Shown here piece after piece: positions 1 through 51,863 of a stretch of 51,863 nt of DNA; the first letter of the stretch is position 1; each line of letters begins with the position of its first letter. Origin of the DNA: Chthonomonadaceae bacterium (lineage in GTDB: Bacteria > Armatimonadota > Chthonomonadetes > Chthonomonadales > Chthonomonadaceae); NCBI GenBank assembly GCA_027459665.1, contig DAIDHN010000006.1, positions 1-51,863 on the forward strand, given 5' to 3'. Position numbers and translations under genes: made by a program. The notes below the pieces were generated by a model. It was not told the origin of the DNA. It made no database searches and was given only the letters and a program-made list of their open reading frames with translations.

Positions 1-350
1 CTGCTTATAAGCATATCAGCATTTTTTTCTTGCGTCAACAATTTTTTGCAAAAAAAATGCAGATTGTTTGCTTCTGCACATTCATCCATTTCAACACAAT
101 TCATCTACCCAAACACACATCAGCAAAAACCTGGGCAGCATTAAACATTCGCGGTTCATTCCCCCTGCATCCGCCCGTCTGTCTGCTGGGGCAGATATGT
201 CATCGATTTGTTTTGACAATTCCCCAATTAGGGTGATACTGCCATAAGCAAAGTACAAACATGCGCGCTGCATTACAGGCCGCTGAACCTGGCAGGCATG
301 GTCTGCTGTTTTGAGAAAGGATGCCATGAGGCGGCAGAATAGAGGAGTAT
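1..350. other. Gene-free stretch at window start
   Basis: No reading frame here resembles a known protein; the short open frames on both strands are low-complexity shadows. The only suggestive signal is a TTGACA at 213-218 followed 16 bases later by GATACT (235-240) on the plus strand, a possible promoter with no gene downstream that I can recognise. A small RNA reading towards the hairpin at 357-390 is conceivable, but the plus-strand side of that hairpin has no T-run. Confidence 0.5.
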
Positions 351-356
351 AAAGAA

Positions 357-390
357 AATCGGTGAGGCAGAATTTTCTGCCTCACCGATT
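357..390 (-). terminator. Rho-independent terminator of fba
   Basis: A 16-bp perfect inverted repeat (arms 357-372 and 375-390, core GGTGAGGCAG / CTGCCTCACC) lies 17 bases past the aldolase stop. Read on the minus strand it is followed at once by TTTTCTTTA, the usual U-rich tail. The other side has no T-run, so it acts mainly on minus-strand transcription. Confidence 0.88.
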
Positions 391-406
391 GCAAATAAAC
401 TGGCAG

Positions 407-1360
407 TTACTTTACAAGCACATGCTCTTTGGCTGCAGCCAATTGCCCTGCAGACCCAAGAAACTCATTTCGGCTGGCAATAAATTTGGCGTATTCTGCC
501 ATGAAAATCTTGCCAGGGGGGCGCAGGTCAAACTCTGCAGGATTGTCGCGGAAATATTCGCGGTGCACGCGGGTCCATACCAGGCGGCCGTCGGTGTCGA
601 TGTTTACCTTGCAAACACCCAGTTTGGCAGCCGGCAGATACTGGTTGGCATCCACGCCTTTTGCGCCTTTCATTGCTCCGCCAGCGCCATTGATTCGCGC
701 GACCTCTTCCTGGGGCACAGAGGAAGAGCCGTGCATTACCAGCGGAAAACCGGGCAGTTTGGCCTGAATGGCGCTTACCCTGTCGAAGTGTATCCCCTGT
801 GAACCAGAAAACTTGTAGGCTCCGTGACTGGTGCCGATAGCACAGGCCAGCGAATCACACCCGGTCTCCTTCACAAAGGCGTAGGCTTCATCCGGGTCGG
901 TAAGGTTTGCATTTTTCTCGTCTACCTGAATATCTTCCTCTACGCCACCCAGCATGCCCAGTTCTGCCTCTACAGATATGCCTCTGGCATGCGCAGCAGC
1001 CACCACACGGCGTGTAATTTCCACGTTTTCCTGAAATGGGTGATGAGAGGCATCAATCATTACAGAAGAGTAAAAGCCGCTTTCAATGCAGTCGTAGCAG
1101 TTCTGTTCATCGCCATGATCCAGATGCACTGCAAACAGCGCTTCGGGAAATATCTCATCTGCAGTTCGAATAATGGCTTCCAGCATGCGCTTATCGGTAT
1201 AGGAACGTGCGCCCTTGCTGATTTGAATGATGAAAGGAGCCTGGGAATCGATGCAGCCTCGAAACAGCCCCATAGCCTGTTCCAGATTGTTGATATTATA
1301 AGCACCCAGGGCATATTTTCCGTATGCGTGTTCAAACAGCACGCGAGTTGGAACAATCAT
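407..1360 (-). CDS. fba: Class II fructose-bisphosphate aldolase
   Basis: 317 residues. It reversibly cleaves fructose 1,6-bisphosphate to DHAP and glyceraldehyde 3-phosphate in glycolysis/gluconeogenesis, in the cytoplasm, using a divalent metal. Recognisable class II motifs are AYNINNLEQ near the start, the metal-site block HLDHGDEQ, SVMIDASHHPFQENVE, a second metal histidine in AIGTSHGAYKF, the VMHGSSSVP loop, and KVNIDTDGRL near the C-terminus, which binds the substrate phosphate in the family. The ATG at 1360 is chosen over an in-frame start 54 bases upstream because AGGAG sits eight bases before it and family alignment begins there. It is monocistronic, closed by the hairpin at 357-390, and divergent from the secreted glycosidase. 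Assignment to the family is firm; the exact sugar specificity (fructose versus tagatose bisphosphate) is not provable from sequence. Confidence 0.95.
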   Translation of the reverse strand: MIVPTRVLFEHAYGKYALGAYNINNLEQAMGLFRGCIDSQAPFIIQISKGARSYTDKRMLEAIIRTADEIFPEALFAVHLDHGDEQNCYDCIESGFYSSVMIDASHHPFQENVEITRRVVAAAHARGISVEAELGMLGGVEEDIQVDEKNANLTDPDEAYAFVKETGCDSLACAIGTSHGAYKFSGSQGIHFDRVSAIQAKLPGFPLVMHGSSSVPQEEVARINGAGGAMKGAKGVDANQYLPAAKLGVCKVNIDTDGRLVWTRVHREYFRDNPAEFDLRPPGKIFMAEYAKFIASRNEFLGSAGQLAAAKEHVLVK

Positions 1361-1399
1361 GAAGGTTCTCCTGATCTTTGTCGGGGCAGTTGCCCGGAA

Positions 1400-1430
1400 A
1401 TAATACCGAATCAATTTGCAATTTTATCAA
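1400..1430 (-). promoter_or_regulatory. Candidate fba promoter
   Basis: On the minus strand TTGATA (1425-1430) is followed after 19 bases by TATTAT (1400-1405), 40 bases before the fba start codon. Both hexamers are good matches, but the spacer is two bases longer than ideal. Confidence 0.35.
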
Positions 1431-1534
1431 GGCCCATAGTCTGCTTCTGGCAGTGGCAAAGCCTGTAGCTATTTTGTGTGAATTAGTATAGCCTATTCTA
1501 ACATGCTATCGCAATATCTGCTGGCAAAAACACG

Positions 1535-1553
1535 ATTGCAATTTGAGTGCAAT
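1535..1553. repeat. Inverted repeat between divergent genes
   Basis: ATTGCA (1535-1540) and TGCAAT (1548-1553) form a perfect inverted repeat with a 7-base centre, in the 288-base gap between divergent fba and the secreted glycosidase. The size and symmetry suit a regulator site. A related TTTGCAATTTT string lies at 1415-1425. No cognate regulator can be named. Confidence 0.35.
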
Positions 1554-1648
1554 TCTATTCTAACCAGGAAGGAATGTACAGTAAAAAAGAAGTAACTATG
1601 CATGAAACTAAACTTCAGGCTGAAACTTACAGCACAGGCAGGTTTACC

Positions 1649-3820
1649 ATGTTCAACCAGTTCTTCACCCCATCTACCCTTTTGCTGCTTCTTGGCACAG
1701 CCGTTCCATGCTTTGCACAGCAGCTGCCCAACCCCGACTGGCTCATCACCCCGGTTCATACGCCCGTAACCTGCGAGGAACATAATACAGACCATACTCT
1801 CGTCTTCAGCAACGGACTGGTGCGACTCACTTTCACAACCCTTCCAGATGCCGCACTGATTGGTTACGACAATCTTATCAACGGAAAGTCTATTTTAAGG
1901 GCAGTCACTCCCCTTGCCACAGTAGAGTTGAACCAGCATGTCTGGAACATAGGAGGGCTGCTAGGGCAGCTGGATAGGGCTTTTCTTCGACCATCATGGG
2001 CCGCTGAAATGCAGCAAGACCCTGGCGCATGCCATTTTACAGGCTACACAATCTCCGACCCCATAGAAAGACTGACATGGAAACACACCCGTCCCGCCGA
2101 TGATCTGCCCTGGCCAGCCCCCGGCAAAGTACTCACACTTCATTTTCTACCCCCCCAAAATACACCGCAAACCTGGGCTGTCGATGTACATTACCGGCTT
2201 TATACAGGCCTGCCGCTGGTATGCAAATGGATATCCATATACAACAAAAGCAACCAACCTGTTCTGGTAAATACCTTCACCTCTGAACTGCTTGCCGCCG
2301 TAGAAGGAGAATCAGATGTGAACGATGCAGAACAGTGGCGCACCCCCAACATTACGGTGACTACCGACTATTCGTTTGGAGGCTCTTCGCTGGAAACAGC
2401 CAATCGATGCGCTCGCTGGCTCCCCGATCCTGAATACGCCACTCAGGTGAACTACAATCTGAAAACACCCTGCCTGCTCACCGTAAAGCCGCCGCTTGGA
2501 CCAGACACAAACATACCGCCGCAAGGAACAATGAATTCGTTTCGCACCTGGGAACTTGTACATGACTCTTCAGACCGTGAACGCAAAGGGCTGGAAATAA
2601 GGCGCATGTACCGCACCATTGCCCCCTGGGTCACCGAAAACCCGCTCATGCTGCATCTTACCAGCACCGACCCTCAAACAGTACACACCGCGATACAGCA
2701 AAGCGCGGCAGTTGGCTTTGAAATGGTGATTTTCTCGTTTGGAAGCAAACTCAACATGGAGGACTGCTCTGCGGAGAATATTGAAAAATTCAAACAGTAC
2801 GCGCAGTTCGCCCACAGCCTGGGCCTGCAAATAGGCGGCTATTCACTGCTTGCCAGCAGACACATAGATGACCAAAACGATGTGATCAACCCAAAAACCG
2901 GCAAACCCGGAGGAGCCATCTTCGGTTATTCGCCCTGTTTGTGCAGTAAATGGGGAGAAGAGTATTTTCACCACGTCAAAACGTTTTTGTCTGAAACAGG
3001 GTTCGACCTGCTGGAAAACGACGGCAGCTACCCAGGGGATGTTTGCGCCTCTACAACCCACCCGGGGCACCATGGCCTGCTCGATTCGCAGTGGAAACAG
3101 TTTGCTGTAATAGCGCATTTTTACCAGTGGTGCAGAGCAAGGGGAATTTATCTCAATGTGCCAGACTGGTATTTTCTCACTGGTTCAAACAAATCAAGCA
3201 TGGGCTACAGAGAAACCAACTGGTCGCTGCCCAGAGAGCTGCAGCACCTGCATGCACGCCAAAACATGTATGACGGCACATGGGAAAAAACCCCCTCTAT
3301 GGGCTGGATGTTTGTACCGCTGGTGCAGTACCACGGCGGAGGGGCGGCAGCTACCATAGAACCGCTGCAGGAACATATACAAGACTACAAAGAACACCTC
3401 ATGGACAATTTCTGCTATGGGGTACAGGCATGCTACAGAGGCCCGCGGCTTTATGATGCACCAGCAACCAAAGCCATGGTGCAGCAGTGCGTAAGGTTTT
3501 TCAAAAAACACAGGGCTATCTTGCAGTCAGACATCATTCATCTGCGACGGCCAGACGGCAGAGACTGGGACGGTATTCTGCATGTCAACCCGGCCCTGAG
3601 CGAATGCGGCATGGCTGTCTTTTTCAATCCGCTCGATCACGAAATACAGCGCACTATCAGAGTACCGCTTTACTATACCGGCCTCACACGCTCTGCACTT
3701 GTATCTTGTGAAGGAAAGAGAAGCAGACGTTATACACTAGACAGACAGTACTGTATAACGCTGAATGTAAGCATTCCTGCGCACTCCCAAACCTGGTTTT
3801 CCATACGAAAAGGAATCTAA
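1649..3820 (+). CDS. Secreted TIM-barrel glycosidase, alpha-galactosidase-like
   Basis: 723 residues. The N-terminus MFNQFFTPSTLLLLLGTAVP...CFAQQ is a classic signal peptide, which is why the ATG at 1649 is preferred to in-frame starts at 1547, 1574 and 1598. Residues about 50-330 look like a beta-sandwich (LVFSNGLVRLTF opening), followed by a (beta/alpha)8-like part (GFEMVIFSFGSKLNMED, LGLQIGGYSLLASRH, TGFDLLENDGSYPGD, IYLNVPDWYFLTGSN) and a C-terminal beta domain. This order resembles clan GH-D enzymes (GH27/GH31/GH36), where an Asp at the end of a barrel strand is the nucleophile; the Asp of ENDGSYPGD is a candidate. No family signature is exact, so substrate is unknown. It stands alone between fba (divergent) and the kinase gene (convergent, 2 bases between stops). 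Confidence 0.7.
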   Translation: MFNQFFTPSTLLLLLGTAVPCFAQQLPNPDWLITPVHTPVTCEEHNTDHTLVFSNGLVRLTFTTLPDAALIGYDNLINGKSILRAVTPLATVELNQHVWNIGGLLGQLDRAFLRPSWAAEMQQDPGACHFTGYTISDPIERLTWKHTRPADDLPWPAPGKVLTLHFLPPQNTPQTWAVDVHYRLYTGLPLVCKWISIYNKSNQPVLVNTFTSELLAAVEGESDVNDAEQWRTPNITVTTDYSFGGSSLETANRCARWLPDPEYATQVNYNLKTPCLLTVKPPLGPDTNIPPQGTMNSFRTWELVHDSSDRERKGLEIRRMYRTIAPWVTENPLMLHLTSTDPQTVHTAIQQSAAVGFEMVIFSFGSKLNMEDCSAENIEKFKQYAQFAHSLGLQIGGYSLLASRHIDDQNDVINPKTGKPGGAIFGYSPCLCSKWGEEYFHHVKTFLSETGFDLLENDGSYPGDVCASTTHPGHHGLLDSQWKQFAVIAHFYQWCRARGIYLNVPDWYFLTGSNKSSMGYRETNWSLPRELQHLHARQNMYDGTWEKTPSMGWMFVPLVQYHGGGAAATIEPLQEHIQDYKEHLMDNFCYGVQACYRGPRLYDAPATKAMVQQCVRFFKKHRAILQSDIIHLRRPDGRDWDGILHVNPALSECGMAVFFNPLDHEIQRTIRVPLYYTGLTRSALVSCEGKRSRRYTLDRQYCITLNVSIPAHSQTWFSIRKGI

Positions 3821-3822
3821 AA

Positions 3823-5766
3823 CTAGAGTTTTGCTCGGTGAGAAAGCAGTTTTTTACCAGTTTTTATATTCTGATGCCGTGTCACAGGCGCTTCAGCCTG
3901 TACACGGCGCAGGTACCAGGTATCTGCCCTGCCATTTATCTGGTAGGTAGTGCCGGTAATCAAATCGCCTTTTTCCAGTGCGGCGCCAACCACATATTCA
4001 GGCTGCCAGGGGCTGTTTTTGCCATACGGCCGCACGTGCATCATTACCTCGCTTCCCTGCGTGCGTACTGTAACGCCTGCACCGGCAAGGCTGCCGCGCA
4101 GAAACCCGCCTGCCCCGCCTGCAAGATACACATTGGCATTCTGCCCCTGCAGCACGCCCTCCCATCTCCCTTTCAGTTGTATCAGCATAATGTCATGCGG
4201 CCCCAGGCTGCCTGGCCCCGCATAAACTGAAGCTGCCGACAATGGAAAAAAGGCTAGCAGCAGACTGAGTGCAAACAGCGCCCCAGTTCCCCATGAACGA
4301 GCGGTTTGCAAATACTTTTTCAGCCGGTCGGTAAGCAGGTTCAACGAGTACGGCGCAAACAGCCCGCCCAGCAGCAGGCCTTCCGTGGCGCGCCATAGCC
4401 AAACATAGGCAGGGGCAAGGTGAGAAAATAGTATGGCAGGCGCATCGAGCACGGTTAACAAAGAGAGCCAAAACATAGCTGGCAGATATGCTGCGTACCC
4501 TATGCCCCGCTGCAGCAGCGACTGCATCAGCAAAATACTGTCTGGAGAAGCATTCAACTGCCTGGAGGCAGGAAAGATAAGATAAAAAGCGCTGCACCCT
4601 CCCAGCACAATAAGCAGCACCAGTCCTATCATGTACAAACTCAATGCCGCCATGCCCTGCACCGCACTGCCATTCAGTTTTCTCAACCCAAGCCAGCACA
4701 CAGCTGCAATTGAAATGATTCCGAAAATCATGTACCAGAGCATTGCATTCGGGGCGAAACTGCTGAGGGGAGCAAGGTGAACCTGCTCTAGCCAGCGGGT
4801 ATTCTGATTCAAAACGTCTGCCGGCCGCAGCAGGGTCTCACTGCCAGGCATGAGCAGACCAAGAGCCTCACGCAGCGCCACCAGCAGCCCGCCTGTCAAT
4901 ACTGCACTTGCCACCCCGCGCACAATATTATCTTGCGAAGGTTTTTCCCTCGGAGGATTGTCTAGCATTGCAGTAATCTGCAGTGGAGTAAGCCGATGTT
5001 CAGGGTTTTTAAGCAGGCAGTTTTGGGCAATTAACCGAAAAGGTTCGGGGATAAACTCCAGACCAACAGGAGGTCGCTGCATAATGGCGCTGATTTGCTC
5101 TTGCATATTCTTGCCCGGAAAAGGCAGCTGCCCGGTCATTGCTTCTGCCAACACCACTCCAAGAGACCATATGTCGCCAGAGGTATTTACATTCCCTTTG
5201 AATATCTCTGGCGGAGTGTACCCCGGCGTGCCCAGAACCGCTGTAGCAGTGGAGCGGTTTGCACCACCCTCCACCATGCGCGCCATACCAAAATCTGCCA
5301 GCTTCCATACTCCCCCGCACCAGAGTATGTTGTCTGGCTTCAAATCGCGATGTGCAAGGTTCCGGGGGGCGTCATGCAGATACTCCAGAGCTGCACTCAT
5401 CTGTCGCAAAAGCACTTCGCTCTCTGCAGGAGTAAGTACCCCGCGCTTCAATCTCTGCTTCAAACTCTCTTCTGCTCGTTCCATTACAAGATAGAGCAGT
5501 GAAAGCTGTTTGCCCTGTATATTACATTGCACATGGCCAGAGGTAAAACACCGAATAAGATGAGGATGCTGCAGTGTGGTGGAAACCTGAATCTCACGCA
5601 TCTGTCGTGAACGATCGTCTTCGGTGAGAGGAAGCAGTTTTACTACCACTTCACGAATAGGAGTGCCTGCCACAAGCTCTTGCGCAACAAAAACTGCCCC
5701 ATAACCGCCCTCGCCAATTTGCTGGCGCAACAAATATTTCTCGTCCAGCAGCCTGCCTTCCAGCAT
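3823..5766 (-). CDS. Membrane-anchored Ser/Thr protein kinase
   Basis: About 647 residues. The kinase domain fills the first ~270: glycine loop IGEGGYGAVF, catalytic lysine in VVVKLL, HRDLKPDN catalytic loop, DFG in LADFGMAR, and GTPGYTPPE activation segment, so it should be active. A linker is followed by about five or six hydrophobic segments (for example NAMLWYMIFGIISIAAVCWL, LSLYMIGLVLLIVLGG, GALFALSLLLAFFPL) and a C-terminal domain of ~120 residues probably outside the membrane, a layout suggesting a sensor kinase. The ATG at 5766 is chosen because the domain starts directly after it and TTGGAAAA precedes it; an upstream start at 5808 is possible. It lies 179 bases downstream of the large membrane protein gene and may have its own promoter (TTGACA at 5852-5857, weak -10). 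Ligand and targets are unknown. Confidence 0.88.
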   Translation of the reverse strand: MLEGRLLDEKYLLRQQIGEGGYGAVFVAQELVAGTPIREVVVKLLPLTEDDRSRQMREIQVSTTLQHPHLIRCFTSGHVQCNIQGKQLSLLYLVMERAEESLKQRLKRGVLTPAESEVLLRQMSAALEYLHDAPRNLAHRDLKPDNILWCGGVWKLADFGMARMVEGGANRSTATAVLGTPGYTPPEIFKGNVNTSGDIWSLGVVLAEAMTGQLPFPGKNMQEQISAIMQRPPVGLEFIPEPFRLIAQNCLLKNPEHRLTPLQITAMLDNPPREKPSQDNIVRGVASAVLTGGLLVALREALGLLMPGSETLLRPADVLNQNTRWLEQVHLAPLSSFAPNAMLWYMIFGIISIAAVCWLGLRKLNGSAVQGMAALSLYMIGLVLLIVLGGCSAFYLIFPASRQLNASPDSILLMQSLLQRGIGYAAYLPAMFWLSLLTVLDAPAILFSHLAPAYVWLWRATEGLLLGGLFAPYSLNLLTDRLKKYLQTARSWGTGALFALSLLLAFFPLSAASVYAGPGSLGPHDIMLIQLKGRWEGVLQGQNANVYLAGGAGGFLRGSLAGAGVTVRTQGSEVMMHVRPYGKNSPWQPEYVVGAALEKGDLITGTTYQINGRADTWYLRRVQAEAPVTRHQNIKTGKKLLSHRAKL

Positions 5767-5945
5767 TTTTCCAAGAAAAGTGTTCGCTATCAAGCAGGCA
5801 CTCCTCATACACGGGTAAAAACCCGAAAGTGAAGGGTTTGTATTTAGACACTGTCAATTCTTATAGAAGCCCTGCCTGGCTCTCTGCTTGCAGAAAGCTG
5901 CGGACTGCTTTGTCCTCTGCCTTATCACACAAATAAGTCGCTCTA

Positions 5946-8075
5946 TTAATGGAGCATACCTGATTTTGTCTTCTTCTGCTCTTTCTGAACCGGTGAATTA
6001 TCCCAGTTCATGTAAGCAGTGCCCAAATTTACTGATGGCGCACTGTACTTCACCACAAAAGGAGACGGCGCATTGCGCACCTGCAGCTGCCGGTCGAAGG
6101 GCACATGCAGAGTGTAGTCAGGCGGCAGTATCAACAGCACTCTATACTGCCCTTCTGTGAGATGATCAATATGAAAACTGCCGCTAGAGTCTGTGGTATC
6201 AGATGCAGATACCCAGTGAAAAGCAAAAGGTGACGGCTGAAACGGCCCAAACAGCCGCGAATAGGGTCTGGGAGAATAAATTTGGTAAATATTGTTCTGA
6301 AGTGCAAGAGCTACCCAGGCAGGGATGCCATTCATGCGCCAGGGAATCACCCCTACTTTCACACCAGCAAGCGGTTTGCCATTCCACATCAGCCTGCCAG
6401 AAACGCTTCCCGTATTGAACATGGGCTTTTCGGCCTCTGCATGCTGCATAAATGATGAAGGCATTTCTGCACGCCGGTACCAGAAAAGCTCCTTGCTCTT
6501 GTCGCCAAAACGTCTGTACAAATCGCCAATCAGGCGCATGCTAAACCGATCGGGATGTGCAAATCTGTGCGGGTCTGCCCATTTGTCCAGCAGTTTCTGG
6601 TTTTCTTTGTTGGCGGCGCAGGTATAAAACATGGTTTGCACCACTTCGTCACACTGGGTGGCAAATGGACCGTACGAAAGGTCTTCCAGTGTTAGGTTCA
6701 GCGTTCGTGATACCTCCATACGCATGGCATAGCAGTCAAACAAATGCTTAAAAGCTATCCACCCTAATGCTGATAAATAGCGTTTTTTCTCAAGAAACTT
6801 TTTTGTATTCGCCATCGAAGCTCTGTCTGCACTCAACCCGTCCAGCGTATAGCCATGCTGTATCACCACTACCGGCGGACCGTACTGCCGAAACACCAGT
6901 ACATCACGCTTTGGATACGCCGCCCTGGAGCCAAAGGTGAGGTGTATTTTTTTTGCCAGCGCACGGGCGGCCAGTCTGCCGTCTGGTATGCCGGTAGAGG
7001 GATGATCACGCGAGTAAGGGAATGCGATTGCAGCAAGAACATTTGGCGAGAGATCATAACGCTTCACCAGATGCGTGGGGCTGAACCACTGAAATGCCAC
7101 CATGCCTGCCCCCATGCCTGCAAGCGGCAGCGCCGCCAGCCAGCGGGAAGGAAGATTATTGCGTGAAAGCAGCGCTGCCAGGCAGCCGGCGGTAAACCAT
7201 ACTGCAGCTGCCCCCGCGAGATAATGGTGTTCTACGTCGCCAAAAAGAATTCTGTTGAACGGGCCAAGTGCATGCAGCTTGGTAAGAAGCGGTTCCAAAG
7301 ATGCAGGCATGGAAATATAGGCAGCAAGATAGGTCAGCACTCCCCATAAAAACCCGCGCAGTACAAGCGCAAGCGATTTGCCCGCCGACCATCTTTCCCG
7401 GCCATGCATCCATACATCTGCTGCGCCGTGTTCACCCCAAAACAGCCAGAGTAAAACACCAAGCGCTGTAAGGCGTATCAGCCAGGCATACCCCATGCGG
7501 GCAGATGCTATCGTACCGGCAGGAGAAGGAGGAATATGCACCGGTACAACTTTCCATATCAGCCAGGCCACCAGCATCGTTGTAGTGAGCAGCAGTATGC
7601 TCTGCAGCGGATAATGGGTTTCTATCGCACCCTCAAGTATGCCTCTCAACCCTGCATGCTTGAAGTGAATGGGGCGGAATGCTCGATTGAATACCTGAGC
7701 TGTCAGAAGCAGCAGAAGTAAAAACATTGCGGCATAAAGCAGCAGCAAACTCGCCCCCTGCACGCTGGAAATATCTACCATTCGGTATATCTGATCAATA
7801 TTCCAGTTCAACAGCCGGGGCGTTGGAATGCGATCGGTTGTCTGCTGAAACGAAATGCCCTGTTCAGGAAGAAGAATGTGCGGAAGAGTGGCCTTGGCTA
7901 TGGTGCGGAACCCTGACAGCAGCCCAGCCAGTGCAAACAAAACGCCTGTGCCAAGTGTACTCACCCAGCAGGGTGCTGCACGCTTGTCGCTGCTGCTGTT
8001 TACAGTATCTGCAGCGCCAGAAACCGCCACAGAGGTTGTATCTGCCGTGTCAGAGTATTCCATGTTGTTGTGCAT
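5946..8075 (-). CDS. Large polytopic membrane protein with C-terminal beta-sandwich
   Basis: 709 residues, no family recognised for most of it. After a Ser/Thr/Asp-rich N-terminus there are about seven hydrophobic segments up to residue ~330 (for example TLGTGVLFALAGLLSGF, SLLLLYAAMFLLLLLLTAQV, ILLLTTTMLVAWLIWKVVPV, YLAGAAAVWFTAGCLAALL). A soluble part of ~200 residues follows, then from about residue 545 a carboxypeptidase-regulatory-like fold (SGRLMWNGKPLAGVKVGV ... DSSGSFHIDHLTEGQYRVLL), a small extracytoplasmic beta-sandwich seen in many secreted proteins. The start overlaps the end of the RDD gene by 26 bases, indicating translational coupling; ATG at 8063 is an alternative start. Context with RDD and a kinase suggests an envelope role, but I assign no function. 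Confidence 0.8.
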   Translation of the reverse strand: MHNNMEYSDTADTTSVAVSGAADTVNSSSDKRAAPCWVSTLGTGVLFALAGLLSGFRTIAKATLPHILLPEQGISFQQTTDRIPTPRLLNWNIDQIYRMVDISSVQGASLLLLYAAMFLLLLLLTAQVFNRAFRPIHFKHAGLRGILEGAIETHYPLQSILLLTTTMLVAWLIWKVVPVHIPPSPAGTIASARMGYAWLIRLTALGVLLWLFWGEHGAADVWMHGRERWSAGKSLALVLRGFLWGVLTYLAAYISMPASLEPLLTKLHALGPFNRILFGDVEHHYLAGAAAVWFTAGCLAALLSRNNLPSRWLAALPLAGMGAGMVAFQWFSPTHLVKRYDLSPNVLAAIAFPYSRDHPSTGIPDGRLAARALAKKIHLTFGSRAAYPKRDVLVFRQYGPPVVVIQHGYTLDGLSADRASMANTKKFLEKKRYLSALGWIAFKHLFDCYAMRMEVSRTLNLTLEDLSYGPFATQCDEVVQTMFYTCAANKENQKLLDKWADPHRFAHPDRFSMRLIGDLYRRFGDKSKELFWYRRAEMPSSFMQHAEAEKPMFNTGSVSGRLMWNGKPLAGVKVGVIPWRMNGIPAWVALALQNNIYQIYSPRPYSRLFGPFQPSPFAFHWVSASDTTDSSGSFHIDHLTEGQYRVLLILPPDYTLHVPFDRQLQVRNAPSPFVVKYSAPSVNLGTAYMNWDNSPVQKEQKKTKSGMLH

Positions 8076-8850
8076 ACTGCATTTCTATGGCTCCCAGAAT
8101 ATCTGCAAACTGCATCTGATAATATAACACTATATCTATTTCCATTCTTTCAAGCAGAGGGCGCGCCAGGGCTTCGCCAAGCGCTGCCTGCACTTTGAGT
8201 TCCATGTCAGGTCTGCGTTCTACAAACCGCTGTATCAAACGATATTCATCCTGGGTTATTCTATCCAGATTACGTATAAATTGCAGATATTGCTCTTGCT
8301 GTGGCTGCAAAGTACGTTTTCCAGGTAATGAAAAGGGGGTGTTTGGTTCTTCTGATACAACGAGCGTGCCTGCAGCATAATCGCCCAAACGCTGAAAACG
8401 GGGACTGACCGCCATAGAAAAAAAGGCCGGTACGCAAAATAAAACTATCGGTGGCGACACAGGAATGATCCCCACATCAATGATTCGCATAAAATTGCGC
8501 ACTACGCTGGCCGTGAAGTGAATAGGACGCCCATCTTCCATAATCACTCGCAGTCTCGTCATTTTTTTGCCCGGAGTGCAGCCTGCCCAAAGCATTTCAA
8601 AAATAGTTGCATAGAAAAAAGTGACTATAAATATCAATACCAAACCGACCGCACCCAGCAGACTGCCCAAACCTATCACTGTGTGCGCGTTGTACTTCAG
8701 GCCAAGTTGAATAAGATACCCAGCTGCAATTATCAAGGCGATCTGTATGAGAGAATCTATCAAAAATGCTACCAGTCTGGGGGCGAACCCTGCAGACTGA
8801 TAGCTTACAACCACATTTTCCGGGGTTAATATTCGAACTGTTCCACTCAA
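8050..8850 (-). CDS. RDD family membrane protein
   Basis: 266 residues. The RDD domain covers residues ~17-165: GFAPRLVAFLIDSLIQIALI opening with the family's Arg and Asp in the first membrane segment, a second segment GLGSLLGAVGLVLIFIVTFF, then GCTPGKKMTRLRVI and a third hydrophobic stretch. Some RDD proteins act as ion transporters, but most are uncharacterised. The C-terminal ~90 residues are charged and alpha-helical, likely cytoplasmic. Translation begins at a TTG that overlaps the zwf stop as TTGA, and its 3' end overlaps the next gene, so the three genes are almost certainly co-transcribed and coupled. Confidence 0.87.
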   Translation of the reverse strand: MSGTVRILTPENVVVSYQSAGFAPRLVAFLIDSLIQIALIIAAGYLIQLGLKYNAHTVIGLGSLLGAVGLVLIFIVTFFYATIFEMLWAGCTPGKKMTRLRVIMEDGRPIHFTASVVRNFMRIIDVGIIPVSPPIVLFCVPAFFSMAVSPRFQRLGDYAAGTLVVSEEPNTPFSLPGKRTLQPQQEQYLQFIRNLDRITQDEYRLIQRFVERRPDMELKVQAALGEALARPLLERMEIDIVLYYQMQFADILGAIEMQYAQQHGIL

Positions 8851-10565
8851 TTACTGGCCTGTTTCCCTGTTTCATCTGATACCTGACTGCGAGAACGCCG
8901 TGCCCCTACCGGCTCCCCTGCATGCTCTACATGCACAGTGGTTTGCGGTATGGGTTTGGAAGGGGTGCTGAGGGAGTGATTGCGCCAGGCGCGCCCATCT
9001 CTGCCTATCAGCATGTCTGCTGCCGGCGGTCCCCATGTACCTGCTGCGTAGTTGGGAAAACCTTGATAGGGTTTTGTAGCTGCCCATATCTCCTGAAGAG
9101 GTTCCAGTACCTGCCAGGCAGCTTCCACCTGATCGGCCCGGTTGAACAGGGTGGCATCGCCGTTCATTGCATCAAGCAGCAGGGTTTCGTAGGCGGTGGC
9201 TGGGCTGACATTGAAGGCATCTGTGTAGCTAAAATCCATTTGAACCTGTCGTAAATGCATCTCAGGCCCGGGCAGCTTGGCGCTGAATCTGAGGCTGATC
9301 CCCTCATCGGGCGCAATGCGCATCGTAAGCAGATTCGGTTCCATCTGATCATCTTGCGTAAGGTGGAAAAAAAGATGCGGCACACGCTTGAACTGAATGG
9401 TAATTTCTGTTACCTTGGCTGGCATCCGTTTTCCGCTGCGCAGGTAAAAGGGTACATCCGCCCAGCGCCAGTTGTCTACCGCCAGTTTGAGCGCAACAAA
9501 GGTCTCTGTGTTCGATTCGGGCTTTACATTCGGTTCCTGCCGATAGCCTGGCGCATTTTTACGTTCCACCACGCCTGGGCCATACTGCCCGCGCACTGCA
9601 ATTTCTGCAAGGCTCTCAGGATTGATTGGCACCAGCGCTCGCAGTACATCTGCCTTACGGTCTCGCACGCTGCTGCCGGTATATCTTACAGGCGGTTCCA
9701 TGCATACAATAGCCAGCAGCTGCAGCAGGTGGTTTTGAAACATGTCACGCAGTGCGCCGGCTTCCTCATAGTACGCTCCCCTGTGTTCTACCCCAAGCGT
9801 TTCTGCGGCTGTAATCTGAACATGGTCTATGTACCTGCGGTTCCAGATAGGCTCTATGATAGAATTGGCAAATCGAAAGGCCATTATGTTCTGCACATTC
9901 TCTTTGCCCAGGTAATGATCTATGCGGTAGACCTGCTCTTCCTGCAGCACAGTATGAACTCTTTCGTTCAGGGCCACCGCAGAGGGTAAGTCGCGGCCAA
10001 AGGGTTTTTCTATGATTACTCTTCCCCAGCCATCGCCTTTGGCAGTGCGGCTTACCAAACCGTTTATTCCCAGCCTCTCAACTATATCAGCGTAAAAACT
10101 GGGTTGAGTCGCAAGGTAAAAGAGGCGGTTGGGGGGCGCATTGGAGGCTTTTTCCGCTTCGGTAAGACGCTGCAGAAGCGCCTGATACCCATCTGGGCTT
10201 AAAAAATCTGCGGTTACATAATGCAGCTTCTGCGCGAACCCGTGCCATACTCTGTTGTCAAAAGCAGTTGCCTCATGCGATTCGCGAACCGCCTGTTCCA
10301 TATTCTTGCGAAAGGTATTGTCATCCATGGGGGTTACTGCAAAACCATACACTGAAAAGTTTTCCGGCAGCAAACCATCTGAGGCAAGATTGTACAAAGC
10401 AGGTATCAGCTTGCGGCGGGTTAAGTCGCCGGATGCGCCAAAGATTACAAAAGAACAATTCTCTTTCACAGCATGGGGAGCTGTGTCTGTAGAAACTGGC
10501 ATTTCCAGCCGTGCAGAAGCGCCGGCAACTTTATTCAATGCAGATGAATCCATGAATTCAGGCAT
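8847..10565 (-). CDS. zwf: Glucose-6-phosphate 1-dehydrogenase
   Basis: 572 residues. It oxidises glucose 6-phosphate to 6-phosphogluconolactone with NADP+, the entry step of the oxidative pentose phosphate pathway, in the cytoplasm. The nucleotide loop is FVIFGASGDLTRRKL, the substrate-binding signature RIDHYLGKE is intact, and EKPFGRD is present. The usual length is about 490; here there are extra ~38 residues before the nucleotide fold and a ~45-residue polar tail after the last conserved helix. GGGAAAGG lies directly against the ATG, so the ATG at 10553 is a possible alternative. It is the first gene of the run zwf-RDD-membrane protein(-kinase); no 6-phosphogluconolactonase or gnd gene accompanies it. 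Confidence 0.96.
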   Translation of the reverse strand: MPEFMDSSALNKVAGASARLEMPVSTDTAPHAVKENCSFVIFGASGDLTRRKLIPALYNLASDGLLPENFSVYGFAVTPMDDNTFRKNMEQAVRESHEATAFDNRVWHGFAQKLHYVTADFLSPDGYQALLQRLTEAEKASNAPPNRLFYLATQPSFYADIVERLGINGLVSRTAKGDGWGRVIIEKPFGRDLPSAVALNERVHTVLQEEQVYRIDHYLGKENVQNIMAFRFANSIIEPIWNRRYIDHVQITAAETLGVEHRGAYYEEAGALRDMFQNHLLQLLAIVCMEPPVRYTGSSVRDRKADVLRALVPINPESLAEIAVRGQYGPGVVERKNAPGYRQEPNVKPESNTETFVALKLAVDNWRWADVPFYLRSGKRMPAKVTEITIQFKRVPHLFFHLTQDDQMEPNLLTMRIAPDEGISLRFSAKLPGPEMHLRQVQMDFSYTDAFNVSPATAYETLLLDAMNGDATLFNRADQVEAAWQVLEPLQEIWAATKPYQGFPNYAAGTWGPPAADMLIGRDGRAWRNHSLSTPSKPIPQTTVHVEHAGEPVGARRSRSQVSDETGKQASN

Positions 10566-10587
10566 CCTTTCCCGGTAAACAGTTCTT

Positions 10588-10613
10588 TTTATACTTATTC
10601 TGGTAAGATTACC
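10588..10613 (-). promoter_or_regulatory. Candidate zwf promoter -10 and operator-like repeat
   Basis: On the minus strand TATAAA (10588-10593) lies 22 bases before the zwf ATG. Just upstream, GGTAA-TC-TTACC (10602-10613) is a perfect 5-bp inverted repeat that would overlap the spacer/-35 area. No good -35 hexamer is visible at the right distance, which would fit activator-dependent transcription, but this is speculative. Confidence 0.3.
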
Positions 10614-10657
10614 TACTTTATTTACGTGAATACCATCTTGTATTATGCTTCATGAAG

Positions 10658-13321
10658 TCATTCACTCAAAATCGAGGTAAAACGATACTCTCCTGAACCA
10701 ATGCGCACTGTGCTGCCCGAAGCGCCCTCGCTCACTATGCGTACATCAGCATGCTCTGCAAGCGCTTTCCCCTGCTCACTGCCGCTTTTGCCAGGAAGAG
10801 TAATTGTAGCATAGGTATTCACCGGCAGCTTTATCTCCCATTCAAAGCGGCTTCCCTCTATGCGCCAGCTGCTTGCTATCTCGCCGTAAAGCGACTTGTG
10901 TGCAGCTTTTGCATACTTCAGGCCGCCTCCAGGCTGTGGCGCCATGCGTACATGGTGGTAACCTGGGTCTGCAGCATCGGCTTCTATGCCTGCCACAGTG
11001 GTATACAGCCAGTCGCCTATCGCACCGTACGCATAGTGGTTGAAAGAATTCATGCCGGGGTCTTGAAACCCATGTTCTTCAGTCCAGCCGTCCCATCTCT
11101 CCCAAATCGTGGTTGCACCATGAGTCACCGCATAGAGCCACGATGGCCAGCCTTTCTGGTGCAGCAGATCGTAGGCAGTATCCAGGTTCCCGGTTGATGT
11201 GAGCGCCTGATTGATGTAGGGTGAACCAACAAACCCTGCAGACAAATGCCCGTTTCTCTGCCGAATATCCTCTACCAGCGCAGCTGCCACCCTGCCCCGC
11301 ATTTCTTCAGCGGCTAAATCAAAGTGAAGGGTGAGTATGCATCCGGTTTGACTTTGCAGTGCGGCAGGGGCATCGCCAGTCAGAAATCGCTCCTGATAGG
11401 CTCGCCTTGTCTTCTCAAACAAATCCAGGTACCGGGCTTCATCCTCTGGTTTGCCAAGCGCTGCAGCCATTTTTGACATCAGCCGCAGGTCATAGGCAAG
11501 AAATGCTGTGCCTAGCAAATCCTCACGGGTATATGCCTGAATGGAAAGCCAGTCGCCAAACCCTCTCCATCCCCCACGCTCTTCCGCGCATCGAATCAGG
11601 TCGGGGTCTTTCTCCAGCATATACTCAATAAATCGCTGCATAGAAGCGTAACGTTCTGCAATAAGCCGCTTGTCTGCATAGCATAGAAACATGGTGTACG
11701 GGCAAATGATACCCGCATCTGCCCATGCAGGGTTGCCATCGCGGTCACTTGCGGCATCGCTGATGTTGGGCACATAGGCAGGGTAGCTGCCATTATCAGC
11801 CTGGCTGTCTTCCACAGTCTGCAGCCAGCGTGAAAAAAAGCCCGCAACATCCATATTATAGGCGGCTGTGCTTATAAACACCTGCGCATCGCCCATCCAG
11901 CCTAAACGCTCATCTCTCTGCGGGCAGTCGGTGGGCAAATCTACAAAATTGCCCTTCTGACCCCACAAAATGTTGTGCTGCAGCTGATTGACCAGTGGCT
12001 CAGAACACTCAAAACTGCCTGTAACCGCCATATCAGAATGCAGTACAACCCCGGTCAGCACTGCTGCATCAGGTGTTCCCGGGTACCCACCCAGTTCTAC
12101 ATAACGAAACCCGTGAAAGGTAAAAGCTGGTTCCCACTCTTCGCTTATCCCGCCGCGGGTAGTGTAGTAGTCGGTCTGCTTTGCTGCCCGTAAATTGGTT
12201 GTGTATATAGTGCCGTCGGGGTTCAGAACCTCTGCATGCCGCAGCTGCAGGGTAATGCCTGGCGGCATGTTTCTCAAATGTAAACGCATTCGGCCCACCA
12301 TGTTCTGCCCCATATCAAATATCCATTTACCATGCAGTTGTGTGGGGTCGGCAACAGGTTTCAGGGTTTCATGCCTGCGCACGGGGCCGCCGGTTTGCGC
12401 TACCAGATTCACTGTTGGAAGTTCATGAACTACTGCCTGCGCCCAGGCATCCCCGGCAGCAGGTAGGGGGCTGCACCAGCCATCCTGTTCCAGCCGGGCG
12501 TCATAGCTCTCACCCATCAACATATCTGAAGCGAGCACAGGGCCAGAATGAAACTGCCAGTTCTCATCGGTGACAATGGTTGTGCGCTTTCCATCCTGCT
12601 CCACAACCTCCAGCTGGGCATACAAAAGAGGCGTACTGCCAAAATACTGCCTGTCTCGCCAGCCAATGTGACCGCAGTACCATCCGTCTCCCAGACTAGC
12701 GCCCACCGTATTGTTTCCCTGCTGCAACAGGGTGGTTACATCGTAGGTTTGATACTGTACGCGCTTTCGATATTCTGTCCAGCCGGGGGTCAGTTCATCT
12801 TCTCCAATGCGAACGCCGTTCAGAAAGGGACGGTACAAACCAAGTGCACTTATGTACAGCCGTGCAGAAACCACAGGCTTATTAAGGTGAAAGGTACGCC
12901 GCAGCAGTGGCACAGAGGGTGATGTTTTCGCTCCCCCATACAGCCATGTGCCTATCCAGTGAGCGGTTTTATCCTGTGGCTGCAGCAGTCCCATCTCCCA
13001 CCATGCAGTTTCTGAAACTGCATGCTCACCTTGGTTGTCCCATACCTCTACACGCCACCAAACTCGCTCGCGTGACAGCAGCGGGCGGCCCGCATATTCT
13101 ACATGAGTCTGCGCATCCGCCTCCACCCTTCCGCTCTCCCACACATCGGCTTCGCCCTGTATCGCTTTCTCAGCGCTGCTGGCTGCCACAATACGATATG
13201 CCCGCTGCACACGGTTTCTGCCTTCTGCATTCAACTGCCAGAAAAAACGCGGGCACAGTACGTCAATTCCAAGCGGGTTTTGCAGAAACTCGCATTTCAG
13301 GTTGGTAATCGTAAGCGGCAT
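10658..13321 (-). CDS. GH78 alpha-L-rhamnosidase
   Basis: 887 residues, no signal peptide. It should hydrolyse terminal alpha-L-rhamnose from glycosides or polysaccharides by an inverting mechanism in an (alpha/alpha)6 barrel. Family features in order: N-terminal beta domain starting LTITNLKCEFLQNPLGID; carbohydrate-binding region with NKPVVSARLYISALGLY and DGWYCGHIGW; the acidic catalytic block DCPQRDERLGWMGDAQ; and later TTIWERWDGWTEEHGF with NSFNHYAYGAIGDWLY; a C-terminal beta domain closes the protein. The ATG at 13321 is preferred to 13333 because GGAG lies six bases upstream. It is monocistronic with its own near-consensus promoter. A cytoplasmic location implies that rhamnosides are imported first; no transporter is in the window. 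Confidence 0.94.
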   Translation of the reverse strand: MPLTITNLKCEFLQNPLGIDVLCPRFFWQLNAEGRNRVQRAYRIVAASSAEKAIQGEADVWESGRVEADAQTHVEYAGRPLLSRERVWWRVEVWDNQGEHAVSETAWWEMGLLQPQDKTAHWIGTWLYGGAKTSPSVPLLRRTFHLNKPVVSARLYISALGLYRPFLNGVRIGEDELTPGWTEYRKRVQYQTYDVTTLLQQGNNTVGASLGDGWYCGHIGWRDRQYFGSTPLLYAQLEVVEQDGKRTTIVTDENWQFHSGPVLASDMLMGESYDARLEQDGWCSPLPAAGDAWAQAVVHELPTVNLVAQTGGPVRRHETLKPVADPTQLHGKWIFDMGQNMVGRMRLHLRNMPPGITLQLRHAEVLNPDGTIYTTNLRAAKQTDYYTTRGGISEEWEPAFTFHGFRYVELGGYPGTPDAAVLTGVVLHSDMAVTGSFECSEPLVNQLQHNILWGQKGNFVDLPTDCPQRDERLGWMGDAQVFISTAAYNMDVAGFFSRWLQTVEDSQADNGSYPAYVPNISDAASDRDGNPAWADAGIICPYTMFLCYADKRLIAERYASMQRFIEYMLEKDPDLIRCAEERGGWRGFGDWLSIQAYTREDLLGTAFLAYDLRLMSKMAAALGKPEDEARYLDLFEKTRRAYQERFLTGDAPAALQSQTGCILTLHFDLAAEEMRGRVAAALVEDIRQRNGHLSAGFVGSPYINQALTSTGNLDTAYDLLHQKGWPSWLYAVTHGATTIWERWDGWTEEHGFQDPGMNSFNHYAYGAIGDWLYTTVAGIEADAADPGYHHVRMAPQPGGGLKYAKAAHKSLYGEIASSWRIEGSRFEWEIKLPVNTYATITLPGKSGSEQGKALAEHADVRIVSEGASGSTVRIGSGEYRFTSILSE

Positions 13322-13352
13322 CGGTATCTCCATCGATGAACATTGATGAAGA

Positions 13353-13381
13353 ATTATAACACTTGCGGCTTGCTACGTCAA
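13353..13381 (-). promoter_or_regulatory. Promoter of the GH78 gene
   Basis: Minus strand TTGACG (13376-13381), 17-base spacer, TATAAT (13353-13358). This is near-perfect for the housekeeping sigma factor and lies 32 bases before the chosen start codon, giving a short leader. Confidence 0.85.
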
Positions 13382-13437
13382 CGCAAAATTACACTCCATT
13401 TTCAGGCACAGCACGTAAGGCAAAAACAGCAAACAGC

Positions 13438-13468
13438 ATAAAACCGCCGTACAGGTTGTACGGCGGTT
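13438..13468 (-). terminator. Terminator of the glycosyltransferase operon
   Basis: An 11-bp perfect stem (13442-13452 with 13458-13468; AACCGCCGTAC / GTACGGCGGTT), 5-base loop, followed on the minus strand by TTTTAT. It begins 13 bases past the stop of the last glycosyltransferase gene and separates that operon from the GH78 promoter. Confidence 0.82.
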
Positions 13469-13481
13469 CAGCAGGCAGCTT

Positions 13482-16400
13482 TTATGCAGCAGCAGTGTCT
13501 GAATTAGCCTGCAGCAGGGCGAGGTTGTGCAGTGCGCCCTCATGGTCAGGATGCAGTGCAATCTCCTGTCTGTAGGCAAAAGCTGCAGCCTCTAGCTTTC
13601 CGGTCTGAAGCAGGCTGTTGCCCAGCACAAAGAAACCATTGTCATGCTCTGGTTCCAGCTGCAATCCTTTCAGATAGGTCTCTGTAGCCTTCTCATAGTA
13701 GCCCAGTTTATACAGCAAATCTCCTGCGTTGAAATAGGCATTGCCATATTCAGGTTTGAGCTGAATCGCCTCGGCAAAACTGTCTATGGCAGGTGCGTAT
13801 ATTTCCAGCGCTTCTAGTACGCGGCCTATATTCACGCATATCTCGGCAGACCCGGGCTGAAGTTCTTTCATGTGCTGGTATACCTCAAATGCCTTCTCCC
13901 AATTATGCAAATGTTCATAACAGTTAGCCAGGCGGGCAAGGTATTCAAAATTGTTTGGCTCTATGTCGCACTGCTTCTCTACTATAATCTGAGCTTCTGC
14001 GTAGCTGCCCTGGTCATACAGCATGCCGGCAAGGCCGGCAAGCGCCGGCATATGCTGCGGCGCCAGTTCTATTGTCTTGTACCAAAGAGAACGCGCCTCT
14101 GAGTAATGGTTCAATTGAAAATGACAGTGCGCTGCAAGGTGAATTGGCTCATGCCAGTTTTTTTGTAGTCGCAGGGCGCTTTCACAGTATCCAAGCGCTT
14201 CCGCATACCGTTCCTGGGCCACCAGTGCAAGCGCCAGACCATATTCTGCTTTGAATGTTGAAACGCCTATATCTCCGCTCTTGTTTACAAAATTCTCCTT
14301 GTCTTCCCCCATGGCAATTGCAGTTCTGAATGCCTGCTCTGCTTCTAGATAACGCTCCAGATGGATTAGGCAGTAGCCCCGTGAAAATTCTATTCCAGGA
14401 TGCCTCAAATCTCTTCTGTCAGCTTTTCTGCATACTTCCAGGCCTTCAGCCGCCCTGTGAAGCCTGTGCAGCGCAGCAGACCACTCTACAAACAGCAGGG
14501 AGGCATATTCTTCATCGGGGTTCAAATCTGCCTCCGACTGCGAGAAATAGAGCGCTGCATTCTCCATATCGCCATCTGAGAAGTATGCGTTTGCAAGGTT
14601 GAATAACTGAAATGCCTTCAGCCAGGGTTCAGGGCATTCTTCTACCTCGCGGTGCAGCATGCGCAAAAAACGCTCTTTCTTGTTCTTGGCTTCCATTACT
14701 TCTGTTGCATAACCAAAGTGATCAATGCCAAGTTCCTCCTGGTGTATGCACTGATACCCCATCTCTACCAGCGAATTCAGGTTCTGTTCGTGTATGCGGC
14801 CTACAAACTGCACTCCGGGAACTCTGCGAAACAGCCGCGCGGCATGATGATACGCTTTCTCACCGCCCTCATATCGATACGGAAAGGTAAGCCAGTTGCA
14901 AATGCGCACCAGATAGGCGCCGGTTTTCGCTTTTGCGTTCTCTATCGCATAGCGAAAATACTTACCCGAATTTGGCGCCAGCTCTTCATCGGCATCCAGC
15001 CACAGCGCCCAGTCTCCGGTAGCATGCTGCAGTGATACGTTGCGCGCAGCAGAAAAATCTTCCACCCACTGAAACGGCACAATCTTTGCACCAAATTCTC
15101 GTGCAATGTTCAGCGTGTTGTCTGTAGAGCCAGTGTCTACAATCACAATCTCATCAACAACCCCCTTCACGCTTTCAAGGCAGTTGCGCAAAAACTGCTC
15201 CTCGTTTTTCACTATCATGCAGAGAGACAGCCTTGCTTTTCCAGGTAAATCTTTCTGATTCAACATGTCGCTCGCGCGCTTGTAAATATCCATCAGTCTG
15301 GTATAATTTTCGCTCCGCCTGGCTTTTGCCCGCTGCTTTTCGGGGGCAGAGCGAAGTATTTTGCGGGCCTCCTGCAAAACCTTGTCGCTTGCACGTTCCA
15401 CCAGCCGCCGCACCTCAGAATTATCTGGGCTGATCTGCAACGCGAGCAGGGCATGACTCAGCGCGGGCAGTATCTCGCCTTCTGTCAGCAAAACAAAGGC
15501 GAGATTGTGCTGCATCTCGCGAGAAGCTGGATGCATGGCAGCGCCTTCCTCCAGCATCATGCGCGCTTCTCTCCGTTCGCCTTTGCGAAATTTTGCAATG
15601 GCAATGGCTGCACGAAGGTCTACGTCGTTTTCATGGCCGCTAAAGCTGGCCTCCAGGGCGGGTAGTGCGGCATCCCATCTGCCTCCTGTCGCCATTTTCA
15701 TGGCGCGCAGGCGCCTAGTATCATAGTCCTCTTCATCTATATCCTGCAGGCTCATCCCCTGCAAACCGCCCGGAAGAGAAAACTGTGCCGATGGTGTTAC
15801 AGAAGCTCTGGCGGCAATGTGCTCCAGGCGGAGCATGGCAAGCTCTGCTGCATGAGACCAGGTGTGGTTCTCAGCCATATGCCTGGCCGCCACACGGCCT
15901 TTGTGCTGCATTTCAGATGGGTGATGATATGCATAAAGCAGATGCTCTGCCAAAGCTTCCACATCTGGTTCGGCCCAGAAAGGATAGTCTACAGTCTGAG
16001 TGTCGCCAAGCATCTTGCGGTCAGAGCGTACCAGTTTGGAAGGGACGAAAAGGCCGCATTCTCTGGGGGTAAATTCAAGCGCGGCGCCGTAATCTGTGAT
16101 GATCACAGGTTTGCCACAGGCCATTGCTTCGGCTATGGGCAGGCCGTATCCTTCACCGCGGTATGGATGCACCAGGCAGTCGCAGGAGGCGTACAAACTC
16201 GCAATTTCCTGCTCGCTCATATCGTTGTTCAGGTAGACGATTGGTGCAATGGAAGGGTCTTGCTGCAGCCTGTGAATTTCCGACCCCAGGCTCTGGTTCT
16301 GATAGAATGAGTCTACGCCAAAGTCTTTAATAATCAGCACAACCCCGTCCTCTGGTCCAAATGCCCTGCTCCAGGCATTCAGCAGCACGTCCGCTCCTTT

Positions 16401-16973
16401 GCGGGCAATGGTGCCTCCCACAAAGAGGAATACATGCATGCCTTTCTGAATCTTTGCAAAGCGTGGATCAGAGGCGAAATTGATTGGTGCAACCCCGGTA
16501 TGGAATCGGTGAGGATTGATGCCGTTTGGTACCACATGCACCTTTTGGGCGGCTATGCCGGCACGCAAATACGCCTCGCGCACATATTGCGAAGGCACCC
16601 AAACCTCATCTACCTCCTTTTTCACTGGTTCTATCCAGTGTGCCGGAAGCTCGCCATATTCCCAGGGTTGGATAAGCGCCAGCGCCCCTTCTGCGGGTCG
16701 CGTAAAATCTGGCGGCCACTGGTGCCGCATTGTGATTTGCGTATTCAGCGGCACGCTGTTTCTCTCTTCCAGTCGCTGATAGCGCGTATCTGTTTCAGAG
16801 CCAAATACAGGGGGTTCCAGCTGAGATATGGTAAGGTCAAACTCCGATGAAAAAGCGCTGTTCTCCAGCAGGGCCAGCGTCAGTTCCCTGTTCACAAGGG
16901 CAAGGCTGTGCTGAACAAAGAAAGAACCCCGCCAGTTCAGGCTCTTTTTTTGATGAGTGGTTACAAATGGCAC
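13482..16973 (-). CDS. GT4-TPR-GT2-TPR multidomain glycosyltransferase
   Basis: 1163 residues. Residues ~1-400 form a GT-B GT4 enzyme: VWVPSQYVREAYLRAG, VHVVPNGINPHRF, FVGGTIARKGADVLL and the sugar-nucleotide signature YRGEGYGLPIAEAMACGKP. Residues ~415-540 are TPR repeats. Residues ~580-830 are a GT-A GT2 enzyme with LSLCMIVKNEEQFLRNCLES, IVDTGSTDNT and the metal-binding WLDADEE. About ten further TPRs (residues ~840-1155; for example ALAGLAGMLYDQGSYAEAQ, AYFNAGDLLYKLGYYEKA) end the protein. Two transferases in one chain suggest two consecutive additions to one acceptor, with TPRs holding a partner or substrate protein as in O-GlcNAc-type and flagellin-glycosylation enzymes. It lies 21 bases after the preceding gene and is last in the operon. 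No signal or membrane segment; cytoplasmic. Confidence 0.9.
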   Translation of the reverse strand: MPFVTTHQKKSLNWRGSFFVQHSLALVNRELTLALLENSAFSSEFDLTISQLEPPVFGSETDTRYQRLEERNSVPLNTQITMRHQWPPDFTRPAEGALALIQPWEYGELPAHWIEPVKKEVDEVWVPSQYVREAYLRAGIAAQKVHVVPNGINPHRFHTGVAPINFASDPRFAKIQKGMHVFLFVGGTIARKGADVLLNAWSRAFGPEDGVVLIIKDFGVDSFYQNQSLGSEIHRLQQDPSIAPIVYLNNDMSEQEIASLYASCDCLVHPYRGEGYGLPIAEAMACGKPVIITDYGAALEFTPRECGLFVPSKLVRSDRKMLGDTQTVDYPFWAEPDVEALAEHLLYAYHHPSEMQHKGRVAARHMAENHTWSHAAELAMLRLEHIAARASVTPSAQFSLPGGLQGMSLQDIDEEDYDTRRLRAMKMATGGRWDAALPALEASFSGHENDVDLRAAIAIAKFRKGERREARMMLEEGAAMHPASREMQHNLAFVLLTEGEILPALSHALLALQISPDNSEVRRLVERASDKVLQEARKILRSAPEKQRAKARRSENYTRLMDIYKRASDMLNQKDLPGKARLSLCMIVKNEEQFLRNCLESVKGVVDEIVIVDTGSTDNTLNIAREFGAKIVPFQWVEDFSAARNVSLQHATGDWALWLDADEELAPNSGKYFRYAIENAKAKTGAYLVRICNWLTFPYRYEGGEKAYHHAARLFRRVPGVQFVGRIHEQNLNSLVEMGYQCIHQEELGIDHFGYATEVMEAKNKKERFLRMLHREVEECPEPWLKAFQLFNLANAYFSDGDMENAALYFSQSEADLNPDEEYASLLFVEWSAALHRLHRAAEGLEVCRKADRRDLRHPGIEFSRGYCLIHLERYLEAEQAFRTAIAMGEDKENFVNKSGDIGVSTFKAEYGLALALVAQERYAEALGYCESALRLQKNWHEPIHLAAHCHFQLNHYSEARSLWYKTIELAPQHMPALAGLAGMLYDQGSYAEAQIIVEKQCDIEPNNFEYLARLANCYEHLHNWEKAFEVYQHMKELQPGSAEICVNIGRVLEALEIYAPAIDSFAEAIQLKPEYGNAYFNAGDLLYKLGYYEKATETYLKGLQLEPEHDNGFFVLGNSLLQTGKLEAAAFAYRQEIALHPDHEGALHNLALLQANSDTAAA

Positions 16974-16994
16974 GTGTGGTTCCTCCGTAAGTAA

Positions 16995-19190
16995 TTAACC
17001 TGCAGTAAAACTAAGTGTTGGCGCATGTGCCTGCAGCAAGGTTAGCCCCATTGCCTGCACTATAACTCTGTCTTGCTGCCCCAGACAGCTGGTCTCCAAT
17101 ACCGCATCTGCTGCGTAAAACAGGCGCCATCTCTCCAGCGCAGCAACAGGCTGGTTGAGCAAAACAATGGCAGGCAAATGGCGCATTGAAAGCCCGGTAA
17201 GACTTTGAAGGTAGTCGGTCATATCTAGCATAAAGCTTCTGGTATCTCGAATTGCATGCGGTTCAGCGCGCAGCATCAGCAGCGCTCCCTCCTCACATGA
17301 ATGGTTCTCTACATACCAGCGCAGTACTTGCTGCCATTCTCTCTGATCTGCCAGATCAGGAATGGCCAGTATTCTTTTTCCGGCAGGCTGTTTTGTAGTT
17401 TGCATTTGTGTGCGTGCATAAGACAGCAGCTGTCTGGCCGCCCCTGCCACAGATGAATAGGCTGGCACAGCATCAATAATGCGCAGCCATTCTTCCATGC
17501 TTTCCACTGCTTCGGCGCTACGGCCAGTATCTGCTGCCATGGCAGCTGCCTCCATACGCGCCTCCACATAAAACGGCTGCAAATGCACTGCCTGCCGGTA
17601 GCAGTGCAGCGCTTCCTGCACTCTCCCGGTCGCTGCCAGTGCCCGCGCATGCTGGTAAAGCAAATCGGGGTTTTCTGCAGATTCGGTTAGTGCAAGGGCA
17701 AAGCTTTGCTCGGCCGCCTCGTATTCGTGCCCCTCCATTTGCAAGGCGCCCAGCAGAGAATAAGTGCGCCGCTTCAGCAGTCTTTGCATCTGCTGCTGCC
17801 AGGCAGGGCTGTTAGGAACAAATTCTCCCCACAGCGCATCCTGTGCTACATCTTCTTCACGCCAGTCTCTGCTGAGAAGGGGGAGATACGGCGAAAACTC
17901 CGCCGCATCCTCCTGCCTCGCGGCCATACTCTCCAGCAGTAGCCTGGCATCGGTATAATCTTTCTGCAGATAATACAGGTAGGCGAGATTGAATGGCATA
18001 AGCTGGTTTGCAGGGTCTAGCTGCACTGCATGATTTGCAAGTTTCAGCGAACGGGTTTGCAGTGCAGAGGGTTCATTTTCCATGGTGCAAAGCTGGCCGC
18101 ATACCACGGCGCGCAGTGCAGTGTTTTGACGATTCTGCTCGCCGCCTTCAGAAGAGGATGCCCCCAGCAGTCTTTCAGATTCGAGCAGCGACTCTGGCAC
18201 GTTGCAGCAGTACCATTGCAGTATAATTCGGTTTCGTTTTTCTGCTGCACTCAGCAAAGCAAACTCTCTATGCCGTTCATGCCCCTCCTGCAGGCGGGCT
18301 TGCACTACATCCAGCATGGCCTTCAAATGACCCGCATATGTGTGGGGGATTGTCTTCTCTCTGCCGCTTAAGCTTACTTTTTCCCATAATTCACGGCTGT
18401 CAGGGTTGAGTATGCCCGTCAAAACCTCTTCCAGGTTATCGGTGTTGTATTCCAGATAGTCTTCGCCCGGAGCAAAAATACCGCGCAGCTCTTCATTGCC
18501 TTCTTCATTCAGCACCACCGCTCCGCAGGCAGTGCCCTCATAGGCGCGCATATTAGCCTCGCCTCTTATAGAATGATTGAATACCACCCTGGCCCTGTTC
18601 ATCAGGCTCACATACTCTTCACCGTACACACCGCCTGTAATCAGTATGCGCCAGCGGTTAGAAAGCGAGGCCACCCTGGCCAGCCAGTACGCTCTCTTCT
18701 TCTGAACGGCATGATTGAGGTTGCCAATCAAAAGCACATCTATGTCTCGCGTGCTATAGCTGCTATGAGGCAGAGTGCGATGCAGTTCTGGATGGTACCC
18801 CCACAATAACCCATGTTCTACAGGGTTGAGGCCCAGGCGCTGCAGTGTCTGCATGCCAGGCTTGTCTGCAAAATAAAGATCAAACACCCCCCTGATTGCA
18901 TAAAGTGCCCGTCCGCCCAAATTCCAGTCGCCGGCCACCCCTACGGTGAGGCAGTCTGCCTCCTCCAGTCCGACAGGTACAGGGTTGTATTCTGGTGACC
19001 AATGAATGTATACATCAGGCTTCCAGCCTGCCGGGCAGGCAGCAAGCAGCTCTTTCCAGGTCATAGCAGGATGCCAGGCAAAATGCCCCTGCTCTCTGCC
19101 AAAGCACACTATTTCATGTATGCTTCCGGGCACTCTTTTCTCGTACAAGACCTCAGGAATATGGTTTCCAAACCCCAGCAGCACTTTCAT
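16995..19190 (-). CDS. CgeB-like glycosyltransferase with TPR domain
   Basis: 731 residues. The N-terminal ~330 residues resemble CgeB/DUF3880-type GT-B transferases: an N-terminal Rossmann-like half (VGVAGDWNLGGRALY, FDLYFADKPGMQTLQRLG), the linker IDVLLIGNLNHAVQKKRAYW, and the C-terminal half VVFNHSIRGEANMRAYEGTACG followed by GAVVLNEEGNEEL. From ~380 onward TPR-like helices dominate (LANHAVQLDPANQLMPFNLA, GRVQEALHCYRQAVHLQP). A final ~120 residues show no recognised domain. CgeB transferases act in spore-coat and surface-glycan synthesis, often on a protein acceptor. The start codon overlaps the previous stop as ATGA; the next gene follows after 21 bases. Acceptor and donor are unknown. 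Confidence 0.85.
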   Translation of the reverse strand: MKVLLGFGNHIPEVLYEKRVPGSIHEIVCFGREQGHFAWHPAMTWKELLAACPAGWKPDVYIHWSPEYNPVPVGLEEADCLTVGVAGDWNLGGRALYAIRGVFDLYFADKPGMQTLQRLGLNPVEHGLLWGYHPELHRTLPHSSYSTRDIDVLLIGNLNHAVQKKRAYWLARVASLSNRWRILITGGVYGEEYVSLMNRARVVFNHSIRGEANMRAYEGTACGAVVLNEEGNEELRGIFAPGEDYLEYNTDNLEEVLTGILNPDSRELWEKVSLSGREKTIPHTYAGHLKAMLDVVQARLQEGHERHREFALLSAAEKRNRIILQWYCCNVPESLLESERLLGASSSEGGEQNRQNTALRAVVCGQLCTMENEPSALQTRSLKLANHAVQLDPANQLMPFNLAYLYYLQKDYTDARLLLESMAARQEDAAEFSPYLPLLSRDWREEDVAQDALWGEFVPNSPAWQQQMQRLLKRRTYSLLGALQMEGHEYEAAEQSFALALTESAENPDLLYQHARALAATGRVQEALHCYRQAVHLQPFYVEARMEAAAMAADTGRSAEAVESMEEWLRIIDAVPAYSSVAGAARQLLSYARTQMQTTKQPAGKRILAIPDLADQREWQQVLRWYVENHSCEEGALLMLRAEPHAIRDTRSFMLDMTDYLQSLTGLSMRHLPAIVLLNQPVAALERWRLFYAADAVLETSCLGQQDRVIVQAMGLTLLQAHAPTLSFTAG

Positions 19191-22100
19191 AGGGTTGAGC
19201 TTCCTCCCAATTGCAGCAGGCGCTCTGCTTCGGCAGTCACAATAGCAGCAACTTTAGAGTAAGAGAAATTTTCTTCCAGGTGCACTCTTGCGTGCTCGCC
19301 TCTCTCTCTCAGCAGCCTTCTCTCATCAAATGCATTTCGCATCAGCTGCCGCAAATGCCTCACCGAGGGTTCAGCCCAGCAGTGCCCTGCAAAGGTAGGC
19401 GTTTCTTCCGCCCCGGCTTTACTCACCGGCACAATGTCGTAATCCAGCAGAAGAGCTGTATCGGGTGTTGTAAAAGCGGTAGGGCCGCTCCAGTTGGTAA
19501 CAATCGCCGGCACAGCGCATGCCATCGCCTCCATATAGGGGCGCCCCCAGCCTTCTCCGCGTGTTGGCAGCACATAGCAGTCGGCGGCACGATACAAAGC
19601 TGGCATCATGGCATCTGGTACAGGTTTTTCCTGCAGCACAATGTCTGGGGCATGAGCAGGGTCTATGCCTGTTTTTTCTGCAATATGCTTGCCTGCCGCC
19701 TCTATAATCTGCGAGGCAGAAAGCCCTGTTGAACTGTGCACCTGCAACAAAAGCGCTACATCCTCGTCTTCTCTAAACTCCTCCACATACGCCTGCAGCA
19801 GAACATCCCATCCCTTGCGAAGGCTCCAATCGAATACTGCAAGAAAATTGAACCCCCTGGCCCCTGCAATGCGCAGCTTTTCTACCGCAGGGTGATAGGC
19901 AGCGAGATCAATGGCGCCAGGCACCACGCGCAGCTTCTCCTGTTTTACTCCTGCCTCTGCAAAGGTTTGGCGGTTGAACTCAGAGGGAACCCAAACCGCA
20001 TCCATTCTGTTGCACGCCTCAGCCCAGCCGACAGGCAGTCTGTCTGTTTCAAACATGGTGCGTCCTGCACATGCTCTGGCACCTTCCAAACGCTGCAAGC
20101 TGCCGCCCAGAATGTGGCATATGTAAAGAGGTGCTGAAAAGGGTGTGGCATTCAGCATGCTGTCAAGTAGTTTTTGCCTGTGCTGCGCAAGAGGAACCAC
20201 CCGGTTGTTCCAGCGTATTTCACGCGCCTGCACGGCAATACCGTTCTCATGCAGGGCATATAAAAAATTGCGCGCTTCTTCTGCATAGCCACTCGGGTCT
20301 TTGAGGGGAGCATGCCAAAGAATAGGCAAATCTGTTCTCTTCAGGTCAGACTTATTCACTGCCGGCTCTTTTCTGCCAAACACATCAGGCAAACCTTCTG
20401 TCTGTGCCTGTGCTGCGATGGTTCTGCGCAATGAAGCCGTCTGCTCTTTCTCAACAGCTGTTTCTGCCTGCTGCTCTGCATGCAGCAATTCCTCAGCAGC
20501 CTCATTCAGGCAGCCGGCGCGAAGCATTTCTCTGGCGTAGGCCATGCTGCCGCGCACCATATCTGCCCTGCTGCCGTAATAATCGTAGCTGTTGCTTTCA
20601 TCGCATTCTACCCGCACTGTGAATGCATTGTCTTTGTCCCACACTATCTGAACGTTGGCAAGATTGCGATACACTGTTTCAAATGAGCGTTTTATAAATG
20701 GATACTTGCGCAAAACATAGGCCAGGGCATTGCGGAAAGGCGATTCTGCAAAAGTACGCCGATGCAGAACCAGTTCTCTTTTAATCGGGTTCCATTCTGC
20801 CGCCCATCTGTGAGCGGGGTGGCCAAGCATGCACTCCCAAAGTATGCCGGGCATTTCTAAAAAGCCCCGCTTTGCTACGCGCTGCAATTCTCGGCAGGCA
20901 GAAACCGGGTCGTCTGCCTGTGCCATGCCGTTGCGGCAAAGCGCGAAATCAAATTCATCGTCTGCAAATGGAAGCGCTGATGGGTAAGCATATTCAACCT
21001 GCCTCTTCCCTCCCGCTGTCTCTGTAGCAGCGCTGCTTCGCTGCAAATGGTACTGCACCACTGTATCTGCACGCAGAAGCGGGGTTGATACAATGCCCGT
21101 TTCCAGCACTCTGTCTTTCAATCCAACCTGCAAGGCATGCAGCAGTCTGCTTTCAGAACCCGCACCGGCAGGATACACGGTTCCCATGCAGTTTGCATCG
21201 GGGTCTTGCCGGTCTTCCTGCTGCAGCGGAAGCAGTACCAGCGACGGCCACTGGGAGGCATCGGGTGAGAGGGAGGCATTTCTTGCATAATCTGGTTTGT
21301 CCCGGTCTAATGCCACAGCCTTTGCAAAACTCGCACGTGCCTCTTGCTTCCTTCCAGCCAGCCACAGCGCACAGCCGTGTGTATTGTGAGCCAGTGCGTT
21401 TTGAGAATTGGCAAGCAGTGCTTCTTCGGTAAGGCATAATATCTCTTCGGGAGGAACGCCGCCAATGCGCAAGGCACATATTGCCGCATCAAGGCATGCC
21501 TCAACATACTGATGCACATCATCTGGCCGGTAGTACTCCGGTCCCTGCTCCACCCTGCATTCAAACTCACCCTCCCATTTCATCTGGGTATGAGTTATAT
21601 TTCTGTATGAGTTGTACCAGTTGTAACGCATTTCGCTGTCATTGTGCAGTGCGCCAATCAGCGCATGGTGCAGGGGTACGCGCAAAAACGGCCGGCGGCG
21701 AAAAACAAGCAATGGTTTCCCTTCTTCTGTTTTTTCGCTGTAAACCAGCCAGCGCAAATACGGTGGCGCGCCCAGCACTGCGCTCAAGGGGCTTATGCAT
21801 TCTATAAACCCGCTCCTGGCTGTACGCTGCAGCTCTCGGCAGGCAGCTTCCGGGTCGATAACGCTTTCCAGCACCCCCGTGCATATGAGTACATCCCACT
21901 CTTTGTCGGCATACGGCAGGCTGGTCAAGCTCACTCCACTCTTGTCTGTACAGGTATGCCTCGTTACCCGGCAGGAAACATTGCAGCACGCACCCACGCT
22001 GCTTTCAGCAGACAGCAGGCATACTGTTTCATCTGCGCTTTTCTTCAATATCCCCGGCAGCGCTGCAGCATCTCCGGCTGGGTACACAAGGCCAAGAAAG

Positions 22101-22210
22101 TTGTGAAGAGGCATCTCACGCAGACTCTGCTCATGAAAAGTCAGAGTGGTCAGATTCAATACCCTGTTGCCAGATGTAGAATCGGAAATGGATAGCAGAG
22201 AGGGATTCAT
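19187..22210 (-). CDS. Tandem methyltransferase-like modules fused to GT4
   Basis: 1007 residues from the ATG at 22210, which has AGAGGA seven bases upstream; an in-frame GTG at 22243 has no ribosome site. Two copies of a methyltransferase-11-like module (residues ~37-221 and ~340-537) share VYPAG, LPxAD-E-D, DP-ACRELQR-A, and YRN-VxW-F-RVE blocks. In both the glycine-rich SAM loop is unrecognisable, so methyl transfer is doubtful. Between them lies a short TPR-like helix pair (~250-305). Residues ~629-1007 are a GT4 enzyme with LPILWHAPLKDPSGYAEEAR, VWVPSEFNRQTFAEAGV and the signature PTRGEGWGRPYMEAMACAVP. It is first in the three-gene glycosyltransferase operon and overlaps the next start as ATGA. 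It may bind a methylated sugar or nucleotide rather than catalyse methylation; that is inference. Confidence 0.85.
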   Translation of the reverse strand: MNPSLLSISDSTSGNRVLNLTTLTFHEQSLREMPLHNFLGLVYPAGDAAALPGILKKSADETVCLLSAESSVGACCNVSCRVTRHTCTDKSGVSLTSLPYADKEWDVLICTGVLESVIDPEAACRELQRTARSGFIECISPLSAVLGAPPYLRWLVYSEKTEEGKPLLVFRRRPFLRVPLHHALIGALHNDSEMRYNWYNSYRNITHTQMKWEGEFECRVEQGPEYYRPDDVHQYVEACLDAAICALRIGGVPPEEILCLTEEALLANSQNALAHNTHGCALWLAGRKQEARASFAKAVALDRDKPDYARNASLSPDASQWPSLVLLPLQQEDRQDPDANCMGTVYPAGAGSESRLLHALQVGLKDRVLETGIVSTPLLRADTVVQYHLQRSSAATETAGGKRQVEYAYPSALPFADDEFDFALCRNGMAQADDPVSACRELQRVAKRGFLEMPGILWECMLGHPAHRWAAEWNPIKRELVLHRRTFAESPFRNALAYVLRKYPFIKRSFETVYRNLANVQIVWDKDNAFTVRVECDESNSYDYYGSRADMVRGSMAYAREMLRAGCLNEAAEELLHAEQQAETAVEKEQTASLRRTIAAQAQTEGLPDVFGRKEPAVNKSDLKRTDLPILWHAPLKDPSGYAEEARNFLYALHENGIAVQAREIRWNNRVVPLAQHRQKLLDSMLNATPFSAPLYICHILGGSLQRLEGARACAGRTMFETDRLPVGWAEACNRMDAVWVPSEFNRQTFAEAGVKQEKLRVVPGAIDLAAYHPAVEKLRIAGARGFNFLAVFDWSLRKGWDVLLQAYVEEFREDEDVALLLQVHSSTGLSASQIIEAAGKHIAEKTGIDPAHAPDIVLQEKPVPDAMMPALYRAADCYVLPTRGEGWGRPYMEAMACAVPAIVTNWSGPTAFTTPDTALLLDYDIVPVSKAGAEETPTFAGHCWAEPSVRHLRQLMRNAFDERRLLRERGEHARVHLEENFSYSKVAAIVTAEAERLLQLGGSSTL

Positions 22211-22243
22211 TGGTTTTTCCTCTGAAATGCACTTGTCAGTCAC

Positions 22244-22422
22244 AAAAAAACGGGGTCTCGCGCCCGGCTTTTACTGCCAGGCTATCAGACGTGTACTGGT
22301 GAAAGTATCGGGAACCTGATGTGCAATTCTCAGGGGAGAGCCATGATGTCTCAGGTATTTCTACCTGTTTTTCACCCGCTTCACCGCTTTAAACCTTCAC
22401 AGCAAACCACCTCCTGCCAACA
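22244..22422. other. Structured intergenic leader, divergent GT and che operons
   Basis: The 179 bases between the divergent operons are rich in hairpins. Plus strand: CCTGA (315-319 of 22 kb, i.e. 22315-22319) can pair with TCAGG at 22330-22334 or at 22351-22355. The second TCAGG is also one arm of the terminator-like hairpin 22352-22367. A small stem TTCTC/GAGAG (22327-22331, 22336-22340) lies between them. Minus strand: the same 22352-22367 hairpin has a GAAA tetraloop, and CGGG...CCCG followed by seven Ts (22250 down to 22244) stands just before the glycosyltransferase start. No convincing promoter hexamers are visible. I do not recognise a described riboswitch class. Confidence 0.4.
22352..22372 (+). 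terminator. Terminator-like hairpin in the cheC leader
   Basis: CAGGTA (22352-22357), loop TTTC, TACCTG (22362-22367), then TTTTT (22368-22372) on the plus strand, 50 bases before cheC. Placed in a leader, it would act as an attenuator rather than an end-of-operon terminator. The stem is only six pairs, so efficiency would be modest. Confidence 0.45.
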
Positions 22423-23085
22423 ATGGCGCAGGGAGTTTACAAACCTATGACCACTTTACAGAAAAAATCATCTCTCAATGAGATGCAACTCGATGTAATA
22501 CGCGAAATTGGCAATATTGGGGCTGGCAACGCAGTCACTTCTCTGGCCTCACTGCTGGATGAGCAGATCAATATGTCTATCCCACAGGTTGGCTTGGTAA
22601 GTATGCAGGAGTTTTGTACTCTGGCAGGCGGGTATGACTCCGTATCTGCCTGCGTTTACCTGCCCGTAGAGGGGGATGCACCTGGCCATGTTGCCTTTCT
22701 GATGTCAGAAACAGCCGCCATGCATATGGCTTCACGTATGCTGGGCAGAACAGAAGCGGAAACAACTTCACTGGAAGAACTGGAGTGTTCCGCTCTCATG
22801 GAGGCTGGCAACATACTCACATCCTCTTACCTCACTGCACTCTGTGATCTCACAGGTCTGCAGCTTCTCTCTACCCCCCCTGCACTGGCAGTTGATATGA
22901 CATCAGCTATTTTATCTTCTCTGTTTGGCTGCATTGATGACAATGACTACACACATGAGAATGTAATCAACATCCTCACGCAAATTGATGGCTGCGGCCA
23001 GTTGGTAGAAGGTTTCTTTCTCTATGTTCCCGGATCAGGCAGTCTGGAAGTCTTGCTAAAATCTTTGAATATGGAAGGTATCTAG
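22423..23085 (+). CDS. cheC: CheC family CheY-P phosphatase
   Basis: 220 residues (212 if the ATG at 22447 is used). CheC dephosphorylates CheY-P and binds CheD. Both phosphatase motifs of the E-x2-N type are present: DVIREIGNIGAGNA near residue 25 and ECSALMEAGNILTSS near residue 125, indicating an active two-site enzyme rather than a one-site variant. The pseudo-symmetric halves (LVSMQEFCTLAGG..., then the second alpha/beta half) fit the CheC/FliY/CheX fold. The stop overlaps the cheD start by one base, and it heads the five-gene plus-strand run. In Bacillus and Thermotoga, CheC-CheD-CheR are one adaptation module; here CheA and receptors must be encoded elsewhere. Confidence 0.93.
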   Translation: MAQGVYKPMTTLQKKSSLNEMQLDVIREIGNIGAGNAVTSLASLLDEQINMSIPQVGLVSMQEFCTLAGGYDSVSACVYLPVEGDAPGHVAFLMSETAAMHMASRMLGRTEAETTSLEELECSALMEAGNILTSSYLTALCDLTGLQLLSTPPALAVDMTSAILSSLFGCIDDNDYTHENVINILTQIDGCGQLVEGFFLYVPGSGSLEVLLKSLNMEGI

Positions 23086-23633
23086 TGGAACAGACTATCA
23101 TGGTAGGAATGGCTGAAATGGCCGTGTGCAGGTCACAGGAAGGCACTTTAATCGCATTGGGGCTGGGCAGCTGCATAGGAATATGCGCCTACGATGCCAG
23201 AGCACAAATAAGTGGAATGTCTCATGTAGTGCTGCCGGAAAGCAGCCCTAACACCACTCAGACAGGAAAATTTGCAGATACCGCTGTGCCGCTTCTTATT
23301 CAGCGCATGGTGGAAATGGGTGCAAATAAACATTCTATCAGGGTAGTGCTTGCTGGCGGAGCACAGCTTTTTGTGGGAACCCAGACTGGTGCAAGAATGG
23401 ATGTTGGGCCGCGCAATGCTGCGGCGGTAAAAGCTGCTCTGACCAAATGCGGCATCTGTCTGCATGCTGAAGACCTGGGGGGGAATTCAGGGCGTACTGT
23501 AACTCTTCTTAAGGATGGAACAGTAAGGGTGAAGGTGCTGGGCAAAGGCGAGAAAATTATTGCCAGCCTATCACAGAGCGCCTCACATTATGGAACAACA
23601 AATCCAGAACCGTTCTTGCAAAGAGCGGCTTAA
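23085..23633 (+). CDS. cheD: CheD receptor glutamine deamidase
   Basis: 182 residues, starting at a GTG that overlaps the cheC stop (TAGTG), with GGAAGG upstream. CheD deamidates glutamines of chemoreceptors and is also the partner that stimulates CheC. The catalytic Cys-His pair is visible: Cys in LGLGSCIGI and His in GMSHVVLP about 26 residues later. The downstream AGGAQLF and DLGGNSGRTV segments are typical. Length is normal for the family with ~20 extra C-terminal residues. Pairing with an intact cheC strongly suggests a working CheC-CheD adaptation loop. Confidence 0.95.
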   Translation: MEQTIMVGMAEMAVCRSQEGTLIALGLGSCIGICAYDARAQISGMSHVVLPESSPNTTQTGKFADTAVPLLIQRMVEMGANKHSIRVVLAGGAQLFVGTQTGARMDVGPRNAAAVKAALTKCGICLHAEDLGGNSGRTVTLLKDGTVRVKVLGKGEKIIASLSQSASHYGTTNPEPFLQRAA

Positions 23634-23666
23634 TTCAACCGGGATTAGGAAAGAGAAGATTAGGGC

Positions 23667-24551
23667 ATGGAATTCAATACCCGCCATTCTATACAACAAA
23701 ATTTGCCTGCAGAGGTGGAGTTCATCGACACGAATGATTACAAGGAATTCAAGTCAGTGATACTCCGCAAAACGGGCATTGACCTCAACCTCTACAAGCA
23801 GCAGCAAATGCACCGCAGGCTGCAGGGGCTTTTGGAAAAGAATGGCTGCCGCGATTTCTTGGAATACTGCAACATACTGCTCAGCAAACCCGGCGCCCTG
23901 GAACAGTTTTTAGACAGAATGACCATCAACGTATCTGAACTGTTTCGCAACCCGGAAAAATGGGCTGAACTGCGTACCCAGATACTGCCCGGTCTGCTCA
24001 GCGCAAACAGGCAGCTGCGAATCTGGAGTGCAGGCTGTTCGTTTGGAGCAGAACCATATTCGCTTGCCATCCTCCTGGATAAAATCGCTCCGGGGATACG
24101 CTTTAGTTTGGACGCCACAGACCTGGACAAGACTATTCTGGAAAAAGCGAAAGAAGGAAAGTTTTCTTCTCAGGATGTGCAGAATGTAGACAAGGCTGAC
24201 CTGCAAAAGTATTTCTGCGAGCTGCCGGCTAGCGACACTTTTTCATCGCTGGAAGCCAAATACCAGGTCAACCAGTCCATTCGCGCAAAGGTGAATTTTC
24301 GACCGCATAATTTACTGGCCGATCCCTTTGAACAGAACTATGACCTTATCTGCTGCCGCAATGTAGTGATCTACTTCACCGATGAGGCAAAACAGGAGCT
24401 TTACAAAAAGTTCTGCAATGCGCTGCGCCCAAAAGGTGTGCTGTTTGTAGGAGGAACTGAACGCATCTTCGGCTATCAGTCTCTGGGGTTTGATACCTCG
24501 ATACCTTTTTTTTACTATCGTAGTGCTTCTGCCAAACAGGCTGCCGCCTGA
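23667..24551 (+). CDS. cheR: CheR chemoreceptor methyltransferase
   Basis: 294 residues. It transfers methyl groups from SAM to receptor glutamates. The N-terminal helical domain (FKSVILRKTGIDLNLYKQQQ..RRL) recognises the receptor; the C-terminal Rossmann domain has the SAM motif IWSAGCSFGAEPYSLA, the DATDLDKTILEKAKEG block, and the LICCRNVVIYF / LFVGGTERI end. The usual motif reads GCSTGEEPYS; here Phe and Ala replace Thr and Glu, a tolerated variation seen in Gram-positive-type CheR. It lies 33 bases after cheD. No tetrapeptide-tethering beta-insert is obvious, and no CheB accompanies it. Confidence 0.95.
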   Translation: MEFNTRHSIQQNLPAEVEFIDTNDYKEFKSVILRKTGIDLNLYKQQQMHRRLQGLLEKNGCRDFLEYCNILLSKPGALEQFLDRMTINVSELFRNPEKWAELRTQILPGLLSANRQLRIWSAGCSFGAEPYSLAILLDKIAPGIRFSLDATDLDKTILEKAKEGKFSSQDVQNVDKADLQKYFCELPASDTFSSLEAKYQVNQSIRAKVNFRPHNLLADPFEQNYDLICCRNVVIYFTDEAKQELYKKFCNALRPKGVLFVGGTERIFGYQSLGFDTSIPFFYYRSASAKQAAA

Positions 24552-24634
24552 ACACAATGTGCGTCTTATAGCTTGTTCGCCAATTCATGAAACAAGGGGA
24601 AGCAATACTGCTGCCCACACGGAGGTTCAATAAC

Positions 24635-24997
24635 ATGGCAAAACGTGTACTTATCACGGACGATGCGCTTTTTATGCGCGTAACCCTGAAAAACATACTG
24701 GAAAAAAATGGATACGAGATCGCTGGGGAAGCCTCCAACGGGCGGGAATCTGTGGAACTCTACCAGCAGACCAAACCCGACCTGGTTACCATGGACATTA
24801 CCATGCCCGAATTGGACGGTATCTCGGCAGTACGCGAAATACGCAAACTTGACCCGCAGGCCAATGTCATTATGTGTACTGCCATGGGGCAAAAGCAGAT
24901 GGTGATGGAAGCAGTGGCCGCAGGGGCCAGAGATTTCATCGTAAAGCCTTTTCAGCCCGACAAAGTGATTGAGGCAATACAGAAAATTCTTGGCTGA
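24635..24997 (+). CDS. cheY: CheY-type single-domain response regulator
   Basis: 120 residues. The receiver domain is complete: acidic pair in VLITDDALFMR, phosphorylated Asp in LVTMDITMPELDG, Thr in IMCTAMGQ, and Lys in FIVKPFQPDKV. The ATG at 24635 has GGAGG eight bases upstream; an earlier in-frame start at 24587 lacks support. The MCTAMGQKQMVMEAVAAGA segment is typical of CheY from CheC/CheX-containing bacteria. Being flanked by cheC/cheD and cheX, it is the likely substrate of both phosphatases. It could serve motility or a non-motility output; no flagellar genes are in view. Confidence 0.94.
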   Translation: MAKRVLITDDALFMRVTLKNILEKNGYEIAGEASNGRESVELYQQTKPDLVTMDITMPELDGISAVREIRKLDPQANVIMCTAMGQKQMVMEAVAAGARDFIVKPFQPDKVIEAIQKILG

Positions 24998-25047
24998 TTT
25001 TACCAGTAGTTGCGGCCTTGGGCTGCGAACTCAGGAGAGTGCATAAA

Positions 25048-25512
25048 ATGAAAGTTCAATACATCAATCCATTTGTAGATGCTTCATTCAAGGTAATGGA
25101 AATGGTGCTGGGGATGAAAGTGGAAAAAGGTCAGCTCGCCATGCTGCCCTCGGTGTTTACTTCGCAGCAGTGCAATGTAATCACAGGAGTTACCGGAAAG
25201 GTGGAAGGCCAGGTTATCTACGGCATGAGCCTGATTACTGCAGACAAAATTGCTTCGCAAATGCTGGGTCAGCCGGTAAGAACCTTCGACCAGCTTGCCG
25301 CCAGCGCCATTGCAGAACTGGGCAACATGATTACAGGCAATGCCACTGTACTGCTTTCTGAAGCAGGGTACTCATGCGACATTACTCCACCTTCCATCAT
25401 ACGCGGAACCAACGTAAAAATGTCTACACTCAATATTCCGGCGCTGGTGGTGCCGCTCTGCCTGGAGATTGGAGAGATCGTGCTGACAGTGAGCCTGCAG
25501 GAACGAAGCTGA
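25048..25512 (+). CDS. cheX: CheX family CheY-P phosphatase
   Basis: 154 residues. CheX proteins are dimeric phosphatases of CheY-P related to CheC. The single catalytic E-x2-N motif is in ASAIAELGNMITGNA near residue 95, preceded by the conserved ITADKIASQMLGQP helix. The N-terminus MKVQYINPFVDASFKVMEMV is typical. AGGAG is placed seven bases before the ATG at 25048. As last gene of the run it adds a second phosphatase to an operon that already has cheC; the two usually have different activation requirements (CheC needs CheD, CheX does not). Confidence 0.9.
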   Translation: MKVQYINPFVDASFKVMEMVLGMKVEKGQLAMLPSVFTSQQCNVITGVTGKVEGQVIYGMSLITADKIASQMLGQPVRTFDQLAASAIAELGNMITGNATVLLSEAGYSCDITPPSIIRGTNVKMSTLNIPALVVPLCLEIGEIVLTVSLQERS

Positions 25513-25524
25513 ATACGTTGCCAT

Positions 25525-25555
25525 GCAGGCTGTTTCCGCTCAGGATGCAGCCTGC
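25525..25555. terminator. Stem-loop at che operon end
   Basis: GCAGGCTG (25525-25532) pairs with CAGCCTGC (25548-25555) over a 15-base loop. It begins 12 bases past the cheX stop and overlaps the end of the convergent HExxH gene. Only a weak T-rich stretch follows on either side. Confidence 0.4.
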
Positions 25556-26148
25556 CTCTGTGCAGCTGCAAGGTGCTGCAAAAAGCGCAGCGACGCAGAA
25601 TCTTTCTTCTGCAGCTGGGCGCGATGCAGCAGAAAGAAGGAAAAAGCTTCTGCAAACCCTTCCCGCGCATTCACGCCAGCATATGCAGTGATTAGATGAT
25701 TTGCTCTTTTCTGCTTCTGCCATACCAGGCGGTAGGCGGAGCGCTGATGCGAATTCATTACCTGAAACCATACAAAATGGCCATACTCATGTGCAAAAAC
25801 CCGCAAAGCCTGTTCCCCGTGAAGGGTATTCAACAGGCTGATGGTCGCATCCGCACGCAGATCATAACCCCCGTTTCTATAACACCCATCCACATCCTGC
25901 ACACTTGAAACGCTGCACTCTGCAAGTGAGGCTGCCAAAGCCGTCAGCCCTTTTTTTGTGCGCAGCTGCAGCAAAACTACACGATTATTGCGAAATGCCT
26001 GGGGAATGGTATGGTAAAACGACTGCCACCGGGCCGGATGAGTTACCTCCGGCTCCGACAGCAAAACAGCCTGCACCCGCCCTGCCTGCATTAATATGAC
26101 AGTGCAGAACAGACAGAAAGCAAATGTGTTGCCAAGCTGTTTCATCAT
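25540..26148 (-). CDS. Secreted HExxH putative metallopeptidase
   Basis: 203 residues. A signal peptide is evident (MMKQLGNTFAFCLFCTVILMQAGRVQA). The mature part contains the zinc motif HEYGH in RVFAHEYGHFVWF and, about 40 residues later, REGFAEAFSFFL, whose Glu matches the third zinc ligand of gluzincin-type peptidases (HExxH ... E). The small size resembles minimal gluzincins related to anthrax lethal factor/Mlc-titration-type folds, but I cannot place it in a named family. The start is ambiguous: ATG at 26148 or 26145, GTG at 26160, none with a good ribosome site. It follows the YeeE pair by 40 bases on the same strand and may be co-transcribed. Substrate unknown; activity inferred from motifs only. 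Confidence 0.7.
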   Translation of the reverse strand: MMKQLGNTFAFCLFCTVILMQAGRVQAVLLSEPEVTHPARWQSFYHTIPQAFRNNRVVLLQLRTKKGLTALAASLAECSVSSVQDVDGCYRNGGYDLRADATISLLNTLHGEQALRVFAHEYGHFVWFQVMNSHQRSAYRLVWQKQKRANHLITAYAGVNAREGFAEAFSFFLLHRAQLQKKDSASLRFLQHLAAAQRQAAS

Positions 26149-26188
26149 TGCATCTATCACGCCGCGTTGCAGCTGCTGTGACAGCGAA

Positions 26189-26617
26189 TCATTGCCCGGC
26201 TAAAAACCTTCCCTCCAGCCAGGCGCCAAGCAGTAAGCCTGCTACAGTATACAGCAGCGGCCAGTTGCCAGCCCCAAGGCCGGCAATAGCCGGCCCAGGG
26301 CAAACTCCGCACAAACCCCAGCCTGCCCCAAAAATTGCAGCGCCGGCTATGGTTCGACAGTTTAGTACAGAAGGATGGTGCCCAAATTTTCTGCCAAACA
26401 ACGGCTGCTTCATCCACACTGGCAATACCCTGTAGGCAAGCATAACAACCCCTGCCGCGCCCCCCATTACCAGCAGCAGCCCCATGTCGTGCAGCAGCAA
26501 AAAGCTCAGCACCACCTCAGGATGAATCATGCCAGACAAGGCAAGCCCCGCTCCAAACAACGTGCCAGATGCCAGACTTGAGAAAAGTATAAGAGACGGC
26601 TTAGCAGTATTTCGCAT
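26189..26617 (-). CDS. YeeE/YedE-type transporter, second half
   Basis: 142 residues, about four membrane segments. It matches the C-terminal half of YeeE/YedE (TsuA-like) sulfur-compound transporters: LFGAGLALSGMIHPEVVLSF and the cysteine motif GAGWGLCGVCPGPAI with its two conserved cysteines. The family imports thiosulfate or related sulfur species. GAGGG lies eight bases before the ATG at 26617, one base after the stop of the partner gene, so the two halves are translationally coupled and probably form one complex. Confidence 0.87.
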   Translation of the reverse strand: MRNTAKPSLILFSSLASGTLFGAGLALSGMIHPEVVLSFLLLHDMGLLLVMGGAAGVVMLAYRVLPVWMKQPLFGRKFGHHPSVLNCRTIAGAAIFGAGWGLCGVCPGPAIAGLGAGNWPLLYTVAGLLLGAWLEGRFLAGQ

Positions 26618-26618
26618 C

Positions 26619-27086
26619 TCAAAACCCTCCCATTGCGTGCACAATATGAGCAGTAGCTATTGCCACAGTTAAAAAAGTAAGCACCGCCAGAAGCGATGGC
26701 AGCTGCAGCGAACCCAGACCGCATATTCCATGCCCCGAAGTGCATCCCCCGCTCATGCGCGTTCCAATTCCACCCAGCACCCCTCCTGCAAACAAAGCCC
26801 ACGCCGGCACTCTGGTGATCTGTACATGCATTCTGCTACAGCAAACGGTGTACAGAAACGCACCCAGAATCATTCCGGCTCCGTACATCAATCGCCAGTT
26901 TCTGGTAGTAACAAAACGTTCATGCTGAAAGTACGGTATGCGGCTGATGTAAGACCACAACGCGCTGTAGGTGGTGCTCACTCCTCCAATAAAACCGGTG
27001 AGGGCAAAAAGCAGGCTCACCCCCAAACCTATCAGTATTCCTCCTGCCAGGTAGTGCGCCCATCCATGCGGAAACAATGCTGTCAT
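26619..27086 (-). CDS. YeeE/YedE-type transporter, first half
   Basis: 155 residues, about four membrane segments. It carries LIGLGVSLLFALTGFIGGVS and the hallmark RMSGGCTSGHGICGLGSL, the cysteine-containing pore motif of YeeE/YedE transporters. Split two-gene versions are common beside sulfur dioxygenase, rhodanese or persulfide-sensing ArsR regulators, none of which is adjacent here. GAGAAGG precedes the ATG. An AT-rich palindrome at 27120-27131 upstream may be its operator. Confidence 0.88.
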   Translation of the reverse strand: MTALFPHGWAHYLAGGILIGLGVSLLFALTGFIGGVSTTYSALWSYISRIPYFQHERFVTTRNWRLMYGAGMILGAFLYTVCCSRMHVQITRVPAWALFAGGVLGGIGTRMSGGCTSGHGICGLGSLQLPSLLAVLTFLTVAIATAHIVHAMGGF

Positions 27087-27119
27087 AACTTATAACCTTC
27101 TCAATATATATTTTTATAC

Positions 27120-27131
27120 ATATTATAATAT
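27120..27131. promoter_or_regulatory. AT-rich palindrome upstream of YeeE pair
   Basis: ATATTATAATAT is a perfect 12-bp palindrome 34 bases upstream of the transporter start, within a very AT-rich run (27100-27131) that also offers TATAAT-like -10 sequences on the minus strand. ArsR-family sulfide sensors of the BigR/SqrR type bind AT-rich dyads near such genes, so an operator is plausible; no regulator gene is in the window. Confidence 0.4.
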
Positions 27132-27290
27132 CTCATAAACAGCATTCCTGCCTAAAAGTGCGCTCTGTTGAAAAAACCTGTTACCGGGCAGCAACAGCCT
27201 GTGAGAATGCAGTGCTGCTGCAGACCACAGTCGGCCAGCCGCTTCCGTACTTGACAGAAACAGGGCTTCCATGCCATATTATACTATCGA

Positions 27291-27367
<77 letters not shown>

Positions 27368-27820
27368 ATTGTACAAGTGGTTAAGCATGCATGCTATGCC
27401 ACAGCCGTTTCATCAATGTGCAGGTGCGTTTGCAATTGAACCCATTCGCATAATATTCCTGCCCCCCTGCGTTTTCACACAGCCACTCTCAAGGCGGTTC
27501 CTGTCGCTTCACTGCTTCCCATCGCTGCCAACTCCTCGCCGAAAGCGACGTAGCTGCAGCTGTATGTTGCCAGGCCAGCAGCGCTCGCAGGCACACCCGT
27601 GCTACCCTGGCTGTCGTAGCCGTAGCAGCTGCTCACGCCCCCCCGCGAGCCTGGCTCAACACGCTGCAAAAGCCGCCGGGAAGACAGGTATACAGAGCAT
27701 CTGGCTGCAGCGAGGAACCCGCCTCCCAAAGCAGGCTCTCGCCATCCTATACATAGTTCGTCACAACGCCAGCCGATACCACCTGCTGCGCACGCAACCC
27801 GTCCGCGCAAAAATTCTAGC
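27368..27820 (+). other. Gene-free stretch, probably decayed GH127 5' end
   Basis: No intact frame with family resemblance spans this stretch. Just before the recognisable GH127 part, one frame at about 27745-27820 reads RHNASRYHLLRTQPVRAKILA, which loosely resembles the N-terminal N-x2-YLL-x-PxRLLA block of GH127 enzymes. If so, roughly 100-120 codons between that block and 27821 have been deleted. The rest is unassigned. Confidence 0.3.
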
Positions 27821-29306
27821 GATGCATATCTGCTGTGCGGAGACACAACTGCTCGCAGCGTACTCATCAAACTCTGCGACTGGGCAGGCCATATAACTGC
27901 AAAACTTACCCCGCAGCAGTGGCAGGAAATGCTGGGGCCGCCCGAAAAAATGGGGGATTTGGCGGCCCGCACGAGGTACTGGCAGATGTGTATGCATTCA
28001 CCGGAGAAAAAAAGTATCTGAAGCTGGCCGAAAAATTTCGACACAACATTGTGTTTGAACCAATGCTGCATGGCGACAGCATGTTTTTAAACAAACACCA
28101 TGCAAATACCGAAATACCCAAATTCATCGGTTACGAGCGCATATACCAGCTCACAGGCGACATGCAATGGCACAATGCTGCCCGCTTCTTCTGGGAAGAG
28201 GTTGCCCTCCATCGCACATGGGCCAACGGCGGAACAAGCCAGTGGGAGCATTTTTTTAATCCGGCGCACAACGAGGCAAAGGTAAATGAAACATGCGGCC
28301 CAGAAACCTGCTGCCCCTACAACATGCTCAAACTAACGCAGCAGCTCTATACACGCCAGCCGCATGCTGCATATATCGACTACTGCGAACAGGCGCTTTA
28401 CAACAGCATTCTGCCATCGCTGGCCCCTGGGGGAGGATTCGTATACTACACATCCATGCGGCCTGGCAACTTCCGCCGCTTCTCACGCCCCTTCGATGCG
28501 TTCTGGTGCGACGTGGGAACAGGCATGGAAAACCACGGCAAATACGGTGAAATGATTTATGCCGCAGATAAACAGCAGCTGTATATAAACCTGTTTATCC
28601 CCTCTGTTCTAACCTGGAAAGACATGGTGGTAAGACAGGAGACTACATTCCCTGCTGAAACACGCACTCAAATCACACTGGAATTAAAACAAAACCGCCG
28701 ATTCACACTCAGTCTGCGGCAGCCAGCATGGGCAAAAGCACAAAAAGTGATAATCATGGTGAATCACCAGCCTGTCTCTGCTCCAGCTAATGCAGACGGT
28801 TACTGGCGCATTACGCGACTCTGGAAATCTGGGGATTGCGTTGAAATGTCGCTGCCAATGCAAATCACTGCCCGCCGGCTGCCTCACAGCCCAGACCACG
28901 CTGCTTTTTTTTACGGGCCAGTGCTGCTTGCAGGTCTGCTTGGCACAGACGGCCTGGAACGGTCAGATTTTTACGAAGGAGGAAACAATACAGACGCAGC
29001 AAATCAGCTGGCTGCAAAACCGCTTCCGTTGACCGATGTGCCAACTTTTTAGGGAATATTGCACAGGCTGCAAATTATATTGCCCCGGTTCATGGCCAAC
29101 CCCTCACTTTTCACACTGTTGGCCCAGTCACTCACGGGCCAGTTACTCTGGTTCCTTTTTACCACACTCATTTTGAACGCTATGCACTCTACTGACCGTT
29201 TCAACCCCCTGATGCACCGGCGCACCAGAAAAAATAGACCGCATCGCCGGCAAAACAACCTCATCAAAATACAAATCGTACACTTCACTGCGCTTTCATG
29301 CAGGTT
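27821..29306 (+). pseudogene. Broken GH127 beta-L-arabinofuranosidase-like gene
   Basis: The reading frame is split into at least four pieces. Piece 1 (27821 to ~27940) reads DAYLLCGDTTARSVLIKLC. Piece 2 (~27945-29052) has GGPHEVLADVYAFTGEKKYL, HHANTEIPKFIGYER, ETCCPYNMLKL, FWCDVGTGMENHGKYGE and YINLFIPSVLTW, all GH127 signatures including the conserved cysteines. Piece 3 (~29053-29192) reads TLVPFYHTHFERYALY and then hits TGA where the family has Trp. Piece 4 (~29237-29306) reads DRIAG...SLRFHAG. Each switch corresponds to one missing base, near A6 (27946), T5 (29046) and A6 (29229) runs. The start is missing too. The enzyme would have removed beta-L-arabinofuranose or related sugars. Lost gene is the likelier reading; run-length sequencing error could explain part of it. 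Confidence 0.85.
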
Positions 29307-29335
29307 AGTGCCCTGCATGCATCTGGCAGGCACTT
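29307..29335 (-). terminator. Stem-loop downstream of the GGDEF gene
   Basis: AGTGC(C)CTGC at 29307-29316 pairs with GCAGGCACT ending at 29334, nine pairs with one bulge, 17 bases past the stop of the diguanylate cyclase gene. There is no clear T-run on the minus strand, so termination is uncertain. Confidence 0.3.
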
Positions 29336-29351
29336 ATGTACCATAGCAGCA

Positions 29352-31088
29352 TCAGAATGGCAGTTCATCCAGCTCATCAATATGCGTTACCCTGTCTCTG
29401 CCGCTTTTTTTGCTCGCATACAACGCCTTGTCCGCCGAATCTATCAGTTCCTGTGCTGTTGTCATGAAGGTCTGAAAGGTTGCTACGCCAAAACTGCCGC
29501 TCACTTTACGAAGCGGCCAATGCTCCTGCTTCAATGAATGGCGGCACCGTTCCGCAACTTCCAGCGCACCGGTCTTCAATGTCTCAGGCAGTATCAGCAC
29601 AAACTCTTCGCCGCCGTAACGAGCAACAAAATCTGCTTCCCTAACGGTCTCCTGCAATATCTCTGCCACTCGCTTCAAAACATTGTCGCCTTCGGGGTGC
29701 CCAAATTCATCGTTAAATGTTTTGAACTTATCTACATCAACCAAAACTACCGAAAACACTTGTCCATAGCGCTGGCAGCGCTGCCACTCAAGAGCCAGGC
29801 GCTCCTGAAATGCTCTGTGGTTGGCTATGCCAGTCAAAGCATCCTGTGTAGCCAAAGCCTGCAGTTTTCTGTTCATCTCCTCAAGTTCGTACCGCTGAGC
29901 CTCCAGTTCCGCAGCCTGCTGATTTACCAGCAGAACCTGTTTTTCCATCTGGTCATGCATTTGCAGCAATACCGCCTGCTGTTCCACCAGCTGCAGGTTT
30001 GCCTCTTCCAGCCAGTCATTTATCCCCTCAATTTTTTGCTGTGCTTTTATGCTGTCGCTAATATCCATCAGCAGCCCAACAATGCGCAGCGGGGTTCCAT
30101 TTTCTGCAAGCACAGGGCGGGTAACACTCTGGCACCAGCGCCAGGTACCGTTGCGCTGGCGTATGCGTATCACCTTTTCATAGCACTCTCCCGTTTGAAA
30201 GGCTCTGTGCCGAAGCTCAAGCAGTTCTTTCAGGTCATCAGGGTGATACTGCTGCAAAATCTCTTCCAGCGGCGGTGGGGTCGAGGCAACCGGCCGATCG
30301 AAAAGCAGATAAACCTCACCCGACCATCGCAATTCGCGGGTAAGGCAGTTGTACTCATAACTGCCCAGATGAGCCATCTTGTGTACTTCAGAAAGATGTG
30401 CTTCGTTTCTGCGCAGCGTCTGTTCCATTGCAACGTACTCAGAAACGTCTGTGGCAGCCAGCGATAAAAAAAATTCATTGTCATCTGTATGAAGCGTTAC
30501 CACCTGAGAAGCAAAAATTTCTTTGCCCGAACCATCCGTCAGTTCAGTTTTTCCACGCCACCTTCCCCGCTGAACCGCACACGGAAATGCTTCCTGCATC
30601 AACAGATGGCAGCTGCAGGGGCTGTAAAAATCTGACAAGCTGTATTGTTTCGCTGCTGTATCATCCAGCATAAGCTTCTTCATGGCGCTGTTTACATAAA
30701 GCAGCTCGCCATTCAAACGGGCAATAGCCACATAGTTAGCTCCCGCCTCTACCGCAAGTACCAATTTCCCAATGGTATTTTCATATTCAGACTTTGCAGT
30801 TTTTTCCTGCACAAACCACCATTCATCGCTGCCAGCACGGCAGACTGTGCATTCTATCTCTTTTGCTGCACCCAGGCAGTTTGCAATGGTGGTGCTGGAA
30901 AAGTATGTCCCATCTGTGTGTTTATACGCTTCATACCGAGTACGCATCTCTACGGCATGCTCGCCGTACAGCAAAGCAAACCACTTGTCCAAATCACAAA
31001 GTTCTTCAGCAGAATACCCGGTGAGCGCTTCCACTACCGGGTGCATATATATTTTGTTATCTTGCACTAAAAACGAGCATGCCAGCAT
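29352..31088 (-). CDS. PAS-PAS-PAS GGDEF diguanylate cyclase
   Basis: 578 residues, no membrane segment. Three PAS-like regions (residues ~1-95, ~105-225, ~235-350; the last with WSGEVYLLFDRP ... RIRQRNGTWRWCQSVTRPV and a PAC-type LLMDISDSIKAQQ end) are followed by a coiled coil (~355-415) and a GGDEF domain (~420-570). The active-site motif is GGEEF, and the inhibitory I-site RxxD is present five residues before it (READ-FVARY-GGEEF), so the enzyme should make c-di-GMP and be product-inhibited. Substrate residues in VDKFKTFNDEFGHPEGD are intact. AGAGGA lies eight bases before the ATG. It appears monocistronic. Ligands of the PAS domains are unknown. No EAL, HD-GYP or PilZ protein is nearby. 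Confidence 0.95.
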   Translation of the reverse strand: MLACSFLVQDNKIYMHPVVEALTGYSAEELCDLDKWFALLYGEHAVEMRTRYEAYKHTDGTYFSSTTIANCLGAAKEIECTVCRAGSDEWWFVQEKTAKSEYENTIGKLVLAVEAGANYVAIARLNGELLYVNSAMKKLMLDDTAAKQYSLSDFYSPCSCHLLMQEAFPCAVQRGRWRGKTELTDGSGKEIFASQVVTLHTDDNEFFLSLAATDVSEYVAMEQTLRRNEAHLSEVHKMAHLGSYEYNCLTRELRWSGEVYLLFDRPVASTPPPLEEILQQYHPDDLKELLELRHRAFQTGECYEKVIRIRQRNGTWRWCQSVTRPVLAENGTPLRIVGLLMDISDSIKAQQKIEGINDWLEEANLQLVEQQAVLLQMHDQMEKQVLLVNQQAAELEAQRYELEEMNRKLQALATQDALTGIANHRAFQERLALEWQRCQRYGQVFSVVLVDVDKFKTFNDEFGHPEGDNVLKRVAEILQETVREADFVARYGGEEFVLILPETLKTGALEVAERCRHSLKQEHWPLRKVSGSFGVATFQTFMTTAQELIDSADKALYASKKSGRDRVTHIDELDELPF

Positions 31089-31314
31089 ACTTTACATCCT
31101 CTGTCGTTCTGTTGTATCACACTCTTCAAACAGCCTGTGCAAGGCATAAGCAGACATGGGAAATTCAGCATGAAACTGTTAGTCATTTTCGGCAAAAAAA
31201 CCCGGTTTGTTTATCTCTGCCGGTACTCTAAGCAAAAAATTGTGATACAGCAGCGGTCAGGAGGTTGTGTAGGCGAGCGTACAGTGCCATATGCCTATAA
31301 AAGGGCAAACACGC

Positions 31315-32997
31315 TCAGCGCTGCGTGTCATAATCCAACAGGCCTTCTACATTTTTTTGCACAGATGCAAATGGCAGATTCCAGAATGATGAAGCACGAA
31401 AAACATTGCGAAGCAAAGTAACCTGCTCACATTCGTTCAGGCGAATGGGGTTTACTTTAGTAGTTGTTTGCGGCCAGGTTTTTGCAGCCTCCAGCAAATT
31501 CCCTTCTACAACAAAATGCTTCCCCCACTCCAGCACAATGTCTCCCTGATAGTTGCTTCTAAAACGGTTGTTTTCTATCGTCACATAACTGTTGCCCGCT
31601 GCCCCATGCCCATGCACCCACAGTGCCGGCCCTCCATAAGAAGCACCGCCATTGTAGGCAATATAATTGTTGCGCACCATTACGCGGTGTACATAGTCTG
31701 CCTCGCCCCAGTAATACTCAGGACCAAGGCTGACCGCAGACATGCCGCAGTGCTGTATAGAATTATCCTCTATCAGCCCTCGGTCAGATTTGGCAAGTAT
31801 CCCCCTGGAACGGGTATCTCCGATATGGCACCCAATAATTTTGTACCCCTCCCCATTGCAGGCCGGATTACTGAACTTTGCTCCCGCAGGCACAGGCAGG
31901 CTCTGTGCAAGAGTAACCGTGGTGGTGCCGTTGGCATTCTGTTTCACTGCTGTAACCAGCACATCTGCGTAAAACCCGTCTGCTGCCGAAATGCGTATCT
32001 TTTGCCCTGCAGCTGCATTGTTTCCTGCCGGCTTATCTGTGGTGAAAGTGTCTCCATCAACGCTTTTTATGTTGGTAAAATACCCATGTATTGCAATACA
32101 GTCATCCAGAAACACTCCATGAAACTGGCACGCTTCTATATCAGGCCCAGGGTTTGAGCCAGTCATATGCATGCCATCTGCCGAATTGGTAACCAGCAGA
32201 GGCTGCTTTGCCCCAGGCGGTGGCGGTCCGGTTTTCCAGGTGCAGTGCAGATAATGGTTGCCCCCGCCGCCTTCCTCGCGTATCGGGGCAAAGCCATTGC
32301 GTTCAAGGGTGACATTTTTCATCACGCAGTTGTGGCAGTTAATCAGGTGCAGCTTAATGGGTGCATTGCCATAACGTCCCACCAGCCAGTCGCCCGGCGT
32401 AAGCAATATGTGCGGAGTATTAAAGTTTATCTTCCACTCTCCCGCAGCAGCAGGAGATACCTGCGGATTGTAATAGTCTCCATCACCGGCTTTGAGTTTA
32501 TGCGTATTCTGATCTACTACGTTGATGGCGCCAGGAAAACGACTTGTACCTGCCGGCAGGCTGGGGTACCCGCTGTCAGGTTTCCACAACGCAGACACAT
32601 TTCCCCGGGAATCTTTTTCTACAGAAACTATGCGCCCCTGGTAGCAGGTAACTGCATTCTGGGTGATAACCCCGCCTTTCAAGGTTACATCACGGCATCT
32701 ATTGAAAACGAAACATTCTTCACCCCACTGTACGCCAGTGAGAATAAGCGTCGCGCCTGTGGCATCTATCGTGACATTTTTCCAGCCAATGCATTCAAAC
32801 AAGGGCTGTCCTGTATTGGGAAGCAGATATACTCCTGGCCGTATAACAATCGTACTTGCTCCGGCATGATAGGCTGCCTGCACTTCTTTCGGCAGGCTGT
32901 CTGCCTGTTGTGCAACACCGATTACCACACGCTGCACACACATTGCCCTGTGTGCAAGCAGACACATTGCAAGTATGCATGCCAGTAATTTTTTTAT
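31315..32997 (-). CDS. Secreted right-handed beta-helix protein
   Basis: About 561 residues. After a signal peptide (KKLLACILAMCLLAHRAMC) the sequence begins like a pectate-lyase/pectinesterase superhelix (STIVIRPGVYLLPNT, NVTIDATGATLILTG) and continues with parallel beta-helix coils (GLIEDNSIQHCGMSAV, VMVRNNYIAYNGG, YVTIENNRFRSNYQGDIVL). Such proteins bind or cleave polysaccharides outside the cell; no catalytic family signature is certain. The start is unusual: GAGGGGG is ideally placed before an ATA at 32995-32997, giving M-K-K-L-L. The nearest accepted in-frame starts are TTG codons at 33036 and 33078, which would add a non-signal extension inside hslU; an ATG at 32967 would truncate the signal peptide. 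It lies just downstream of hslU on the same strand. Confidence 0.82.
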   Translation of the reverse strand: MKKLLACILAMCLLAHRAMCVQRVVIGVAQQADSLPKEVQAAYHAGASTIVIRPGVYLLPNTGQPLFECIGWKNVTIDATGATLILTGVQWGEECFVFNRCRDVTLKGGVITQNAVTCYQGRIVSVEKDSRGNVSALWKPDSGYPSLPAGTSRFPGAINVVDQNTHKLKAGDGDYYNPQVSPAAAGEWKINFNTPHILLTPGDWLVGRYGNAPIKLHLINCHNCVMKNVTLERNGFAPIREEGGGGNHYLHCTWKTGPPPPGAKQPLLVTNSADGMHMTGSNPGPDIEACQFHGVFLDDCIAIHGYFTNIKSVDGDTFTTDKPAGNNAAAGQKIRISAADGFYADVLVTAVKQNANGTTTVTLAQSLPVPAGAKFSNPACNGEGYKIIGCHIGDTRSRGILAKSDRGLIEDNSIQHCGMSAVSLGPEYYWGEADYVHRVMVRNNYIAYNGGASYGGPALWVHGHGAAGNSYVTIENNRFRSNYQGDIVLEWGKHFVVEGNLLEAAKTWPQTTTKVNPIRLNECEQVTLLRNVFRASSFWNLPFASVQKNVEGLLDYDTQR

Positions 32998-33016
32998 GCC
33001 GTCCCCCTCGTTTGCA

Positions 33017-34507
33017 TCACAATATGTAGCGGCCAATATCCTGGCTTTGCACGAGATCTGCCAGCTCTCTCTGCACAAAATCTCTATCTATGCACAAAAG
33101 CTGCGATTCCAGATCAGGTGCTCGAAACGAAACATCAGCAAGCAGCTTCTCCATCAGAGTATGCAGTCTGCGTGCGCCAATGTTTTCGCTGGTTCTGTTC
33201 ACTTCAGCAGCCAGCTTTGCTATCTCCTGAATCGCATCCTCCTGAAACTCAAGCACAATACCTTCGGTTGCCAGCAGAGCGGCATACTGACGGGTAAGCG
33301 CATTTTTGGGTTCGGTGAGAATGCGCTGGAAGTCTTCCTCAGTCAGGCTTTCCAGCTCTACTCTGATGGGCAGCCTGCCCTGCAGTTCCGGTATCAGGTC
33401 GGATGGGCGGGAAAGGTGAAAAGCGCCAGCTGCAATAAACAGCACGTGGTCTGTTTTCACTGGCCCATATCGGGTACTCACAGTACTGCCTTCTATAATC
33501 GGCAGAATATCGCGCTGCACGCCTTCCCTCGAAACATTGGGGCCGTTGTGCCCGGATCCGCCGGCAATCTTGTCTATTTCATCTACAAATATAATGCCGT
33601 CCTGCTCTGCTCTCTGAATAGCCTCCTGTGTCACTCCCTCACGGTCTATCAGGTTTTGGGCTTCTTCTCTGGCAAGCAGTTCCCGTGCTTCCCCTATAGT
33701 GGTTTTGCGCGCCTTGCTCCGTTTTGGCCCATACACAGGCATCTCCCCCGAATCCATCTCTTCCATGCCAGCAGGAAACATCTGCATAAAAGGCGAGGGC
33801 TGGTTTTCCATCAGTTCTATGGTAATTTCCTGGTTATCCAGCGCCCCGGAAAGAAGCTGGCCGCGAATCCTTTCGCGTATCCGTTCCACGCGTACTTTGT
33901 CTTGCCGCGCCTCTTCGCTCTGCTCAGCAGTAGGGGGAATGTCTGCTGCAGATTCTTCCTGCGGCGCTGCTGCAGTCTGTACATTCTGCCCCAGCATCTG
34001 CCCCAGCATCTGCCGAATAGCATGAGCTACATCCTGATGCTCACTCTCTGACTGTTTCCCTCTTTTTGATCTTGACGACGGAAACGGCTGTAAAATATCC
34101 AGAATACGCTGAATAGCACGCTCTTCTGCCTGCGGGCGCACCGCTTCCACTTTCTCATTTTCCACCAAGCGTATTGCCATCTGCACCAAATCGCGCACCA
34201 TGCTGTCTACATTGCGCCCTACGTAGCCCACTTCTGTAAACTTGGTAGCCTCTACCTTCAAAAAAGGGGCGCGAGCCAGAACTGCCAGCCTGCGCGCAAT
34301 TTCTGTCTTCCCAACGCCGGTAGAACCAATCATCAATATGTTTTTAGGTATTACCTCATCACGCATATCTGTAGGTAGCCTGCGCCGGCGGTAACGGTCG
34401 CGCAAGGCAACTGCCACAGCGCGTTTGGCAGCTTTCTGCCCTACTATATACTTATCTAGTTCTGCTACAATCTGCGCCGGCGTCAATGCTTCCATGTTCT
34501 CACTCAT
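33017..34507 (-). CDS. hslU: HslU, ATPase subunit of HslUV protease
   Basis: 496 residues. HslU unfolds proteins and feeds them into the HslV peptidase, in the cytoplasm. N-terminus: [17 protein letters not shown]; Walker [12 protein letters not shown]; pore loop GYVGR; Walker [13 protein letters not shown]; arginine-finger region GRLPIRVEL; the C-terminal GRYIL tail, which docks into HslV in the family, is intact. The intermediate I-domain is longer than usual (typical total ~440-460) and carries a short repeat QMLGQMLGQ encoded by a 12-base tandem duplication near 33990. The start overlaps the scpB stop as ATGA; an ATG four codons later is possible. No hslV lies beside it. Confidence 0.95.
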
Positions 34508-35115
34508 TCCTCTCTCCCATCCTTTTCTACTTCTTCAGGCAGATGCGCTCCGTCGGCAGTCAATGCTGCTGGTACGACAGGCAGTGCGCTCTCCTCATCC
34601 AGCGGAGGCAGGTCATTCAGATCTGCCAGTGCAAAATAGTGCAAAAAGTCTGGCGTGGTAACGTACAGCACGGGTCTGCCCGGTGCCATTTTGCGTCCTG
34701 CCTCTGCAATCAGGTTTCTTTCCTGCAATGTTTTCAACACACCGCCTGCAGCAACACCTCTTATCATTTCAATTTCAGGTGCGGTAACAGGCTGTCTGTA
34801 GGCAACAATCGCAAGGGTTTCCAGGGCAGGGCGCGAAAGCTTGCCAGCCCCCCGCATTTTCCAACTGCCCAGCACTTCTCCATATTCTGGCCGTGTTGCC
34901 AGCTGCCAGCCTTCGGCAATCTGAATAAGCTGCAGACCGCTGCCTCGTTCAGCGAGAGAAAATTGCAAGTCTCGCAGCGCTGCTTCTGTCTCTGGCAGAG
35001 CGCTGTTTATGGCGCGGGCCAAATCGTACAGTGAAACCGGGTCGCCTGCTACAAACAGCACACACTCCAAACCTGCTTTCATTTTCTCACGCTGGCCGGC
35101 CTCATTGGTAATCAC
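34504..35115 (-). CDS. scpB: Segregation and condensation protein B
   Basis: 203 residues. ScpB is the winged-helix (kite) subunit of the SMC-ScpAB condensin that organises and segregates the chromosome. Typical segments: [54 protein letters not shown] and [36 protein letters not shown]. It begins at a GTG overlapping the scpA stop (GTGA) and itself overlaps hslU. The C-terminal ~30 residues are acidic and poorly conserved. Confidence 0.95.
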
Positions 35116-35903
35116 GCTTCCCCTCCTCCAGGTACTGCCGCAATAAGTATTTGTCCGTAAACTTCCTGCTGCCCGGCGCTCACCCGTTCCAGACGAAGCA
35201 GTTCCAGCAAGGCCAGAAACGTTATCACTATCTCGTACCGTGAACAGGGCATTATAAACAATTCTTCAAATGCCACCCCTTCACTTGCCGCTTTTTCCAG
35301 CCTGTGCAACAGTTCAGCCATTTTCAGCCTCAAGCTTACTCTTTTGCGTGGAACAACCGTAGTGAGCGGTTTTTCTGAAACGCCTGCCTCAGAAAGTATG
35401 CGCTGCAGGGCGCGCAGCAGCAGCAGCGGAGGCAGAGGCTGTGAAGGAGGCGGTATGGGGTAGTCTGCTTCAAGGTCTGTCGGGTTTCTAAACCCAAGTG
35501 TCTTCAAATAGCTCTCTCGCATGCGCATCTCTTCCAGTACAGCCTGAAAACGCTCATACTCCCTCAAACGCTCTGCCAGTTCCTCTCGCGGATCGGTTTC
35601 ATCTGCCCCCTCAATGGCTGCCGGACGCGGCAGCAGCATGCGCGATTTTATCTCCAGCAAAGTGGCGGCCATCACAAGGTACTCGCCAGCCACTGCCAAA
35701 TTCAGCTCTTCCATTTGTGCGAGGGTGGCAAGATACTGCGATGTGATTTCAGAAATAGGTATGTCGGCAATATCTACCCGGTTTGCACGTATCAGCTGCA
35801 AAAGCAAATCAAGCGGCCCCTGAAAGGCGCTCAGCTGAAATTCAGGCATACCGGGGGGCAGCAGAGGGCTGCGCTGGCGGGGGGCAGGCAATGTGTTCTC
35901 CAT
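35112..35903 (-). CDS. scpA: Segregation and condensation protein A
   Basis: 264 residues from the ATG at 35903. ScpA is the kleisin that bridges SMC heads. The N-terminal helical part has FQLSAFQGPLDLLLQLIRAN, DIADIPISEITSQYLA and LVMAATLLEIKSRMLLPRP; the C-terminal winged helix ends with VITFLALLELLRLERV. The frame stays open to 35981, but a strong promoter sits at 35911-35939, inside that extension, so translation must start after it: either a nearly leaderless ATG at 35903 or the ATG at 35849 directly before the conserved region. First gene of scpA-scpB-hslU, all overlapping. Confidence 0.93.
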   Translation of the reverse strand: MENTLPAPRQRSPLLPPGMPEFQLSAFQGPLDLLLQLIRANRVDIADIPISEITSQYLATLAQMEELNLAVAGEYLVMAATLLEIKSRMLLPRPAAIEGADETDPREELAERLREYERFQAVLEEMRMRESYLKTLGFRNPTDLEADYPIPPPSQPLPPLLLLRALQRILSEAGVSEKPLTTVVPRKRVSLRLKMAELLHRLEKAASEGVAFEELFIMPCSRYEIVITFLALLELLRLERVSAGQQEVYGQILIAAVPGGGEA

Positions 35904-35910
35904 GTTACTC

Positions 35911-35939
35911 ATAATACCGTTATGGGTTGCTGTTGTCAA
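35911..35939 (-). promoter_or_regulatory. Promoter of scpA-scpB-hslU
   Basis: Minus strand TTGACA (35934-35939), exactly 17 bases, TATTAT (35911-35916). Transcription would begin near 35904, one base from the ATG at 35903, implying a leaderless or very short-leader scpA message. Confidence 0.75.
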
Positions 35940-36111
35940 TGTAATCGGCATACTGTTTTGTGCTGCATACCCCTGTTCCATCTACATCGAATGTTTTTTC
36001 TGCCGAAACTCTACTCTCAAGTAAATAGTTTGCATTTTCTGCAGATACGGCTTTCCGGCTTCTTCTCACAATAGGGTACACTTCTGCCAAAATTTATGCA
36101 CGGAAAAGGCA

Positions 36112-37020
36112 ATGAACGCACCGGTAGTTTCAAGTATAAAACAGCACATACCAGCGCCCTATCGCGTCGAAAACCCAGTATCGCTGGCAGAAGCAGAACT
36201 CTTCTGCAAAAAGCTGGCCACTTCTCATTACGAAAACTTTCTTGTTGCCGGTCTGTTCTGCCCAAAAGAACTTCGCCAGCACTTCTACAATATTTATGCT
36301 TACTGCAGAATTGCCGATGACCTCGGTGACGAAATCGGCAGCCCAGCCATCTCTATTGAATTGCTGAACTGGTGGGAATCTGAGCTGGATGCCATGTACC
36401 AGGGCGCTCCCGGGCACCCAGTGTTTGTTGCGCTCGCAAGCACAGTTCAGCGCTACCATATCCCCCCCGACCCATTCCGCAGCCTGCTCAGGGCTTTTCG
36501 TAATGATCAGACTACGCCGCGCTACGCCTCTTACCAGCAAGTGCTTGACTACTGCACCTGCTCGGCCAACCCGGTGGGCAGGCTGGTGCTTTACCTGGGA
36601 GGGTATTCTGACCCCGAACGGCAGGCTCTGTCAGACAAAACATGCACCGCACTGCAGCTTGCCAATTTCTGGCAGGATGTTACACGAGACTATCCCAAAA
36701 ACCGCATCTATTTACCACAAGATGACATGCAGCGTTTTGGCGTTTCAGAATCAGACATCGCACAAAGACGCTTCTCTGCCGCATTCGCAGAACTGATGCG
36801 GTTTGAAGTAAACCGAACGCGGGCACTGTTTGAAGAAGGCAAAGCACTGCTGCCGATGATAGACGCCCGCCTTCGCCTGGATATTGCCATGTTTACAGAG
36901 GGAGGGCTGCAAGTGCTGCGCAAAATAGAACAACTCAACTACGACACGCTTACCACCAGACCAGAAGTTTCAAAATTCACGCAGCTTACCCTGCTTATAA
37001 AAAGGCTTATTGCACGATGA
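36112..37020 (+). CDS. hpnC: Squalene synthase-like HpnC
   Basis: 302 residues. In the three-step bacterial squalene route HpnD makes presqualene diphosphate from farnesyl diphosphate, HpnC converts it to hydroxysqualene and HpnE reduces that to squalene. Both prenyl-diphosphate Asp motifs are present: ADDLGDE near residue 70 and FWQDVTRDYPKNRIYLP near residue 190. The family's FCPKELRQHFYNIYAYCR block precedes the first. AAAAGG lies seven bases before the ATG. It overlaps hpnD as ATGA. HpnC and HpnD are paralogues; order and the DVTRD variant favour HpnC for this one. Confidence 0.93.
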   Translation: MNAPVVSSIKQHIPAPYRVENPVSLAEAELFCKKLATSHYENFLVAGLFCPKELRQHFYNIYAYCRIADDLGDEIGSPAISIELLNWWESELDAMYQGAPGHPVFVALASTVQRYHIPPDPFRSLLRAFRNDQTTPRYASYQQVLDYCTCSANPVGRLVLYLGGYSDPERQALSDKTCTALQLANFWQDVTRDYPKNRIYLPQDDMQRFGVSESDIAQRRFSAAFAELMRFEVNRTRALFEEGKALLPMIDARLRLDIAMFTEGGLQVLRKIEQLNYDTLTTRPEVSKFTQLTLLIKRLIAR

Positions 37021-37922
37021 GCTCCCAGCCAAACCTCCTGGAACACCCAGACAAAGAGCTTTTGGAAAGGTCTTTTGTTCATTGTGAATATGTTGCAAAA
37101 ACAGAAGCGCGCAACTTCTACTATTCCTTTCTCACTCTGCCGCCCGAAAAAAAAGCGGCTATGTGCGCAATCTATGCCTTCATGCGTTACAGCGATGATG
37201 TATCAGACAATGATGCCGTGCAGCGTTCACGTATTGAAGCAATGGAAGAGTGGAAAAATGCTCTCACACGCGCCCTGCAGGGCGACTACGGCAGCAGCCT
37301 AATTCTGCCTGCATTCCATGCCACTGTACTGCGGTACAGCATTCCGCACCATTTCTTTTATGAACTCATAGAAGGCACTGGCATGGATATGAAGTTTTCA
37401 CGGTATGCAACCTGGGAAGACCTGCGCCTCTACTGCTACAGGGTTGCAAGCGTTGTGGGGTTTGTATGCATTCACATATGGGGCTTTCAGCCAGACAACG
37501 GGAGGGCCATGCAGCTTGCCGATTCTTGCGGGCTGGCACTGCAGCTCACGAACATTCTGCGCGATGTGCAGGAAGACATACAGCGCGACCGCATTTATCT
37601 GCCGCAGGAAGATATGCAGAGTTTCGGGGTTTCTGAACAAATGCTGCGCGAGGGCAAAATGACCCCTGCACTGCTCAAACTCATCGAGTTTGAAACCAGC
37701 AGGGCAGAGGCCTTTTACCAGCAGGCATGGCAGCTGCTGCCCCTCATTGACCCGGATGGGCAGCCAACACTGCAAATTATGATCCAAATTTACCACGGCA
37801 TTCTTGAAGCCATTGTTAAACAGAAGCACGATGTATTTTGTAAACGTGCAAGGGTCTCTACGTTTCGCAAGCTGATGATTGTGCTGCAGGCATGGCTAAA
37901 AAGCAAAACCCTGCGATCGTAA
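37017..37922 (+). CDS. hpnD: Presqualene diphosphate synthase HpnD
   Basis: 301 residues. Condenses two farnesyl diphosphates into presqualene diphosphate. Asp motifs: YSDDVSDND near residue 60 and LRDVQEDIQRDRIYLP near residue 185; RNFYYSFLTLPPEKKAAM is the typical N-terminal block. Start overlaps the hpnC stop (ATGA). Neither hpnE nor squalene-hopene cyclase (shc) follows in the window, so the end product (squalene, hopanoid or carotenoid-like) cannot be told from here. Confidence 0.93.
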   Translation: MSSQPNLLEHPDKELLERSFVHCEYVAKTEARNFYYSFLTLPPEKKAAMCAIYAFMRYSDDVSDNDAVQRSRIEAMEEWKNALTRALQGDYGSSLILPAFHATVLRYSIPHHFFYELIEGTGMDMKFSRYATWEDLRLYCYRVASVVGFVCIHIWGFQPDNGRAMQLADSCGLALQLTNILRDVQEDIQRDRIYLPQEDMQSFGVSEQMLREGKMTPALLKLIEFETSRAEAFYQQAWQLLPLIDPDGQPTLQIMIQIYHGILEAIVKQKHDVFCKRARVSTFRKLMIVLQAWLKSKTLRS

Positions 37923-38308
37923 GGCAGCGACGGCAGTTCAGCGCCGTCGCTCTGATACTCACCGCAGCAGCCTGTGCAGCAGGCTGGAAAATGAATGCTC
38001 TGCTTCCTGCAGTACTCTGCATTCTCTACTCCATTGCGGCAGGTACTGCTGCCGGCGCTTTTCTGGCCGCCGTTACGCACACCACCAGGCCTGGCCTGAT
38101 ATGGCTCTGTCTCGTATGCTTTGCTGCTTCCATTCTTGCGTACGCCTGGTTTGTGCCAATCCCTTCGCCAGCCACTCTGCAGCTTCCCCCGCATGCCCCC
38201 CTGCTCTTATACAACTACTATCAAATCATACGCCCTCTTGAATTTGTACTCTCAATGCTATGGATATTTGCTATGCTTGGCCGACATTCATCTGACCAGC
38301 AAACATAG
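37892..38308 (+). CDS. Small membrane protein of unknown function
   Basis: 138 residues with a basic N-terminus (MAKKQNPAIVRQRRQ), then hydrophobic segments ALILTAAACAAGWKM, LLPAVLCILYSIAAGTAAGAFLAAV, LIWLCLVCFAASILAYAWF and PLEFVLSMLWIFAML, i.e. about four membrane spans. It overlaps the end of hpnD by 31 bases in another frame and has no ribosome site of note, suggesting coupling to hpnD. No family is recognised. A shadow frame is unlikely given the regular hydrophobic spacing. Confidence 0.65.
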   Translation: MAKKQNPAIVRQRRQFSAVALILTAAACAAGWKMNALLPAVLCILYSIAAGTAAGAFLAAVTHTTRPGLIWLCLVCFAASILAYAWFVPIPSPATLQLPPHAPLLLYNYYQIIRPLEFVLSMLWIFAMLGRHSSDQQT

Positions 38309-38377
38309 ATTAAGCAGGAAAAAGCATTTTAACGCAGTATTAACTACTATTCACCCAGTGCTGAAGGAGGTCTCTGT

Positions 38378-39169
38378 ATGCAAACCATAGCGCCAACTCT
38401 TACACCAGAACAAATTCTTTTCTTTCATATCAACGGTTTTCTCTCTGTGCCCGTACCAGCCACCACCCCGGAAGAACTGGAAATAATGCGCCTTGCATAC
38501 GACCGCATTTTCCAAGAGCGTGCAGGCCGCGCACAGGGTGATCAGTTTGATCTGGGCGGTACAGATGAAGAAGGCACGGAAGAAAACCTGCCCCAAATTC
38601 TCAATCCTGCAAAATATGCTCCAGAATTAAAAAGCGGTATGTTTCTCAATAACCTCGATGCTATTGTCAAGCAGCTCCTCGGCAGCGATGCCTCTGCGGG
38701 GGTAGCCCATGCCATTTATAAACCGGCGGGGCATGGCGCTGCCACTCCATGGCACCAGGACGAAGCATACTGGAACCCCGATCTGCAATATAAATCGGTT
38801 TCAATCTGGATGCCGCTGCAAGAGGCAACCGCCGAAAACGGCTGCCTCTGGTTTATGCCAGGCAGCCATGAATGGGAAGTGCTGCCTCATCAGTCCATTG
38901 GAGGCGATGTACGCATCCATGGGCTGGAAATGGTAGACTTAACCCCCATACAAAACCCTGTCTGCTGCCCGCTTCCGCCAGGCGGATGCACCATACACCG
39001 CAACCGTACAGCCCACTACGCTGGCCCCAACACAAGCAGCCTTCCACGCCGCGCTCTCATCCTGGGCGCAGGGCTTGCCGCTCATCCCTACCCCGGAAAG
39101 CGCTCATTCCCATGGAACGATATCAAACGCACACCCAGAGAAGAACGCGCAGCTGCGGCGCGTACTTAA
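38378..39169 (+). CDS. Phytanoyl-CoA dioxygenase (PhyH) family protein
   Basis: 263 residues. PhyH enzymes are Fe(II)/2-oxoglutarate oxygenases that hydroxylate lipids or small metabolites. The iron ligands are visible: H-x-D in WHQDEAYW near residue 126 and the distal His in TIHRNRTAHYAGPN near residue 210, followed by the RRALILG strand whose Arg binds 2-oxoglutarate. AGGAGG stands ten bases before the ATG, one of the best ribosome sites in the window. It follows the HpnC/HpnD group by 69 bases and precedes a secreted GH2; its substrate could be a terpenoid or a sugar-linked compound, neither provable here. Confidence 0.88.
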   Translation: MQTIAPTLTPEQILFFHINGFLSVPVPATTPEELEIMRLAYDRIFQERAGRAQGDQFDLGGTDEEGTEENLPQILNPAKYAPELKSGMFLNNLDAIVKQLLGSDASAGVAHAIYKPAGHGAATPWHQDEAYWNPDLQYKSVSIWMPLQEATAENGCLWFMPGSHEWEVLPHQSIGGDVRIHGLEMVDLTPIQNPVCCPLPPGGCTIHRNRTAHYAGPNTSSLPRRALILGAGLAAHPYPGKRSFPWNDIKRTPREERAAAART

Positions 39170-39199
39170 TTCAATTACTACCCGATATGGAAACACTGC

Positions 39200-41953
39200 A
39201 TGTACCGTAAATCATCTGCATTTCTTTTGCTTATGGCGCTCTGTTTTACTGCCCGATGTGCTTTGGCAGAACAGCGCATACGCACGCTCATGGATGCAAA
39301 CTGGCATCTCTACATTGGCGACCTTACTCATTCGCTCGGCATGCCGGTTGCCCAGTGGAACTGGGAACCGGCACAGCTGCAAGCGCCGCCGGCCGCTCTG
39401 CCAGATAATCTCATCCCCTTCACAAATGCACAACATGCCATGCCCGGCGCAGATACCTTTCACGGGCAAACCGGGTTTCACTGGTACTACACAGTGCTGC
39501 CAAATCTGCCGGCACCGCACCGATCTCTCCACTTTCAATGGGTGGACGACAATGCAGATGTATACCTGAATGGCGTTCACCTGCTGCACCACGAAGGCTG
39601 GAACACTTCTTTCAATGTGACTGTAGACAAACAATGGCACAGCCATTCTCCTAACGTGCTGGTGGTTCTGGTACAGAATACAGCAGGGGCAGGGGGCATT
39701 GGCCCAGTTTTTTTACAAAACAAGAATCTGCAAGCCGCAGCAGGGCCAGCTGCCGAACACTACAATACCCGGTACTGGAGAACGGTGCACCTGCCGGATG
39801 ATTTTGTGGTAAAGGGCAAGTTTACCCCGACAGCAGATGTGTCGCATGGGTCGCTGCCAGTAGGCATTGCCTGGTACAGGCACCGCTTCTATGTACCGGC
39901 CTCGTACAGGGGCAGATCGGTATGGGTGAATTTTGAAGGCATCTACCGAGACAGCACCACATGGATCAACGGTCACAGACTGGGCACTCACCAAAGCGGT
40001 TACATTGGCGTGCGCTACAACCTTTCTAAATGGCTGCACTATGGAGCAGACAACACCATTGCAGTGCGGGTAAATGCAACAGCGCCAGAAGGCTGGTGGT
40101 ATGAAGGCGGAGGCATTTATCGGCATGTCTGGCTGGTAGCTGCCTCACCGGTACATGTCGCTCCCGATGGGTTGTTTGTCTACTCAGAGGTGCATAAAAA
40201 CCACAGCGCCACCCTGCCCATACAAATCCGCCTGCTCAACCAAACCTCGCACGCACAGCCGTGCAGCGTTGTATTCACCCTGCTCAGCCCTGCAAACGTC
40301 AAACTGATGCATACTGCTGTGCAAGGTATGCTGGGCACAAACGGCATGCGTATGCACGCGAATATACAAATAGCACACCCTGTTCTCTGGTCTCTGCATC
40401 ACCCTGCGCTCTACATCCTGCGGGCCAGTATATACGTACATGGCAGGCTGCAAGACAATGTGCAAACAGCGCTGGGTATTCGCACCATTCATTTCGACCC
40501 CAGCCGCGGCTTCTTCCTCAACGGAAAACATGTGGAGCTGCAGGGCACCTGCAATCATCAGGATTTTGCAGGGGTAGGCATTGGTATGCCAGACAGCATT
40601 CTCTGGTGGCGCATAGAACGCCTCAAGCAGATGGGATGCAATGCATACCGATGTTCTCACAATCCTCCTGCCCCCGAACTGCTCGATGCATGTGATCATC
40701 TGGGCATGCTGGTGATGGACGAAAACAGACACCTGGGTGACTGCTATACCCCCAAAACCCCGCGGGGCACAGGGTACAGCAAACTCACCGACCTCAAGGC
40801 AATGGTACGACGAGACCGCAACCACCCATCCATCATCATGTGGTCTATGTGCAACGAGGAGCCGCTGCAGGGGTCAGCAGAGGGAGCTCGAATTTTTGCC
40901 GCAATGCGCACTGCAACCCTGAAACTCGACCCAACCCGCCCGATCACCTGTGCCATGAACGGCGACTGGGGACGGGGTATCTCTAACGTGGAAGACCTGC
41001 AGGGATGCAACTACAATCCGAACGCTTATACTGCCTTCCACAGGCAGTTTCCAAACAAGCCTATGTACGCCAGTGAAATGGGCAGTACCGTTTCTACCCG
41101 GGGAGAGTACGAAAACAACCCGGAAAAAGGATACGTAAGCGCCTACGATGTGAATGCACCACCCTGGGCGCAAACCGCAGAAGTCACCTGGTCTTCCATT
41201 GCCAAACATCCGTTTATGGCGGGAGGCTTCGTGTGGACAGGCTTTGATTACAAGGGAGAACCTACCCCGTACGGATGGCCGTGCGTCAACTCGCACTTCG
41301 GTCTGATCGATGAGGCAGGCTTTTTCAAGGACGATGCCTACTACTACAAAGCATGGTGGACACACAAGCCAATGGTGCACCTGCTTCCCCCCTGGACATG
41401 GCCCGGCAGGGAAGGCAGCAGCATTGCAGTATGGTGCTACAGCAACTGCGCCAAAATAGCCCTCTATCTCAATGGTAAAAAACTGGGAGAAAAAGCTATG
41501 CCACTGTACGGACACGTACAGTGGAATGTCCCCTATCAGCCAGGCACCCTGGAAGCCATTGGTTACAATGAAGATGGCCGTGAAACTGCAAAAGAGATAG
41601 AACAAACCACAGGTAAACCCGCACGCATCAGGCTGACGACTATCTGGAAGCATCTCACGGCAAATGGAGAAGACACCGCTGTGATAAATGCAGCCATTAT
41701 AGATTCTAAAGGCCGCATTGTGCCCTATGCCTCCAGCATGGTTACCTTCAAAGTAACTGGGCCGGCACGTGTTTGCGGTGTTGGCAACGGCGACCCCAGC
41801 TGCCATGAACCAGATCGCGCTCACCAGCGAAGCGCCTTCCACGGCCTCTGCATGGCTGATCTGCAGGCGGAAAGCAAAACCGGTACGGTGACAATAACTG
41901 CCGTTTCACCGGGTCTGGCGAGCGGAACACTCAGCTTGCCGATAAGACGCTGA
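39200..41953 (+). CDS. Secreted GH2 glycosidase, beta-galactosidase-like
   Basis: 917 residues. Signal peptide KSSAFLLLMALCFTARCALA. An additional N-terminal beta domain (~30-190) precedes the GH2 sugar-binding domain (~190-340, GIAWYRHRFYVP, VWVNFEGIYRDSTTWING, GWWYEGGGIYRHVWL), the immunoglobulin-like domain, and the TIM barrel (FFLNGKHVELQGTCNHQDFAG onward). Catalytic acid/base is Glu553 in WSMCNEE and the nucleophile Glu626 in MYASEMGS. A C-terminal beta domain with invasin/DUF4982-like look ends the protein. The specificity within GH2 (beta-galactosidase, -glucuronidase, -mannosidase) is open; the layout favours beta-galactosidase. It starts 30 bases after the PhyH gene and is followed by a stem-loop. 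Confidence 0.93.
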   Translation: MYRKSSAFLLLMALCFTARCALAEQRIRTLMDANWHLYIGDLTHSLGMPVAQWNWEPAQLQAPPAALPDNLIPFTNAQHAMPGADTFHGQTGFHWYYTVLPNLPAPHRSLHFQWVDDNADVYLNGVHLLHHEGWNTSFNVTVDKQWHSHSPNVLVVLVQNTAGAGGIGPVFLQNKNLQAAAGPAAEHYNTRYWRTVHLPDDFVVKGKFTPTADVSHGSLPVGIAWYRHRFYVPASYRGRSVWVNFEGIYRDSTTWINGHRLGTHQSGYIGVRYNLSKWLHYGADNTIAVRVNATAPEGWWYEGGGIYRHVWLVAASPVHVAPDGLFVYSEVHKNHSATLPIQIRLLNQTSHAQPCSVVFTLLSPANVKLMHTAVQGMLGTNGMRMHANIQIAHPVLWSLHHPALYILRASIYVHGRLQDNVQTALGIRTIHFDPSRGFFLNGKHVELQGTCNHQDFAGVGIGMPDSILWWRIERLKQMGCNAYRCSHNPPAPELLDACDHLGMLVMDENRHLGDCYTPKTPRGTGYSKLTDLKAMVRRDRNHPSIIMWSMCNEEPLQGSAEGARIFAAMRTATLKLDPTRPITCAMNGDWGRGISNVEDLQGCNYNPNAYTAFHRQFPNKPMYASEMGSTVSTRGEYENNPEKGYVSAYDVNAPPWAQTAEVTWSSIAKHPFMAGGFVWTGFDYKGEPTPYGWPCVNSHFGLIDEAGFFKDDAYYYKAWWTHKPMVHLLPPWTWPGREGSSIAVWCYSNCAKIALYLNGKKLGEKAMPLYGHVQWNVPYQPGTLEAIGYNEDGRETAKEIEQTTGKPARIRLTTIWKHLTANGEDTAVINAAIIDSKGRIVPYASSMVTFKVTGPARVCGVGNGDPSCHEPDRAHQRSAFHGLCMADLQAESKTGTVTITAVSPGLASGTLSLPIRR

Positions 41954-41961
41954 CGGCTTTG

Positions 41962-41992
41962 GCCTGCAGAAAGCGCACTGCTTTCTGCAGGC
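41962..41992 (+). terminator. Stem-loop after the GH2 gene
   Basis: A perfect 13-bp stem, GCCTGCAGAAAGC (41962-41974) with GCTTTCTGCAGGC (41980-41992), 5-base loop, eight bases past the stop. No T-run follows, so it may be a 3' stabiliser or a Rho-assisted end rather than an intrinsic terminator. Confidence 0.5.
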
Positions 41993-42072
41993 TGCCTCCA
42001 TTCACCCAGTTTGCCGCCGCCCCACACGCATGATAAGCAGAATATTCGTATTTTTGAAGTAAACTTATTGGC

Positions 42073-43131
42073 ATGATGGAATTAAACTCAACTTCAGTGA
42101 GCGCGGCAGTTGTTGGAGCCTCTGGCTATGCAGGAGGAGAACTGCTTCGGCTGCTGTTGCAGCACCCCCGCTTTGAACTAAAAATCGCGACATCGCAAAC
42201 TTATGCAGGCAAACCAGTTTCTGCTGCATGGCCGGGTCTGGCCGGGTTTACAAAACTGCAGTTCACCCCCCTTAACGAAGCCATCAAAGGCTGCCAGGCG
42301 GTTTTTCTGGCTCAGGAAAATGGAAAAGCCATGCACATGGCTCAAGAGCTGCTTGAAGCAGGCTGCAAAGTGGTAGACCTTTCAGCCGATTTCAGATTTC
42401 GAAGTGCAGAGTTGTATGAAACCTGGTATTCTGCCCACAGCACGCCCAGCCTTGCACAGTCTGCTGTGTACGGCCTGCCCGAACTGTTTGCCAAAGCCAT
42501 AGGCAGGGCAAGCCTGGTAGGCAATCCAGGGTGCTATCCCACTGCTTCTATTCTAGCTCTTGCACCACTGCTAATGGCAAAGGCTGTCTCGCCTGAAAAC
42601 CTGATCATCGATGCAAAATCGGGGGTTTCGGGTGCAGGCAGGGCTAAATTTGGTCTCGATTACCATTATCCTGAGGTAGAAGGCTCTGTGTCTGCATACA
42701 AAATAGCTGGCACACACCGCCATACTCCCGAAATAGAAACGGTGCTTGCAGAGGCAGCGGATATGCCAGGTCTGCAGGTTTCTTTTACGCCTCACCTTAT
42801 GCCAATGACGAGGGGTATTCTGGCAACCTGCTATGCCTGCCTGAACCGTGATTACTCCAGAACAGAACTGATAGAGGTTTATCAGAACGCGTATGCAAAC
42901 TGCCCTTTTGTCACCATTTGCACCGACCACCTGCCTGCTACCAAGCATACCCTGGGTTCTAACGCATGCCATATAGGTTTTGCCGCAGACAGCAGAACGA
43001 GGCGCATCACGGTGGTTTCTGCCATAGACAATCTTACAAAAGGCGCCGCTGGGCAGGCAGTTCAGAATATGAATATTATGTTTGGGCTGCCAGAAACCAC
43101 CGGTTTGCAGATCGGCGGCCTTTGGCCCTAA
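42073..43131 (+). CDS. argC: N-acetyl-gamma-glutamyl-phosphate reductase
   Basis: 352 residues. It reduces N-acetylglutamyl phosphate to the semialdehyde with NADPH, third step of arginine synthesis, in the cytoplasm. The nucleotide loop VVGASGYAGGELLRLL is at residues ~13-28, the nucleophile is Cys154 in GNPGCYPTA, and the active-site His lies in IAGTHRHTPEIE; NLTKGAAGQAVQNMN ends the family core. Start is the first of two adjacent ATGs; no strong ribosome site. Downstream arg genes (argJ, argB, argD) do not follow: the next gene is convergent, so argC is isolated here. Confidence 0.96.
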   Translation: MMELNSTSVSAAVVGASGYAGGELLRLLLQHPRFELKIATSQTYAGKPVSAAWPGLAGFTKLQFTPLNEAIKGCQAVFLAQENGKAMHMAQELLEAGCKVVDLSADFRFRSAELYETWYSAHSTPSLAQSAVYGLPELFAKAIGRASLVGNPGCYPTASILALAPLLMAKAVSPENLIIDAKSGVSGAGRAKFGLDYHYPEVEGSVSAYKIAGTHRHTPEIETVLAEAADMPGLQVSFTPHLMPMTRGILATCYACLNRDYSRTELIEVYQNAYANCPFVTICTDHLPATKHTLGSNACHIGFAADSRTRRITVVSAIDNLTKGAAGQAVQNMNIMFGLPETTGLQIGGLWP

Positions 43132-43146
43132 CTGCCTGCACTGCTT

Positions 43147-44808
43147 TTACACAGGAGGCTTGCCTTCAACAAGCAAAAGCTGCCGATTCACGGGCAGGTT
43201 AGTCCATTTATCTATGTGACCGCCCGGCCACTGTACTTCCAGCATATCTGCACTTACCGCTTTCCCCAGCCCAAAATGTACCCGGCTGTCTGAAGAAGAC
43301 ATGTACGAGCCATCTGCATGGCAGTGACGCAGCAGAGTTCTGCCCCCTGCAGTAAGACGAAGCATTGCGCCGTAACCATCCCGGTTTGCTTTTCTGCCCT
43401 GCAGCTTGCACAGCAGCCAGCTGCCGGCATCTTCTGTTTCGTTGTGAAACAGCAGCGGCTTCCCCTCACTGTCTACAGCCAGTATATCCATTTTGCCATC
43501 GTTGTCGTAATCGCCTATTGCCAGCCCGCGGCCGATAATTGGCTTCATAAACCCTTGCCCGCACTGGTGGGAAACATCTCTGTAATACACCATGCTGCCT
43601 CCGCCATTGTAAAGCAAAAGCATGTGCTGATGATAGTGCGCCTTTGCGTCTATCAAATGGATATTGTCTTGCACATGCCCATTTGCCAACACAATATCCA
43701 GCCAGCCATTGTTGTCTGTGTCTATAAATTTCGCCCCAAATGTAACATATGGGTTGGCAAGCGGTGCCAAACCAGCCGCAAGGCTTTTATCGGTAAACGT
43801 GCCGTCTCCATTGTTATGGTAAAGTGATTTCACCTCATTCTGAAATGTTGCAACCAGTAAGTCAAGAAGCCCGTCGTTGTCGTAATCCCCCCAGTCTGTT
43901 CCCATGCCTCCGTGTATGTTTCCCATTGCATCAGAGGCGGTGCCAGCCTTGCGGGCAATGTTCACATAGCCGCTTCCCTGCGGGTGCAGCATATCTCCCT
44001 CTATTTCATCATTGGCTATTGCCAGGGTGGGAAAGCCAGACCTATCGTAATCTGCACAGGCTATTCCCAGCCCTCGTCCCATCCCGTTTGCATGCCGCTG
44101 CAGGGTAACGTCCTCAAATCTGCCGTCGCCCATATTTTGGTACAGCCTGCCCGAAACAGGGGTGTAGTTGCGCGGCCCGCATGAAGACATGTGCCCATGA
44201 TCGCTGCACAATCGCATACTTTTGCCTTCAATGTAATGTGCATAATTGCATATGTACAAATCAAGCAAACCAGAGTCTGTAGTTTGCACCCAGGCCGCAG
44301 AAGTGCCCCAGGGCTGTGCGGGTATGCCTGCCGCACGGGTAACTTCTTCGAAGCGCCTGCCCTGTACGTTTCTCAAAAGCGCACCACCCTGGTAAGATGT
44401 TAGATAAATGTCGGGAAAACCGTCATTGTTGTAGTCACCTACCGCACACCCCAAAAAGTGCCCCTGAACCATGTTGAGTCCGGTCTCATTTGTAACATCG
44501 CGAAAATTCCCTTTACCGTCACCGGCATACAGGGCAGGATGCGTGCCTACCAGCAGTATATCGAGAAAGCCGTCTCCATTGAAATCAAGAAACGCACAGC
44601 CGTTGCCTATGGTCTGCAAAATATCCAGCGGACGTAGGCCGGGAATGCTCCAGACGTAATTCAAGCCTGCAGTTTGTGCGGTTTCTCGAAAAAACGGCGT
44701 TGAGGCAGCATGTTTTGATTTGGCAGAATCAAAGGAAAAGCTCCGGCCGCATCCAGTGCAAACTGCGGCCAGAGCAATCAGCGCTTCTCTGCGATCCAGC
44801 TTATGCAT
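43147..44808 (-). CDS. Secreted CRTAC1/UnbV-type FG-GAP repeat protein
   Basis: 553 residues. The N-terminus RREALIALAAVCTGCGRS looks like a lipoprotein or Tat-like signal (RR near the start, Cys after the hydrophobic stretch). Multiple FG-GAP/VCBS repeats with calcium-binding DxNxDGxxD loops follow: DFNGDGFLDIL, DYNNDGFPDIY, DYDNDGLLDLL, DTDNNGWLDIV, DYDNDGKMDIL, forming a beta-propeller. The last ~80 residues are an ASPIC/UnbV domain (VHFGLGKAVSADMLEVQWPGG). Such proteins are outside the cell and often sit beside TPR genes, as here. Function unknown in bacteria. It follows the small 1-TM gene after two bases. Confidence 0.92.
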   Translation of the reverse strand: MHKLDRREALIALAAVCTGCGRSFSFDSAKSKHAASTPFFRETAQTAGLNYVWSIPGLRPLDILQTIGNGCAFLDFNGDGFLDILLVGTHPALYAGDGKGNFRDVTNETGLNMVQGHFLGCAVGDYNNDGFPDIYLTSYQGGALLRNVQGRRFEEVTRAAGIPAQPWGTSAAWVQTTDSGLLDLYICNYAHYIEGKSMRLCSDHGHMSSCGPRNYTPVSGRLYQNMGDGRFEDVTLQRHANGMGRGLGIACADYDRSGFPTLAIANDEIEGDMLHPQGSGYVNIARKAGTASDAMGNIHGGMGTDWGDYDNDGLLDLLVATFQNEVKSLYHNNGDGTFTDKSLAAGLAPLANPYVTFGAKFIDTDNNGWLDIVLANGHVQDNIHLIDAKAHYHQHMLLLYNGGGSMVYYRDVSHQCGQGFMKPIIGRGLAIGDYDNDGKMDILAVDSEGKPLLFHNETEDAGSWLLCKLQGRKANRDGYGAMLRLTAGGRTLLRHCHADGSYMSSSDSRVHFGLGKAVSADMLEVQWPGGHIDKWTNLPVNRQLLLVEGKPPV

Positions 44809-44810
44809 AC

Positions 44811-45077
44811 CTACCGGTTGCCATAAGTAGGCATGCCCGTTGGCGTACCCCCTGAACCCGGCCCTGTAGGTGTGCCTCCCCCTTTAATGTGACCTGCGTT
44901 GCCAGCACTGCCATATGAACTGTTGTAATGGTCTTGTACCTGGTTTGCAGTCACAGGAATTTGTGCGCCTGGCGGGGTAGGCGGCGGGGCAAACGTCAAT
45001 TTATACACGAGAAAAATAAGCGCCAGTACCAGAACAACAGTGATGCTGATAATAGCTGGCCCCACTTTTTGCTTCAT
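44811..45077 (-). CDS. Small single-span membrane protein, Gly/Pro-rich tail
   Basis: 88 residues from the ATG at 45077, which has AAAGGAG seven bases upstream. One membrane segment (AIISITVVLVLALIFLVYKL), then a Pro-rich linker (APPPTPPGAQ) and a Gly/Thr/Pro-rich, probably disordered tail (HIKGGGTPTGPGSGG). No family recognised. It is packed between the TPR and CRTAC1 genes with 2-base gaps on both sides, so all three should be made together; a tether or partner role is possible. Confidence 0.72.
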   Translation of the reverse strand: MKQKVGPAIISITVVLVLALIFLVYKLTFAPPPTPPGAQIPVTANQVQDHYNSSYGSAGNAGHIKGGGTPTGPGSGGTPTGMPTYGNR

Positions 45078-45079
45078 AA

Positions 45080-47242
45080 TCAAACTCCTTTGCTAGTATG
45101 TTGAAGAGCGATTTTGTACTGGCGGTGCAACTCGCTCAGCTGCATCACTCTTCCGGTTTGAGTAAGTAGTTTACACAAAACAGTATAGCTTTTCATGCTG
45201 CCGGGGTTTGCCAGCAGCGTATCCATTGCACTGCGTACTGCCTGCTGCTGTCTAAGCAGTGCGCTGGCATTCTGCTCTGCATTCACTTGCAGGGCATGAT
45301 TGCCAAGTCCTTTGGCAGCCAGTGCAAGCGACTGCCAAACGCGTATATGACTGGGCGCTAAAGTAAGCGACTCCTCCAGATGGGCAGCAGCGTCTTTATA
45401 GTCTTGCACTTTCAATGCAAGCTCTCCAACGGCATAGTTCCAGCTGGCCTGCAGCCCCTTGTGCCTGGCTGCCAGTCTGATCTCTGTGGCTGCCAGTTTG
45501 TAATCATCTGCAGTAGAAGCGGTTTCTGTGAGGGCTATTCCGTAAAGTAGTGCTGCATTTGCATCGGCAGGAAACATTTTGGTCAGCTGCCTGCCAAGTT
45601 TTTCTGCAGAATGATAGTGTTCTTCTGCAATCGCCGTTTGCAGCAGGCTTGCCAGAATTTTTGCATTTTCCGGTTCTGCCACCAACGCATCATTCAAAAG
45701 CCGTACTGCTTGTGTGGGCATTGGTCCAATGCCGCACCGTTTTGCTGTCAGCTGCATGGCAAGCTGGTACTGCTGCATTGCCTGCGTAGGGTGTATTGTG
45801 CGATTTTGCTGCCATGCGGTTATCCGTTTTGCAATATCGCTTTTTCTCTGTGGCTCCCACTGTATGGTTTTATTAAACTCCTTCTCTGCCGAGAATGGCA
45901 GGTTCATGGCCAGCAGCACATCTCCCATTGCCTCATGGGCATCTGGATTGTCCTGTGCCAGGGCAAGTGCACGCTGCGCCATAGAAAGCGCGGTAGAAGC
46001 ATGTCCACCATCGGTGAGGGCAACAGATGCTGCAATGAGCACCGGGGCAGAATCCTGTGCAGCGCCCAGCGCAAGTGCATATGTGCGCAGGGCGCCCTGC
46101 GCATCGCCCCGAATTCCAAGTGTTCTGGCCATCTGCAGCAGCAGTCTGCGATTTTTAGGGTCTTGCTGCAAGTCGCTGTTCAAGGTGTTGTATGCCAGAT
46201 TTTCCTGCTGCCTGGTTTGAGCTGCTTTCTGCCAGTAGGAAGCCAGCCTCGCATTTTTTTGAAGGGTGTATATTGCTGCCAGCTCTTTCGCAGAATATAC
46301 ACTGTATGGGTTCAGCGCCGCAGCCTTCTGCAAAACTGCCGCTGCATCGAATTTACGACCCAGCATTAACTCTGCCTTGGCCTCCAGCAGGCAACCTTCC
46401 GGGTTCTGTGGGTTTTCGGCCAATACTTTCTGCACCATTCCCAGAGCCATTTGAATGCTGCCGGGTGTTGCAGAAACGGTGATGAGATAACGTGAATAGA
46501 GAAGCAGGGCCTGTATACTTCGAGGCATCAGATGCAGAGCTGTCTGATACTCTCTTTCAGCAGCAGCGCTGTTTTGAGAACTGATAGAGAGGTTCTGGGC
46601 CAGCAGCAAATGATCTGGGCCATCGCTGGGCTTTAGGGCAAGCGCCCTGTTTAGCGCCTTGTTCGACCTGGAAAATTCATGCAGTGAGGCATATGCCGAA
46701 CCTAGCCCAGACCAGTACTCTGCCCTGTTTGAATTAAGGCGAACTGCACTCAGATATTCATCTCTGGCTCGCTCGCTGCTGCCCTGCGTAAGATAAAATC
46801 TCCCCAGCATGGCATGCGCTACAGCATCATCAGGGTGAGTGCCGCTGTACTGCTTCAATTCTCCATATGCTGCCGTTACCAGGCCGCTGCCCATCAATGC
46901 ATTGGCCCAGGCATTTCGATAGGCTGCATTGTCTGGGTCCAGCCCCACTGCTCTTCTCAAGACCGGGTCAGCGTGTGTGTAATCCTGCATCCGGTTCAAT
47001 TTCACCCCAAGGGCATACAGCACTTGTGGGTCATTTTTGTCTTTGGCAGTTCGCAGTTCGAGTTGCTTAACAGAGAGGTGTGACAGCCTTTCTGCACGCA
47101 GCAGAGGGTAATGCCATATCCCCCATCCCGCCAGGGCGCATACGGCAGCAAGAAACAGCCCCCAGGCAATAGTATGTCGTAAGGGGGGCGTACCAGAGGA
47201 TTTGTGAGTAAACTTCGCAGAAGGAGAGCTGGTATTTTGCAT
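45080..47242 (-). CDS. Membrane-anchored TPR repeat protein
   Basis: 720 residues. A basic N-terminus leads to one membrane segment (HTIAWGLFLAAVCALAGWGIW, residues ~27-47). The rest is an array of some fifteen TPR-type repeats (for example DPVLRRAVGLDPDNAAYRNAWANAL, split here as DPVLRRAVGL and NAAYRNAWANAL; SVYSAKELAAIYTLQKNARL; SNKALNRALALKPSDGPD), probably outside the cytoplasm. Such arrays gather proteins. The ATG at 47242 is used because the longer open frame runs into the prepilin gene and the hairpin at 47257-47292. Next gene starts two bases after the stop. Confidence 0.85.
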   Translation of the reverse strand: MQNTSSPSAKFTHKSSGTPPLRHTIAWGLFLAAVCALAGWGIWHYPLLRAERLSHLSVKQLELRTAKDKNDPQVLYALGVKLNRMQDYTHADPVLRRAVGLDPDNAAYRNAWANALMGSGLVTAAYGELKQYSGTHPDDAVAHAMLGRFYLTQGSSERARDEYLSAVRLNSNRAEYWSGLGSAYASLHEFSRSNKALNRALALKPSDGPDHLLLAQNLSISSQNSAAAEREYQTALHLMPRSIQALLLYSRYLITVSATPGSIQMALGMVQKVLAENPQNPEGCLLEAKAELMLGRKFDAAAVLQKAAALNPYSVYSAKELAAIYTLQKNARLASYWQKAAQTRQQENLAYNTLNSDLQQDPKNRRLLLQMARTLGIRGDAQGALRTYALALGAAQDSAPVLIAASVALTDGGHASTALSMAQRALALAQDNPDAHEAMGDVLLAMNLPFSAEKEFNKTIQWEPQRKSDIAKRITAWQQNRTIHPTQAMQQYQLAMQLTAKRCGIGPMPTQAVRLLNDALVAEPENAKILASLLQTAIAEEHYHSAEKLGRQLTKMFPADANAALLYGIALTETASTADDYKLAATEIRLAARHKGLQASWNYAVGELALKVQDYKDAAAHLEESLTLAPSHIRVWQSLALAAKGLGNHALQVNAEQNASALLRQQQAVRSAMDTLLANPGSMKSYTVLCKLLTQTGRVMQLSELHRQYKIALQHTSKGV

Positions 47243-47256
47243 AGATGACTGCAATA

Positions 47257-47292
47257 CTGCAGGGGCGTGGCACGCGTGCAGCGCCCCTGCAG
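47257..47292 (-). terminator. Strong stem-loop between prepilin and TPR genes
   Basis: CTGCAGGGGCG (47257-47267) pairs perfectly with CGCCCCTGCAG (47282-47292), 11 bp, over a 14-base loop that itself contains GCACGCGTGC. It lies eight bases after the prepilin stop. With no T-run on the minus strand it is more likely to lower read-through or protect the prepilin message than to end transcription fully, setting prepilin above TPR expression. Confidence 0.5.
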
Positions 47293-47300
47293 TGGTCACA

Positions 47301-48125
47301 TTAGCTGTGATTTGACCAGACATCCTGCTCCGAACCAATTTGTGCATTGATTGTGTTGGCAGGTAGCGCTTTTGCATGTCCATCAGCAAATGCGCAGTTA
47401 AAGTGGCCGAAATGCCGTGGTGCAGGGCGTCTGCCGCCGTTTCGGCAGCTGCCGAAGTCTTCCTGGCCGGGTACGCCAAAGTCCCAGTCTATCGAGCCAT
47501 TTTCTTTCCACTTCAATGGCTGCATCTGAAAGGGCCCCTGGTTGTTGGTACCGCAGCCACTCCAGCCAGATGAGCCTGGGTCGTCAAAGTGAGGATCGGC
47601 TGCCTTGTTAGCAGCAGTGCCAAACTCTGCTGCATCGGCAAAGGCAACCAGTTCTGCCGGCCGGTACACTCCTGCCATTGGCTTGCCTGGGAATGTGCCC
47701 TGCGAACAGGAGGAGTTGGTGCAGGTCCATCCCTGGGTTAAACCTCCAAATGCATTGTACCCATAGCTGGTTGGGTCCCATCCACCAATTGAAGGATCAT
47801 CGGGGCAGGTAAACACACCCCTTGCTTTGCCTGTCGCTGAACTGTAGGTAGAGCCATCCCCATACTTCTGCACATATGGTTGAATGCTCATTCTCCAGAT
47901 AGTGGCAGGGTCTTGGCTGCTGTAGCCTGTTGGGTAAGTTTCATCATAATCCTGCACATACATGTTCGTTGCAATGCCAATCTGGTCCAGATTGCTCAAA
48001 CAGGCGATTGCCCGTGCCCTTTCGCGTGCTTGTGCAAACACAGGAAAGAGAATGGCTGCCAGAATAGCGATAATTGCAATAACAACCAGCAGCTCAATCA
48101 GCGTGAATGCCTTGTTGCTTTTCAT
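47301..48125 (-). CDS. Prepilin-like protein with H-x9-DG C-terminus
   Basis: 274 residues. The N-terminus MKSNKAFTLIELLVVIAI is a type IV prepilin leader: cleavage expected before Phe7, Glu at +5, followed by a long hydrophobic helix. The rest is a globular domain with several cysteines and, near the end, RHFGHFNCAFADGHAK, the H-x9-DG motif of the DUF1559-like pseudopilins of Planctomycetes and Armatimonadota. The ATG at 48125 is fixed by the leader; GGAG stands about 12 bases upstream. It follows lacI by 50 bases. Genomes of this type carry many such genes, with unknown, probably type II secretion-linked, export. Confidence 0.93.
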   Translation of the reverse strand: MKSNKAFTLIELLVVIAIIAILAAILFPVFAQARERARAIACLSNLDQIGIATNMYVQDYDETYPTGYSSQDPATIWRMSIQPYVQKYGDGSTYSSATGKARGVFTCPDDPSIGGWDPTSYGYNAFGGLTQGWTCTNSSCSQGTFPGKPMAGVYRPAELVAFADAAEFGTAANKAADPHFDDPGSSGWSGCGTNNQGPFQMQPLKWKENGSIDWDFGVPGQEDFGSCRNGGRRPAPRHFGHFNCAFADGHAKALPANTINAQIGSEQDVWSNHS

Positions 48126-48175
48126 TGGCTTAAGTTCTCCCTGGTTCCTTAGCGGGAACATGGTAATTAGTCCGG

Positions 48176-49159
48176 TCAACTGGTAGAACCCTGCAAAAAC
48201 CGTACCGGCAAAACGGTTTCTGCAGGCAGGGGCGCCCCCTGCAAACTTGCACAAAGCAATTGAACTGCTGTTTCTGCAGCCTCCTGCCAGGGGGCTGAAA
48301 TGGTGGTAAGCCCTGTTAGCATGAGCGCCGCATAATTCAACCCGTCAAATCCCGTCACTGCAATATCTTCGGGTACCTGCAATCCTATTTCTCTGGCATG
48401 AGCCATGGTATCATAGGCGGCAAGATCATTCCAGCAGCAAACTGCGCTGCATTCCTTCAGGCCTTGCAGCAGAAGCGGCAGATGCACATGGTTCATGCTC
48501 AGTGTGTCGTTTATCTCTATGCTGTGCAGCTGCATGCCCAGTCTTTCTGACGCAAGGTAAAATGCTTCTCTGCGCCGCTGGGCAGAAGTAACTGATAGGC
48601 AGGTATCGCGGTAAAGTATTTTGCGATGCCCTCTTTGCCACAAATGCTCTGCCAGCATTTGTGCCCCGCCAGCATCATCTACCACCACACTGGGCAGCCC
48701 GGAATAGGCGTCTGCTACGGTAATGCAGGGCAGGGCAGTTTCAATCAGCCTGCTCAGCAGCCTGTCCGATGGTATAGAATAGATGACCAGCGCATCTATT
48801 CTCCCGTCTACCATACTCGAATAAAGCATTTCCAGTGATTCTGCCGACCGGTTGCAGAGAACCAGCAGGTTCAGCCCTTGCGACTCACAGCCTTTCTGCA
48901 TTCCTTCCAAAAGCGCACCAGAAAAATCGAGTGCGAAATCAAGATGACCAGGCGAGTAAAAGCCTACTGCACCCGACTTCTGACTTTTCAGGCTGCGCGC
49001 TATCGCATTGGGATGATAATCCAGCTCTTTCACTGCCTCAAGCACGCGGGCACGAGTAGAGGATGCAATACGTATTCTTGCATCCCTGCCGCCCAGTACG
49101 GCAGAAACCGTATATTTGCTCACTCCTGCCCTGGCTGCAACATCATGTATGGTGATCAA
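48176..49159 (-). CDS. LacI family transcriptional regulator
   Basis: 327 residues. The N-terminal helix-turn-helix ITIHDVAARAGVSKYTVSAVLGG and hinge NAIARSLKSQKSGAVGF are typical; the periplasmic-binding-like ligand domain has VVVDDAGGAQMLAEHLWQRGHR and AVTGFDGLNYA. The effector is probably a sugar. Translation begins at TTG (49159) with GGAGGG eight bases upstream. The promoter at 49203-49231 carries a LacI-type palindrome over the start site (49176-49195), so self-repression is likely, and may extend to the prepilin-TPR-CRTAC1 genes downstream. Confidence 0.94.
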   Translation of the reverse strand: MITIHDVAARAGVSKYTVSAVLGGRDARIRIASSTRARVLEAVKELDYHPNAIARSLKSQKSGAVGFYSPGHLDFALDFSGALLEGMQKGCESQGLNLLVLCNRSAESLEMLYSSMVDGRIDALVIYSIPSDRLLSRLIETALPCITVADAYSGLPSVVVDDAGGAQMLAEHLWQRGHRKILYRDTCLSVTSAQRRREAFYLASERLGMQLHSIEINDTLSMNHVHLPLLLQGLKECSAVCCWNDLAAYDTMAHAREIGLQVPEDIAVTGFDGLNYAALMLTGLTTISAPWQEAAETAVQLLCASLQGAPLPAETVLPVRFLQGSTS

Positions 49160-49175
49160 ATATAGTGCCCTCCGG

Positions 49176-49195
49176 TTGCTCTACCGATAGAGCAA
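49176..49195. promoter_or_regulatory. LacI-type operator
   Basis: A 20-base near-perfect palindrome: TTGCTCTA, central CCGA, TAGAGCAA, one mismatched pair, with the CG centre usual for LacI-family sites. It covers the expected transcription start and lies 16 bases before the lacI start codon, where binding would block transcription. Confidence 0.7.
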
Positions 49196-49202
49196 CATAC
49201 TC

Positions 49203-49231
49203 AGTTTATCACATGACTGGTATTTTGTCAA
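49203..49231 (-). promoter_or_regulatory. Promoter of lacI and probably downstream genes
   Basis: Minus strand TTGACA (49226-49231), exactly 17 bases, TAAACT (49203-49208). The palindrome begins seven bases after the -10, a standard repression layout. Confidence 0.78.
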
Positions 49232-49305
49232 CAATAGCAGTGCCTATGACTCAAAGAAGAATTACCTAATACAGAATCACATGTATTTTATACATCTGAT
49301 GCACA

Positions 49306-49689
49306 TTACATTTTGCCAATGGGAGGAGGAGGGCCTTTCGCCTTGCGCAGTGCGGCAGGGTGTGACTGAAGAAATTTATACCTGCCGCTAATTAGCTCAG
49401 CACCGTGGCCCTGCGTCATTTGCTGCAGCCACTGCTTGTCATCAGAAGCTATCAGGTTGAAATTTCCCTTGGTTTGCAATGCCAGATTGTCTATGTGATA
49501 GGAAGCGAGAGCGCCATTGTCTACGTAGTCTCTGTAGGCAATGGCAGGCGGTTTTGCAGGGGGCGGAGCAGAAGTTGGCGCAGTCAGCAGGGAGGCGGCG
49601 TATAGAAAAACTGCCAGCAGCAGAATGCCAAAAAATACAAATGTTCTGCCCTCGGCTCTGTCATCGCCTGGGCGGTAGTCTTCGCTCAT
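49306..49689 (-). CDS. Small membrane-anchored protein of unknown function
   Basis: 127 residues. An acidic N-terminus (MSEDYRPGDDRAEGR), one membrane segment (TFVFFGILLLAVFLYAASLL), a Pro/Ala linker, then ~80 soluble residues (YRDYVDNGALASYHIDNLAL...) ending in a Pro-rich tail PPPPIGKM. No family recognised. A TATAAT at 49709-49714 on the minus strand, 20 bases upstream, may be its -10; no good -35 is seen. It lies 65 bases after lpxK on the same strand and about 100 bases before the lacI promoter. Confidence 0.7.
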   Translation of the reverse strand: MSEDYRPGDDRAEGRTFVFFGILLLAVFLYAASLLTAPTSAPPPAKPPAIAYRDYVDNGALASYHIDNLALQTKGNFNLIASDDKQWLQQMTQGHGAELISGRYKFLQSHPAALRKAKGPPPPIGKM

Positions 49690-49754
49690 GTTTACTCACA
49701 TTTTTCTAATTATAATAACACAGAAATCAGTATTTGCGCCACAAAAAAACAGCG

Positions 49755-50876
49755 TCATTTTTTATTCAGACCACATTTTTGCAAAACCTGTGAGATAAAT
49801 TCCTCCGATTCGTCCAATGCAAAAGTAACCTGAAAAATATATACCGGCAGACTGCTTACCGGCAGGTTATCTTTTACAGCATCTTTTTCTGTGATCACAA
49901 TCGCTTCTGTGCCAGCCTCCTCAGCCCGCTTCTCAAATGCATTCCATTCTTCCTGACTCGCTGCACCATGATCAGTAATGCGCAGAGAAGCCGCGACTGT
50001 AGCGCCTGCCGCTGCCAGCAAACTCTCAAAAGAGGCAGGGTTCCCTATTCCGCAGTAAGCACCTATACGTCTGCCATAGAGCCATGAAACAGGAAGAGCC
50101 TCATCGCTATGCTGTTTGCGCAGCCCCGCAGGTATCAGATCTGCGATAAATACAGGCGCCCCCGAAGCCAGGCGCCTCACACGCCGCAGGGTGTGCTCAC
50201 GCTGCTGTCTGCCAGATTCGGCACTTCTGGTCAGCACAACAATATCTGCACGCTTCAAATGCCACACCGGTTCGCGCAGCAAACCGCGCGGCAGCACAAA
50301 GCCGTTGTCAAAAGGAAGGCGGGTATCTAGCAAAATGATCTCTACATCTCTGTGCAGCTGCCAGTACTGCATGCCGTCATCCAGCACCAGTACATCTGGC
50401 CTGAACTGCGCCAGAGCAAGCTGCCCTGTCTGCCTTCTGTCCTTTCCGGCAACCACCGGCACGCCAGGCAGCATGCGTGCCAGCATACATGCTTCGTCGC
50501 CTCCCTCTCTTGCACTCAAACGCACTTTATCTCCATCAGAAACTACACGGCACTGGTACTCACTCTCGCCTCCATAGCCCCTGTTCAGCACCGCAGCGCT
50601 TATACCATTCTCCTTTAGCTTGTTGCAAAGCATAGCCGTCATGGGTGTTTTTCCCGTACCGCCTGTTGTAAGGTTGCCAATACTAATCACCGGCGCTCTC
50701 AACACTGTCTGTTTCCTGGCTCCCACTCGCCATACCGCCAGGTATGCCTCTAAACCTGCTATGTATACCCACGAGAGCAGCCATAGCACACAGCGCAGCA
50801 AACAGGGCAGAACACCTCTTCTTCCTCGCAGTACCGAGAGCATATAGGTTTCTGTTTTGCTTTGGGTACTGCTCAT
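49755..50876 (-). CDS. lpxK: Tetraacyldisaccharide 4'-kinase
   Basis: 373 residues. It phosphorylates the 4' position of the lipid A disaccharide with ATP at the inner membrane, sixth step of lipid A synthesis. An N-terminal hydrophobic helix (LPCLLRCVLWLLSWVYIAG) anchors it; Walker A is NLTTGGTGKTP; AVLNRGYGGES and DVLVLDDGMQYWQLHRDVEI are further signatures. The start overlaps the stop of waaA as ATGA. Presence of lpxK with waaA shows that the organism has an LPS-bearing outer membrane. Confidence 0.95.
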   Translation of the reverse strand: MSSTQSKTETYMLSVLRGRRGVLPCLLRCVLWLLSWVYIAGLEAYLAVWRVGARKQTVLRAPVISIGNLTTGGTGKTPMTAMLCNKLKENGISAAVLNRGYGGESEYQCRVVSDGDKVRLSAREGGDEACMLARMLPGVPVVAGKDRRQTGQLALAQFRPDVLVLDDGMQYWQLHRDVEIILLDTRLPFDNGFVLPRGLLREPVWHLKRADIVVLTRSAESGRQQREHTLRRVRRLASGAPVFIADLIPAGLRKQHSDEALPVSWLYGRRIGAYCGIGNPASFESLLAAAGATVAASLRITDHGAASQEEWNAFEKRAEEAGTEAIVITEKDAVKDNLPVSSLPVYIFQVTFALDESEEFISQVLQKCGLNKK

Positions 50877-51863
50877 GCCGTACTTTCTGAGAGCAGCAGT
50901 GCAAGCTCTTCTGCATAGCGTTTTGCAACGCCTTTCTGCGAGGCGACAAGCTGCAAAGCACGCTCGGCAACACTGTTCAGCCTGCTTCGGTTCTGCAGCA
51001 GTTCGATACCACGTGCAGCAAGTTCTGCAGCGTCTGCAGCGCTGTACACTCCCCCTGTTGCTGAGGCCATTTCCACTTCGTGGCGTATAGTTGCATGCTT
51101 TGGCCCGATCAGCACAGGCTTGCCCTGTGCAAGCGGCTGCAAAATATTCTGCCCGCCGCCCTGCACCACCGGGGGAAAGCTGTTTCCCACAAAAGTAATA
51201 TCTGCTGCACCGTATACCTGTGCTAGCTCTCCCATGGTATCAAGTATCAAACAGGCTGATGAAGGGCTGTCGGCAGTTAGTCTGGAACGGTATTGAGGCT
51301 TCAAACCTTTCGCTTCCATGCGCTTGTACAACCCCTCGGCTCTTTCAACATGGCGCGGTGCAATAATGAGCGACAAACTGGGTACGGCCTGCAGCATCAG
51401 GCCGTATGCCTGCAAAACTATTTCCTCTTCCTCATCGCTTCTTGTGCTGCCAGCCACCCAGACAGGAGAATGCTCAGAAAGATGCAGTTCTCTGCGAACA
51501 ACAAGGGCTTCATCAGCAGAAAGCAGTGCAATATCCTGATCCCACTTGGAATTGCCTATCACCTTCACACGTGAATCATTGCGGTCTATGCCCCCCACCC
51601 GAGCTATCCTGAGCGCATCTTCTTCAGACTGCATCAGCAGGGCATCCATATTTGAAAGCATCCAGCGAAATACCCAGCCTGCTTTCTCTGCCCGTTTAGC
51701 GCTGCGTTCAGATTTGCGCCCGTTCACCAGCGCAGTGCGCACTCCATTTTGTTTGAGGGTATAGAGCAGATTTGGCCACAATTCGCTTTCCATGCACACA
51801 AAAAGAACCGGCTGAATGCAGGCTGCAGTGCGCTGAACTGCAGCAGGAATATCAAATGGAAAG
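50873..51863 (-). CDS. waaA: Kdo transferase WaaA (KdtA), 5' end cut by window
   Basis: Partial, 330 codons, open to the window edge. It transfers 3-deoxy-D-manno-octulosonic acid from CMP-Kdo to lipid A precursor at the inner membrane. Signatures: ESELWPNLL, ALVNGRKSERSAKRA, VIGNSKWDQD, VAGSTRSDEEEEIVL, LIIAPRHVERAEG, the GELAQVYGAADITFVGNS block and GGGQNILQPLAQGKPVLIGP. The frame continues through PFDIPAAVQRTAACIQPVLF upstream of the first in-window Met, matching the family, so about 90 N-terminal residues lie outside. Overlaps lpxK (ATGA). Confidence 0.95.
   Translation of the reverse strand, partial: FPFDIPAAVQRTAACIQPVLFVCMESELWPNLLYTLKQNGVRTALVNGRKSERSAKRAEKAGWVFRWMLSNMDALLMQSEEDALRIARVGGIDRNDSRVKVIGNSKWDQDIALLSADEALVVRRELHLSEHSPVWVAGSTRSDEEEEIVLQAYGLMLQAVPSLSLIIAPRHVERAEGLYKRMEAKGLKPQYRSRLTADSPSSACLILDTMGELAQVYGAADITFVGNSFPPVVQGGGQNILQPLAQGKPVLIGPKHATIRHEVEMASATGGVYSAADAAELAARGIELLQNRSRLNSVAERALQLVASQKGVAKRYAEELALLLSESTA

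Follow-up and report, generated by a model that had tools for sequence, protein, structure and literature searches.

A conserved three-gene cassette of fused glycosyltransferases in a Chthonomonadaceae bacterium and its probable role in flagellin glycosylation

Introduction

Giant glycosyltransferases (GTs) that combine several catalytic domains with TPR repeats raise the question of which acceptor they modify. Three such genes lie side by side on the minus strand of a 51,863-nucleotide stretch of DNA (hereafter the window), which corresponds to contig 6 of a Chthonomonadaceae genome with a size of 3.67 Mb and a completeness of 99.9%. A preliminary description, made from the sequence of the window, suggested that they may be a compact system building a glycan on a protein acceptor. 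This idea is supported by the conserved linkage of the genes, their adjacency to flagellin in relatives, the joint loss of cassette and flagellin, and a GT2 domain homologous to GmaR, and the same evidence narrows the acceptor to flagellin. The cassette is thus very probably a cytoplasmic O-glycosylation system for flagellin. Among the open-licence papers searched, none links Armatimonadota or Chthonomonas to flagellin glycosylation.

Gene organization of the cassette

The cassette comprises ORF1 (19187-22210; 1007 aa from an ATG), with two methyltransferase-like modules, a TPR-like segment and a C-terminal GT4 domain; ORF2 (16995-19190; 731 aa), with a CgeB-type GT followed by TPRs; and ORF3 (13482-16973; 1163 aa from a GTG), with GT4, TPR, GT2 and a TPR array in this order, all on the minus strand and of the sizes originally described. 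The genes had been called overlapping, which is correct for ORF1 and ORF2, as the start of ORF2 lies within the stop of ORF1 (ATGA, 4 bp), and incorrect for ORF2 and ORF3, which are separated by 21 bp. A purine-rich ribosome-binding motif is found at all three genes, with GGAGG motifs preceding the starts of ORF2 and ORF3. An alternative start of ORF1 at GTG 22243 would give 1018 aa; ATG 22210 is preferred because AGAGGA lies upstream of it and nothing resembling a ribosome-binding site precedes the GTG. The strong terminator noted earlier is present as an intrinsic terminator on the minus strand (13441-13469; 13-pair stem, 7 GC), which ends the cassette.

The genes cheC, cheD, cheR, cheY and cheX (22423-25512, plus strand) diverge from ORF1 and are conserved companions of the cassette. 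Immediately 5' of ORF1 on its coding strand, a GC-rich segment followed by seven T (22243-22340) possibly forms a leader hairpin. Rfam searches of the divergent 5' region for a riboswitch were negative up to E 1, and the sole Rfam match in the window is a tRNA gene (27291-27364, plus strand).

Elsewhere in the window, a 206-aa protein (25540-26160, minus strand) hits zinc metallopeptidase models below the cut-off (ATLF-like, 8e-6), which makes it a distant fold relative at most, and two long proteins of 709 aa (5946-8075, minus strand) and 757 aa (1547-3820, plus strand) have no Pfam match. Scattered glycoside hydrolases of GH78 (alpha-L-rhamnosidase; 10658-13333), GH127 (27835-29052) and GH2 (39200-41953) point to a polysaccharide-degrading lifestyle. 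A functional tie between the cassette and the neighbouring alpha-L-rhamnosidase gene was dropped for want of evidence, as other genes lie beside the cassette in those flanks of relatives that were scanned. A role in anti-phage defence was rejected given the lack of any PADLOC match.

Domain architecture

Pfam agrees with the four GT domains proposed earlier (two GT4, one CgeB-like and one GT2), and the long TPR arrays are likewise borne out by TPR matches in ORF2 and many more in ORF3. ORF3, which shares 38-51% identity with its relatives, carries an N-terminal GT4 domain (15804-16934, minus strand; Pfam 5e-16), a GmaR/SunS-like GT2 domain (14604-15245, minus strand; Pfam 3e-22) with intact VDTGSTDxT, LWLDADE and RIHEQ motifs, and a C-terminal TPR array (13494-14603, minus strand) predicted to form an OGT-like superhelix. 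The array comes after the GT2 domain, as in the GmaR family, and the catalytic motifs of both GT domains are intact in 15/15 sequences. The best match of the GT2 domain among solved structures is GmaR 22ao (E 3e-37 over 201 residues), followed by ThuS/SunS; the NCBIfam SunS equivalog was not reached (88 bits vs a cut-off of 350). An AlphaFold model of the C-terminal half (pLDDT 69.6) served for fold search only, and this predicted half resembled ThuS/SunS as well as the superhelix formed by the TPRs of O-GlcNAc transferase.

In ORF2, Pfam recognizes a Glyco_trans_1_2/CgeB-type domain (3e-16) in addition to the TPRs. This N-terminal domain (18291-19190, minus strand) is the best conserved part of the protein, with 40-52% identity to relatives as against 28-36% for the whole of ORF2. 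The C-terminus (16998-17378, minus strand) is what is left of a fifth GT domain, a GT4 C-lobe that shows homology to the GT4 of ORF1 (hhalign probability 97.4%, E 1.4e-11). An AlphaFold model of ORF2 built from two sequences (mean pLDDT 48.6) was too poor for use. Extra ORF2-like genes (loci L068, L166 and L165) occur in three relatives, namely two about 3 kb apart in G005, two adjacent in G007 and one in G010; by sequence, ORF2 is assigned to a family of paralogues of its own.

ORF1 (40-48% identity to relatives) is matched by Methyltransf_11 in two stretches (2e-12) and by GT4 (4e-11). The GT4 domain (19214-20326, minus strand) keeps an intact RGEGWGRP motif and is 48-60% identical to relatives. 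Both methyltransferase modules had been called degenerate, and so they are in this protein: module 1 (21239-22111, minus strand) lacks the SAM motif that is present in G007, and module 2 (Methyltransf_11; 20474-21211, minus strand) reads VLETGIVSTP where relatives have the GGGQRP SAM motif. In all ten aligned relatives, by contrast, module 2 retains this motif, one of them with the variant VLDVGSGQRP. Judged from this motif, the methyltransferase activity of module 2 has probably been lost in this species. Contig 63 of the same genome (L078, 2300-3541) encodes a free-standing 413-aa relative of module 1 whose SAM motif (VLDIGGG) looks intact. This protein may take over from the decayed module, so methylation may have been either lost or moved in this species.

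The GT4 domains of ORF1 and ORF3 are mutually homologous (hhalign E 1.4e-52), and ORF2 ends in the GT4 relic, so that copying of modules contributed to the growth of the cassette. Single chains of ~1700-2000 aa holding relatives of both the ORF1 GT4 and the ORF3 GT4 are found in four genomes (G001:C57, G004:C174, G057:C69 and G087:C1; L086, L087, L070).

Linkage and co-occurrence with flagellin

The order ORF1-ORF2-ORF3 is kept across families of the order (for example in G002, G004, G011, G017, G027 and G028). The che genes adjoin ORF1 in G001, G004, G011 and G015 and partially in G003 and G016. Flagellin itself is close by in three relatives: in G017 (L069) the trio is directly followed by flagellin and then fliD, in G005 (L155) two flagellin genes and fliD come after the ORF3 end, and in G015 ORF1, che genes and flagellin share one 11.8 kb contig, with ORF1 ~10 kb from flagellin on the far side of the che genes. 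GT genes adjacent to flagellin or fliD, a trait of flagellin glycosylation islands, are therefore seen in G017 and G005 and, over ~10 kb, in G015, and the window has only che genes adjacent. In the window genome the chemotaxis genes are the nearest motility genes, and the flagellin genes lie on other contigs, two of them cut by contig ends. Chemotaxis genes, flagellin and fliD accompany the cassette, and not the large repeat protein that had been suggested as a possible constant companion. Nucleotide-sugar synthesis genes were not seen beside the cassette. An inverted duplication in G007:C440 (L063), with ORF1 and ORF2 present twice at identical scores, is probably an assembly artefact.

Presence was scored in 251 genomes of the phylum, 31 of which belong to the order of the window genome. 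Within the order, trio and flagellin occur together in 17 genomes, flagellin alone in 2, neither in 12 and the trio without flagellin in 0, so that flagellin is present in 17/17 trio-positive vs 2/14 trio-negative genomes (Fisher p 6e-7 by genome, 1e-4 by genus). In a GyrB tree of 25 of the 31 genomes the state lacking both needs at least 3 separate changes, hence cassette and flagellin did not disappear together just once; part of this joint loss could stem from linked genes being deleted as a block. Across the phylum, the ORF3 GT4 profile was found in 40/251 genomes, 39 of them flagellin-positive (p 1.5e-7), and the single exception is a genome that is 69% complete. For the individual genes, flagellin was present in 20/21 (ORF1), 22/23 (ORF2) and 39/40 (ORF3) genomes vs 163/251 overall. 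CheW, as expected, mostly tracks flagella. The cassette is a flagellar accessory rather than a requirement, since it is missing from G020 and G025, both of which have flagella, and from many other flagellated families in the phylum.

Alternative functions

The acceptor could instead be a type IV pilin, an adhesin, an S-layer protein or some other protein of the cell surface, with the motility genes nearby by chance. TPR glycosyltransferases do act on several kinds of protein, and relatives of SunS/ThuS even modify bacteriocin peptides. However, the neighbours in relatives are flagellin and fliD instead of pilins or adhesins, and the cassette follows flagellin and not PilT, a control that is present in 31/31 genomes of the order whether or not the cassette is there. 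The cassette thus does not track pili, a type IV pilus link was rejected, and a different surface protein is an improbable acceptor. It is still less probable that the trio makes a surface polysaccharide, whether free or attached to a lipid (O-antigen, capsule or exopolysaccharide). Polysaccharide clusters commonly contain members of GT4 and GT2, and many other GT4s are encoded in the same genome, yet the flanking genes scanned here and in relatives include no Wzx/Wzy-type flippase or polymerase, no polyprenyl-phosphate or initiating transferase and no exporter, which upholds the earlier observation on the window. Neither of the two findings named beforehand as contrary to a protein acceptor, such a cluster in relatives or a lack of conserved linkage among the genes, was seen. 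Moreover, the GT2 domain falls in the GmaR/SunS group acting on proteins and peptides, and the cassette is lost in genomes losing flagella.

A third reading draws on Listeria, where GmaR is an antirepressor: the GmaR-like protein would mainly regulate motility genes, with a secondary role as transferase. Both roles are combined in GmaR (PMC9638930), and the che genes are divergent from the cassette. On the other hand, the match to GmaR is limited to the GT domain; the antirepressor region, in the GmaR family a C-terminal domain binding MogR, was not found in ORF3, with nothing past the GT domain in the best 60 of 80 solved-structure matches. The presence of four GT domains, with intact motifs in those of ORF3, would also favour catalysis, which leaves a mainly regulatory function highly unlikely.

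Comparison with known flagellin glycosylation systems

The proposed flagellin glycosylation by the cassette finds its closest characterised counterpart in logic in the type B flagellin locus of Clostridioides difficile, where GT1, GT2 and GT3 are encoded downstream of fliC (PMC5207246). GT1 adds GlcNAc, and GT2 attaches two rhamnoses, which its PF08241 domain is proposed to methylate (PMC5207246). Common to both are three adjacent GT genes tied to flagellin, one of them with Methyltransf_11 (PF08241). In C. difficile, a GT2-family enzyme primes with GlcNAc, and the counterpart here would be the GT2 domain of ORF3. In contrast to the C. difficile GTs, each of which is described with PF00535, the cassette is dominated by GT4 and CgeB-type domains, has TPR arrays in two proteins and fuses two GT domains in ORF3.

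Listeria monocytogenes GmaR, which transfers GlcNAc to flagellin (PMC9638930) and whose name PDB entry 22ao bears, shares with ORF3 the GT2 family and the TPR repeats that follow it. ORF3 differs in the extra N-terminal GT4 and the two further GT proteins alongside, and no antirepressor domain was found in it among the solved-structure matches listed. TPR-bearing cytoplasmic flagellin glycosyltransferases also include Caulobacter FlmG, whose TPR domain binds flagellins (PMC7591256), and Maf-1 (PMC13317340), with TPRs that likewise bind flagellin. FlmG and Maf-1 belong to GT families other than those of the cassette and transfer pseudaminic acid and related sugars. A Maf-type system was rejected, as no protein of the trio matches Maf (MptE-like, PF01973) and no Maf-like hit above the Pfam cut-off was found in the order (31 genomes).

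For Clostridium, too, proteins combining GT2 and TPRs are predicted to glycosylate flagellin (PMC13317340). The candidates of Clostridium sporogenes share with the cassette GT2 and TPR repeats within a flagellin glycosylation island; they are sequence predictions from another phylum, and no GT4 or CgeB fusion is described in the passages on them. In Desulfacinum infernum, giants with GT4, GT2, TPR and methyltransferase domains related to ORF1 and ORF3 lie directly before fliC and fliD, and related giant GT genes are upstream of fliD in D. hydrothermale, which adds to the case for flagellin as the acceptor. Compared with the cassette, the domains in these loci (L049, L053) are split and shuffled otherwise, sulfotransferase domains are present, and the stretch examined holds no relative of ORF2.

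Proposed glycosylation route

In the following scheme, the sugars, the sequence of the steps, the methylation and the binding of flagellin by TPRs are inferred. The TPR array of ORF3 would hold unexported flagellin, and its GmaR/SunS-type GT2 would start the chain on Ser or Thr, probably with a HexNAc; the assignment of binding and priming to ORF3 draws on GlcNAc transfer by GmaR, the predicted ThuS/SunS- and OGT-like fold and the binding of flagellins by the TPRs of FlmG. Three further domains would then lengthen the chain, namely the GT4 of ORF3, the CgeB-type domain of ORF2, a protein that has TPRs as well, and the GT4 of ORF1. Relatives would also methylate a sugar by means of the ORF1 methyltransferase module, which is probably inactive here. 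The glycosylated flagellin would finally exit via the flagellar export apparatus, for which reason neither flippase nor polymerase would be needed.

The cassette most likely represents a familiar type of system, flagellin glycosylation, that is unusually fused here, being condensed into multi-GT proteins. A more speculative possibility, doubtful at present, is a single assembly line in which copied ancestral GT4 modules (in ORF1, in ORF3 and as the ORF2 relic), a CgeB GT and a GmaR-type GT on TPR scaffolds pass flagellin from site to site, such that a fixed oligosaccharide is set by domain order and not by separate genes.

Flagellin glycosylation by the trio would give a conserved set of giant proteins a testable function, add a deep lineage to those with flagellin glycosylation of the GmaR type, and offer a compact multi-domain model for the stepwise cytoplasmic assembly of a flagellin glycan.
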